Source: Halichondria panicea (Eukaryota; Porifera; Demospongiae; Suberitida; Halichondriidae). From it: 64,000 bases of DNA. Made by a program: the position numbers and the translations under genes. Location: assembly GCF_963675165.1 (NCBI RefSeq), contig NC_087386.1, forward strand, positions 6,268,066-6,332,065, written 5' to 3'. Positions within the stretch are counted from its first letter, which is position 1, and each line of letters opens with the position of its first letter. Shown piece by piece: positions 1 to 64,000 of this stretch. Below the pieces are notes generated by a model, which ran no database searches, was not told the origin of the DNA, and saw only the letters and a program-made list of their open reading frames with translations.

Positions 1-106
1 TCGTATAGCTACCTCAAGATGTGATTGAGAATCAAACACTTATAGCTATAGCTAGCAGACAAACTTTTTAATCGAACAATCTATTAATTTTGCACATTAG
101 TTAGAT
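1..106. other. Displaced ACBD6-downstream segment
   Basis: This stretch matches 10876-10970, which in the next unit follows the broken ACBD6 last exon and precedes the terminal ankyrin exon. At about 107 it switches to sequence matching 12684 onward, inside the ankyrin intron region. The join marks a deletion that removed several ankyrin exons from gene A, or an assembly collapse. Confidence 0.6.
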
Positions 107-325
107 CTAGGTCTAAACTATACTACCCTTGAGCCTTAGTCAAAGTTATTGTGCATTACATTGTGGAATGCAATTAAAAGAGAGATCACGAGATGCGTGT
201 CGTACCTCGGTACACCAACTACCAGTGCTCTCTACACAAACATGACTAGCTCTGGTGTCTAATGGACCAGGTCAACAGAACATGGGGAGGCTCTGTGGCT
301 AGTGGCCTCTGAGATGTGTGTATAG

Positions 326-840
326 TAGCCTCGATTCCAGGCCGCATTAAAATACTGCCTGGTACCTTCAGAATATGGGTAATCGTACTACGAACGTAAA
401 ACCTTAGTACCCGTAATTTAGTTCCTTTACTAAGAATATGTTTCGTAATATTTTATCTCCATACTGAGTTTCGTGAAGCTGTATCTATTGCTTAGAAGGC
501 TTGAACACTAGTTTGGAGGCTCTCATCTACGTCTACGATGGTCCTACAGTAGGTTTATCTTCGCAAGTAGCAGTCAAGAAGCACCATACACTTCCCATAG
601 CCTGTACAGATCTAAGCTAAGACATCCTGACCATACAGACGTCATAGAGGTGGATGAGAGCCTCTTCTAGCTTCAGACTAGTGTGAAAGCCTTTTGGAAC
701 AACGCAATAGAGAGCTAAGCTGATGTACATAGATAGAAAGAAAGAAAAGAAGGGATTCCCCAGATTCTGGAGATCACATGCTCACTATCACCATGCAATA
801 AGTACCAGGCCATACTTTAATCGGCCTGGAATCGAGGCTA
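326..840. mobile_element. TAGCCTCG inverted-repeat element (gene A)
   Basis: Non-autonomous element of 515 bp. It begins TAGCCTCGATTCCAGGCCG and ends with the inverted counterpart CGGCCTGGAATCGAGGCTA. It lies downstream of the last ankyrin exon of gene A. The same family occurs in every unit, in both orientations. Short open frames inside it are not conserved as proteins. Confidence 0.75.
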
Positions 841-865
841 TGTGTATATAGCTACTTACACTCAC

Positions 866-2474
866 CTCTCTGGGTACATCAACATTGGCCCCAGCATCGA
901 TTAGGAGCTCCATACATTTCTGGTGACCATTAAAACTGGCTGCGTAAAGAGGGGTCTCTCCCCACTGTACATAGGAGGAAAACAATGTAAACAGCATGTT
1001 GTGGGAAATGTGTTTGTACAACAAAACCAACCTTGTTCTGAGTGTTGACTGTAGCCTTGGCTGCTAAGAGGACCCCCACTATCTCATCATGTCCATTCCT
1101 ACTGGCCCAGTAAAGAGCAGGCGAACCATCCTGTAGAGACAATATCATCAACCAACGGATATATTGGCACTGTAGACAGTATTCCCCTCACCTTGTCTGC
1201 CTGATTGGGATCAGCCCCACACTCCAGTAGCTCCAGAACCACACCCACATCACCCGTCTTACAAGCCTCCAAAAATTCCTGGGAGAAAATACACTCTCAG
1301 TAAACACACCCAAAAGATGGAATGACACAAATTGTATGTACATGTTATATACTGTTCAAGATTCTATAGCCACCCACACAGAAGTACCAGCATACAGTCG
1401 ACACTAACACTATATAAGCTGACAATACACATTTGATACCTCCACCCACTCACTCACGTACCATCCTGGGGTGCTGTAGACACAGCTTTCTGAGTGAGAC
1501 AATCACTTCGTCAACTGATGGTCTCTGTTGAGGTCGGTCATGGAGGCAGCTAACAACAAGAGGATAAAGAGCGTGTTTCTGCCCCATTTTGTCACCATGG
1601 ACAGCAGTGCTTCGACGCATGAGCTCCTCTTTTCCTCGGATAGACTTGAAATAGTTTCGAATACTATGAGGTACGTTCTTGACTTTAGGGAAATCACCGG
1701 TAACAGTGTGAATGATGAGATGACCGAATGAGAAGATGTCCAGCTTGGTAGTGTAAGTGGGTGGCTCCACATGACACTCGGGAGGCATGTAGGTTGGATT
1801 TCCTGGGACGTTTGTCAGAACATGAGTCAATCTCTCCAGATCAACATACCTGTAAATGAACATTAGGTTTTACATTTCTGCCTTTGTTTTCCCATATTAC
1901 TCATTTTTGTTTCTAACTCATTAAAACAAACATTTTCCTTTGTTGCAAAAACAACAACATACCTGGAGACACCCAGGTCTCCGATCTTGGCAGTGAGGTC
2001 CTCAGTGAGCAGGATGTTGGGAGCAGTGAGGTCACGATGGATGAGGGGAGGGGTCAGAGAGTGGAGATAGTGCAGTCCCTTGGATACATCATACAGGATA
2101 TGGATTCTAGTGGCGATATTCGTGTCTCGATGGGTTTCAACGAAATCAGCCAAGTCGGAATGAAGCCTCTCCATTATTAGACTGATGTCGTTCTTATCGC
2201 GGCCGTAATGGACTCCAACGAAACCAACTATGTTGGGGTGATGTAAAACACTCAGAATATGACATTCATTTCTGAACTTTGTCACAATGCTCTCCCTCTG
2301 TCCAAGGGATCGCTCTTGGAGCAATATGGAGTGAAGCTTCTTAGCAATGCAGTGTCTTCCATTCACCGTCACTCTAAAGACACAGCCATAAGCCCCTGAG
2401 CCAGCTTTGTTCTCCTCTAGATTCAATCCTTCCACTTGGACCACCAGAGCATCAAGGTCACTTCTTGTAGCCAT
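866..2474 (-). CDS. Kinase-ankyrin gene A, 3'-truncated
   Basis: Cytosolic protein kinase followed by ankyrin repeats; no signal peptide or membrane segment is seen. Exons: 1963-2474 and 1462-1849 (kinase, 300 residues), then ankyrin exons 1192-1278, 1032-1130 and 866-964, all joining in phase. The start is the ATG of MATRSDLDAL. Kinase landmarks: glycine loop G25-G30 (GSGAYG), lysine K45/K46 in IAKK, alpha-C glutamate near E70, HRD at 146-148 with N153, DLG at 166-168 in place of DFG, and PPE at 193-195. All catalytic residues are present, so activity is likely. The HRDLTAPN loop and overall look suggest the tyrosine-kinase-like group (inference). Unlike B-E, no further ankyrin exons or terminal exon lie to the left: near position 107 the sequence jumps to the region that follows the terminal exon in other units. 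A is therefore probably truncated, or rearranged in the assembly. Confidence 0.8.
1850..1962 (-). other. Kinase intron flanked by direct repeats (gene A)
   Basis: Intron of 113 bp, phase 2, between GVSR and YVDL just after the DLG motif. On the minus strand the 11-mer CAGGTATGTTG spans the 5' splice site and recurs exactly across the 3' splice site. Gene B has one uninterrupted copy (CAGGTATGTGG) and no intron. This resembles a target-site duplication that supplies both splice sites. Confidence 0.75.
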
Positions 2475-2676
2475 TTACACAGTTTACATAAAGGGCAGGG
2501 CACGTTCGTACTGCGCATTATGTTTACTCTGGGGTTTACATAATAAGGGGCAAAACACGTGCTTACTGCGCATGCTCAGATAGATCTAGCAGAGAATGGA
2601 AAAGATCATTAATGAAACAAACTCAATATAATAGTTAAACGAACATGCTGACTATTTAAGTAATAACAATAGGGCC
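2475..2676. promoter_or_regulatory. Candidate divergent promoter, kinase A / COLGALT
   Basis: About 430 bp separate the minus-strand kinase start from the COLGALT signal-peptide region. Two imperfect tandem copies of about 50 bp each contain a GTTTACATAA-like block and end in TACTGCGCAT. The second holds CACGTG and TGCGCATGC, which resembles an NRF1 site. The TACTGCGCATGC core recurs upstream of kinases C and D and of the kinase fragment near 21432. In B it is interrupted by an extra G. The promoter role is inferred from position and motif only. Confidence 0.35.
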
Positions 2677-2688
2677 TAGGGACATCCT

Positions 2689-2757
2689 AGACTGGCGGCG
2701 ACAGCCCCTCGTGTACCTCGTGTACCTACACGCTCGGGCGGCTGTCACCGCCAGTCT
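2689..2757. mobile_element. 69-bp hairpin MITE with 11-12 bp target duplication
   Basis: The ends 2689-2706 and 2740-2757 are 18-nt inverted repeats with one mismatch (AGACTGGCGG outermost). TAGGGACATCCT occurs directly before the element (2677-2688) and again at 2757-2768. The sequence can fold into a GC-rich hairpin. Its position is between two divergent genes. The class is not recognised. Confidence 0.65.
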
Positions 2758-2909
2758 AGGGACATCCTCCTCTTGTCAAGATAAAGAAGCACAGTTCTCC
2801 ATCAAAGAAGCGAGGCTGTCACACAGAGTAAGGCTCGAGAAGCAGTGAAATAATCACCAGTCAGATGTTAAGATAAACTCCATCAAATTCCCAGCTCCAC
2901 GGATCATCT

Positions 2910-4198
2910 ATGAATAGTCTCTCGATACACTGGATTGCACTTGCTGTGCATTTGCTGTGTGCATAGCTCTCCTAGTGACTGCCATACCGTCTGCATACAC
3001 GTTGGACAATGGAGACTCCTCGTTAGAAGCAGCTGAAGATCTGCCGAGTGTCTTCCTTGCTATTCTGGCTAGAAATTCAGCTCACATGCTACCCAACTTT
3101 CTCGGTTATCTGGAGAACTTGGACTATCCTAAAGACAGGATTTCATTGTGGTAAGTTGCACCTGCCACTATGCATCATAATTAGAGGTTGTTACTCTATA
3201 TCAGATGCATTGTATGTAATAGTTTGCAGAATTTCTATTTCTGTTTCAACAAAACCCTATTGTGTTTGTACCAGCCCCACCCACCTATGAATATCATTAA
3301 CTACACTGTAGGATCAGAACAGACCATAACGGTGACAACACCACGGCAATACTTGCTGAGTGGGCAGAAAACGTTAAGCTCGTGTACAAATCGGTGGACT
3401 TGAAGTCATCAGACGAGTGGCTGTATCCGAACCTTGACCCCTTCGAGGAGCATGACGAGAGGTTTGTCCATGTTGCCCAGTTGAGACAGGAAGGTCTGGA
3501 GGCGGCTAGGCGTTCAGGGGTAGACTACCTCTTTGTGAGTTATCAGTGTGACCATCTCTAGCCTCGTTCCCGGCCCATCTATTGTAAGGACCTAGCTAGG
3601 CTATCTCTAGACGTACCATTATGATACAGTGAAACCTGTCTATAGTGGTCACCCTGTAAGCAGGTCACCCTCTATAATACAGCCAGGTTAATTAATGAGG
3701 CCCAAAGTCTCCATAGCATGTGTTTGGACCTGTGTTAGCAGGCCACCTCTTTATTTCAACCACTGTTAGTCTGCCCAAGACAGTAGTAGATACAGTTTTA
3801 GTTATTGCAATTTTTGGTATCCACAGTATCTAGCTCAGATTAACTATACAATTGTTATTTATCCAGCGGCTAGACTGTGACAACTTTCTGGTGAACAACA
3901 GGACACTACGGATTCTGATGGATCAGCAAAGGTAAGTCAGTGCGTGTACAGTCCATAGGGAGGGGATAACTTGTCTATATGTACGAGGCTTGCACTGAAT
4001 ACATTATTTGCTGACCTGTGCACTTTATTATGGTACATGTATGTACATGTAGAACAAGTTTGAATTGTCCCCTTCCCTCCACTGTAGATCTGCCTATGCA
4101 CATTCTGAACACCGAGGTGTTTGGGTTCAGAGGACTATGAGAGCCTGGACTATGAGAGCCTGGACCACCCTGCCTGCACTTTAAGCTGGACAACCTTG
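2910..4198 (+). pseudogene. COLGALT-like GT25 galactosyltransferase, N-terminal part
   Basis: Fragment of a procollagen galactosyltransferase, the ER enzyme that adds galactose to hydroxylysine of collagen. Exon 1 (to 3150) encodes a hydrophobic leader and then PSVFLAILARNSAHMLPNF. Exon 2 (3312-3534) encodes IRTDHNGDNTT through GVDYLF. Exon 3 (3867-3931) encodes RLDCDNFLVNNRTLRIL; DCD aligns with the DxD metal-binding motif. Exons 1-3 join in phase. The only upstream ATG (2910) is out of frame with exon 1, so the start looks broken. The exon at 4088-4198 (LPMHILNTEVFGF) belongs about 120 residues further on, is out of phase with exon 3, and has an 11-bp deletion relative to the 7093 and 24459 copies. 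The central donor-domain exons are missing. Family assignment is strong; function is probably lost. Confidence 0.75.
3629..3795. repeat. Truncated CAGTGAAACC element in COLGALT intron
   Basis: Begins CAGTGAAACCTGTCTATAGT, a terminal repeat of mariner/pogo style. The right end is lost. Sister copies sit in the same intron near 6642, 24005 and 38212. A longer member with both ends is at 44583-44966. Confidence 0.5.
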
Positions 4199-4234
4199 GT
4201 AAGCCACTACTTGCCCACTAGACACTCTCTGTAT

Positions 4235-4420
4235 CACTAAGGTTTTGCGAGCATCAAACATAATTATGCGAACTTGGCGAGGGTTGATCATTTCGCAACA
4301 ATAAAATCGCAAAACCTAAGTAAATACACACTATCTTTGCCAGAATGCAATAGTTAGCAAAGGGTATGCTCATTTGTAAAGGCCAATAAAATATTCTAGT
4401 AATACGGATCCCCCTTTCTT
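4235..4420. repeat. AT-rich inverted-repeat element
   Basis: AGGTTTTGCGA at the left is matched by TCGCAAAACCT about 70 bp on, followed by a tail ending ATATTCTAGTAATACG. Related copies are near 38815-39010, 11940-12125 and 46930-47105. No coding content. From 4421 to 4800 nothing firm is seen, apart from an exon-like stretch at about 4605-4672 between a CAG and GTAATC that I do not recognise. Confidence 0.5.
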
Positions 4421-4803
4421 TTTAGCTCTACTTTCTTTGCTGTACCACATAGTCACGAAATTTTCCCGCTGTACGGTATCTATTGTGTTAAATTAGATCA
4501 GTGATTACCATACTATTGTACCCGAAGATGTCAGATTTGTCATCTTCTGTTTTGGTACAACACATGAACAACTCTCTAACTGTTTTGCTTCCATGCATAC
4601 AGGCTAATGAATGAGACTGCTGTAACCAGAGATCAGATGGATGGTGTCACTTCACTGGGAAAGCAGAATGGTAATCACACATGGTTTAGTGGGGAGGGGG
4701 AATGTGTAATCCACCGGGTCCTCTTCCGGTAAATTTAATTTTGTACTTACATAATTATAATTTCAGAAGGAATTTTGGTTGATAGATTGTATTTCCTCTA
4801 CAG

Positions 4804-4979
4804 CTGTGTCATGTGATCATCATGCTGTCATCTCTTATCTACTGCAAGTGGCCAAAGCAAGAACAGACATTGCAGATTGTGATGGCAACCTACCTCAAGA
4901 TGTGACTGAGAATCAACAACAATCTAGGTATTCAGTAACCACGGTGTATTTCAGAGGCTTAATGATCTTTACCGCATGA
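4804..4979 (+). pseudogene. ACBD6-like last ankyrin exon, fullest copy
   Basis: Encodes AVSCDHHAVISYLLQVAKA, then RTDIADCDGNLPQDVTENQ, matching the last ankyrin repeat and tail of ACBD6 (acyl-CoA-binding domain-containing protein 6). This is the only copy in the window that keeps the whole repeat; the others have internal deletions. The exon starts after TTTCCTCTACAG. No preceding ACBD6 exon lies next to it: the sequence to the left belongs to COLGALT and an unrecognised exon. It therefore appears to be an isolated fragment. Confidence 0.65.
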
Positions 4980-5042
4980 TGAGTCTTGGACCATGGCGAA
5001 TGGAGAATCTAAAGACCTACTGTATAGGCAACACAGTTCATG
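4955..5042 (+). other. Unrecognised exon-like block (copy 1)
   Basis: An open stretch of 88 nt between TATTTCAG and GGTAAGTG reads RLNDLYRMMSLGPWRMENLK and then TYCIGNTVHG. I do not recognise the protein. The block recurs at 20990-21108, 21480-21598, 37158-37281 and 56767-56902, always 300-400 bp before an SLC27-like exon and just upstream of a kinase start. It could be a 5' exon of the SLC27-like gene. The other copies contain an insertion that changes the frame. Confidence 0.4.
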
Positions 5043-5334
5043 GTAAGTGTGAGTACCCTCCCACCCTACAATAGATACCTTCATCAGCTGGCTAAGATAT
5101 CATTCTCACTACTCTCATGTGTTTGGATCTGAGAGGCGTCAGATCTTCTAAGTCACGTACCTTTCAACGGCCATCTAGCTAGCTAGCTGCATATATCTGT
5201 GGATTTATCATTTCAGTCTGTTATTATTGTGTACAGAATTGCACCTTATTATCTCAGCTACCCCACCACTAGATACCTCACACACACACACCTTGAGTAT
5301 CAGAGTGTACTAATCTCGTCCCTCTCTCTCACAG

Positions 5335-5536
5335 ATTGTTTCGTTCTCCTACTTTCTTTGTGATTGCCGGAGGAGTGACTGACAGTGACTGTGTGTACTC
5401 TGCCCTGTCCCTCTACCATTCCCACGGCCTCGCACACGGTGGAGGGCCTATGATCTACACAGGATCCACTCTCGTCATTAGGAAAAAGTTCTCTGCCAAA
5501 CACTTTTGGACCGATAGTGCAAAATACAACTGCACT
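5335..5536 (+). pseudogene. SLC27-like (FATP) exon, copy 1
   Basis: Encodes AGGVTDSDCVYSALSLYHSH and then IYTGSTLVIRKKFSAKHFWT, ending KYNCT. This matches the adenylate-forming domain of fatty acid transport proteins/very-long-chain acyl-CoA synthetases, where LPLYHSAG and LRKKFSASRFWDDC are hallmarks. The exon is bounded by CTCTCACAG and GTGAGT. The open frame is intact here. The next exon is a chimera with COLGALT, and the upstream AMP-binding signature is absent from the window, so no functional enzyme can be made from this copy. Confidence 0.7.
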
Positions 5537-5713
5537 GTGAGTTGGCTAATTGACTGGGGCTGACCCACTTACATTAATGTCTTAGATAGACAGTACGTGT
5601 TGTTATGCTTTCAGCTATTCTTGCCTTTGCTTTCACTACACAACTTGAGCTATGTATCACTGTGTACGGGTGACATCACTTCATTTATATCCACTTACTC
5701 CCCCACTGTGCAG

Positions 5714-5880
5714 ATGGTGTGCACGATTGGGGAGTTGAATCGCTATGTGTTGGTCCAACCCCCTGGCTGTATCCGAACCTTAACCCCTTCGAGGAGCATG
5801 ACGAGAGGTTCGTCCATGTTGCCCAGCTGAGACAGGAAGGTCTGGAGGCGGCCAGGCGTTCAGGGGCAGACTACCTCTTT
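5714..5880 (+). pseudogene. Chimeric exon: SLC27-like fused to COLGALT-like
   Basis: The first 51 nt encode the SLC27-like MVCTIGELNRYVLVQPP. At about 5764 the sequence switches to the second half of COLGALT exon 2, in which the reading frame YPNLNPFEEHDERFVHVAQL ends at the normal GTGAGT donor. The two halves are in different frames, so the fused exon cannot encode both. The intact COLGALT version is at 3312-3534 and the intact SLC27 version at 57554. The same junction recurs at 37951-38117. Confidence 0.75.
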
Positions 5881-5941
5881 GTGAGTTATCAGTGTGACCA
5901 TCTCTAGCCTCGTTCCTGGCCCATCTATTGTAACGACCTAT

Positions 5942-6622
5942 AGTGCATCCAGCTTAGAGAGTAGATTACCACAAATTTGTGAGTAGCTGTACTTAAATGT
6001 AAATATCTTTTGATCGGAACATTTCTAAGAAATGGTGTTGATACCAATGTGTAGGTGAATGACCATGAAAACAGTAATCTTGTACAGCTAAGGTCCTAGA
6101 CTTCATCACATAATTGTTCAATGGTTTAGGTATCCTGACTATCCCTTTTATGGGTGTTACATTATGTTCATAGTGTTTATAATTCATGATTTACTGGTTT
6201 TCAGGTACACTTTTGGTTAGAGTAATAACTTCTGACAAATTAATAGCTTAGCTTTCAAATTTCTGTAGTAAGTTAACAGATAAATGGGCTACATTTTGAT
6301 ACCAAGAACATCCTATATCCCATTGTTGAGATAACACTGAAAAGCTACTATTTTCTACTGTTTTGATGACATCAGCAGCTGAAAACCACAAACCAATGCC
6401 CTTTATCAACCACTATAACAATTTGTTGTTGTTCTATTAATCACCACAAACCCACCACCTTATGTTTCCATGGAAACATTTTTGAGTATGTTGTAGCTTG
6501 GTCATTCACCTACACATTAGTATCAGCACAATTTCTTAGAAAGGTTCCAATCAAAAGAGATTTACATTTAAGTAAAGCTACTCACAAATTTGTGGTAATC
6601 TACTCTCTAAGCTGGATGCACT
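5942..6622. mobile_element. Fold-back element with long inverted repeats
   Basis: About 681 bp, beginning AGTGCATCCAGCTTAGAGAG and ending with the inverse. The arms stay complementary, with small indels, for roughly 120 bp, up to GGTGAATGACC and its counterpart GGTCATTCACC near 6504-6514. The middle is AT-rich and noncoding. It interrupts the COLGALT intron; copies at 3534-3867 and 38117-38445 lack it. A right-half remnant is at 23609-23989. Confidence 0.7.
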
Positions 6623-6871
6623 GTGCCATTATGATACAGTGAAACCTGTCTATAGTGGTCACCCTGTAAGCAGGTCACCCTCTATAATACAGCCAGGTTA
6701 ATGGGGCCCAAAGTCTCCATAGCATGTGTTTGGACCTGTGTTAGCAGGCCACCTCTTTATTTCAACCACTGTTAGTCTGCCCAAGACAGTAGTAGATACA
6801 GTTTTAGTTATTGCAATTTTGGTATCCACAGTATCTAGCTCAGATTAACTATACAATTGTTGTTTATCCAG

Positions 6872-7238
6872 CGGCTAGACTGTGACAACTTTCTGGTGAA
6901 CAACAGGACACTACGGATTCTGATGGATCAGCAAAGGTAAGTCAGTGCATGTACAGTCCATAGAGAAGGGATAACTTGTCTATATGTACGAGGCTTGCAC
7001 TGAATACATTATTTGCTGACCTGTGCACTTTATTATGGTACATGTATGTACATGTAGAACAAGTTTGAATTGTCCCCTTCCCTCCACTGTAGATCTGCCT
7101 ATGCACATTCTGAACACCGAGGTGTTGGGGTTCATGGTCAAACCAGAGGACTATGAGAGCCTGGACTATGAGAGCCTGGACCACGAGAGCCTGGACCACG
7201 CTGCTCAGGACTCCTCAACTTTAAGTTGGAGAACCTTG
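6872..7238 (+). pseudogene. COLGALT-like exons 3 and 4, copy 2
   Basis: Exon 6872-6936 encodes RLDCDNFLVNNRTLRILMDQ, including the DCD acidic motif. Exon 7093-7238 encodes LPMHILNTEVLGFMVKPEDY followed by a short internal repeat of YESLD/HESLD. The second exon is intact here, without the 11-bp deletion of the 4088 and 38666 copies. The phases of the two exons do not match because the exons that should lie between them are absent. Confidence 0.65.
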
Positions 7239-7335
7239 GTAAGCCTCTCCCCTTAAGGCTGCGGTGTCATCTGCTCTTTGTTAGTATAGCCAGTAGCCAT
7301 CTCAGTGTGTGCTGATGTAGCTCCATTGTTGCTGT

Positions 7336-10300
7336 GAACACAGTGGACCACTCCCCCTATACTGCACTAGTGTGCGTGTTGTCTCCCCCCACACAGTGGA
7401 CCTCCCCCCTATACTGCATTAGCGTGTGTGTATTGTCTCCCCCCACACAGTGGACAACCCCCCCTATACTGCACTAGTGTGCGTGTTGTCTCCCCCCACA
7501 CAGTGGACCACCCCCCTATACTGCACTAGTGTGTGTTGTCTCCCCCCACACAGTGGACCACCCCCCTATACTGCATTAGTGTGTGTGTTGTCTCCCCCCA
7601 CACAGTGGACCACCCCCCTATACTGTATTAGTGTGTGTGTTGTCTCCCCCCACACAGTGGACCACCCCCCTATACTGTATTAGTGTGTGTGTTGTCTCCC
7701 CCCACACAGTGGACCACCCCCCTATACTGTATTAGTGTGTGTGTTGCCTCCCCCCACACAGTGGACCACCCCCTATACTGCATTAGTGTGTGTGTTGTCT
7801 CCCCCCACACAGTGGACCACCCCCCTATACTGCATTAGTGTGTGTATTGTCTCCCCCCACACAGTGGACCACCCCCCTCTGCTGCATTAGTGTGTGTGTT
7901 GTCTCCCCCCACACAGTGGACCACCCCCCTATACTGCACTAGTGTGTGTGTTGTCTCCCCCCACACACAGTGGACCACCCCCTATACTGCATTAGTGTGT
8001 GTATTGTCTCCCCCCACACAGTGGACCACCCCCCTCTGCTGCATTAGTGTGTGTGTTGTCTCCCCCCACACAGTGGACCACCCCCCTATACTGCACTAGT
8101 GTGTGTGTTGTCTCCCCCCACACACAGTGGACCACCCCCTATACTGCATTAGTGTGTGTATTGTCTCCCCCCACACAGTGGACCACCCCCTATACTGCAT
8201 TAGTGTGTGTATTGTCTCCCCCCACACAGTGGACCACCCCCCTATACTGCATTAGTGTGTGTATTGTCTCCCCCCACACAGTGGACCACCCCCCTATACT
8301 GCATTAGTGTGCGTGTTGTCTCCCCCCACACAGTGGACCACCCCCCTGTACTGCATTAGTGTGCGTATTGTCTCCCCCCACACAGTGGACCACCCCCTAT
8401 ACTGCATTAGTGTGCGTATTGTCTCCCCCCACACACAGTGGACCACCCCCCTATACTGCAATAGTGTGTGTATTGTCTCCCCCCACACACAGTGGACCAC
8501 CCCCCTATACTGCAATAGTGTGTGTATTGTCTCCCCCCACACACAGTGGACCACCCCCCTATACTGCATTAGTGTGTGTATTGTCTCCCCCCACACACAG
8601 TGGACCACCCCCCTATACTGCAATAGTGTGTGTGTTGTCTCCCCCCACACAGTGGACCACCCCCCTATACTGCATTAGTGTGTGTGTTGTCTCCCCCCAC
8701 ACAGTGGACCACCCCCCTATACTGCATTAGTGTGCGTGTTGTCTCCCCCCACACAGTGGACCACCCCCTATACTGCACTAGTGTGCGTGTTGTCTCCCCC
8801 CACACAGTGGACCACCCCCCTATACTGCATTAGTGTGCGTGTTGTCTCCCCCCACACAGTGGACCACCCCCCTATACTGCATTAGTGTGTGTGTTGTCTC
8901 CCCCCACACAGTGGACCTAGTGTGCGTGTTGTCTCCCCCCACACAGTGGACCACCCCCCTATACTGCACTAGTGTGCGTGTTGTCTCCCCCCACACGGTG
9001 GACCACCCCCCCTATACTGCACTAGTGTGCGTGTTGTTTACCCCCACACAGTGGACCACCCCCCCTATACTGCACTAGTGTGCGTGTTGTTTACCCCCAC
9101 ACAGTGGACCACCCCCCCTATACTGCACTAGTGTGCGTGTTGTTTACCCCCACACAGTGGACCACCCCCCCTATACTGCACTAGTGTGCGTGTTGTTTAC
9201 CCCCACACGGTGGACCACCCCCCCTATACTGCACTAGTGTGTGTATTGTCTCCCCCCACACGGTGGACCACCCCCCCTATACTGCACTAGTGTGCGTGTT
9301 GTCTCCCCCCACACAGTGGACCACCCCCCTATACTGCACTAGTGTGCGTGTTGTCTCCCCCCACACAGTGGACCACCCCCCCTATACTGCACTAGTGTGC
9401 GTGTTGTCTCCCCCACACAGTGGACCACCCCGCTATACTGCACTAGTGTGCGTGTTGTCTCCCCCCACACAGTGGACCACCCCCCTATACTGCACTAGTG
9501 TGCGTGTTCTCTCCCCCCACACAGTGGACCACCCCCCTATACTGCACTAGTGTGCGTGTTGTCTCCCCCCACACAGTGGACCACCCCCCTATACTGCACT
9601 AGTGTGCGTGTTGTCTCCCCCCACACAGTGGACCACCCCCCTATACTGCACTAGTGTGCGTGTTGTCTCCCCCCACACAGTGGACCACCCCCCCTATACT
9701 GCACTAGTGTGCGTGTTGTCTCCCCCCACACAGTGGACCACCCCCCTATACTGCACTAGTGTGCGTGTTGTCTCCCCCCACACAGTGGACCATCCCCCTA
9801 TACTGCACTAGTGTGCGTGTTGTCTCCCCCCACACAGTGGACCACCCCCCCTATACTGCACTAGTGTGCGTGTTGTCTCCCCCCACACAGTGGACCACCC
9901 CCCTATACTGCACTAGTGTGCGTGTTGTCTCCCCCACACAGTGGACCACCCCCCTATACTGCACTAGTGTGCGTGTTGTCTCCCCCCACACAGTGGACCA
10001 CCCCCCTTATACTGCACTAGTGTGCGTGTTGTCTCCCCCCACACAGTGGACCACCCCCTATACTGCACTAGTGTGCGTGTTGTCTCCCCCCACACAGTGG
10101 ACCACCCCCCCTATACTGCACTAGTGTGCGTGTTGTCTCCCCTCACACAGTGGACCACCCCCCTATACTGCACTAGTGTGCGTGTTGTCTCCCCCCACAC
10201 AGTGGACCACCCCCCCTATACTGCACTAGTGTGCGTGTTGTCTCCCCCCACACAGTGGACCACCCCCCTATACTGCACTAGTGTGCGTGTTGTCTCCCCC

Positions 10301-10402
10301 CACACAGTGGACCACCCCCCTATACTGCACTAGTGTGCGTGTTGTCTCCCCCCACACAGTGGACCACCCCCCCTATACTGCACTAGTGTGCGTGTTGTCT
10401 CC
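7336..10402. repeat. 52-bp minisatellite, array 1
   Basis: About 59 head-to-tail units of 52 bp. Each contains TGCAYTAGTG, a GT-rich tract, GTCTCCCCCCACACAG and TGGACCACCCCCCTATAC. The left part uses GCATTAG with GTGTGTGT; the right part is homogenised to GCACTAG with GTGCGTGTT. In sister units the array lies in the intron after COLGALT exon 4, and here it follows the exon-4 copy directly. At its right end it is fused to an ACBD6-like exon. Since 52 is not divisible by 3, all frames cycle through the same peptides. Confidence 0.95.
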
Positions 10403-10899
10403 CTTCACTGGGCCTGTGACCGTGGCAACCTGAACATGGTGAAACTACTTGTAGAGGGGAGCAGATGTTAATATTGAGGACACAGACAATCAGACACCTC
10501 TTCATTATGGTGAGAGATGGAGTATTCCTTTACAGAGGGTGCTTGTGTGTTAATACAGTCATGTTGAAGCTAGCTGTCCGTTTGTAGATCTTTGTTTGAG
10601 TCCCCTCTACGGAATAGTGAGGGAAGTCAGTTTGGCTGTGTATCTATGGTAACCTGTGAGATCTTGTATTTGCATTAATGATGGTGATCGAAGAAACATA
10701 CCCTATAGCTATAGAAGTTGAGCTGGTTGATGAATTAGATTTAAATTATTCGTGGTAATAATTATTTTCTCTTTTTAAATTCCTTGATTTATTGTATATT
10801 TCCTCTACAGCTGTGTCATGTGATCATCATGCTGTCATCTCTTATCTACTGCAAGTGGAGACATTGCAGATTCCTATAGCTACCTCAAGATGTGATTGA
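10403..10899 (+). pseudogene. ACBD6-like ankyrin exons, copy 1
   Basis: The exon at 10403-10509 lacks its first codons because the minisatellite abuts it. It reads HWACDRGNLNMVKLLV, then a 2-bp deletion shifts the frame before ADVNIEDTDNQTPLHY. The last exon (10811-10899) reads AVSCDHHAVISYLLQVETLQ and then a stop. Relative to 4804 it has lost the RTDIADCDGN segment. HWACDRG and the order of the two ankyrin units match ACBD6. Two defects and no upstream exons make this a pseudogene fragment. Confidence 0.7.
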
Positions 10900-11145
10900 G
10901 AATCAAACACTTATAGCTATAGCTAGCAGACAAACTTTTTAATCGAACAATCTATTAATTTTGCACATCGCTCCCATTATTGACCAAATTTCTAGTTTTA
11001 CATGATCAAAGAAAATTCAAATGTAACTGTAATAAAATATGGTGAAACTGTAGACAAAAAAGACAAAATGATGTAGTGTAAAGCAATCTATGTATCTATC
11101 AGAGGCTAGCTGCCATGGTAACAGTACAGTTAATAAGGTAAAGAG

Positions 11146-14100
11146 TCAGTGTAGTAGTTCACACACTTGAGTGTGTCCATTCCTACTAGCCACATCATAG
11201 GCAGTACGTCCGTCCTGTATAGTGGGCATGTGAGCAGTTAGTGATGAAGGGAAATAAGGAATTTTAACAGTGGACAGCAATACATAACCAGTAGAACACT
11301 GTTGCCATGGTGGTGAATAATTGTTACCTTAATTAAGGTTACTAATAAATAGACAGTAGTAATTTTAGCGTATCAGATTTTTAAGAGTACGAATTTTGGC
11401 AGAAAATTCATTAGCACAATAATTATTTGTCAAAATGGTCAGATCATTTGTCATTGTGGTCTTGGAGAAAAGGAATGTATTTGGTGTTGCAACAGTCAGG
11501 TCAAAGTCCAGTCCAGTCCAGTCGGCCAGTCCACTGATAAAGGACAGCCAGTTTTAAGCTTGAAAGGAAAGTTTTGAGTCAGATACAGGGGCTAGCTTGC
11601 TATAGCTTACTCTCAAGAGAACTTTTTTGAAATTCATAATGCGTTATAATAATAATTATTAGCGAGGTCTTAATTTAGCGTTAATAACAAATTTGCTAAA
11701 ATTAGTACTCGTTTATAATACATACATGTACCATATAGCGGGTAATATTCGTGGGGTAAATAATTTGTTTAGTCTCATTGCCTGCACTGCATTCATACGT
11801 TCCGGTAAGCCATACCTACGTTAAAATTTCGTGGAGGTCAGCTAGCTTGCCCTCGAAAATAACGAATTTTTTGCCCCACGAAAATTACCGGCTATACGGT
11901 AGTAACATTAAGGTATACCTAACTACTGTACTATATACTAGAATGCATCAAACATACGCCAACTTTGCGAGGGTTGATCAATTCGCAACAATAAAATTGC
12001 AAAACCTAAGTAAATACACACGATCCTTGCCAGAACGCAATAGTGATCGCAAAGGGTCAATTTTTCTGCTGACTTGGTTAATTCGCAAAGGTTTTTCATC
12101 CGCAAAATATTCTAGTAATACGTATAGTGATTACAATCATGCAGCGTGACTCACATTAGTCTTTTTGTTGACGTCAGCTTTGGCCTCCAACAACATTCTA
12201 ACAACTCCACAGTGACCATTCTGACTGGCCATGTGCAATGCCGTCCAACCATCCTGTAAAAATCCAAATATTTTTAAACAAACAAACAGCTAGTAATAAT
12301 AGCTGGCAATGTGCAATGCTGTCCCTTCTCAACAAGACCAAATAATTATTAATACAGATAATTATAAGCAGTAAATCTCACCTTGTCTTGAATTTCAACT
12401 TGAGCATTCGCAGCAATCAACAATTCCACTGCCCTCACATGACCATTCTGAGCAGCTGCCCACAATGCAGTGGCTCCATCCTGTACGGAGTCAAGATAGT
12501 GTGAGCAGGTGAACCATCACTTATCACAGACCCACTCATTATACAATATCACATGACTATCTACACTAATGTCAGGGGATACACTAGCCTCGATCCCAGG
12601 CCGCACTTCCTCTTTACAGGAATAATATCCATGCGCAAACAGTCAGTAGCAGGCCTTATCATGGCTGAGGTTCAGTGACGGAAACAGTTAGATCTAGGTC
12701 TAAACTATACTACCCTTGAGCCTTAGTCAGAGTTATTGTGCATTACATTGGAATGCAATTAAAAGAGAGATCACGAGATGCGTGTCGTACCTCGGTACAC
12801 CAACTACCAGTGCTCTCTACACAAACATGACTAGCTCTGGTGCCTAATGGACCAAGTCAACAGAACATGGGGAGGCTCTGTGGCTAGTGGCCTCTGAGAT
12901 GTGTGTACAGCTACTTACACTCACCTCTTCGGGTACATCAACATTGGCCCCAGCATCGATTAGGAGCTCCATACATTTCTGGTGACCACTGAAACTGGCT
13001 GTCCAAAGAGGGGTTGCTCCCGACTGTACATAGGAGGAAAACAATGTAAACAGCATGTTGTGGGAAATGTGTACAACAAAACTAACAACAGTCAAGATAT
13101 AGTACAGATCCACTCATTACACAATATCACTCATACAATATCACATGACTATCTACACTAATGTCAGGGCAGAGGAGGTACGACATTGTTTTTTAATTGA
13201 ATATTCCATTGTGATGACGTTTACGGGTTCAGCGACAGATCTATGTCTAAACTATACTACTCTTGCGATTTTATTCACTGAAATTCGCGAAAATTTCCCG
13301 CTATACGGTATAGAAAGTTAAATGGAAGGTTGCCATCTGATAGCATTCTGATAGCTACCCTTAGCCTGCTATGTTAACAAAATACTCATAACTAGCAACA
13401 GTGTGGATGACAATCGTCTGAAAGGATCGAGTGAAGGCTGACAGAAAATAGCTGTACAACAAGCCAATAGTTCTGTCTCTAGCTAGCTAGCTATATGTAT
13501 ATGACTTTCAAATTTTATTCTTGGTCAGGATATTTTTTCACTGATAAAAATAGGGATTTACAGGAATAATATCCATGCGCAAGCAGTCAGTAGCAGGCCT
13601 TATCTTTAATTTAATGGCTGAGGTTCAGCGACGGAAACTGTTACCTCTAGGTCTAAACTATACTACCCTTGAGCCTTAGTCAAAGTTATTGTGCATTACA
13701 TTGGAATGCAATTAAAAGAGAGATCACGAGATGCGTGTCGTACCTCGGTACACCAACTACCAGTGCTCTCTACACAAACATGACTAGCTCTGGTGTCTAA
13801 TGGACCAGGTCAACAGAACATGGGGAGGCTCTGTGGCTAGTGGCCTCTGAGATGTGTGTACAGCTACTTACACTCACCTCTTTGGGTACATCAACATTGG
13901 CCCCAGCATCGATTAGGAGCTCCATACATTTCTGGTGACCATTGAAACTGGCTGCGTAAAGAGGGGTCTCTCCCGACTGTACATAGGAGGAAAACGATGT
14001 AAACAGCATGTTGTGGGAAATGTGTTTGTACAACAAAACCAACCTTGGTCTGAGTGTTGACTGTAGCCTTGGCTGCTAAGAGGACCCTCACTATCTCATC

Positions 14101-17100
14101 ATGTCCATTCCTACTGGCTACAAACAGAGCTGTCTGGTTGTCCTGTTATAGACCATAAACCATATAATTATATATCACAGCAACTGGACCAGCTAATTGT
14201 ACACTCTCCACTACTCAGTCCACTCATACACAGAGGTAGCCTCGTTCCCAGGCCGATTTTTTGTATGGAATGGAAGGGAGGAAAATGCGGCCTGGTGTCT
14301 ACTGATAGTGCGCATGCACTTAGTTTTGCTGTAAAATATGGGTAATCCCCTTCTTTTCCCCTTATCTACCGTGCTGTGCTTCTATTGTGTTGATCAAGAA
14401 GGCTTGCACACTAGTCTGAAGCCAGAAGAGCCTCTCGTCTACTTCACGACAGCCATATGGTCGGAATGTCTGAGCTTGGAAGGACTGGCTATAGCAAGTC
14501 TTTGTGCATGCTTCCTATGGTACTTCTAACTGCTGCTTGAGAAGACAACTATACGACCATCGTAGAACTAGAGACTACTGGCCTCAGACTTTAGACTAAG
14601 TGTACCAGCTTTCTTGGCGAACGCAATAGAGGGCATAAGTCATAGCTTCAGTATGGAAGTACGTATTACGGAACATATTCCTAGTAAACGGACTAGTTTG
14701 CAAAAGTTTTACATTAGTGCACGATTACCATGCGCACTAACACCCAAGCAATGGACACCAGGCCTTTTCCCCCTTCGAAAAAAGCGGCCTAGGAACGAGA
14801 CTAACACAAAGGTGACAGTACACACACTCAACCATGGAATCAGCAGAGTACACAAACACCACCATGCAGCGTGACTCACATTATTCTTGTTGTGAACGTC
14901 AGCCTTGGCCTCCAACAACATTGTAACAACTCCACAGTGACCATTCAGACTGGCCATGTACAATGCTGTGGTCCCCTGTACAGAGTCAAGATAGTACAGA
15001 TCCACTCATTACACATTATCACTCATACAATATCACATGACTATCTACACTAATGTCAGGGCAGAGGAGGTACAACACTTATTTAATTGAATCTTCATTT
15101 GTGATGACGTTTGTTTAGCTGGTAGTTAAGGTTACGGTATATTGTTCCACCCACGCTCTAATCTGCGTGGGTGTTCAATGTAGTTCAGCTAGTAAAATGG
15201 CTCTCATCTGGCAATGGTTACTCTGCGTTAATTCCAGACACCAGGAAACCCCTCCTTACCGTATACTCTGCTGTTTCTTATTATACGAATAAAGGGGCAG
15301 GTGACTGGAAGAGTTTTTCCCAAGAGAGTAAGTTACAACAAAGTTACGGCTATTTTTCTAGCTGTTTTTGTAGGCTAATATAGCGACTGTAGAGTAGTAA
15401 CAAGGATATATTTTTTGCTGTAAGGTCTCTATGAACAAGATCTCTTCGAGTCGCCCTCCAGTAAGTTTTCAGGCATCGAATACTGGTCAGAAAGACAACC
15501 TAGAAGCTATGCAGTCAACAAAATTTGACGTCAAAATACTCAGTTTTTCCAGCTGACCTCAGACCACTTCATTGGATTACAAGACATATAAACTCTGAGT
15601 TATTATTGTAGCTAGCATTGTTCCATGTTCTCTTTCCATTGATAATCATTGCAAGTTACAAAAATAACGTTGTGATGAGAAATAAATATCTTATGAATCA
15701 TTCATGAGCAATTAGTATACTGTAACCTTAACCGCGACCTTGTCACGACAAACTCTATAGGCCTGTAGAACGCTTGTAACTAGCTGTTTAGCTAGCTCTG
15801 TACGTTGCTCAAGGTCTCTATGGCTAGCTATAGTGTTTCTCCAGCTGAGGTCCTGGTTAGAACTCGTCCAGATGTATATGAAAGGTGCAGTGCTCTCAAC
15901 ATTTGTAGCAAGCATATCTCCTAACTGAATAGGGTTCACTGGGTTCAGCGACAGAAACAGTTAGATCTAGGTCTACCTTAAGGTTGGTATTATTGGTGGG
16001 TACTAATTTTAGCGATTTGAAATGACTAGACTGGCGACGCCTCAATATTACTCTCTAATTGTATGTAATGCTGACATGTTTGTATTATTAGCGAGTGGTT
16101 GATTTAGCGAAAAAATTTCAATTCGCTAAATTCACTAAAATAACAACCCGTTAATAATACCGACCTTAAGGTAAACTATACTACCCTTGAGCCTTAGTCA
16201 CAGAATAATAGAGTTATTGTTGGGAACACACTACATTGAAAACCAATGTAAAAAAGATTGGAATGCAATTAAAAGAGAGATCACGATGCTGTTGTTACTG
16301 GCTACATGCATAACAGAGCTGTCTGGTTGTCCTGTGTTATATAGACCATAAACCATAATTATAATTATGTATAACAGCAACTGGAGGGTTAGTGTAAAAG
16401 CTGGAATGCAGATATGGAACGGAACATGTAGCTGGCTGTAATCATCACATGACACCTGTTATTGCAAAGAGGATCAACAACTTACACACACTGTTGCACA
16501 GTGGTAGATATTGAGATAACAGTTTCATTGTTGAGAGTATAAATGTGGAATTTGCTGACTCCACAATTAACCCAATGTGTGCAGAAATCAATGGTAAAAT
16601 GCTTGGTCAGTGTGTCTCTTCAACACGCACAAATTGTTTAAAGTTTCACCAAGGGCCAAAACTTTGCAGGCATGCAGATAGAAGAAAGGTATAGCTTTGG
16701 AGTGTCCTGTATATAGCTATAGACTTCACACTCCACCTTACTTTGGGCACAACATAATTACTTCGCTAAGTCTATAGACACGTATAATTATGTGTATTTG
16801 TAATGTTCACTGTTGCTACTATAATTATACTCGAGTCTACTTTTTTTACTCCTATAATAATAGTCTTCTAAAATTAGCTTTGTGTCTAGAAAAGGCTTCT
16901 GTAGCACTTTTTACAAGTATTTAAGTCATACTACACTAAAAAAAATACGGAGTACCATCAGCAGCTCTCTTTTTAGTCATTCCATATTCCGCATTCCAGC
17001 TTTTACACCAACCTGCAACTGGACCAGCTAATCCACTACTCAATCCACTACTCTAGTAAATCTCACCTTATTTTGAACGTCAACTCTAGCCTTAGCAGCA

Positions 17101-19486
17101 ATCAAGACTTCCACTGCCCTCACATGACCATTGTAAGCAGCTACAATCAACGCAGTGGCTCCATCCTGTACAGAGAGTAAAGATAGTACAGATCCACTCA
17201 TTACACAATATCACTCATACAATATCACATGACTATCTACACTATGTCAGGGCAGAGGAGGTACGACACTTTTCTTAATTGAATATTCCATTGTGATGAT
17301 GTTTACGGGTTCAGCGACGGAAACAGTTAGATCTAGGTCTAAACTATACTACCCTTGAGCCTTAGTCACAGAATAACAGAGTTATTTTGGGGAACAAAAA
17401 CAACGTAAAAATTGTTTGAATAGATCACGAGATGTGTGTCGTACCTCGGTACACCAACTACCAGTGCTTTTCTACACAAACATGACTAGCTCTGGTGTCT
17501 AATGGACCAGGTCAACAGAACATGGAGAGGCTCTGTGGCTAGTGGCCTCTGAGATGTGTGTATATAGTAGCCTCGATTCTTACTACTAAGAATATGTTCC
17601 GTAATATTTTATCTCCATACTGAGTTCTGTGAAGCTGTATCTATTGCTTAGAAGGCTTGAACACTAGTTTGGAGGCTCTCATCTACGTCTACGATGGTCC
17701 TATAGCCAGGTTGTCTTCGTAAGAAGCAGCCAAGAGGCACCATACACTTCCCATAGCCTGTACTGATCTAAGCTAAGATATCCTGACCATACAGCCTTCA
17801 TAGAGGTCGATGAGACCCTCTTCTGGCTTCAGACTAGTGTGAAAGCCTTCTGAAACAACGCAATAGAAAGCTAAACTGATGTACATAGTTAGAAAATAGA
17901 TGAGAGAAAGAAAAGAGGCGATTCCCCAGACTCTGTAGAATAATAAGTACCAGGCCATACTTTAATCCGCCTGGAATCAAGGCTATGTGTATATAGCTAC
18001 TTACACTCACCTCATTGGGTACATCAACATTGGCCCCAGCATCGATTAGGAGCTCCATACACTTCTGGTGACCATTGAAACTGGCTATCCAAAGAGGGGT
18101 CTCTCTCGACTGTACATAGGAGGAAAACAATGTAAACAGAATGTTGTGGGAAATGTGTTTGTACAACAAAACCAACCTTGATCTGAGTGTTGACTGTAGC
18201 CTTGGCTGCTAAGAGGACCCTCACTCTCATCATGTCCCTTGTCACTGGCCCAGTAAAGAGCACCATCCTGTAGAGACAATATCATCAACCAACGGACATA
18301 TTGGCACTGTAGACAGTATTCCCCTCACCTTATCTGCCTGGTTGGGATCAGCCCCACACTCCAGTAGCTCCAGAACCACACCCACATTATCCGTCTTACA
18401 AGCCTCCAGCAATTCCTGGGAGAAAATACACTCTCAGTAAACATACCCAAAAGATGGAATGACACAAATTGTATGTACATGTTATATACTGTTCAAGATT
18501 CTATAGCCACCCACACAGAAGTACCAGCATACAGTCGACACTAACACTATATAAGCTGACAATGCACATTTGATACCTCCACCCACTCACTCACGTACCA
18601 TCCTGGGGTGCTGTAGACACAGCTTTCTGAGTGAGACAATCACTTCGTCAACTGATGGTCTCTGTTGAGGTCGGTCATGGAGGCAGCTAACAACAAGAGG
18701 ATAAAGAGCGTGTTTCTGCCCCATTTTGTCACCATGGACAGCAGTGCTTCGACGCATGAGCTCCTCCTTTCCTCCGATAGACTTGAAATAGTTTCGAATA
18801 CTATGAGGTACAATCTTGACTTTAGGGAAATCACCGATAACAGTGTGAATGATGAGATGACCGAATGAGAAGATGTCCAGCTTGGTAGTGTAGGTTGGCT
18901 CTTCTCCATGACACTCGGGAGGCATGTAGGTTGGATTTCCCGGGACACTTGTCAGAACATGAGTTAATCTGTCCAGGTCCACATACCTGGAGACACCCAG
19001 GTCTCCGATCTTGGCAGTGAGGTCCTCAGTGAGCAGGATGTTGGGAGCAGTGAGGTCACGATGGATGAGGGGAGGGGTCAGACAGTGGAGATAGTGAAGG
19101 CCCTTGGATACATCATACAGGATATGGATTCTAGTGGCGATATTCGTGTCTCGATGGGTTTCAACAAAATTAGCCAAGTCAGAATGAAGCCTCTCCATTA
19201 TTAGACTGATGTCGTTCTTATCGCGGCCGTAATGGACGCCAACAAAGTTGACTATGTTGGGGTGATCCAGACCGCTCAGAATACGACATTCATTGCAGAA
19301 ATTTGTTAAAATCCTCTCTTGATCTTGTAGGAGCAATATAGTGTGGATTTTCTTAGCAATGCAGTGTCTTCCATTCACCGTCACTCTAAAGACACAGCCA
19401 TAAGCCCCATGACCAGCTTGGTTCTCCTGTAGACCCAATCCTTCCACCTGGACCACCAGAGCATCAAGGTCACTTCTTGTAGCCAT
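11146..19486 (-). CDS. Kinase-ankyrin gene B, intronless kinase
   Basis: The kinase lies in one exon (18599-19486, 296 residues), starting at the ATG of MATRSDLDAL. It has HGAYG, IAKK, HRDLTAPN, DLG and PPE. Ankyrin exons follow: 18329-18415, 18177-18267, 18011-18109, 17067-17165, 14880-14975, 14044-14142, 13878-13976, 12925-13023, 12382-12480 and 12155-12253. The terminal exon 11146-11214 ends ELLH-stop. The intron present in A, C and D is absent exactly at AG|G of the GVSR-YVD site. Exon 18177-18267 is 91 nt, not 99: a 6-bp and a 2-bp deletion shift the frame inside GHDEIV. Because all neighbouring exons are phase 0, skipping it would restore the frame. If it is included, the protein is kinase plus one repeat. 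Four ankyrin types recur in order, so the tail grew by duplication of multi-exon modules. Confidence 0.8.
11729..11901. mobile_element. Hairpin MITE ending in CTATACGGTA (unit B)
   Basis: 173 bp. The left end reads TACCATATAGCGGGTAAT and the right end is its near inverse, ATTACCGGCTATACGGTA. Arms of about 35 bp flank a short AT-rich centre. It lies in the intron before the terminal exon of gene B. An equivalent copy is at 46720-46892, so the insertion predates that unit duplication. Confidence 0.65.
14237..14803. mobile_element. TAGCCTCG inverted-repeat element (unit B, plus)
   Basis: About 567 bp, from TAGCCTCGTTCCCAGGCCG to CGGCCTAGGAACGAGACTA. It lies in the intron between ankyrin exons 14880 and 14044. 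It is the same family as 326-840 in the opposite orientation. It carries a 63-codon plus-strand open frame (MGNPLLFPLS...), but this reflects recent duplication rather than a gene. Confidence 0.7.
15130..15727. mobile_element. TTAA-flanked MITE, piggyBac-like (unit B)
   Basis: 598 bp flanked by TTAA (15126-15129 and 15728-15731). The terminal inverted repeats are GGTTACGGTATA and TATACTGTAACC. Near the left end is a short hairpin, CCCACGC with GCGTGGG. The related segment near 52450 lacks the element and shows a TTTA-like empty site. Copies lie at 32851, 50506 and 62420. Assignment to piggyBac rests on the TTAA target only. Confidence 0.65.
15712..15939 (-). other. 75-codon open frame of unknown meaning
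   Basis: The minus-strand frame includes GDMLATNVESTAPFIYIWTS and SWRNTIASHRDLEQRTELAK. Its translation is identical in units B, C (33434-33661) and D (51089-51316). The last residues and the stop are supplied by the TTAA-flanked MITE. The copy at 52449-52670 has an internal stop and the one near 63030-63185 has deletions. It starts at GTG just after CCCCAG, so it may be an old exon. I do not recognise it. Confidence 0.35.
15976..16171. mobile_element. TA-flanked MITE, mariner-like, unit B only
   Basis: 196 bp with ends CCTTAAGGTTGGTATTATT and AATAATACCGACCTTAAGG, flanked by TA on each side. Units C, D and E read GTCTAAACTATAC uninterrupted at this point, which is the empty site. The insertion therefore occurred in unit B after duplication. 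TA target use fits Tc1/mariner elements. Confidence 0.8.
16294..16336 (-). pseudogene. Remnant of an ankyrin exon (unit B)
   Basis: After a CAG it reads DNQTALLCM and then a stop. It matches the first third of the DNQTALFVASRNGH exon type at 14044-14142 with a small insertion, and the match ends at AGCCAGTA. The same remnant occurs near 33821, 51468, 53393 and 63352. It marks the place of a lost repeat in the four-exon module. Confidence 0.5.
16386..17014. mobile_element. hAT-like MITE with 8-9 bp target duplication (unit B)
   Basis: 629 bp. The ends GGTTAGTGTAAAAGCTGGAA and the inverse TTCCAGCTTTTACACCAACC form inverted repeats of 23 bp or more. GCAACTGGA flanks both sides. The paralogous intron near 14178-14200 reads CAGCAACTGGACCAGC without the element and gives the empty site. 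The length of the duplication fits hAT elements. No transposase is present. Confidence 0.75.
17568..17984. mobile_element. TAGCCTCG element, internally deleted (unit B)
   Basis: Same family and orientation as 326-840. The first 11 bp are kept, then about 95 bp are missing (TAGCCTCGATT joins CTTACTACTAAG). The right terminal repeat ends GGAATCAAGGCTA. Confidence 0.65.
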
Positions 19487-19602
19487 TTTGGAGTTTTGCA
19501 GAAAAAGGGGAGTATCTCGTTGTGTTTGTTGGTCATATGACACATTTCCTACTGCGGCATGCCCAAATAATTGGTGTTCAGTAACATGATCTTTACCAAA
19601 AC

Positions 19603-20989
19603 CATAGATGTAGGAGAGAGGGATTGGAAACGGAAGTGGGCCGCTTTCTTGTCTTCTTTTCTTGCCTCAAATGAGGAAAACTCATTGCATAAGGGGTGAA
19701 AGAAGAGGGAAAGAGACACAATCAACAGTGCATTGGTATGGTAATAGTAAGGAGAATGTGCAGAGCTAGTGGTATTGGATACTTGTTTCACAGTAGATAT
19801 AAAATCATCAGAGGATGCTTAGTTTCCTGAAATTGTGAATGTATTTGTGACTGTCAGAGGCTTCTCTTTTGCTGCCAACTTAATGAAAAAGAAAACCATC
19901 AAGAAGTCCACTAGTTTGAGGCAATAACCATGATCATTCACACGACAAGATACATAATACACCATGTAACTTTCTTAATAATTGTTTTCACTTTTGATGA
20001 ATCAATTGTACGAAGTTTCTATATATACTAGGCTGGTGAGCGTACATTTCAATTTCCAATTCATTAAGTATAATTACATACGCTTAGAGACAGCAAAACA
20101 CTCCACAGCACTGCCAGTTGCTTTCTAAGTGTAAAACGAGTGGGATCAAACCGAACAACATTAACAAAAACTTACACGATAAAAATGATTATTACAGCTA
20201 TAATTATGATTAGTTTAGCACTCTAATCAGACAGTCTTAGATGGAGAGAAGTTGGTGAGGTATACAAGGGTGTATATATAGCCGGAACAGCCGATAACAT
20301 TTACGAGGGGCGGTGTGACGTGTAGGGGTGTAGAGAGGAGGGGTATTCTTCTGTCTTCTTTTCTTCAGCGTACTCAGTAAGTTTTGGCTTGCGAGGTATT
20401 GCTATATAAAATATAGATGAAACAGCATTTGTAGTAGTTAGGCCTACAGGCCCTTCACCACAATCTACTACCGGGCCAATAACAATTATGAGGTAAAATA
20501 GGTGACTACACATTCATGCACACAAAAGCTATACATCCACCTGATCCAAAACTAATGCTCTTGGGGTGATCACCAATCATAAGGGAATGCATGCCTAAAA
20601 TTAAAATTTCTGTAACACTTAGCGTATTCCCAAAAAAGGGATCTTTAGTGGTGCTCTTTAATTCAACTTTTTTCTAGCACTAAACTCTACCAGCTGATGT
20701 ATGACTAATTTTCTTTGGCTTGGGGTGATACCACATGATTTACCAACAAGCATATTGAAGTATACGACCTAAACATTAATCATTTCAGAGAAAAAGGGAT
20801 AAATGTGTACAATACAAGATTAAACTTACCTAAATTCAATGAAGAAGATAGTTGCAACGGTAAATAGAGCTTGAATAATGGTTATTCACTATCTATATAA
20901 AGCACAGTTGCACTGGATGTTTATCGAGGTCATATGTGAAGTACATTGAAATCTACTTCCGTTTCCAATCCCTCTCTCCTACATCTATG
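19603..20989. mobile_element. 1.39-kb transposon with 35-bp terminal inverted repeats
   Basis: 19603-19637 and 20955-20989 are perfect 35-nt inverted repeats, outermost CATAGATGTAGGAGAGAGGG. The flanks are CCAAAACC on the left and CCAAACC on the right. The matching site near 37164 (CTTTACCAAACCAGACAC) is uninterrupted in unit C, so a duplication of 7-8 bp is likely. The internal open frames are short and unrecognised, so the element is probably non-autonomous. It separates kinase B from its upstream partner segment. Confidence 0.8.
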
Positions 20990-21108
20990 CCAAACCAGAC
21001 ACATAAATAAATTCAAGGACTTGCATCAGAGGACTTGCATGATGTGTCTTGGACCACCATGGCGAATGGAGAATCTAAAGACCTACTGTATAGGCAACAC
21101 AATTCATG
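20990..21108 (+). other. Unrecognised exon-like block (copy 2a)
   Basis: Second copy of the LGPWRMENLKTYCIGNTIHG block, ending at a GTGAGT donor. An extra C in CCACCATGG and the inserted AAGGACTTGCATCAGAGG segment shift the frame. It follows the 1.39-kb transposon and is cut off on its right by a kinase fragment. Confidence 0.4.
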
Positions 21109-21171
21109 GTGAGTGTGAGTACCCTCCCACCCTACAATAGATACCTCCATCAGCTGGCTAAGATATCATTT

Positions 21172-21365
21172 GTTAAAATCCTCTCCCTCTGTCCAAGGGA
21201 TTGCTCTTGGAGCAATATGTGGTGAAGCTTCTTAGCAATGCAGTCTCTTCCATTCACCGTCACTCTAAAGACACAGCCATAAGCCCCATGACCAGCTTGG
21301 TTCTCCTCTAGACCCAATCCTTCCACCTGGACCACCAGAGCATCAAGGTCACTTCTTGTAGCCAT
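21172..21365 (-). pseudogene. Kinase 5' fragment
   Basis: Begins at the ATG of MATRSDLDAL and keeps the glycine loop GHGAYG, IAKK and LHHILLQEQSLGQRERI. After about 64 codons it ends abruptly where it joins intron-like sequence (AAGATATCATT). The sequence is closer to kinase D than to neighbouring B (GRDCIAKKLHH instead of GRHCIAKKIHT). It therefore came from another unit, probably by unequal crossing-over, and did not arise by local duplication of B. Confidence 0.75.
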
Positions 21366-21479
21366 TTTGGAGTTTTGCAGAAAAAGGGGAGTATCTCGTT
21401 GTGTTTGTTGGTCATATGACACATTTTCCTACTGCGCATGCCCAAATAATTGGTATTCAGTAACCGCGGTGTATTTCAG

Positions 21480-21598
21480 AGGCTTAATGATCTTTACCAA
21501 ATCAGACACATAAATAAATTCAAGGACTTGCATGATGTGTCTTGGACCATGGCGAATGGAGAATCTAAAGACCTACTGTATAGGCAACACAGTTCATG
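21480..21598 (+). other. Unrecognised exon-like block (copy 2b)
   Basis: Follows GTATTTCAG and ends at GGTAAGTG. It encodes the LGPWRMENLKTYCIGNTVHG block after an inserted segment. It lies upstream of the SLC27-like exon at 21892, as in the other units. Confidence 0.4.
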
Positions 21599-21891
21599 GT
21601 AAGTGTGAGTACCCTCCCACTCTACAATAGATACCTCCATCAGCTGGCTAAGATATCATTCTCATTACTCTCATGTGTCTGGATCTGAGAGGCGTCAGAT
21701 CTTCTAAGTCACGTACCTTTCAACGACCATCTAGCTAGCTAGCTGCATATATCTGTGGATTTTATCATTTCAGTCTGTTATTATTGTGTACAGAATTGCA
21801 CCTTATTATCTCAGCTACCCCACCACTAGATACCTCACACACACACATCTTGAGTATCAGAGTGTACTAATCCCGTCCCTCTCTCTCACAG

Positions 21892-23432
21892 ATTGTTTCG
21901 TTCTCCTACTTTCTTTGGGATTGCCGGAGGAGTGACTGACAGTGACTGTGTGTACTCTGTCCTGCCCCTCTACCATTCCCACAGCCTCGCACACGGTGGA
22001 GGGCCTATGATCTACACAGGAGCCACTCTCGTCATTAGGAAAAAGTTCTCGGCCAAACAGTTTTGGACCAATAGTGCAAAGTACAACTGCACTGTGAGTT
22101 GGCTAATTGACTGGGGCTGACCCACTTACATTAATGTCTTAGATAGACAGTACGTGTTGTTATGCTTTCAGCTATTCTTGCCTTTGCTTTCACTACACAA
22201 CTTGAGCTATGTATCACTGTGTACGGGTGACATCACTTCATTTATATCCACTTACTTCCCCACTGTGCAGATGGTGTGCACGATTGGGGAGTTGAATCGC
22301 TACGTGTTGGCCCAACCCCCTCAACCCACTGACACACAACACAAAGTACGTCTAATCATAACTGCAGGGATCAGAAAATAGCTGTGGCTGGAATTCCAGA
22401 AACGATTTGAAGTGGATCACATTATCGAGTTTATGGCTCTACTGAGGGCAACTTTGGTATTATCAACATTGACAACAAGCCAGAATCTGTTGGAGCTCTC
22501 CCACTGTTTGTACCATCCCTTCAAAACGTCACTATCCTGAAGCTTCATCCGGAGACTGGCGATTACCTAAGAGATGAGAATGGTTTCTGTGTCGAGTGTG
22601 GTGTGAGCGAACCTGGTGAAACTGTTTGTGAGATTACTAAAGTCTCTCCCTTCTACGGATATCGAAACAAAGAAAACTCGGTAAAAAAATTCTTAGGAAT
22701 TGTTTCAAAGCAGGAGATGCTTTTTTTTCAGAACTGGAGACATTATGAGCATTGACGAGGAAGGTTGGGTATATTTCTGTGATCGATCTGGGGACACGTT
22801 TCGTTGGAAGGGGGAGAACGTATCCACGGCAGAGGTTGAGACTCGTATTGCTACTGTGTTGAAGTTGATGGTGTACGGTGTTGAGGTGCCTGGTAACGAG
22901 GGGCGTGCTGGAATGGCTGCCATTGTGGGGACTCTGGTCATGCAGGGGAGCACTCTGGCTGGATGAGACACAGAGGAGGCACTAACTGACGACAAGACGA
23001 CATTGTTCGACTGGTGTAAGGAGGGGAATGAAAAGAAATTACGATCTCTACTCTCTGACACCAATGTCAATCAAACTGACCAAGAGGTGAGTAGACAGGT
23101 TAATAATGTTATAATATAGTTCATTCCTGTAATTATGTGCCAAAATAGTTATATAGTTGATATACACATTCTGAAAAGACTCCAATTATAAGAAAATTGC
23201 TGTATAATTTGAACTAACTGAGCGTGTTTAATGTTTGAGACTAATGCTAATTGTAGAATGCTGTACACATACTTGCACATGTATAATTATAGAGATGCAT
23301 TTCATGATACAGGGGATGGTGTTCTTCACTGGGCCTGTGACCGTGGCAACCTGAACATGGTGAAACTACTTGTGAAGAGGGGAGCAGATGTTAATATTGA
23401 GGACACAGACAATCAGACACCTCTTCATTATG
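21892..23432 (+). pseudogene. SLC27-like/ACBD6-like chimera, copy 2
   Basis: Exon 21892-22093 encodes AGGVTDSDCVYSVLPLYHSH and IRKKFSAKQFW. Exon 22271-23086 runs through IGELNRYVLAQPP, NKPESVGALPLF and the SLC27 hallmark [20 protein letters not shown]. After MQGSTLAG and a TGA, it continues in the same frame into ACBD6-like TLFDWCKEGNEKKLRSLLSD. Exon 23313-23432 adds HWACDRGNLNMVKLLVKRGA. Defects: GAG to TAG in RKELW, a 1-bp deletion after IIEF, a poly-A/poly-T slip near 22690-22725, the TGA at the fusion, and a 1-bp frame error before HWACDRG. The SLC27 C-terminal region of roughly 90 residues is replaced by ACBD6 sequence. Not functional as read. Confidence 0.75.
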
Positions 23433-23608
23433 GTGAGAGATGGAGTATTCCTTTACAGAGGGTGCTTGTGTGTTAATACATGTTGAAGCTAGCTGTCTGT
23501 TTGTAGATCTTTGTTTGAGTCCAATGCTCCCTCTACTGAATAGTGAGGGAAGTCAGTTTGGCTGTGTATCTATGGTAACCTTGGAGATCTTTTTCTATTT
23601 GCATTAAT

Positions 23609-23989
23609 AGAGTAATAACTTCTGACAAATTAATAGCTTAGCTTTCAAATTTCTGTAGTAAGTTAACAGATAAATGGGCTACATTTTGATACCAAGAACA
23701 TCCTATATCCCATTGTTGAGATAACACTGAAAAGCTACATAATTACTATTTTCTACTGTTTTGATGACATCAGCAGCTGCAAACCACAAACCAATGCCTG
23801 TTGTTGTTCTATTAATCACCACAAACCCACCACCTTATGTTTCCATGGAAACATTTTTGAGTATGTTGTAGCTTGGTCATTCACCTACACATTAGTATCA
23901 GCACAATTTCTTAGAAAGGTTCCGAGATTTACATTTAAGTACAGCTACTCACAAATTTGTGGTAATCTACTCTCTAAGCTTGATGCACT
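23609..23989. mobile_element. Right half of the fold-back element
   Basis: Matches the right portion of 5942-6622, ending TTGATGCACT before GTGCCATTATG. The left half was lost where the ACBD6 intron joins at ATTTGCATTAAT. It shows that this unit descends from one already carrying the fold-back insertion. Confidence 0.7.
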
Positions 23990-24238
23990 GTGCCATTATG
24001 ATACAGTGAAACCTGTCTATAGTGGTCACCCTGTAAGCAGGTCACCCTCTATAATACAGCCAGGTTAATGGGGCCCAAAGTCTCCATAGCATGTGTTTGG
24101 ACCTGTGTTAGCAGACCACCTCTTTATTTCAACCACTGTTAGTCTGCCCAAGACAGTAGTAGATACAGTTTTAGTTATTGCAATTTTGGTATCCACAGTA
24201 TCTAGCTCAGATTAACTATACAATTGTTGTTTATCCAG

Positions 24239-24545
24239 CGGCTAGACTGTGACAACTTTCTGGTGAACAACAGGACACTACGGATTCTGATGGATCAGCA
24301 AAGGTAAGTCAGTGCGTGTACAGTCCATAGGGAGGGATAACTTGTCTATATGTACGAGGCTTGCACTGAATACATTATTTGCTGACCTGTGCACTTTATT
24401 ATGGTACAGGTATGTACATGTAGAACAAGTTTGAATTGTCCCCTTCCCTCCACTGTAGATCTGCCTATGCACATTCTGAACACCGAGGTGTTGGGGTTCA
24501 TGGTCAAACCAGAGGACTATGAGAGCCTGGACCACGAAAACCTTG
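24239..24545 (+). pseudogene. COLGALT-like exons 3 and 4, copy 3
   Basis: Exon 24239-24303 encodes RLDCDNFLVNNRTLRILMDQ. Exon 24459-24545 encodes LPMHILNTEVLGFMVKPEDY and ends ESLDHENLG at a GTAAGC donor. This is the shortest and cleanest copy of exon 4, without the YESLD expansion of 7093. The exons that should connect the two are absent. The minisatellite follows in the downstream intron. Confidence 0.65.
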
Positions 24546-24738
24546 GTAAGCCTCTCCCCCTTAAGGCTGCCACCGGTGTCATCTGCTCTTTGTTAGTATA
24601 GCCAGTAGCCATCTCAGTGTGTGCTGATGTAGCTCCATTGTTGCTGTGAACAATGTGTGTGGGCGGGTATAATTAGTGCAGGTCATAAGAGAGGGGCTCT
24701 TTTAATAGTGTTCCCACAACATCCTTGACTGTGTATCC

Positions 24739-27013
24739 ATTAGTGTGTGTATTGTCTCCACCCACACAGTGGACCACCCCCCCTATACTGCATTAGTGTG
24801 TGTATTGTCTCCCCCCACACAGTGGACCACCCCCCTATACTGCATTAGTGTGTGTGTTGTCTCCCCCCACACAGTGGACCACCCCCCTATACTGCATTAG
24901 TGTGCGTGTTGTCTCCCCCCACACAGTGGACCACCCCCCTATACTGCATTAGTGTGTGTATTGTCTCCCCCCCACACAGTGGACCACCCCCTATACTGCA
25001 TTAGTGTGTGTGTTGTCTCCCCCCACACAGTGGACCACCCCCCTATACTGCATTAGTGTGTGTCTTGTCTCCCCCCACACAGTGGACCACCCCCCTATAC
25101 TGCATTAGTGTGTGTGTTGTCTCCCCCCACACGGTAGACCACCCCCTATACTGCATTAGTGTGTGTGTTGTCCCCCCCTCACACAGTGGACCACCCCCCT
25201 ATACTGCATTAGTGTGTGTATTGTCTCCCCCCACACGGTAGACCACCCCCTATACTGCATTAGTGTGTGTGTTGTCCCCCCCTCACACGGTGGACCACCC
25301 CCCTATACTGCATTAGTGTGCGTGTTGTCTCCCCCCACACGGTGGACTACCCCCCTATACTGCATTAGTGTGTGTGTTGTCTCCCCCCACACGGTGGGCC
25401 ACCCCCCTATACTGCATTAGTGTGTGTGTTGTCTCCCCCCACACGGTGGACCACCCCCCTATACTGCACTAGTGTGTGTGTTGTCTCCCCCCACACGGTG
25501 GACCACCCCCCTATACTGCATTAGTGTGCGTGTTGTCTCCCCCCACACGGTGGACTACCCCCCTATACTGCATTAGTGTGTGTGTTGTCTCCCCCCACAC
25601 GGTGGACCACCCCCCTATACTGCATTAGTGTGTGTGTTGTCTCCCCCCACACGGTGGACCACCCCCGTATACTGCATTAGTGTGTGTGTTGTCTCCCCCC
25701 ACACGGTGGGCCACCCCCCTACACTGCATTAGTGTGTGTGTTGTCTCCCCCCCACACGGTGGACCACCCCCCTACACTGCATTAGTGTGTGTGTTGTCTC
25801 CCCCCACACGGTGGACCATCCCCCTATACTGCACTAGTGTGTGTGTTGTCTCCCCCCACACAGTGGACCACCCCCCTATACTGCATTAGTGTACGTGTTG
25901 TCTCCCCCCACACAGTGGACCACCCCCCTGTACTGCACTAGTGTGTGTGTTGTCTCCCCCCACACAGTGGACCACCCCCTATACTGCATTAGTGTGTGTA
26001 TTGTCTCCCCCCACACAGTGGACCACCCCCCTATACTGCATTAGTGTGTGCGTTGTCTCCCCCCACACAGTGGACCACCCCCCTATACTGCATTAGTGTG
26101 TGCGTTGTCTCCCCCCACACAGTGGACCACCCCCCTATACTGCATTCGTGTGTGTGTGTTGTCTCCCCCCACACAGTGGACCACCCCCCTATACTGCATT
26201 AGTGTGTGTATTGTCTCCCCCCACACAGTGGACCCCCCCCTATACTGCATTAGTGTGTGTGTTGTCTCCCCCCACACAGTGGACCACCCCCCTATACTGC
26301 ATTAGTGTGTGTGTTGTCTCCCCCCACACAGTGGACCACCCCCCTATACTGCATTAGTGTGTGTGTTGTCTCCCCCCACACAGTGGACCACCCCCCTATA
26401 CTGCATTAGTGTGTGTGTGTTGTCTCCCCCCACACAGTGGACCCCCCCCTATACTGCATTAGTGTGTGTGTGTTGTCTCCCCCCACACAGTGGACCACCC
26501 CCCTATACTGCATTAGTGTGTGCGTTGTCTCCCCCCACACAGTGGACCACCCCCCTATACTGCATTCGTGTGTGTGTGTTGTCTCCCCCCACACAGTGGA
26601 CCCCCCCCTATACTGCATTAGTGTGTGTTGTCTCCCCCCACACAGTGGACCACCCCCCTATACTGCATTAGTGTGTGTGTTGTCTCCCCCCACACAGTGG
26701 ACCACCCCCCTATACTGCATTAGTGTGTGTGTTGTCTCCCCCCACACAGTGGACCACCCCCCTATACTGCATTAGTGTGTGTATTGTCTCCCCCCACACA
26801 GTGGACCCCCCCCTATACTGCATTAGTGTGTGTATTGTCTCCCCCCACACAGTGGACCACCCCCCTATACTGCATTAGTGTGTGTGTTGTCTCCCCCCAC
26901 ACAGTGGACCACCCCCCTATACTGCATTAGTGTGTGTTGTCTCCCCCCACACAGTGGACCACCCCCCTATACTGCATTAGTGTGTGTATTGTCTCCCCCC
27001 ACACAGTAGACCA
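24739..27013. repeat. 52-bp minisatellite, array 2
   Basis: About 44 units of the same 52-bp sequence, mostly the GCATTAG/GTGTGTGT type. A subset between about 25130 and 25830 carries CACACGG instead of CACACAG. It sits between COLGALT exon 4 and exon 5, so its intronic position is clear. Unit length varies by 2 bp through the GT tract and by 1 bp through the C runs. Confidence 0.95.
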
Positions 27014-27034
27014 CCCCCTATACTGTACAGTCAG

Positions 27035-27225
27035 TACATCTCCAGACCACCCCCTGTCAAGAACAACTTGGGGTTGGACGCGGTAAGCTGTCTCTACTAT
27101 TACAGTTATGTTGTATGTGTACGGTGGAGGGCCTATGATCTACACAGGAGCCACTCTCGTCATTAGGAAAAAGTTTTCTGCCTAACACTTTTGGACCATG
27201 CAATAGTGCAAAGTACAACTGCACT
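27035..27225 (+). pseudogene. COLGALT-like exon 5 joined to an SLC27-like exon
   Basis: 27035-27082 encodes YISRPPPVKNNLGLDA, the linker that precedes the GT25 domain. The following intron is cut at about 27121, where GTACGG continues directly into the SLC27-like exon (PMIYTGATLVIRKKF). A premature TAA (TCTGCCTAACAC) and an inserted CATGCAA disrupt the latter. The break lies at a shared ACGG. Confidence 0.65.
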
Positions 27226-27543
27226 GTGAGTTGGCTAATTGACTGGGGCTGACCCACTTACATTAATGTCTTAGATAGACTACATAATACATGTTGAAGC
27301 TAGCTGTCTGTTTGTAGATCTTTGTTTGAGTCCAATGCTCCCTGTACTGAACAGTGAGAGAAGTCAGTTTGGCTGCATCTATCGTAACTTTGGATTGTAT
27401 TTGAATTAATGATGGTGATCGAGGAAACATATTATACCCTATAGCTATAGAAGTTGAGCTGGTTATTAGATTTATTCGCGGTAATAATTATTGTCTTTTT
27501 TTGAATTCCTTATAATTATATTCGTGATTGTATTCCTCTACAG

Positions 27544-27635
27544 CTGTGTCATGTGATCATCATGCTGTCATCTCTTATCTACTACAAGTGGGATTCCTAT
27601 CTCAAGATGTGATTGAGAATCAAGCACCTATATAA
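27544..27635 (+). pseudogene. ACBD6-like last exon, shortened (copy 2)
   Basis: Reads AVSCDHHAVISYLLQVGFLS, then QDVIENQAPI and a stop. The middle of the repeat present at 4804 is deleted. The identical deletion is seen at 58999-59090, so these two units share a more recent ancestor for this stretch. Confidence 0.55.
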
Positions 27636-27903
27636 TTATATAGCCTCGATTCCAGGCCGCACCTTTAGACAAACAATTCAATCTAGTTTCAGGTTATTAA
27701 TTTTGCACATTTCTCATTATTGACCAATTAACTTTCAAGTTTTACATGATCAGAATGTATCTTGGTGAAATACATGAGAAACCGTATATAGAAAAAAAAT
27801 TAATTATAAGACAAAAATTAATGATGTAGTGTATAAATTTGCAATCAACGTATCTATCAGAGGCTAGCTGCCATGGTAACAGTACAGTTAATAAGGTACA
27901 GAG

Positions 27904-30900
27904 TCAGTGTAGTAGTTCACACACTTGAGTGTGTCCATTCCCACTAGCCACATCATAGGCAGTACGTCCGTCCTGTATAGTGGGTATGTGAGCAGTTAGT
28001 GATGAAGGGAAATAAGGGATTTATCACAAAACCACTGGATTTAATGTTGCCATGGTGATATACAGTATCATAATTATATACAATCATGCAGCGTGACTCA
28101 CATTAGTTTTGATTTTAACGTCAGCCTTGGCCTCCAACAACATTCTAACAACTCCACAACGACCATTCAGACTGGCAATGTGCAATGCTGTGGCTCCGTT
28201 CTGTGTACAGATCCAAATAATTACTAACAGACAAAATAATAGTAAATCTCACCTTCGCTTGAATGTCCACTTGAGCCTCTGCAGCAATTAATAATTCCAC
28301 TGCCCTCACATGACCCTCCTGAGCAGCTGCAAACAACACAGTGGTCCCATCCTGTACAGAGTCAAGATAGTGTGAGCAGGTGAACCATTATTCAGAGGAG
28401 TGCGAGGGTCAAAAGGTCATTTATTAAAATACCGGCTATAGATGTAAAAGTGAGTTCACCCTCGCCCCCCTGAGTTTATACATCACCAATTAATACAACA
28501 GAAATCAGCTGATCCAGACAAACTAACTTGAGAGGACTTAATTGCAACCTTTGACCTTTTATTTGAAACCAGAAACTTAACCTTCTGTGACTAGGGTATG
28601 CATTTTGATGTACTGGTGTTTGCTGCGTGGATAGATCTAGATACTAAGCTTTTCAAGCAGGCAAATAAACGATTAAACAGAAGCGTTAGCTGCTATATGC
28701 AGCAAATTAAGGTCAAGAATCCAAAACAAAAATGTTAATTTTCATAATCCCCTTAAGAAAGCGATGCTATTCCTCTTCTGACCATAACTCATCACAGACC
28801 CACTCATTATACAATATCACATGACTATCTACACTAATGTCAGGGGATACACTAGCCTCGATCCCAGGCCGCACTTCCTCCGAGAGCCAGATACCGGCTA
28901 ACACAGGATAACAACGTGTATGCTCAGTAAAACAATGATGTCACATACCGTATAGCGTAAATGTTCCAGGCACTTATATTTCGTGGAATGGCCTCTAAAA
29001 CCATTTCGTTGCACAATGTTTGTGGAATGACTGCTTATCGGAAGACACGCCTTTTATTTTAATCTTTGTTATAGCAGATAATTCTAACAATTTTCGTCCA
29101 CTTAATTTTCGTGTAGGATTGCTAACCCACGAAATCCGCGCGCTATACGGTATAGAAAGTTTGATTGAAGGTTTCTAGCCCATCTGATAGCATTCTGATA
29201 GCTACCCATAGCCTGCTATGCTAACAAAAGACTCATAACTAGCAACAGTGTGGATGACAATCGTCTGAACGGAGTGAAGGCTGACAATAGCCTATATGGA
29301 CAGGCCACGCCCATCTAATACTAACTTCGATGAAAGTCTACTATACTACTGCTACTGAAAGAAAATAGCTGTACAACAAGCCTATAGCTCTGTCTCTAGC
29401 TAGCTAGCTATATATAGCTCTGTGTATGACTTTCAATAAGAATTTGTATCTTTTTTAGGATATTTTCACAGGAATTTTACAGGAAAAATATCCATGCGCA
29501 AGCAGTCAGTAGCAGTCCTTATCTTTAATGGAAGCTGAGGTTCAGTGACGGAAACAGTTACCTCTAGGTCTAAACTATACTACCCTTGAGCCTTAGTCAA
29601 AGTTATTGTGCATTACATTGGAATGCAATTAAAAGAGAGATCACGAGATGCGTGTCGTACCTCGGTACACTAACTACCAGTGCTCTAATGGACCAGGTCA
29701 ACAGAACATGGGGAGGCTCTGTGGCTAGTGGCCTCTGAGATGTGTGTACAGCTACTTACACTCACCTCTTTGGGTACATCAACATTGGCCCCAGCATCGA
29801 TTAGAAGCTCCATACATTTCTGGTGACCATGGAAACTGGCTGTCCAAAGAGGGGTCTCTCCCTCCTGTACATAGGAGGAAAACGATGTAAACAGCATGTT
29901 GTGGGAAAAGTGTACAACAAAACTAACAACAGTCAAGATATAGTACAGATCCACTCATTACACAATATCACTCATACAATATCACATGACTATCTACACT
30001 AATGTCAGGGCAGAGGAGGTACGACACTGTTTTTTAATTGAATATTCCATTGTGATGACGTTTACGGGTTCAGCGACAGATCTATGTCTAAACTATACTA
30101 CTCTTGCGATTTTATTCACTGAAATTCGCGAAAATTTCCCGCTATACGGTATAGAAAGTTAAATAGAAGGTTGCCATCTGATAGCATTCTGATAGCTACC
30201 CCTAGCCTGCTATGTTAACAAAATACTCTTAGACTACATTACATCATCTGTAATTGATCTGATTGGCTAAAAACAGTAGATTACATGGAAGCATAATCTA
30301 CAAGAAGGTACTTATTCTACAGGAAATGGGCACATATTCTACAGGAAGTGTACACATATTCTACAGGAAATGGACGCATATTCTACAGGAAGTGACAAAT
30401 AATTTGCAGGAAGCTCTCAAAAGTTGGAATGAAATTTTTAGTGAAAGTGACAAGAAGATGACAAAAACATTATAAAAAACACAGAATGCGATAGTTTGTT
30501 CAGTCAATATCCATTCTTGTTTTGCTTTTTCCAGTTGGGCATGGGCAAGGGGGGCCAGGAAGCATTAAAAACACTTTAGCAGTCGCTTGATACTTTCTAT
30601 TGAGTTTTTTAAGGTTCCATGCCGGTCCAGTCTGCTCTATACCCCCCTCTACTCCACCACAGAGCTTCATTCTTCTTCTTGTAGTGTTGCAGTCGGTTCT
30701 AGCATAGTTCTAGGTTCTTTTTACTTGTCTGTTCTTTCCAGTATAATCAGGAAGCGTTTCACAAGCTTTACTAAGTCTTACTGTAGTTTTTCATTGTTTT
30801 GAAGCCGTCTTCTTGTCTTTTTCTGTCAACTGGTGTCTCTCACAGCTCTCCAGCTTGTCCAGCTCGCACAAATTTAATTTCTGTTGCTACACACCAAACC

Positions 30901-33900
30901 TGGCTTTTTATAACCACGCCTCGCGCATGCGCAATGAAGTCCAAGTTAGATAGACCACACCCACTCGTAGAATATGCGTCTTAGTAACCACCTTGGTTAC
31001 GGTTAGATTCCCTCGGCTTGCGCCTCGGGCTAACCGCAACCGCGGAAGTTACATAGACGCATATTCTACTCTTAGGTGTAGTCTATCCTATACATAACTA
31101 GCTACAGTGTGGATGACAATCGTCTGAAAGGATCGAGTGAAGGCTGACAGAAAATAGCTGTACAACAAGCCTATAGTTCTGTCTCTAGCTAGCTAGCTAT
31201 ATATAGCTCTGTGTAGGACTTTCAAATTGTATTCTTGGTCAGGATATTTTTTCACTGATAAAAATAGGGATTTACAGGAATAATATCCATGCGCAAGCAG
31301 TCAGTGGCAGTCCTTATCTTTAATGGAAGCTGAGGTTCAGTGACGGAAACAGTTACCTCTAGGTCTAAACTATACTACCCTTGAGCCTTAGTCAAAGTTA
31401 TTGTGCATTACATTGTAATGCAATTAAAAGAGAGATCACGAGATGCGTGTCGTACCTCGGTACACCAACTACCAGTGCTCTCTACACAAACATGACTAGC
31501 TCTGGTGTCTAATGGACCAGGTCAACAGAACATGGGGAGGCTCTGTGGCTAGTGGCCTCTGAGATGTGTGTACAGCTACTTACACTCACCTCTTCGGGTA
31601 CATCAACATTAGCCCCAGCATCGATTAGGAGCTCCATACATTTCTGGTGACCACTGAAACTGGCTGTCCAAAGAGGGGTCGCTCCCGACTGTACATAGGA
31701 GGAAAACAATGTAAACAGCATGTTGTGGGAAATGTGTTTGTACAACAAAACCAACCTTGGTCTGAGTGTTGACTGTAGCCTTGGCTGCTAAGAGGACCCT
31801 CACTATCTCATCATGTCCATTCCTACTGGCTACATACAGAGCTGTCTGGTTGTTCTGTTATAGACCATAAACCATATAATTATATATAACAGCAACTGGA
31901 CCAGCTAATTGTACACTCTCCACTACTCAGTCCACTCATACACAGAGGTACATGTAGCCTCGTTCCCAAGCCAATTTTTTTGTATGGAATGGAAGGGAGG
32001 AAAGTGCGGCCTGGTGTCTACTGATAGTGCGCATGCGCTTAGTTATGCTGTAAAATATGGGTAATCCCCTTCTTTTCCCCCTATCTACCGTGCTGTGCTT
32101 CTATTGTGTTGATCAAGAAGGCTTGCACACTAGTCTGAAGCCAGAAGAGCCTCTCGTCTACTTCACGACAGTTGTATGGTCGGAATGTCTGAGCTTGGAA
32201 GGACTGGCTATAGCAAGTCTTTGTGCATGCTTCCTATGGTACTTTAACTGCTGCTTGAGAAGACAACTATATGACCATCGTAGAACTAGAGACTACTGGC
32301 CTCAGACTTCAGACTAAGTGTACCAGCTTTCTTGGCCAACGCAATAGAGGGCATAAGCCATAGCTTCAGTATGGAAGTACGTATTACGGAACATATTCCT
32401 AGTAAACGGACTAGTTTGCAAAAGTTTTACATTAGTGCACGATTACCATGCGCACTAACACCCAAGCAATGGACACCACGCCTTTTCCCCCTTCGAAAAA
32501 AGCGGCCTAGGAATGAGACTAACACAGAGGTGACAGTACACACACTCAACCATGGAATCAGCAGAGTACACAAACACCACCATGCAGCGTGACTCACATT
32601 ATTCTTGTTGTAAACGTCAGCCTTGGCCTCCAACAACATTCTAACAACTCCACAGACCATTCTTACTGGCCATGTACAATGCTGTGGTCCCATCCTGTAC
32701 AGAGAGTCAAGATAGTACAGATCCACTCATTACACATTATCACTCATACAATATCACATGACTATCTACACTAATGTCAGGGCAGAGGAGGTACGACACT
32801 TATTTAATTGAATCTTCATTTGTGATGACGTTTGTTTAGCTGGTAGTTAAGGTTACGGTATACTGTTCCACCCACGCTCAAATCTGCGTGGGTGTTCAAT
32901 GTAGTTCAGCTAGTAAAATGGCTCTCATCTGGCAATGGTTACTCTGCGTTAATTCCAGGCACCAGGAAACCCCTCCTTACCGTATACTCTGCTGTTTCTT
33001 ATTATACGAATAAAGGGGCAGGTGACTCAAAGAGTTCTTCCCAAGAGAGTAAGTTACAACAAAGTTACGGCTATTTTTCTAGCTGTTTTTGTAGGCTAAT
33101 ATGGCGACTGTAGAGTAGTAACAAGGATATATTTTTTGCTGTAAGGTCTCTATGAACAAGATCTCTTCAAGTCGCCCTCCAGTAAGTCTTCAGGCATCGA
33201 ATACTGGTCAGAAAGACAACCTAGAAGCTATGCAGTCAACAAAATTTGATGACAAAATACTCAGTTTTTCCAGCTGACCTCAGACCACTTTATTGGATTA
33301 CAAGACATATAAACTCTGAGTTATTATTGTAGCTAGCATTGTTCCATGTTCTCTTTCCATTGATAATCGTTGCAAGTTACAAAAATAACGTTGTGATGAA
33401 GAAATAAATATCTTATGAATCATTCATGAGCAATTAGTATACTGTAACCTTAACCGCGACCTTGTCACGACAAACTCTATAGGCCTGTAGAACGCTTGTA
33501 ACTAGCTGTTTAGCTAGCTCTGTACGTTGCTCAAGGTCTCTATGGCTAGCTATAGTGTTTCTCCAGCTGAGGTCCTGGTTAGAACTCGTCCAGATGTATA
33601 TGAAAGGTGCAGTGCTCTCAACATTTGTAGCAAGCATATCTCCTAACTGAATAGGGTTCACTGGGGTTCAGCGACGGAAACAGTTAGATCTATGTCTAAA
33701 CTATACTACCCTTGAGCCTTAGTCACAGAATAATAGAGTTATTGTAGGGAACACACTACATTGAAAACCAATGTAAAAAAGATTGGAATGCAATTAAAAG
33801 AGAGATCACGATGCTGTTGTTACTGGCTACATGCATACAGAGTTGTCTGGTTGTCCTGTGTTATATAGACCATAAACCATAATTATAATTATGTATAACA

Positions 33901-36900
33901 GCAACTAGAGGGTTAGTGTAAAAGCTGGAATGCAGATATGGAACGGAACATGTAGCTGGCTGTAATCATCACATGACACCTGTTATTGGAAAGAGGATCA
34001 ACAACTTACACACACTGTTGCACAGTGGTAGATATTGAGATAACAGTTTCATTGTTGAGAGTATAAATGTGGAATTTGCTGACTCCACAACCCAATGTGT
34101 GTGGAAATCAATGGCAAAAGGCTTGGTCAGTGTGTCTCTTCAACACGCACAAATCGTTTAAAGTTTCACCAAGGGCCAAAACTTTGCAGGCATGCAGATA
34201 GAAGAAAGGTATAGCTTTGGAGTGTTCTGTATAGCTATAGACTTCACACTCCACCTTACTTTGGGCACAACATAATTACTTCGCTAAGTCTATAGACACG
34301 TATAATTATGTGTATTTGTAATGTTCAATGTTGCTACTATAATTATACTCAGTCTACTTTTTTTACATAATAGTCTTCTAAAATTAGCTTTGTGTCTATA
34401 AAAGGATTCTGTAGCACTTTTTAGAAGTATTTAAGTCATACTATACTAAAAAAATACAGAGCACCATCAGCAGCTCTCTTTTTAGTCATTCCATTTTCCG
34501 TTCTATTCCGCATTCCAGCTTTACACTAACCCGCAACTGGACCAGCTAATCCACTACTCAATCCACTCTAGTAAATCTCACCTTATTTTGAACGTCAATT
34601 CCAGCCTTGGCAGCAATCAAGACTTCCACTGCCCTCACATGACCATTCTGAGCAGCTACCCACAATGCTGTGGTTCCAGTTGTCTGTACGGAGTCAAGAT
34701 AGTACAGATCCACTCATTACACAATATCAATACCAGTGTTCTCTACACAAACATGACTAGCTCTGGTGTCTAATGGACCAGGTCAACAGAACATGGGGAG
34801 GCTCTGTGGCTAGTGGCCTCTGAGATGTGTGTATAGTAGCCTCAATTCCAGGCCGCATTAAAATACGGCCTGGTACCTTCAGAATATGGGTAATCGTACT
34901 ACGAACATAAAACCTTAGTACCCGTAATTTAGTCCCTTTACTAAGAATATGTTCTGTAATATTTTATCTCCATACTGAGTTCCGTGAAGCTGTATCTATT
35001 GCTTAGAAGGCTTGAACACTAGTTTGGAGGCTCTCATCTACGTCTACGATGGTCCTATAGCCAGGTTGTCTTTGCAAGAAGCAGTCAAGAGGCACCATAC
35101 ACTTCCCATAGCCTGTACAGATCTAAGCGAAGACATCCTGACCATACAGCCGTCATAGAGGTGGATGAGAGCCTCTTCTAGCTTCAGACTAGTGTGAAAG
35201 CCTTTTGGAACAACGCAATAGAGAGCTAAGCTAATGTACATAGATAGAAAGAAAGAAAAGAAGGGATTCCCCAGATTCTGGAGAATAAACTATCACGTGC
35301 TCACTATCACCATGCAATAAGTACCAGGCCATACTTTAATCGGCCTGGAATCGAGGCTATGTGTATATAGCTACTTACACTCACCTCTTTGGGTACATCA
35401 ACATAGGCCCCAGCATCGATTAGGAGCTCCATACATTTCTGGTGACCATCGAAACTGGTTGTCCAAAGAGGGGTTTCTCCCCACTGTACATAGGAGGAAA
35501 CATTGTAAACAGCATGTTGTGGGAAATGTGTTTGTACAACAAAACCAACCTTGTTCTGAGTGTTGACTGTAGCCTTGGCTGCTAAGAGGACCCTCACTAT
35601 CTCATCATGTCCCTTGTCACTGGCCCAGTAAAGAGCAGTCCGACCATCCTGTAGAGGCAATATCATCAACCAACGGACATATTGGCACTGTAGACAGTAT
35701 TCCCCTTACCTTGTCTGCCTGGTTGGGATCAGCCCCACACTCCAGTAGCTCCAGAACCACACCCACATCACCCGTCTTACAAGCTTCCAGAAATTCCTGG
35801 GAGAAAATACACTCTCAGTAAACACACCCAAAAGATGGAATGACACAAATTGTATGTACATGTTATATACTGTTCAAGATTCTATAGCCACCCACACAGA
35901 AGTACCAGCATACAGTCGACACTAACACTATATAAGCTGACAATGCACATTTGATACCTCCACCCACTCACTCACGTACCATTCTGGGGTGCTGTAGACA
36001 CAGCTTTCTGAGTGAGACAATCACTTCGTCAACTGATGGTCTCTTTTGAGGTCGGTCATGGAGGCAGCTAACAACAAGAGGATAAAGAGCGTGTTTCTCC
36101 CCCATTTTGTCACCATGGACAGCAGTGCTTCGACGCATGAGCTCCTCCTTTCCTCTGATAGAGTGGAAATAGTTGCGAACACTTTGAGGTACGTTCTTGA
36201 CTTTAGGGAAATCACCGATAACAGTGTGAATGATGAGATGACCGAATGAGAAGATGTCCAGCTTGGTAGTGTAGGTGGGTGGCTCCACATGACACTCGGG
36301 AGGCATGTAACTTGGATTTCCCGGGATATTCGTCAGAACATGAGTCAATCTCTCCAGATCAACATACCTGTAAATGAACATTAGTTTTTACATATCTGCC
36401 TTTGTTTTCCCACATTAAGTAATTCTCATTTTGTCTCTAAAAAACAACATTCTCCTTTGTTGCAAACAAACAAACAAACATACCTGGAGACACCCAGGTC
36501 TCCGATCTTGGCAGTGAGGTCCTCAGTGAGCAGGATGTTGGGAGCAGTGAGGTCACGATGGATGAGGGGAGGGGTCAGACAGTGGAGGTAGTGAAGGCCC
36601 TTGGATACATCATACAGGATATGGATTCTAGTGGCGATATTCGTATCTCGATGGGTTTCAACAAAATTGGCCAAGTCGGTATGAAGCCTCTCCATTATTA
36701 GACTGATGTCGTTCTTATCGCGGCCGTAATTGACTCCAACGAAACCTACTATGTTGGGGTGACGTAAAACACTCAGAATATGACATTCATTTCTGAACTT
36801 TGTCACAATGCTCTCCCTCTGTCCAAGGGATTGCTCTTGGAGCAATATGTGGTGTAGTTTCTTGGCAATGCAGTCTCTTCCATTCACGGTCACTCTAAAG

Positions 36901-36995
36901 ACACAGCCATAAGCCCCTGAGCCAGCTTGGTTCTCCTCTAGACCCAATCCTTCCACCTGGACCACCAGAGCATCAAGGTCACTTCTTGTAGCCAT
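27904..36995 (-). CDS. Kinase-ankyrin gene C
   Basis: Kinase exons 36484-36995 and 35980-36367 (300 residues, GSGAYG, HRDLTAPN, DLG). Ankyrin exons: 35710-35796, 35550-35648, 35385-35483, 34582-34683, 32598-32694, 31756-31854, 31590-31688, 29766-29864, 28253-28351 and 28102-28200. The terminal exon is 27904-27972. Exon 34582-34683 is 102 nt, an in-frame gain of one codon (TTGTTALWVAAQNGH). Exon 32598-32694 is 97 nt: loss of TG in the GHCGVV region shifts the frame. Kinase plus four repeats are readable before it; skipping that exon would restore the rest. The introns contain two lineage-specific insertions (28389 and 30228) absent from B and D. Confidence 0.8.
28389..28780. mobile_element. 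392-bp insertion with ACCAT duplication (unit C only)
   Basis: Flanked by ACCAT at 28384-28388 and 28781-28785. Units B, D and E show the uninterrupted GTGAACCATCACT site. The ends are weakly inverted (TCAGAGGAG and CTCTTCTGA). No coding content. Confidence 0.7.
28946..29152. mobile_element. TACCGTATAGCG MITE (unit C)
   Basis: 207 bp from TACCGTATAGCG to CGCTATACGGTA, with TA at each outer edge. The interior is rich in TTTCGTGG and CGAAAT motifs. Copies lie at 47652-47858 and 60327-60568. Right-end relics remain near 13265-13312 and 30120-30155. Confidence 0.7.
30228..31092. mobile_element. 865-bp insertion with internal 22-bp repeats (unit C only)
   Basis: Unit B at 13378 reads AATACTCATAACTAGC without it. 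TAGACTACA occurs near both ends in inverted orientation. Four tandem 22-bp repeats of the TATTCTACAGGAA type lie at about 30308-30395. On the minus strand, TATAAAAAGCC near 30905 resembles a TATA box. No protein was recognised. Confidence 0.6.
31955..32521. mobile_element. TAGCCTCG inverted-repeat element (unit C, plus)
   Basis: Same insertion as 14237-14803, inherited with the unit. The ends are TAGCCTCGTTCCCAAGCC and GGCCTAGGAATGAGACTA. Confidence 0.65.
32851..33449. mobile_element. TTAA-flanked MITE (unit C)
   Basis: 599 bp between TTAA sites, with ends GGTTACGGTATACTG and AGTATACTGTAACC. Orthologous to 15130-15727. Confidence 0.65.
33910..34532. mobile_element. hAT-like MITE (unit C)
   Basis: Orthologous to 16386-17014. 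The left flank has drifted to GCAACTAGA; the right flank keeps GCAACTGGA. Confidence 0.65.
34837..35359. mobile_element. TAGCCTCG inverted-repeat element (unit C, minus)
   Basis: Orthologous to 326-840, 523 bp, in the intron between ankyrin exons 35385 and 34582. Confidence 0.65.
36368..36483 (-). other. Kinase intron flanked by direct repeats (gene C)
   Basis: 116 bp at the same site as in genes A and D. The 5' junction is CAGGTATGTTTG (a TTTG expansion has altered the repeat) and the 3' junction is CAGGTATGTTGATC. Confidence 0.7.
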
Positions 36996-37157
36996 TCTGG
37001 AGTTTTGCAGAAAAAGGGGAGTATCTCGTTGTGTTCGTTGGTCATATGACACATTTTCCTACTGCGCATGCCCAAATAATTGGTGTTCAGTAACATGTGC
37101 TTCTGTTGTTTTTGATCGTTTATTTGCTTGCTATACAACTAGTACATCAAAACGTAT

Positions 37158-37281
37158 AATCTTTACCAAACCAGACACAAAAATAAATTCAAGGACTTGC
37201 ATCAGAGGACTTGCATGATGTGTCTTGGGCCATGGCGAATGGAGAATCTAAAGACCTACTGTATAGGCAACACAATTCATG
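37158..37281 (+). other. Unrecognised exon-like block (copy 3)
   Basis: Contains LGPWRMENLKTYCIGNTIHG and ends at GGTAAGTG, 163 bp upstream of kinase C in divergent orientation. The CTTTACCAAACCAGACAC stretch here is the empty site of the 1.39-kb transposon. Confidence 0.4.
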
Positions 37282-37571
37282 GTAAGTGTGAGTACCCTCC
37301 CACCCTACAATAGATACCTCCATCAGCTGGCTAAGATATCATTGTCACTACTCTCATGTGTCTGGATCTGAGAGGCGTCAGATCTTCTAAGTCACGTACC
37401 TTTCAACGGCCATCTAGCTAGCTAGCTGCATATATCTGTGGATTTTATCATTTCAGTCTGTTATTATTGTGAACAGAATTGTACCTTATTATCTCAGCTA
37501 CCCCACCACTAGATACCTCACACACACACATCTTGAGTATCAGAGTGTCTAATCTTGTCCCTGTCTCACAG

Positions 37572-37773
37572 ATTGTTTCGTTCTCCTACTTTCTTTGGGA
37601 TTGCCGGAGGAGTGACTGACAGTGACTGTGTGTACTCTGTCCTGCCCCTCTACCATTCCCACGGCCTCGCACACAGTGGAGGGCCTATGATCTACACAGG
37701 AGCTACTCTCGTCATTAGGAAAAAGTTCTCTGCCAAACACTTTTGTACCGATAGTGCAAAGTACAACTGCACT
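37572..37773 (+). pseudogene. SLC27-like exon, copy 3
   Basis: Open copy of the exon that encodes AGGVTDSDCVYSVLPLYHSH and IRKKFSAKHF, ending KYNCT before GTGAGT. The W of HFW is replaced by C (CACTTTTGTACC), as in block 4. It is followed by the chimeric exon at 37951. Confidence 0.65.
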
Positions 37774-37950
37774 GTGAGTTGGCTAATTGACTGGGGCTGA
37801 CCCACTTACATTAATGTCTTAGATAGACAGTACGTGTTGTTATGCTTTCAGCTATTCTTACCTTTGCTTTCACTACACAACTTGAGCTATGTATCACTGT
37901 GTACGGGTGACATCACTTCATTTATATCCACTTACTCCCCCACTGTGCAG

Positions 37951-38117
37951 ATGGTGTGCACGATTGGGGAGTTGAATCGCTACGTGTTGGCCCAACCCCC
38001 TGCCTGTATCCGAATCTTGACCCCTTCGAGGAGCATGACGAGAGGTTCGTCCATGTAGCCCAGCTGAGACAGGAAGGTCTGGAGGCGGCCAGGCGTTCAG
38101 GGGCAGACTACCTCTTT
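37951..38117 (+). pseudogene. Chimeric SLC27/COLGALT exon, copy 2
   Basis: Same fusion as 5714-5880: VCTIGELNRYVLAQPP, then at about 38001 a switch to COLGALT YPNLDPFEEHDERFVHVAQL. The second half is out of frame with the first. Here the fold-back element is absent from the next intron. Confidence 0.75.
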
Positions 38118-38444
38118 GTGAGTTATCAGTGTGGTCATCTCTAGCCTCGTTCCCGGCCCATCTATTGTAACGACCTAGCTAGGCTATCTCTAGACGTACC
38201 ATTAAGATACAGTGAAACCTGTCTATAGTGGTCACCCTGTAAGCAGGTCACCCTCTATAATACAGCCAGGTTAATGAGGCCCAAAGTCTCCATAGCATGT
38301 GTTTGGACCTGTGTTAACAGGCCACCTCTTTATTTCAACCACTGTTAGTCTGCCCAAGACAGTAGTAGATACAGTTTTAGTTATTGCAATTTTGGTATCC
38401 ACAGTATCTAGCTCAGATTAACTATACAATTGTTGTTTATCCAG

Positions 38445-38776
38445 CGGCTAGACTGTGACAACTTTCTGGTGAACAACAGGACACTACGGATTCTGATGGA
38501 TCAGCAAAGGTAAGTCAATGCATGTACAGTCCATAGGGAGGGGATAACTTGTCTATATGTACGAGGCTTGCACTGAGTACATTATTTTCTGACCTGTGCA
38601 CTTTATTATGGTACATGTATGTACATGTAGAACAAGTTTGAATTGTCCCCTTCCCTCCACTGTAGATCTGCCTATGCACATTCTGAACACCGAGGTGTTT
38701 GGGTTCAGAGGACTATGAGAGCCTGGACTATGAGAGCCTGGACCACGCTGCCTCCTCTTTCAGCTGGACAACCTTG
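38445..38776 (+). pseudogene. COLGALT-like exons 3 and 4, copy 4
   Basis: Exon 38445-38509 encodes RLDCDNFLVNNRTLRILMDQ. Exon 38666-38776 carries the same 11-bp deletion after GTTTGGGTTCA as the 4088 copy, shifting the frame after LPMHILNTEVFGF. The shared deletion links this unit to block 1. An inverted-repeat element of the 4235 family fills 38815-39010. Confidence 0.65.
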
Positions 38777-39010
38777 GTAGGCCTCTACTTGCCCACTAGA
38801 CACTCTCTGTATCACTAATGTTTTGCGAGCATCAAACATAATTATGCAAACTTGGCGAGGGTTGATCAATTCCCAACAATAAAATCGCAAAACCTAAATT
38901 ATAACTAGTAAATACACACGATCCTTGCCAGAACGCAATAGTTAGATCTAGCAAAGGGTCTGCTCATTTGCTAAGGTTTTTCACCAACAAAATAATTATT
39001 CTAGTAATAG

Positions 39011-42000
39011 GCTCCCCCCACACAGTGGACCACCCCCTTACACTGCATTAGTGTGTGTGTTGTCTCCCCCCACACAGTGGACCACCCCCCTATACTGCAT
39101 TAGTGTGTGTATTGTCTCCCCCCCACACAGTGGACCACCCCCCCTATACTGCATTAGTGTGTGTGTTGTCTCCCCCCACACAGTGGACCACCCCCCTATA
39201 CTGCATTAGTGTGTGTTGTCTCCCCCCACACAGTAGACCACCCCCCTATACTGCATTAGTGTGTGTGTTGTGTCCCCCCACACAGTGGACCTAGTGTGCG
39301 TGTTGTCTCCCCCCACACAGTGGACCACCCCCCTATACTGCATTAGTGTGTGTATTGTCTCCCCCCACACAGTGGACCACCCCCTGCATTAGTGTGTGTA
39401 TTTTCTCCCCCCACACAGTGGACCACCCCCCTATACTGCATTAGTGTGTGTATTGTCTCCCCCACACAGTGGACCACCCCCCTATACTGCATTAGTGTGT
39501 GTGTTGTCTCCCCCCACACAGTGGACCACCCCCTACACTGCATTAGTGTGTGTGTTGTCTCCCCCCACACAGTGGACCACCCCCCTATACTGCATTAGTG
39601 TGTGTGTTGTCTCCCCCCACACAGTGGACCACCCCCCTATACTGCACTAGTGTGTGTATTGTCTCCCCCCACACAGTGAATCACCCCCCTATACTGCATT
39701 AGTGTGTGTGTTGTCTCCCCCCACACAGTGGACCACCCCCCTATACTGCACTAGTGTGTGTATTGTCTCCCCCCACACAGTGGATCACCCCCCTATACTG
39801 CATTAGTGTGTGTGTTGTCTCCCCCCACACAGTGGACCACCCCCCTATACTGCATTAGTGTGCGTATTGTCTCCCCCCAAACAGTGGACCACCCCCCTAT
39901 ACTGCATTAGTGTGTGTGTTGTCTCCCCCCACACAGTGGACCACCCCCCTATACTGCATTAGTGTGCGTGTTGTCTCCCCCCACACAGTGGACCACCCCC
40001 CTATACTGCATTAGTGTGCGTGTTGTCTCCCCCCACACAGTGGACCACCCCCCTATACTGCACTAGTGTGTGTATTGTCTCCCCCCACACAGTGGACCAC
40101 CCACCCTATACTGCATTAGTGTGTGTGTTGTCTCCCCCCCACACAGTGGACCACCCCCCTATACTGCATTAGTGTGTGTGTTGTCTCCCCCCACACAGTG
40201 GACCACCCCCCTATACTGCACTAGTGTGTGTATTGTCTCCCCCCACACAGTGGATCACCCCCCTATACTGCATTAGTGTGTGTATTGTCTCCCCCCACAC
40301 AGTGGACCACCCCCCTATACTGCATTAGTGTGCGTGTGTTGTCTCCCCCCACACAGTGGACCACCCCCCTATACTGCATTAGTGTGCGTGTTGTCTCCCC
40401 CCACACAGTGGACCACCCCCCTATACTGCACTAGTGTGCGTGTTGTCTCCCCCCACACAGTGGACCACCCCCCTATACTGCACTAGTGTGTGTGTTGTCT
40501 CCCCCCACACAGTGGACCACCCCCCTATACTGCATTAGTGTGTGTGTTGTCTCCCCCCACACAGTGGACCACCCCCCTATACTGCATTAGTGTGTGTGTT
40601 GTCTCCCCCCACACAGTGGACCACCCCCCTATACTGCACTAGTGTGTGTGTTGTCTCCCCCCACACAGTGGATCACCCCCCTATACTGCATTAGTGTGTG
40701 TGTTGTCTCCCCCCACACAGTGGACCACCCCCCTATACTGCATTAGTGTGTGTGTTGTCTCCCCCCACACAGTGGACCACCCCCCTATACTGCATTAGTG
40801 TGCGTGTTGTCTCCCCCCACACAGTGGACCACCCCCCTATACTGCATTAGTGTGTGTGTTGTCTCCCCCCACACAGTGGACCACCCCCCTATACTGCATT
40901 AGTGTGTGTGTTGTCTCCCCCCACACAGTGGACCACCCCCCTATACTGCATTAGTGTGTGTGTTGTCTCCCCCCACACAGTGGACCACCCCCCTATACTG
41001 CACTAGTGTGTGTGTTGTCTCCCCCCACACAGTGGACCACCCCCCTATACTGCACTAGTGTGTGTGTTGTCTCCCCCCACACAGTGGACCACCCCCCTAT
41101 ACTGCACTAGTGTGTGTGTTGTCTCCCCCCACACAGTGGACCACCCCCTATACTGCATTAGTGTGTGTGTTGTCTCCCCCCACACAGTGGACCACCCCCC
41201 TATACTGCATTAGTGTGTGTATTGTCTCCCCCCACACAGTGGACCACCCCCCTATACTGCACTAGTGTGTGTATTGTCTCCCCCCACACAGTGGACCACC
41301 CCCCTATACTGCACTAGTGTGTGTATTGTCTCCCCCCACACAGTGGACCACCCCCCTATACTGCATTAGTGTGTGTTGTCTCCCCCCACACAGTGGACCA
41401 CCCCCCTATACTGCACTAGTGTGTGTGTGTTGTCTCCCCCCACACAGTGGACCACCCCCCCTATACTGCATTAGTGTGTGTGTGTTGTCTCCCCCTACAC
41501 AGTGGACCACCCCCCTATACTGCATTAGTGCGTGTTGTCTCCCCCCCACACAGTGGACCACCCCCCTATACTGCATTAGTGTGTGTGTTGTCTCCCCCCA
41601 CACAGTGGACCACCCCCCTATACTGCATTAGTGTGTGTTGTCTCCCCCCACACAGTGGACCACCCCCCTATACTGCATTAGTGTGTGTTGTCTCTCCCCA
41701 CACAGTGGACCACCCCCCTATACTGCATTAGTGTGTGTGTGTTGTCTCCCCCTACACAGTGGACCACCCCCCTATACTGCATTAGTGCGTGTTGTCTCCC
41801 CCCCACACAGTGGACCACCCCCCTATACTGCATTAGTGTGTGTGTGTTGTCTCCCCCCACACAGTGGACCACCCCCCTATACTGCATTAGTGCGTGTTGT
41901 CTCCCCCCCACACAGTGGACCACCCCCCTATACTGCATTAGTGTGTGTGTGTTGTCTCCCCCCACACAGTGGACCACCCCCTTATACTGCATTAGTGTGT

Positions 42001-43845
42001 GTTGTCTCCCCCCACACAGTGGACCACCCCCCTATACTGCATTAGTGTGTGTGTGTTGTCTCCCCCTACACAGTGGACCACCCCCCTATACTGCATTAGT
42101 GCGTGTTGTCTCCCCCCCACACAGTGGACCACCCCCCTATACTGCATTAGTGTGTGTGTGTTGTCTCCCCCCACACAGTGGACCACCCCCCTATACTGCA
42201 TTAGTGCGTGTTGTCTCCCCCCCACACAGTGGACCACCCCCCTATACTGCATTAGTGTGTGTGTGTTGTCTCCCCCCACACAGTGGACCACCCCCCTATA
42301 CTGCATTAGTGTGTGTTGTCTCCCCCCCACACAGTGGACCACCCCCCTATACTGCATTAGTGTGTGTTGTCTCCCCCCACACAGTGGACCACCCCCCTAT
42401 ACTGCATTAGTGTGTGTGTATTGTCTCCCCCCACACAGTGGACCACCCCCCTATACTGCATTAGTGTGTGTATTGTCTCCCCCCACACAGTGGACCACCC
42501 CCCTATACTGCATTAGTGTGTGTTGTCTCCCCCCACACAGTGGACCACCCCCCTATACTGCACTAGTGTGTGTGTTGTCTCCCCCCACACAGTGGACCAC
42601 CCCCTAATCTGCATTAGTGTGTGTTGTCTCCCCCCACACAGTGGACCACCCCCCTATACTGCATTAGTGTGTGTTGTCTCCCCCCACACAGTGGACCACC
42701 CCCCTATACTGCATTAGTGTGTGTGTGTTGTCTCCCCCCACACAGTGGACCACCCCCTAATCTGCATTAGTGTGTGTTGTCTCCCCCCACACAGTGGACT
42801 ACCCCCCTATACTGCATTAGTGTGCGTGTTGTCTCCCCCCACACAGTGGACCGCCCCCCTATACTGCACTAGTGTGTGTGTTGTCTCCCCCCACACAGTG
42901 GACCACCCCCCTGTACTGCATTAGTGTGTGTATTGTCTCCCCCACACAGTGGACCACCCCCCTATGCTGCACTAGTGTGTGTATTGTCTCCCCCCACACA
43001 GTGGACCACCCCCCTATACTGCATTAGTGTGTGTATTGTCTCCCCCCACACAGTGGACCACCCCCCTATACTGCATTAGTGTGTGTGTATTGTCTCCCCC
43101 CACACAGTGGACCACCCCCCTATACTGCATTAGTGTGTGTATTGTCTCCCCCCACACAGTGGACCACCCCCCTATACTGCATTAGTGTGTGTTGTCTCCC
43201 CCCACACAGTGGACCACCCCCCTATACTGCACTAGTGTGTGTGTTGTCTCCCCCCACACAGTGGACCACCCCCTAATCTGCATTAGTGTGTGTTGTCTCC
43301 CCCCACACAGTGGACCACCCCCCTATACTGCATTAGTGTGTGTTGTCTCCCCCCACACAGTGGACCACCCCCCTATACTGCATTAGTGTGTGTGTGTTGT
43401 CTCCCCCCACACAGTGGACCACCCCCTAATCTGCATTAGTGTGTGTTGTCTCCCCCCACACAGTGGACTACCCCCCTATACTGCATTAGTGTGCGTGTTG
43501 TCTCCCCCCACACAGTGGACCGCCCCCCTATACTGCACTAGTGTGTGTGTTGTCTCCCCCCACACAGTGGACCACCCCCCTGTACTGCATTAGTGTGTGT
43601 ATTGTCTCCCCCACACAGTGGACCACCCCCCTATGCTGCACTAGTGTGTGTATTGTCTCCCCCCACACAGTGGACCACCCCCCTATACTGCATTAGTGTG
43701 TGTATTGTCTCCCCCCACACAGTGGACCACCCCCCTATACTGCACTAGTGTGTGTATTGTCTCCCTCCACACAGTGGACCACCCCCCTATACTGCATTAG
43801 TGTGCGTATTGTCTCCCCCCACACAGTGGACCACCCCCCTATACT
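39011..43845. repeat. 52-bp minisatellite, array 3
   Basis: About 93 units, the longest array, lying in the intron before COLGALT exon 5 at 43856. Most units are the GCATTAG or GCACTAG type. From about 41420 to 42400 units alternate in length to form a 105-bp dimer, and a 314-bp block is repeated. A 669-bp segment starting near 42520 is duplicated at 43189, including rare CTAATCTGC and CTATGCTGC variants. Long open frames across it are by-products. Confidence 0.95.
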
Positions 43846-44156
43846 GTACAGTCAGTACATCTCCAGACCACCCCCTGTCAAGAACAACTTGGGGTTGGAC
43901 GCGGTAAGCTGTCTCTACTATTACAGTTATGTTGTATGTGTACGGAAATCATAAAAGTTCACTGATAATTTCCAAACAATATTTGGTAGGTGTTCATGAT
44001 TGGACTAGTACGGAGGCCAGAAAGAAGGAACCGGATGATTTTAAGCCTGGACGAGCTCAACTTCAACTACACCCTCTTTGATGCTGTCGATGGAAGGTGA
44101 GAGAAAATTAATAATTATACATCGTATGGAGTAAGGTTTTAGATAGTGGCTTATCA

Positions 44157-44305
44157 CGTCCAACCCCAAATTGTCATTGAGAGAGGGTAGTCTTGAGATG
44201 TACTGCATGGTGTAGAGTATAGGTTCACTGTGTGTGAGGGGAGACATAACTGGCTGTACAATACAGAGGGATGGGGGAGGAGACAATACACACTAATTGA
44301 TACAC
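44157..44305 (-). repeat. Inverted, diverged copy of COLGALT exon 5 plus minisatellite
   Basis: On the minus strand, CAGTACATCTCAAGACTACC to TTGGGGTTGGACGTG encodes QYISRLPSLNDNLGLDV, a diverged exon 5. It is preceded by two degenerate minisatellite-like units (GTGTGTATTGTCTCCTCCCC). It lies in the intron between the exons at 43990 and 44373, facing the main copy. Confidence 0.65.
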
Positions 44306-44582
44306 AAGGATGTGGTGGGGAACTCATGTTTAAAAGAACCTCTTTTGTTTATTTTATATCTGGCCACTACAGACAGTTGAATCAGAGCTACCTGGACAGT
44401 ATGGGCATCAAGTACCTACCTGGCTGGAAGGACCCTTGGAGAGAACGACCTATGACCTTTGGAGAGTTTGGCTGTTCCCTTAGTCACCACACGATATGGC
44501 AGCAGGTGAGTGGGCGTTAGTGGACACTTGTTGATGTGTACAGAAAGTATTGCTACCTGTTGCATTGTGGGCACTTGTAACT

Positions 44583-44966
44583 GTGTGAAACCTGTCTAAT
44601 GTGGTCACCCTCTACATTTGTATAATAGTACAGCCAGGTTAATGTGCTCCTAAGTCTCCTGTGTGCGGACACAAATATTAGCTGTTTGAGCAAACTAGAC
44701 ACTTTCATGAACTGCTTTAACTGATAATGAGGCAGTGGGTTGAAAAATAATAAACTACTTGTCTTCAAAGGCGACAAAAAACACTGTTTTCTAATCGATC
44801 CAATCGTTGCTTTGTAGAATCCCCATAATGTTAAAGTCATTACAATAAAAAGTTAATTGCGTGTCCGTTATGTCAACGCACGAGATGAATGCTCTACTGA
44901 GCATCTTGTTATAATAGCCACTGTTGGTCAGTCCAAGGGTGACCAGTATAGACAAGTCTTACTGTA
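44583..44966. mobile_element. CAGTGAAACC-type MITE with both ends
   Basis: The left end is GTGTGAAACCTGTCTAATGT and the right end is the inverse, GACCAGTATAGACAAGTCTT, about 380 bp apart. TGGTCACCC and GGGTGACCA are matched. It is the full-length relative of 3629-3795. Confidence 0.55.
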
Positions 44967-45361
44967 CCTCTCTTGCCCCCCAGATGATGACAGAGGGTCT
45001 GGATCAAATCCTGATTCTGTAGGATGATGTCGTGTTTGAGCCCTACTTCCGACATGACCTCACTAGAGTGCTGGAAGAGTCCAATCGGATCACACCAAAC
45101 TGGGACCTCATGTGAGAGCTCTGGAGGTATACAGTCTATTATTATACGCAATGTCCGTATCTCGTTAGTCCAATCTTTGCTTACAAGTAGTTCAGTGCAA
45201 CACCATAAATAAGGCACACCTTATAATCAGCTGACAGTAGTCTAGAAGTAAGAAAATTGCTGTCTAATTTCCTTGAACTATAACCATGCAAGTTTGGATT
45301 GTCCAAGTTACAACAAATTAACGCTAGATTGTTGTATATAGAGATGCATTTCATGATACAG

Positions 45362-45885
45362 GGGATGGTCTTCTTCACTGGGCCTGTGACCGTGGCAACC
45401 TGAACATGGTGAAACTACTTGTGAAGAGGGGAGCAGATGTTAATATTGAGGACACAGACAATCAGACACCTCTTCATTATGGTGAGAGATGGAGTATTCC
45501 TTTACAGAGGGTGCTTGTGTGTTAATACTGTACATGTTGAAGCTAGCTGTCTGTTTGTAGATCTTTGTTTGAGTCCAATGCTCCGTCTACTGAATAGTGA
45601 GGGAAGTCAGTTTGGCTGTGTATCTATGGTAACCTTGGAGATCTTTTTGTATTTGCATTAATGATGGTGATTGAGGAAACATATTATACCGTATAGCTAT
45701 AGAAGTTGAGCTGGTTATTAGATTTATTCGCGGTAATAATTATTGTCTTTTTTTGAATTCCTTATAATTATATTCGTGATTGTATTTCCTCTGCAGCTGT
45801 GTCATGTGATCATCATGCTGTCATCTTTTATCTACTGCAAGTGGAGACATTGCAGATTCCTATAGCTACCTCAAGATGTGATTGA
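45362..45885 (+). pseudogene. ACBD6-like ankyrin exons, copy 3
   Basis: Exon 45362-45481 reads HWACDRGNLNMVKLLVKRGA and VNIEDTDNQTPLHY but is one base out of frame before LHW. The last exon 45797-45885 reads AVSCDHHAVIFYLLQVETLQ and stops early, with the same internal deletion as 10811. It follows directly on the intron of the broken COLGALT exon 8. Confidence 0.65.
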
Positions 45886-46132
45886 GAATCAAACACTTAT
45901 AGCTATAGCTAGCAGACAAACTTTTTAATTGAACAATCTATTAATTTTGCACATTGCTCCCATTATTGACCAAATTTCAAGTTTTACATGATCAAAGAAA
46001 ATTCAAATGTAACTGTAATAACATATGGTGAAACTGTAGACAAAAAAGACAAAATAATGTGGTGTAAAAGCAATCTACGTATCTATCAGAGGCTAGCTGC
46101 CATGGTAACAGTACAGTTAATAAGGTACAGAG

Positions 46133-49100
46133 TCAGTGTAGTAGTTCACACACTTGAGTGTGTCCATTCCTACTAGCCACATCATAGGCAGTACGTCCGT
46201 CCTGTATAGTGGGTATGTGAGCAGTTAGTGACGAAGGGAAATAAGGAATTTTAACAGTGGACAGCAATACATAACCAGTAGAACACTGTTGCCATGCATG
46301 GTGATGAATAATTGTTACCTTAATTAAGGTTACTAATAAATAGACAGTAGTAATTTTAGAGTATCAGATTTTTTAGAGTACTAATTTTGGCAGAAAATTC
46401 ATTAGCACAATAATTATTTGTCAAAATGGTCAGATCATTTGTCATTGTGGTCTTGGAGAAAAGGAATGTAATTGGTGTTGCAACAGTCAGGTCAAAGTCC
46501 AGTCCAGTCCAGTCGGCCAGTCCACTGATTAAGGACAGCCAGTTTTAAGCTTGAAAGGAAAGTTTTGAGTCAGATACAGGGGCTAGCTTGCTATAGCTTA
46601 CTCTCAAGAGAACTTTTTTGAAATTCATAATGCGTTATAATAATAATTATTAGCGAGGTCTTAATTTAGCGTTAATTACAAATTCGCTAAAATTAGTACT
46701 CGTTTATAATACATACATGTACCATATAGCGGGTAATTTTTGTGGGGTAAATAATTTGTTTAGTCTCATTGCCTGCACTGCATTCATACGTTCCGGTAAG
46801 CCACGCCTACGTTAAAATTTCGTGGAGGTCAGCTAGCTTGCCCTCGAAAATAACGAATTTTTTGCCCCACGAAAATTACCGGCTATACGGTAGTAACATT
46901 AAGGTATACCTAACTACTGTACTATATACTAGAATGCATCAAACATACGCCAACTTTGCGAGGGTTGATCAATTCGCAACAATAAAATCGCAAAACCTAA
47001 GTAAATACAGACGATCCTCGCCAGAACGCAATAGTGATCGCAAAGGGTCAATTTTTCCGCTGACTTGGTTAATTCGCAAAATATTCTAGTAATACGTATA
47101 GTGATTACAATCATGCAGCGTGACTCACATTAGTCTTGATGTTGACGTCAGCTTTGGCCTCCAACAACATTCTAACAACTCCACAGTGACCATTCTGACT
47201 GGCTATGTGCAATGCCGTCCAACCATCCTGTAAACATCCAAATATTTTTAAACAAACAAACAGCTAGTAATAATAGCTGGCAATGTGCAATGCTGTCCCT
47301 TCTCAACAAGACCAAATAATTATTAATACAGATAATTATAAGCAGTAAATCTCACCTTCTTTTGAATTTCAACTTGAGCATTCGCAGCAATCAACAATTC
47401 CACTGCCCTCACATGACCATTCTGAGCAGCTACCCACAACGCTGTGGTTCCAGTCTGTACGGAGTCAAGATAGTGTGAGCAGGTGAACCATCACTTATCA
47501 CAGACCCACTCATTATACAATATCACATGACTATCTACACTAATGTCAGGGGATACACTAGCCTCGATCCCAGGCCGCACTTCCTCCGAGAGCCAGATAC
47601 CGGCTAACACAGGATAACAACGTGTATGCTCAGTAAAACAATGATGTCACATACCGTATAGCGTAAATGTTCCAGGCACTTATATTTCGTGGAATGGCCT
47701 CTAAAACCATTTCGTTGCACAATGTTTGTGGAATGACTGCTTATCGGAAGACACGCCTTTTATTTTAATCTTTGTTATAGCAGATAATTCTAACAATTTT
47801 CGTCCACTTAATTTTCGTGTAGGATTGCTAACCCACGAAATCCGCGCGCTATACGGTATAGAAAGTTTGATTGAAGGTTTCTAGCCCATCTGATAGCATT
47901 CTGATAGCTACCCTTAGCCTGCTATGCTAACAAAAGACTCATAACTAGCAATAGTGTGGATGACAATCGTCTGAACGGAGTGAGGGCTGACAATAGCCTA
48001 TATGGACAGGCCACGCCCATCTAATACTAACTTCGATGAAAGTCTACTATACTACTGCTACTGAAAGAAAATAGCTGTACAACAAGCCTATAGCTCTGTC
48101 TCTAGCTAGCTAGCTATATATAGCTCTGTGTATGACTTTCAATAAGAATTTGTATTCTTTGTCAGGATATTTTCACTGATAAAAATAGGACTTTTCAGGA
48201 AAAATATTCTTGTGCAAGCAGTCAGTAGCAGACCTTATCTTTAATTTAATGGCTGAGGTTCAGTGACGAAAACAGTTAGATCTAGGTCTAAACTATACTA
48301 CCCTTGAGCCTTAGTCAGAGTTATTGTGCATTACATTGGAATGCAATTAAAAGAGAGATCACGAGATGCGTGTCGTACCTCGGTACACCAACTACCAGTG
48401 CTCTCTACACAAACATGACTAGCTCTGGTGTCTAATGGACCAGGTCAACAGAACATGGGGAGGCTCTGTGGCTAGTGGCCTCTGAGATGTGTGTACAGCT
48501 ACTTACACTCACCTCTTTGGGTACATCAACATTGGCCCCAGCATCGATTAGGAGCTCCATACATTTCTGGTGACCACTGAAACTGGCTGCCCAAAGAGGG
48601 GTCTCTCCCGACTGTACATAGGAGGAAAACAATGTAAACAGCATGTTGTGGGAAATGTGTACAACAAAACTAACAACAGTCAAGATATAGTACAGATCCA
48701 CTCATTACACAATATCACTCATACAATATCACATGACTATCTACACTAATGTCAGGGCAGAGGAGGTACGACATTGTTTTTTAATTGAATACTCCATTGT
48801 GATGACGTTTACGGGTTCAGCGACGGATCTATGTCTAAACTATACTACCCTTGAGCCTTAGTCACAGAATAACAGAGTTATTGTGGGAACCGAATAAATG
48901 AAAGCACCACAGGTAAAGGTGCCAACGCTACATAACATAAAGCTACTAATAGCTAGCTTTTATACACACATTGATTATTATTTGTATCATGATGAACATT
49001 TTTAATTTTGCTGCATGCAATCGCAGGGAAACTCAAATAGTGGGTAATGATCGACCATGATTGTTGTTAAAAACGATCGATACCAAAAGTTCAAGTCTAA

Positions 49101-52100
49101 AATTAATGGATGCCATCAGTAGAGCCTTGTAGCTCTCTTCTCACTCTTGCAGCTACCAATAGCTTTATTTTATTTTGCAAATCCACAAATAGAAAGCCAA
49201 GAAAACATGCCTATAGAAACTCTTACTTGCACTTCATTGATTATTGAGCAGCTGAAATAGTCTACACAGTACAAACACACACACACACACACTGCCGTAA
49301 ACCTCGCTTGCGCATGCGCACCAAGCCTTAATTAATTAAATCTCTCCCGACTGTACATAGGAGGAAAACAATGTAAACAGCATATGTTGTAGGAAATGTG
49401 TTTTTACAACAAAACCAACCTTGGTCTGAGTGTTGACTGTAGCCTTGGCTGCTAAGAGGACCCTCACTATCTCATCATGTCCATTCCTACTGGCTGTATA
49501 CAGAGCTGTATGGTTGTCCTGTTATAGACCATAAACCATATAATTATATATCACAGCAACTGGACCAGCTAATTGTACACTCTCCACTACTCAGTCCACT
49601 CATACACAGAGGTAGCCTCGTTCCCAGGACAATTTTGTATGGAATGGAAGGGAGGAAAATGCGGCCTGGTGTCTACTGATAGTGCGCATGCGCTTAGTTA
49701 TGCTGTAAAATATGGGGAATCCCCTTCTTTTCCCCCTATCTACCATGCTGTGCTTCTATTATGTTGATCAAGAAGGCTTGCACACTAGTCTGAAGCCAGA
49801 AGAGCCTCTCGTCTACTTCACGACAGTCGTATGGTCGGAATGTCTGAGCTTGGAAGGACTGGCTATAGCAAGTCTTTGTGCATGTTTCCTATGGTACTTC
49901 TAACTGCTGCTTGAGAAGACAACTATACGACCATCGTAGAACTAGAGACTACTGGCCTCAGACTTTAGACTAAGTGTACCAGCTTTCTTGGCCAACGCAA
50001 TAGAGGGCATAAGCCATAGCTTCAGTATGGAAGTACGTATTACGGAACATATTCCTAGTAAACGGACTAGTTTGCAAAAGTTTTACATTAGTGCACGATT
50101 ACCATGCGCACTAACACCCAAGCAATGGACACCAGGCCTTTTCCCCTTCGAAAAAAGCGGCCTAGGAATGAGACTAACACAGAGGTGACAGTACACACAC
50201 TCAACCATGGAATCAGCAGAGTACACAAAGACCACCATGCAGCGTGACTCACATTATTCTTGTTGTGAATGTCAGCCTTGGCCTCCAACAACATTCTAAC
50301 AACTCCACAGTGACCCTCCTGACTGGCCATGTACAATGCCGTGGCTCCATCCTGTACAGAGTCAAGATAGTACATATCCACTCATTACACAATATCACTC
50401 ATACAATATCACATGACTATCTACACTAATGTCAGGGCAGAGGAGGTACGACACTTATTTAATTGAATCTTCATTTGTGATGACGTTTATTTAGCTGGTA
50501 GTTAAGGTTACGGTATACTGTTCCACCCACGCTCAAATCTGCGTGGGTGTTCAATGTAGTTCAGCTAGTAAAATGGCTCTCATCTGGCAATGGTTACTCT
50601 GCGTTAATTCCAGGCACCAGGAAACCCCTCCTTACTGTATACTCTGCTGTTTCTTATTATACGAATAAAGGGGCAGGGTGACTCGAAGAGTTTTTCCCAA
50701 GAGAGTAAGTTACAACAAAGTTACGGCTATTTTTCTAGCTGTTTTTGTAGGCTAATATAGCGACTGTAGAGTAGTAACAAGGATATATTTTTTGCTGTAA
50801 GGTCTCTATGAACAAGATCTCTTCGAGTCGCCCTCCAGTAAGTCTTCAGGCATCGAATACTGGTCAGAAAGACAACCTAGAAGCTATAAAGTCAACAAAA
50901 TTTGACGACAAAATACTCAGTTTTTCCAGCTGACCTCAGACCACTTCATTGGATTACAAGACATATAAACTCTGAGTTATTATTGTAGCTAGCATTGTTC
51001 CATGTTCTCTTTCCATTGATAATCGTTGCAAGTTGCAAAAATAACGTTGTGATGAGAAATAAATATCTTATGAATCATTCATGAGCAATTAGTATACTGT
51101 AACCTTAACCGCGACCTTGTCACGACAAACTCTATAGGCCTGTAGAACGCTTGTAACTAGCTGTTTAGCTAGCTCTGTACGTTGCTCAAGGTCTCTATGG
51201 CTAGCTATAGTGTTTCTCCAGCTGAGGTCCTGGTTAGAACTCGTCCAGATGTATATGAAAGGTGCAGTGCTCTCAACATTTGTAGCAAGCATATCTCCTA
51301 ACTGAATAGGGTTCACTGGGGTTCAGCGACGGAAACAGTTAGATCTATGTCTAAACTATACTACCCTTGAGCCTTAGTCACAGAATAATAGAGTTATTGT
51401 AGGGAACACACTACATTGAACCAATGTAAAAAAGATTGGAATGCAATTAAAAGAGAGATCACGATGCTGTTGTTACTGGCTACATGCATACAGAGTTGTC
51501 TGGTTAATTGTCCTGTGTTATATAGACCATAAACCATAATTATAATTATGTATAACAGCAACTGGAGGGTTAGTGTAAAAGCTGGAATGCAGATATGGAA
51601 CAGAACATGTAGCTGGCTGTAATCATCACATGACACCTGTTATTGGAAAGAGGATCAACAACTTACACACACTGTTGCACAGTGGTAGATATTGAGATAA
51701 CAGTTTCATTGTTGAGAGTATAAATGTGGAATTTGCTGACTCCACAACCCAATGTGTGTGGAAATCAATGGCAAAATGCTTGGTCAGTGTGTCTCTTCAA
51801 CACGCACAAATCGTTTAAAGTTTCACCAAGGGCCAAAACTTTGCAGGCATGCAGATTGAAGAAAGGTATAGCTTTGGAGTGTCCTGTATAGCTATAGACT
51901 TCACACTCCACCTTACTTTGGGCACAACATAATTACTTCGCTAAGTCTATAGACACGTATAATTATGTGTATTTGTAATGTTCAATGTTGCTACTATAAT
52001 TATACTCAGTCTAATTTTTTACTCCTATAGTAATAGTCTTCTAAAATTAGCTTTGTGTCTATAAAAGGCTTCTGTAGCACAAGTATTTAAGACTAAGAAC

Positions 52101-55100
52101 ACCATCATCACTAGCTCTTTTTTTAGTCATTCCATATTCCGTTCTATTCCGCATTCCAGCTTTTACACTAACCCGCAACTGGACCAGCTAATCCACTACT
52201 CAATCCACTACTCTAGTAAATCTCACCTTCCGTTGAATGTCAACTCCAGCCTTGGCAGCAATCAACAATTCCACTGCCCTCACATGACCATTCTGAGCAG
52301 CTACCCACAATGCTGTGGTCCCATTCTGTACAGAGTCAAGAAAGTACAGATCCACTCATTACACAATATCACTCATACAATATCACATGACTATCTACAC
52401 TAATGTCAGGGCAGAGGACACTTTTTTAATTGATGACGTTTGCTTAGCTGGCAGTTTATCGTGACCTTGCTACGACAAACTCTAGGCTTGTACAACACTT
52501 GTAACTGACAATTTAGCTAGCTCTGTACATTGCTCAAGGTCTCTATGGCTAGCTATAGTGTTTCTCCAGCTGAGGTCCTGGTTAGAACTCGTCCAGATGT
52601 ATATGAAAGGTGCAGTGCTCTAAACATTTGTAGCAAGCATATCTCCTAACTGAATAGGGTTCACTGGGGTTCAGCAACGGAAACAGTTAGATCTAGGTCT
52701 AAACTATACTACCCTTGAGCCTTAGTCACAAAATAACAGAGTTATTGTTGGGAACACATTGCATTGAAAACCAATGTAAAAAAGATTGGATAGATCACGA
52801 GATGCGTGTTGTACCTCGGTACACCAACTACCAGTGCTATCTACACAAACATGACTAGCTCTGGTGTCTAATGGACCAGGTCAACAGAACATGGGGAGGC
52901 TTTGTGGCTAGTGGCCTCTGAGATGTGTGTATAGTAGCCTCGATTGCAGGCCGCATTAAAATACTGCCTGGAACCTTCAGAATATGGGTAATCGTACTAC
53001 GAACGTAAAACCTTAGTACCCGTAATTTAGTCCCTTTACTAAGAATATGTTCTGTAATATTTTATCTCCATACTGAGTTCCGTGAAGCTGTATCTATTAC
53101 TTAGAAGGCTTGAACACTAGTTTGGAGGCTCTCATCTACGTCTACGATGGTCCTATCTATAGCCATGTTGTCTTCGCAAGAAGCAGTCAAGAGGCACCAT
53201 ACACTTCCCATAGCCTGTACTAACTGAATAGGGTTCACTGGGGTTCAGCGACAGAAACAGTTAGATCTAGGTCTAAACTATACTACCCTTGAGCCTTAGT
53301 CACAGAATAACAGAGTTATTGTGGGGAACACACTTGAAAACAACGTAAAAAAGATTGGAATGCAATTAAAAGAGAGATCACGATGCTGTTGTTACTGGCT
53401 ACATGCATACAGAGCTGTCTGGTTGTCCTGTGTTATATAGACCATAAACCATAATTATAATTATGTATAACAGCAACTGGAGGATTAGTGTAAAACAACC
53501 CAATGTGTGTGGCAAAATGCTTGGTCAGTATGTCTCTTCAACACGCACAAATCGTTTAAAGTTTCACCAAGGGCCAAAACTTTGCAGGCATGTAGATTGA
53601 AGAAAGGTATAGCTTTGGAGTGTCCTGTATAGCTATAGACTTCACACTCCACCTTACTTTGGGCACAACATAATTACTTCGCTAAGTCTATAGACACGTA
53701 TAATTATGTGTATTTGTAATGTTCACTGTTGCTACTATAATTATACTCAGTCTACTTTTTACTCCTATAGTAATAGTCTTCTAAAATTAGCTTTGTGTCT
53801 ATAAAAGGATTCTGTAGCACTTTAACAAGTATTTAAGTCATATTACACTAAAAAAATACAGAGCACCATCAGCAGTTCTCTTTTTAGTCATTCCATATTC
53901 CGTTCTATTCCGCATTCCAGCTTTACACTAACCCGCAACTGGACCAGCTAATCCACTACTCAATCACTACTCTAGTAAATCTCACCTTCCCTTGAATGTC
54001 CACTCCAGCCTTTGCAGCAAGCAACAATTCCACTGCCCTCACATGACCATTCTGAGCAGCTACCCACAATGCAGTGGCTCCATCCTGTACAGAGAGTCAA
54101 GATAGTACAGATCCACTCATTACACAATATCACTCATACAATATCACATGACTATCTACGCTAATGTCAGGGCAGAGGAGGTATGACACTGTTTTTACTT
54201 GAATATTCCTTTGTGATGACGTTTACAAGTTCAGCGACGAAAACAGTTAGATCTAGGTCTAAACTATATATACTATACTTGAGCTTTAGTAAGAGTTATT
54301 GTGGGGAACACACTACATTGAAACAACGTAAAAATTGTTTGAATAGATCTCGAGATGCGTGTCGTACCTCGGTATACCAACTACCAGTGCTCTCTACACA
54401 AACATGACTAGCTCTGGTGTCTAATGGACCAGGTCAACAGAACATGGGGAGGCTCTGTGGCTAGTGGCCTCTGAGATGTGTGTATAGTAGCCTCGATTCC
54501 AGGCCGCATTAAAATACTGCCTGGTACCTTCAGAATATGGGTAATCGTACTACAAACATAAAACCTTAGTACCCGTAATATAGTCCTTTACTAAGAATAT
54601 GTTCTGTAATATTTTATCTCCATACTGAGTTCTGTGAAGCTGCTTAGAAGGCTTGAACACTAATTTGGAGGCTCTCATCTATGTCTACGATGATCCTACA
54701 GCAGGTTTATCTTCGCAAGTAGCAGTCAAGAAGCACCATACACTTCCCATAGCCTGTACAGATCTAAGCTAAGACATCCTGACCATACAGCCGTCATAGA
54801 GGTGGATGAGAGCCTCTCCTAACTTCAGACTAGTGTGAAAGCCTTTTGGAACAACGCAATAGAGAGCTAAGCTGATGTACATAGATAGAAAGAAAGAAAA
54901 GAAGGGATTCCCCAGATTCTGGAGAATAAACTATCACATGCTCACTATCACCATGCAATAAGTACCAGGCCATACTTTAATTGGCCTGGAATCGAGGCTA
55001 TGTGTATATAGCTACTTACACTCACCTCTTTGGGTACATCAACATTGGCCCCAGCATCGATTAGGAGCTCCATACATTTCTGGTGACCATAGAAACTGGC

Positions 55101-56644
55101 TGTGTAAAGAGGGGTCTCTCCCCACTGTACATAGGAGGAAAACAATGTAAACAGCATGTTGTGGGAAATGTATTTATACAACAAAACCAACCTTGTTCTG
55201 AGTGTTGACTGTAGCCTTGGCTGCTAAGAGGACCCTCACTATCTCATCATGTCCATTGTATAACTAGCCCAGTGAAGAGCAGTTACACCATCCTGTAGAG
55301 ACAACATCATCAACCAACGGACATATTGGCACTGTAGACAGTATTCCCCTCACCTTGTCTGCCTGGTTGGGATCAGCCCCACACTCCAGTAGCTCCAGAA
55401 CCACACCCACATTGCCCGTCTTACAAGCATCTAGAAATGCCTGGGAGAAAATACACTATCAGTAAACACACCCAAAAGATGGAATGACACAAATTGTATG
55501 TACATGTTATATACTGTTCAAGATTCTATAGCCACCCACACAGAAGTACCAGCATACAGTCGACACTAACACTATATAAGCTGACAATGCACATTTGATA
55601 CCTCCACCCACTCACTCACGTACCATCCTGGGGTGCTGTAGACACAGCTTTCTGAGTGAGACAATCACTTCGTCAACTGACGGTCTCTGTTGAGGTCGGT
55701 CATGGAGGCAGCTAACAACAAGAGGATAAAGAGCGTGTTTCTGCCCCATTTTGTCACCATGAACAGCAGTGCTTCGACGCATGAGCTCCTCTTTTCCTCT
55801 GATAGACTTGAAATAGTTTCGAATACTATGAGGTACGTTCTTGACTTTAGGGAAATCACCGATAACAGTGTGAATGATGAGATGACCGAATGAGAAGATG
55901 TCCAGCTTGGTAGTGTAGGTGGGCGGCTCCACATGACACTCGGGAGGCATGTAGGTTGGATTTCCTGGGACGTTTGTCAGAACATGAGTCAATCTCTCCA
56001 GATCAACATACCTGCAAATGAACAGTAGGTTTTACATATCTGCCTTTGTTTTCCCACATTAAGTAAATCTCCTTTTTGTCTCTAACTCATAAAAAAAAAA
56101 CATTTTTCTTTGTTGCAAAAACAACAACATACCTGGACACACCCAGGTCTCCGATCTTGGCAGTGAGGTCCTCAGTGAGCAAGATGTTGGGAGCAGTGAG
56201 GTCACGATGGATGAGGGGAGGGGTCAGAGAGTGGAGATAGCGAAGGCCTTTGGATACATCATACAGGATATGGATTCTAGTGGCGATATTCGTGTCTCGA
56301 TGGGTTTCAAGGAATTTAGCCAAGTCGGAATGAAGCCTCTCCATTATTAGACTGATGTCGTTCTTATTGCGGCCGTAATGGACTCCAACGAAACCGACAA
56401 TGTTGGGGTGATCCAAACCGCTCAGAATATGACACTCATGACGGAAATTTGTTAAAATCCTCTCCCTCTGTCCAAGGGATTGCTCTTGGAGCAATATGTG
56501 GTGAAGCTTCTTAGCAATGCAGTCTCTTCCATTCACCGTCACTCTAAAGACACAGCCATAAGCCCCATGACCAGCTTGGTTCTCCTCTAGACCCAATCCT
56601 TCCACCTGAACCACCAGAGCATCAAGGTCACTTCTTGTAGCCAT
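46133..56644 (-). CDS. Kinase-ankyrin gene D
   Basis: Kinase exons 56133-56644 and 55624-56011 (300 residues; GHGAYG, IAKK, HRDLTAPN, DLG, PPE). Ankyrin exons: 55354-55440, 55192-55292, 55026-55124, 53986-54084, 52227-52325, 50253-50351, 49420-49518, 48513-48611, 47356-47454 and 47129-47227. The terminal exon is 46133-46201. Exon 55192-55292 is 101 nt; a 2-bp gain in the SRNGH stretch shifts the frame to a nearby stop. The exon at 49347-49360 is only the first few codons of an SGETPL-type repeat, cut by a deletion. Compared with B and C, the DGATALWVAAQNGH exon and its intron are duplicated (52227 and 53986). If the bad exon is skipped, ten ankyrin exons remain in frame. Confidence 0.8.
46720..46892. 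mobile_element. Hairpin MITE ending in CTATACGGTA (unit D)
   Basis: 173 bp, orthologous to 11729-11901. Confidence 0.65.
47652..47858. mobile_element. TACCGTATAGCG MITE (unit D)
   Basis: 207 bp, nearly identical to 28946-29152 and at the same intron position. Confidence 0.7.
48895..49342. other. Unit D-specific intron segment
   Basis: About 450 bp not found in B, C or E. It contains an (AC)n tract of about 20 bp near 49275 and TTGCGCATGCGCACC near 49310. At its right end it abuts a truncated ankyrin exon (49347-49360), so it replaced most of that exon. No gene seen. Confidence 0.5.
49613..50176. mobile_element. TAGCCTCG inverted-repeat element (unit D, plus)
   Basis: Orthologous to 14237-14803 and 31955-32521. 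Confidence 0.65.
50506..51104. mobile_element. TTAA-flanked MITE (unit D)
   Basis: 599 bp between TTAA sites, orthologous to 15130-15727. Confidence 0.65.
51567..52174. mobile_element. hAT-like MITE (unit D, first)
   Basis: Orthologous to 16386-17014, between GCAACTGGA flanks. Confidence 0.65.
52935..53220. mobile_element. TAGCCTCG element, right end lost (unit D)
   Basis: Starts TAGCCTCGATTGCAGGCCGC and is cut at 53220, where CCTGTAC joins TAACTGAATAGGG. The join marks one edge of the local duplication in gene D. Confidence 0.6.
53482..53934. mobile_element. hAT-like MITE, internally deleted (unit D, second)
   Basis: Keeps both flanking GCAACTGGA copies but has lost about 170 bp after GATTAGTGTAAAA. 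It accompanies the duplicated ankyrin exon at 53986. Confidence 0.6.
54488..55000. mobile_element. TAGCCTCG inverted-repeat element (unit D, minus)
   Basis: 513 bp, orthologous to 326-840 and 34837-35359. Confidence 0.65.
56012..56132 (-). other. Kinase intron flanked by direct repeats (gene D)
   Basis: 121 bp. CAGGTATGTTG spans both splice junctions, as in gene A. The interior contains a poly-T tract (minus strand) from an A-run at 56089-56100. Confidence 0.75.
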
Positions 56645-56766
56645 TTTGGAGTTTTGCAGAAAAAGGGGAGTATCTCATTGTGTTCCTTGGTCATATGACA
56701 CATTTCCTACTGCGCATGCCCAAATAATTGGTGTTCAGTACAGCGGTGCAGAGCGGTGTATTTCAG

Positions 56767-56902
56767 AAACTTAATGATCTTTACCAAATCAGACACATAA
56801 ATACTAAATTCAAGGACTTGCATCAGAGGACTTGCATGATGTGTCTTGGGCCATGGAGAATGGAGAATCTAAAGACCTACTGTATAGGCAACACAATTCA
56901 TG
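56767..56902 (+). other. Unrecognised exon-like block (copy 4)
   Basis: Follows GTATTTCAG, contains LGPWRMENLKTYCIGNTIHG and ends at a GTGAGT donor. It is 123 bp upstream of kinase D in divergent orientation. Confidence 0.4.
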
Positions 56903-57195
56903 GTGAGTGTGAGTACCCTCCCACCCTACAATAGATACCTCCATCAGCTGGCTAAGATATCATTCTCACTACTCTCATGTGTCTGGATCTGAGAGGCGTC
57001 AGATCTTCTAAGTCACGTACCTTTCAACGGCCATCTAGCTAGCTAGCTGCATATATCTGTGGATTTTATCATTTCAGTCTGTTATTATTGTGTACAGAAT
57101 TGTACCTTATTATCTCAGCTACCCCACCACTAGATACCTCACACACACACATCTTGAGTATCAGAGTGTACTAATCCCGTCCCTCTCTCTCACAG

Positions 57196-58696
57196 ATTGT
57201 TTCGTTCTCCTACTTTCTTTGTGATTGCCGGAGGAGTGACTGACAGTGACTGTGTGTACTCTGTCCCCTCTACCATTCCCACGGTCTCACACACAGTGGA
57301 GGGCCTATGATCTACACAGGAGCCACTCTCGTCATTAGGAAAAAGTTCTCTGCCAAACACTTTTGTACCGATAGTGCAAAGTACAACTGCACTGTGAGTT
57401 GGCTAATTGACTGGGGCTGACCCACTTACATAGTACGTGTTGTTATGCTTTCAGCTATTCTTGCCTTTGCTTTCACTACACAACTTGAGCTATGTATCAC
57501 TGTGTACGGGTGACATCACTTCATTTATATCCACTTACTCCCCCACTGTGCAGATGGTGTGCACGATTGGGGAGTTGAATCGCTACGTTTTGGCCCAACC
57601 CCCTCAACCCACTGACACACAACACAAAGTACGTCTAATCATCACTGCAGGACTCAGAAAAGAGCTGTGGCTGGAGTTCCAGAAACTAATTGAAGTGGAT
57701 CACATTATCGAGTTTTATACCTCCACTGAGGGCAACTTTGGTATCATCAACATTGCCAGGATCTGTTGGAGCTCTCCCACTGTTTGTACCGTCCCTTCAA
57801 AACGTCACTATCTTGAAGCTTCATCCGGAGACTGGCGATTACCTAAGAGATGAGAATGGTTTCTGTGTCGAGTGTGGTGTGAGCGAACCTACTAAAGTCT
57901 CTCCCTTCTACGGATATCGAAACAAAGAGAACTCAGCAAAAAAAATTCTTAGGAATTGTTTCAAAGCAGGAGATGCTTTTTTCAGAACTGGAGACATGCG
58001 CATTGACGAGGAAGGTTGGGTGTATTTGTGTGATCGGTCTGGGGACACGTTTCGTTGGAAGGGGGAGAACGTATCCACGGCAGAGGTTGAGACTCGTATT
58101 GCTACTGTGTTGAAGTTGACGGATGTGGTGGTGTACGGTGTTGAGGTGCCTGGTAACGAGGGGCGTACTGGAATGGCTGCCATTGTGGGGACTCTGGTCA
58201 TGCAGGGAAGCACTCTGGCTGGATGAGACACAGAGGAGGCACTAACTGACGACAAGAAGACAATGTTCGACTAGTGTAAGGAGGGGAATGAAAAGAAATT
58301 ACGATCTCTACTCTCTGACACCAATGTCAATCAAACTGACCAAGAGGTGAGTAGACAGGTTAATAATGTTATAATATAGTTCATTCCTGTAATTATGTGC
58401 CAAAATAGTTATATAGTTGATATACACATTCTGAAAAGACTCTCCAATTATAAGAAAATTGCTGTATAATTTGAACTAACTGAGCGTGTTGAATGTTTGA
58501 GACTAATGCTAATTGTAGAATGCTGTACACATACTTGCACATGTATAATTATAGAGATGCATTTCATGATACAGGGGATGGGTCTTCTTCACTGGGCCTG
58601 TGACCGTGGCAACCTGAACATGGTGAAACTACTTGTGAAGAGGGGAGCAGATGTTAATATTGAGGACACAGACAATCAGACACCCTCTTCATTATG
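57196..58696 (+). pseudogene. SLC27-like/ACBD6-like chimera, copy 4
   Basis: Exon 57196-57393 has a 4-bp deletion before YHSHG. Exon 57554-58346 reads IGELNRYVLAQPP, LRKELWLEFQKLIEVDHI and EFYTSTEGNFGIINI. An 8-bp deletion then shifts the frame; the hallmark [20 protein letters not shown] follows, then MQGSTLAG and the same TGA as copy 2. The fused ACBD6-like part has a second stop, TAG in place of the tryptophan codon of FDWC. Exon 58575-58696 starts in frame (GMGLLHWACDRGNLNMVKLL) but gains a C in CACCCTC. A 21-nt in-frame deletion after GVSEP distinguishes it from copy 2. It is a non-functional relic of the same fusion. Confidence 0.75.
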
Positions 58697-58998
58697 GTGA
58701 GAGATGGAGTATTCCTTTACAGAGGGTGCTTGTGTGTTAATACATGTTGAAGCTAGCTGTCTGTTTGTAGATCTTTGTTTGAGTCCAATGCTCCCTCTAC
58801 TGAATAGTGAGGGAAGTCAGTTTGGCTGTGTATCCCTTGGAGATCTTTTTGTATTTGCATTAATGATGGTGATCGAGGAAACATATTATACCCTATAGCT
58901 GTAGAAGTTGAGCTGGTTATTAGATTTATTCGCGGTAATAATTATTGTCTTTTTTTGAATTCCTTATAATTATATTCGTGATTGTATTTCCTCTACAG

Positions 58999-59090
58999 CT
59001 GTGTCATGTGATCATCATGCTGTCATCTCTTATCTACTACAAGTGGGATTCCTATCTCAAGATGTGATTGAGAATCAAGCACCTATATAA
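58999..59090 (+). pseudogene. ACBD6-like last exon, shortened (copy 4)
   Basis: Reads AVSCDHHAVISYLLQVGFLS and QDVIENQAPI before a stop, like 27544-27635. Confidence 0.55.
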
Positions 59091-59352
59091 TTATATAGCC
59101 TCGATTCCAGGCCGCACCTTTAGACAAACAATTCAATCTAGTTTCAGGTTATTAATTTTGCACATTTCTCATTATTGACCAATTAACTTTCAAGTTTTAC
59201 ATGATCAGAATGTAACTTGGTGAAATACATGAGAAACCGTATATAGAAAAAAATTAATTATAAGACAAAATGATGTAGTGTATAAATTTGCAATCAACGT
59301 ATCTATCGGAGGCTAGCTGCCATGGTAACAGTACAGTTAATAAGGTACAGAG

Positions 59353-62300
59353 TCAGTGTAGTAGTTCACACACTTGAGTGTGTCCATTCCTACTAGCCAC
59401 ATCATAGGCAGTACGTCCGTCCTGTATAGTGGGTATGTGAGCAGTTAGTGATGAAGGGAAATAAGGAATTTATCACAAAACCACTGGATTTAATGTTACC
59501 ATGGTGATATACAGTATCATAATTATATACAATCATGCAGCGTGACTCACATTAGTTTTGATTTTAACGTCAGCCTTGGCCTCCAACAACATTCTAACAA
59601 CTCCACAATGACCGTCCTGACTGGCCATGTACAATGCTGTGGCTCCGTTCTGTGTACATATCCAAATAATTACTAACAGACAAATAGTAAATCTCACCTT
59701 CTGTGGAACGTCAACTCTAGCTTTTGCAGCAATTAATATTTCCACTGCCCTCGCATGACCCTCCTGAGCAGCTGCAATCAATGCAGTGAATCCATCCTGT
59801 ACAGAGTCAAGATAGTACAGATCCACTCATTACACAATATCACTCATACAATATCACATGACTATCTACACTAATGTCAGGGCAGAGGAGGTACGACATT
59901 GTTTGAATTGAATATTCCATTGTGATGACGTTTACGGGTTCAGCGACGGAAACAGTTAGATCTAGGTCTAAACTATACTACCCTTGAGCCTTAGTCACAG
60001 AATAACAGAGCTATTGTTGGGAACACATTATATAAAACAACGTAAAAAATGTTTGAATAGATCACGAGATGTGTGTCGTACCTCGGTACACCAACTACCA
60101 GTGCTCTCTACACAAACATGACTAGCTCTGGTGTCTAATGGAAGATAGTGTGAGCAGGTGAACCATCACTCATCATAGACCCACTCATTATACAATATCA
60201 CATGACTATCTACACTAATGTCAGGGGATACACTAGCCTCGATCCCAGGCCACACTTCCTCTGAGTGCCATATACCGGCTAACACAGGATAACAACTCGT
60301 ATGCTCAGTAAAACAATTATGTCACATACCGTATAGCGCGAAATTTTCGAGGTACTTATATTTTGTGGAATGGCCTCTAAAAAAATTTCGTTGCACAATG
60401 TTCGTGGAATGACTGCTTATCGGAAGACACGCCTTTTAATCTTTGCACGTTATAGCAGATAATTCTAATTAAAGAACAATTTTTTTTGTGGACTTAATTT
60501 TCGTGTAGGATCGCTAACGCACAAATTCGCGAAAATTAAGCCCCTCGAAAATTTCGCGCTATACGGTATAGAAAGTTCAATTACGGTATACGATTGAAGG
60601 TTTCTAGCCCATCTGATAGCATTCTGATAGCTAGCTATACCCATAGCCTGCTATGCTAACAAAAGACTCATAACTAGCAACAGTGTGGATGACAATCGTC
60701 TGAACGGAGTGAAGGCTGACAATAGTCTATATGGACAGGCCACGCCCATCTAATACTAACTTCGATGAAAGTCTACTATACTACTGCTACTGAAAGAAAA
60801 TAGCTGTACAACAAGCCTATAGCTCTGTCTCTAGCTAGCTAGCTATATATAGCTCTGTGTAGGACTTTCAAATTGTATTCTTGGTCAGGATATTAAAATA
60901 GGGATTTACAGGAATAATATCCATGCGCAAACAGTCAGTAGCAGGCCTTATCATGGCTGAGGTTCAGTGACGGAAACAGTTAGATCTAGGTCTACCGTTG
61001 AACCTTAGTCAAAGTTATTGTGCATTACATTGTGGATGAGGGTCATGAGAAGCGTGTCGTACCTCGGTACACCAACTACCAGTGCTATCTACACAAACAT
61101 GACTAGCTCTGGTGTCTAATGGACCAGGTCAACAGAACATGGGGAGGCTCTGTGGCTAGTGGCCTCTGAGATGTGTGTACAGCTACTTACACTCACCTCA
61201 TTGGGTACATCAACATTGGTCCCAGCATCGATTAGGAGCTCCATACATTTCTGGTGACCATAGAAACTGGCTATCCAAAGAGGGGTATCTCCACACTGTA
61301 CATAGGAGGAAAACAATGTAAACAGCATGTTGTGGGAAATGTGTTTGTACAACAAAACCAACCTTGGTCTGAGTGTTGACTGTAGCCTTGGCTGCTAAGA
61401 GGACCCTCACTATCTCATCATGTCCATGTCTACTGGCTACAAACAGAGCTGTCTGGTTGACCTGTTATAGACCATAAACCATATAATTATATATCACAGC
61501 AACTGGACCAGCTAATTGTACACTCTCCACTACTCAGTCCACTCATACACAGAGGTAGCCTCGTTCCCAGGCCGATTCTTTGGTATCGAATGGAAGGGAG
61601 GAAAATGCGGCCTGGTGTTTGCTGTAAAATATGGGGAATCCCCTTCTTTTCCCCCTATCTACCATGCTGTGCTTCTATTGTGTTGATCAAGAAGGCTTTC
61701 ACACTAGTCTGAAGCCAGAAGAGGCTCTCGTCTACTTCACGACAGTCGTATGGTCGGGATGTCTGAGCTTGGAAGGACAGGCTATAGCAAGTCATTGTGC
61801 ATGCTTCCTATGGTACTTCTAACTGCTGCTTGAGAAGACAACTATACGACCATCGTAGAACTAGAGACTACTGGCCTCAGACTAAGTGTGCCAGCTTTCT
61901 TGGCCAACGCAATAGAGGGCATAAGCCATAGCTTCAGTATGGAAGTACGTATTACGGAACATATTCCTAGTAAACGGACTAGTTTGCAAAAGTTTTACAT
62001 TAGTGCACGATTACCATGCGCACTAACACCCAAGCAATGGACACCAGGCCTTTTCCCCTTTCGAAAAAAGCGGCCTAGGAACGAGGCTAACACAGAGGTG
62101 ACAGTACACACACTCAACCATGGAATCAGCAGAGTACACAAACACCACCATGCAGCGTGACTCACATTAGTCTTGTTGTGAACGTCAGCCTTGGCCTCCA
62201 ACAACATTCTAACAACTCCACAGTGACCATTCTGACTGGCCATGTACAATGCGGTGGTTCCATTCTGTACAGAGTCAAGATAGTACAGATCCACTCATTA

Positions 62301-64000
62301 CACAATATCACTCATACAATATCACATGACTATCTACACTAATGTCAGGGCAGAGGAGGTACGACACTTATTTAATTGAAATCTTCATTTGTGATGACGT
62401 TTGTTTAGCTGGTAGTTAAGGTTACGGTATACTGTTCCATCCACGCTCAAATCTGCGTGGGTGTTCAATGTAGTTCAGCTAGAAAAATGGCTCTCATCTG
62501 GCAATGGTTATTCTGCGTTAATTCCAGGCACCAGGAAATCCCTCCTTACCGTATACTCTGCTGTTTCTTATTATACGAATAAAGGGGCAGGGTGACTCGA
62601 AGAGTTTTTCCCAAGAGAGTAAGTTACAACAAAGTTACGGCTATTTTTCTAGCTGTTTTTGTAGGCTAATATGGCGACTGTAGAGTAGTAACAAGGATAT
62701 ATTTTTTGCTGTAAGGTCTCTATGAACAAGATCTCTTCGAGTCGCCCTCCAGTAAGTCTTCAGGCATCGAATACTGGTCAGAAAGACAACCTAGAAGCTA
62801 TGCAGTCAACAAAATTTGACGACAAAATACTTGTTTTTCCAGCTGACCTCAGACCACTTCATTGGATTACAAGACATATAAACTCTGAGTTATTATTGTA
62901 GCTAGCATTGTTCCATGTTCTCTTTCCATTGATAACCATTGCAAGTTACAAAAATAACGTTGTGATGAGAAATAAATATCTTATGAATCATTCATGAGCA
63001 ATTAGTATACTGTAACCTTAACCGCGACAAACTCTATAGGCCTGTAGAACGCTTGTAACTAGCTGTTTAGCTAGCTCTGTACGTTGCTCAAGGTCTCTAT
63101 GGCTAGCTATAGTGTTTCTCCAGCTGAGGTCCTGGTTAGAACTTGTCCAGATGTATTTGTAGCAAGCATATCTCCTAACTGAATAGGGTTCACTGGGGTT
63201 CAGCGACGGAAACAGTTAGATCTATGTCTAAACTATACTACCCTTGACCCTTAGTCACAGAATAACAGAGTTATTGTAGGGAACACACTACATTGAAAAC
63301 CAATGTAAAAAAGATTGGAATGCAATTAAAAGAGAGATCACGATGCTGTTGTTACTGGCTACATGCATACAGAGCTGTCTGGTTGTCCTGTGTTATATAG
63401 ACCATAAACCATAATTATAATTATGTATAGCAGCAACTGGAGGGTTAGTGTAAAAGCTGGAATGCAGATATAGAACGGAACATGTAGCTGGCTGTAATCG
63501 TCACATGACACCTGTTATTGGAAAGAGGATCAACAACTTACACACACTGTTGCACAGTGGTAGATATTGAGATAACAGTTTCATTGTTGAGAGTATAAAT
63601 GTGGAATTTGCTGACTCCACAACCCAATGTGTGTGGAAATCAATGGCAAAAGGCTTGGTCAGTGTGTCTCTTCAACACACATAAATCGTTTAAAGTTTCA
63701 CCGAGGGTCAAAACTTTGCAGGCATGCAGATAGAAGAAAGGTATAGCTTTGGAGTGTCCTGTATAGCTATAGACTTCACACTCCACCTTACTTTGGGCAC
63801 AACATAATTACTTCGCTAAGTCTATAGACACGTATAATTATGTGTATTTGTAATGTTCAATGTTGCTACTATAATTATACTCAGTCTACTTTTTTACATA
63901 ATAGTCTTCTAAAATTAGCTTTGTGTCTATAAAAGGATTCTGTAGCACTTTTTACAAGTATTTAAGTCATACTACACTAAAAAAATACAGAGCACCATCA
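59353..64000 (-). CDS. Gene E, ankyrin part (5' end beyond window)
   Basis: Ankyrin exons at 62166-62264 (NGTTALYMASQNGHCGVV), 61363-61461 (VNQTALFVASRHGHDEIV), 61197-61295 (CGDTPLWIASFYGHQKCMEL), 59698-59796 (DGFTALIAAAQEGHARAVEI) and 59551-59649. The terminal exon 59353-59421 ends ELLH-stop. All are 99 nt except the terminal one (69 nt), and all are open and in phase. A remnant exon is near 63352. One SGETPL-type exon present in B and C (12925, 29766) is missing here. By analogy with B-D, a kinase should lie to the right of the window; that is inference. Confidence 0.75.
60327..60568. mobile_element. TACCGTATAGCG MITE (unit E)
   Basis: 242 bp from TACCGTATAGCGCG to CGCGCTATACGGTA. It is longer than its relatives because it keeps an extra CGAAAATT block near the right end. 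Confidence 0.65.
61556..62089. mobile_element. TAGCCTCG inverted-repeat element (unit E, plus)
   Basis: The best-preserved ends of the family: TAGCCTCGTTCCCAGGCCG and CGGCCTAGGAACGAGGCTA. A deletion near 61618 removes about 30 bp. Confidence 0.7.
62420..63017. mobile_element. TTAA-flanked MITE (unit E)
   Basis: 598 bp between TTAA sites, orthologous to 15130-15727. Confidence 0.65.
63442..64000. mobile_element. hAT-like MITE (unit E), cut by window edge
   Basis: Begins after GCAACTGGA with GGGTTAGTGTAAAAGCTGG. The right end lies outside the window. Confidence 0.6.

Follow-up and report, generated by a model that had tools for sequence, protein, structure and literature searches.

A kinase intron of probable LINE origin in a gene array of the sponge Halichondria panicea

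An intron shared by 18 protein kinase genes of Halichondria panicea was very probably gained by retrotransposon insertion: the 5'-truncated tail of a LINE-type element would have entered a kinase exon in antisense, and duplication and gene conversion within the gene array would then have brought the intron to its present distribution. The direct support comes from the homology of the interior to a LINE end, its orientation, the position of the tail, the direct repeat at the splice sites, the intronless outgroups in this genome and the mosaic structure of the exons. The window analysed is a stretch of 64,000 nucleotides (C10:6268066-6332065); the genome searched comprised 131 Mb on 39 contigs.

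The intron, its flanking repeat and its probable splicing

The window contains four minus-strand protein kinase genes, A to D (Pkinase, E 7.1e-37 for gene B), three of which carry the intron (Table 1). In A and D the 11-mer CAGGTATGTTG lies across both splice sites. Its reverse complement CAACATACCTG occurs in the window only at 1842, 1955, 36360, 56004 and 56125, with two copies each in A and D and one in C; gene C has a shorter exact repeat at its splice sites, of 10 bp (CAGGTATGTT). An earlier note on this DNA had described the intron of gene A as bounded by a direct repeat, which is confirmed in A and D, and in the shorter form in C. It had also reported a single copy of the repeat, near 18986, and no intron in gene B; this was borne out as well, since a 318-aa ORF runs straight across the site, uninterrupted, with a single CAGGTATGTGG.

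Table 1. Coordinates of the kinase intron, its direct repeats and the empty site in the window
Feature	Gene	Position	Strand	Length
Intron, probably LINE-derived	A	1850..1962	-	113 bp
Direct repeat CAG/GTATGTTG, 5' copy (5' splice site)	A	1955..1965	-	
Direct repeat CAG/GTATGTTG, 3' copy (3' splice site)	A	1842..1852	-	
Kinase exon upstream of intron (ATG to junction)	A	1963..2474	-	
Kinase exon downstream of intron (matched part)	A	1453..1849	-	
Empty site CAG/GTATGTGG, one copy, no intron	B	18979..18989	-	
Kinase coding region, uninterrupted	B	18590..19486	-	
Intron, apparently same insertion	C	36368..36483	-	116 bp
Intron, apparently same insertion	D	56012..56132	-	121 bp
Direct repeat, 5' copy	D	56125..56135	-	
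Direct repeat, 3' copy	D	56004..56014	-	

Of the 18 intron-containing ("filled") copies in the genome, four have an exact repeat of 11 bp, six one of 10 bp, a single copy one of 9 bp and seven one of 6 bp. In the 6-bp class CAGGTA is followed by a C versus T mismatch, with GTACGT opposite GTATGT. Counting the kinase introns alone, a duplication at the splice sites is thus found that is exact over 9-11 bp in 11/18 and over 6 bp in 7/18. By a hand estimate with splice-consensus frequencies from general knowledge, a 10-bp exact match would span the junctions of a random intron by chance in about 3 in 100,000 cases. The direct repeat is read here as a target-site duplication.

If retained, the intron would introduce an in-frame stop in all 18 copies, and both exons stay open, which implies that the segment is probably spliced out. 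The introns are 86-123 bp long (462 bp in the copy L014) and fall into all three length classes modulo three. Pooled pN/pS among the filled genes is 0.38 for the upstream exon and 0.55 for the downstream exon, from 147 and 151 of 153 pairs, respectively, that are not independent of each other (pairs with fewer than 5 differences were excluded); single pairs reach 0.77 upstream and 1.01 downstream. The motif CTAAT is present in 17 of the 18 introns, about 13 nt before the intron end. It is found in none of the 8 LINE copies that hold the segment, which have CCGAAT or CTGAAT instead, the pattern used to find these copies having left the variable base of CTAAT open; L053, a doubtful copy also lacking CTAAT, is not counted. 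We read CTAAT as a putative branch site that improved after the insertion, and the source LINE copy may alternatively have had CTAAT already.

The window holds several other features. A long palindrome, seen by eye, lies upstream of the start of gene A (2691-2757). Between the kinase genes there are repeat arrays with similar units that are open in several frames (7999-10333, 26309-26775 and 41269-42607). A similar putative ORF (MPALHSYVPVSH...) is found in two copies 35 kb apart (11778-12149 and 46769-47089), which suggests that the window is made of repeated units. Two fragments (57437-58255 and 22705-23070) resemble by motif what we take to be an acyl-CoA synthetase or fatty acid transporter gene.

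Homology of the interior to a LINE-type retrotransposon

The interior of the intron matches the 3' untranslated region of a LINE-type element in antisense, and the match begins near the stop codon of the LINE. A genome search with the interior, as proposed in the earlier note, recovered the same 18 kinase loci as the protein search described below (in 19 rows, as one intron fell into two separate matches) and a 45-bp match on C4, and the C4 copy led to further dispersed relatives. The best local alignment of an intron (L012) with the C4 copy (L044) covers 98 columns at 77%. With the C4 copy as query, the genome search matched introns at E values as low as 1.5e-14 and also hit C2, C6 and C9; DNA and pattern searches added relatives on C3, C11, C14 and C16 and at a second place on C6. 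The pattern search gave 28 matches, with 1 for the reversed pattern used as a control. The LINE counts exclude three places with two mismatches (C4:6617050, C6:5669655 and C10:1216867) and the doubtful L053. The interior is thus homologous to a transposable element elsewhere in the genome.

Two copies, L054 and L055, show the structure of the element. On the strand opposite to that of the kinase genes, each has a retrotransposon-like ORF, an intron-like 3' untranslated region and then an A-run, of 8 in L054 and 15 in L055, and the ORF of L054 stops only a few bases from the start of the intron match. Relatives with ORF ends that are 90-96% alike have A-runs of up to 35. The first part of the L054 untranslated region is common to 6 of 14 fetched 3' ends of such relatives (best E 2.9e-10, with the search confined to these 14 sequences). 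Intron queries gave no convincing match to the same 14 3' ends (best E 0.01), and the intron would therefore stem from an older subfamily, that of L054. The link from the introns to the younger LINE copies thus appears to pass via this older subfamily.

At E values up to 1e-20, the end of the LINE ORF finds at least 149 genomic matches, with 150 of 674 candidates scored. A 978-aa relative gave a weak match to RVT_1 (E 1.5e-4; 22 bits, under Pfam's curated 29.6). The ORF end alone matched no Pfam family, and a PDB search with the LINE ORF yielded weak hits only, none of them to a reverse transcriptase. We name the element LINE-type because of its ORF, its A-tail and the weak RVT_1 match. Both an A-tail and 5'-truncated copies were found in the family. 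The repeats flanking four 5'-truncated copies are 7 bp and 6 bp long in two and absent in the other two, one of which has an uncertain 5' limit. An automatic scan for target-site duplications in 7 LINE copies with loose 5' limits found nothing longer than 7 bp, and no tail in three of them. Within the kinase gene, this tail forms a T-run, broken by about ten other bases, next to the 5' splice site.

A DNA transposon (MITE) was considered as the source and rejected: by eye, no terminal inverted repeats in the intron look convincing, and the dispersed copies are T-rich at their left ends, which points to an A-tail. The genome searches, which give lower bounds, found one kinase insertion site and the dispersed LINE copies. 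The intron had been called introner-like in the earlier note. The gain by insertion with target-site duplication is supported; the element appears to be a truncated LINE tail and was seen at one insertion site, which makes it at most a candidate member of an introner family.

The older state and the distribution of the intron

The protein of gene B was used to search the genome, giving 136 match rows with 131 of 782 first-look candidates scored, so that the counts are lower bounds. At least 18 loci have the intron (36 rows, i.e. 18 genes split at the site), all of them on C10 between 5.06 and 6.42 Mb. At least 98 rows among the matches scored cross the site unbroken: 18 on C10 and 80 on other contigs (C13 2, C17 10, C1 16, C8 2, C12 4, C16 3 and C3 43). 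An unbroken row is not always a gene: two rows on C1 adjoin. The remaining two of the 136 rows belong to one frameshifted gene without the intron, L020. L028 was counted among the unbroken rows although 24 columns are deleted at the site, and it is therefore uninformative on the intron. The site was inspected directly in 25 intronless loci, B included (from the window), and the remaining loci are known from match rows only. The statement that the intron is absent from one paralogue therefore holds within the window but not genome-wide, with 18 filled loci against 98 unbroken match rows.

A kinase tree of 43 rows (18 filled, 20 empty and 5 outgroup) was rooted on the outgroup. Its earliest C10 branch consists of the empty L020, L023 and L037, so that the intronless state, whose position in a tree of the paralogues the earlier note had left to be established, is basal. 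The intron was found neither in the 80 match rows off C10 nor in the deepest C10 branch. Within this one genome the empty site therefore appears to be ancestral, the absence of the intron being the older state. The earlier note had named an intron at this site in distant relatives, together with an interior lacking repeated relatives, as what would speak for loss; within this genome neither was found. Its proposal that the intron was gained by insertion of a short element with a target-site duplication is supported by the intronless outgroups, the homology to the LINE 3' end and the direct repeat.

The 18 copies share the same truncation, the same tail region (shortened in L013) and the same interior, and one insertion would therefore explain the intron. 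Nevertheless, the carriers do not form one clade. A topology that unites all carriers is rejected by the exon sequences (p-AU 1.9e-7 with both exons, 4.4e-10 with exon 1 and 1.4e-43 with exon 2), and the 43-row tree requires 7 changes of the filled state (bootstrap 6-8), of which starred branches alone force only 2. L015, L016 and L017 have the same intron sequence over 94 bp, whereas their exons differ at 25-31 of 506-512 sites and 15-31 of 391 sites (4-8%). In general, by contrast, the introns diverge more than the exons (median 12.8% versus 5.8% and 9.1%; 136 pairs, L014 excluded). In the downstream exon, the filled L016 and L018 agree with the empty L029 at 97-100% from a few bases past the splice site. 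The same intron is thus found in discordant exon backgrounds, and identical introns in diverged exons of carriers that are not one clade indicate that gene conversion moved or removed the intron. The suggestion of gene conversion as a rival to gain is therefore correct in that conversion acted, but it looks later than the gain and accounts for the scattered carriers.

It is possible, at somewhat below even chances, that conversion installed the LINE-tail intron in paralogues that had never been filled, and that it spread across the kinase genes of the array by recombination rather than by repeated transposition. The upstream exon of B is diverged, with at most 83% identity to any filled gene over columns 120-240, which favours a B lineage that never had the intron. 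L029 was considered as a likely secondary loss, but the comparison gave no support for this: its upstream part is mixed, its site is equally like the filled L015 and the empty L025-L027, and its downstream part is filled-like.

Two further observations concern single loci of the array. The 462-bp intron of L014 (C10:5703665-5705635) contains a second element of 337 bp without counterpart in the sister intron of L007. Its inverted ends are alike at 32/33 bases and TAA stands on both sides; presumably it is a Harbinger-type miniature element. The filled L005 and L006 (C10:5750266 and 5885408), 135 kb apart, are identical over the compared exons and the intron, by recent duplication, conversion or assembly duplication.

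Alternative origins, precedents and significance

The proposed birth of the intron would begin with an intronless kinase exon that had the protosplice site CAG/GTAYGTT. The A-tailed 3' end of a LINE (3' untranslated region and tail), 5'-truncated near its stop codon, would have landed there in antisense, probably by target-primed reverse transcription, duplicating the target. The 5' splice site GTAYGT would then have come from the upstream target copy, the CAG at the 3' splice site from the downstream one and the AT-rich intron body from the LINE part, the spliced message staying as it was before the insertion. CCGAAT or CTGAAT of the LINE would later have become CTAAT, a better candidate branch site, while the kinase array duplicated and gene conversion moved the intron between exon backgrounds or deleted it. 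In this sequence of events we infer the target-primed reverse transcription, the splicing, the use and improvement of the branch site and the direction of each conversion.

Four other origins were weighed. Capture of a LINE fragment during double-strand-break repair, with gap filling of staggered ends producing the direct repeat, is unlikely. Short direct repeats are compatible with it, and such gains have been proposed for Daphnia in the accessible text of PMC3443670, but the fragment retains the tail end of the LINE and lacks sequence on the 5' side alone, which is the form expected from target-primed insertion. It is slightly less probable still that B and its relatives precisely lost an old intron, through conversion from cDNA or recombination between the repeats. 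GTATGT is common to the exons of the B clade and the filled genes, the whole-exon tree sets the B clade beside the filled D, L007 and L014 (92/93, not starred), the last part of B is closest to filled genes (columns 720-840), and conversion is so rife that loss in single copies is conceivable. Yet neither the 80 rows on other contigs nor the deepest C10 branch has the intron, its interior is the end of a LINE, and the upstream exon of the B clade is diverged and peculiar to that clade, as expected if the lineage never held the intron. The intronless outgroups and the LINE homology speak against precise loss as the main story, which was rejected.

Transposition of an existing intron by reverse splicing, in which case the direct repeat would reflect the splice consensus only, has very little in its favour: CAG/GTATGT resembles the consensus and 7/18 repeats are short, but the dispersed relatives of the interior either adjoin retrotransposon ORFs or are T-rich at the left end, and of the three copies that hold only the LINE 3' end (L047, L049 and L050) not one has AGGT on both sides. 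Even a tandem duplication of an exon segment with AGGT, which would account for the AGGT at both splice sites, can be given hardly any weight and was rejected, because the interior of the intron matches a LINE.

Events of this kind are already known: transposon insertion at AGGT, with Doc1053 as the retrotransposon precedent, followed by intron transfer. In the transposon-insertion model, as set out in the accessible parts of PMC3443670, insertion at AGGT duplicates this motif on both sides, and splicing keeps the coding sequence, as for the kinase intron; the latter differs in being a 5'-truncated antisense LINE tail now present in 18 paralogues. AGGT sites able to act as either splice site are treated in PMC10809524. 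The Doc1053 intron of Drosophila sechellia GM26034 likewise arose by retrotransposon insertion with target-site duplications, and in the available portion of PMC3296678 it is described from one gene, with 98.4% similarity to its source and five added amino acids. The kinase intron represents an older event, without added residues, and is present through the array. Introners resemble it in that a transposable element enters an exon and splice sites may come from the target-site duplication, but their families count from 5 to more than 2,000 copies and most fit DNA transposition, according to the accessible text of PMC9860276, whereas the kinase intron was found at one site and derives from an RNA-copied element. 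In that paper "retrotransposon" is found a single time, among the references, and neither "sponge" nor "Porifera" appears. Intron transfer between paralogues by recombination, as treated in the accessible parts of PMC3443670, is common to known cases and the kinase array, which differs in that the birth of the intron is recorded too. Among publications on introners and on intron gain with LINEs, retrotransposons or sponges, in journals that were partially covered, we found no report of this case.

To our knowledge, the source of many gained introns is obscure. Here, one genome displays the source family and its orientation together with the duplicated target, the empty site and a change that later affected the likely branch site, with filled and empty copies by the tens as natural replicates. 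This suggests that the tail of an ordinary retrotransposon at a protosplice site can suffice for making an intron, and that gene conversion can afterwards carry the intron to other genes or erase it. In gene arrays, the presence of an intron should thus be used with caution, as it is not a simple tree character.
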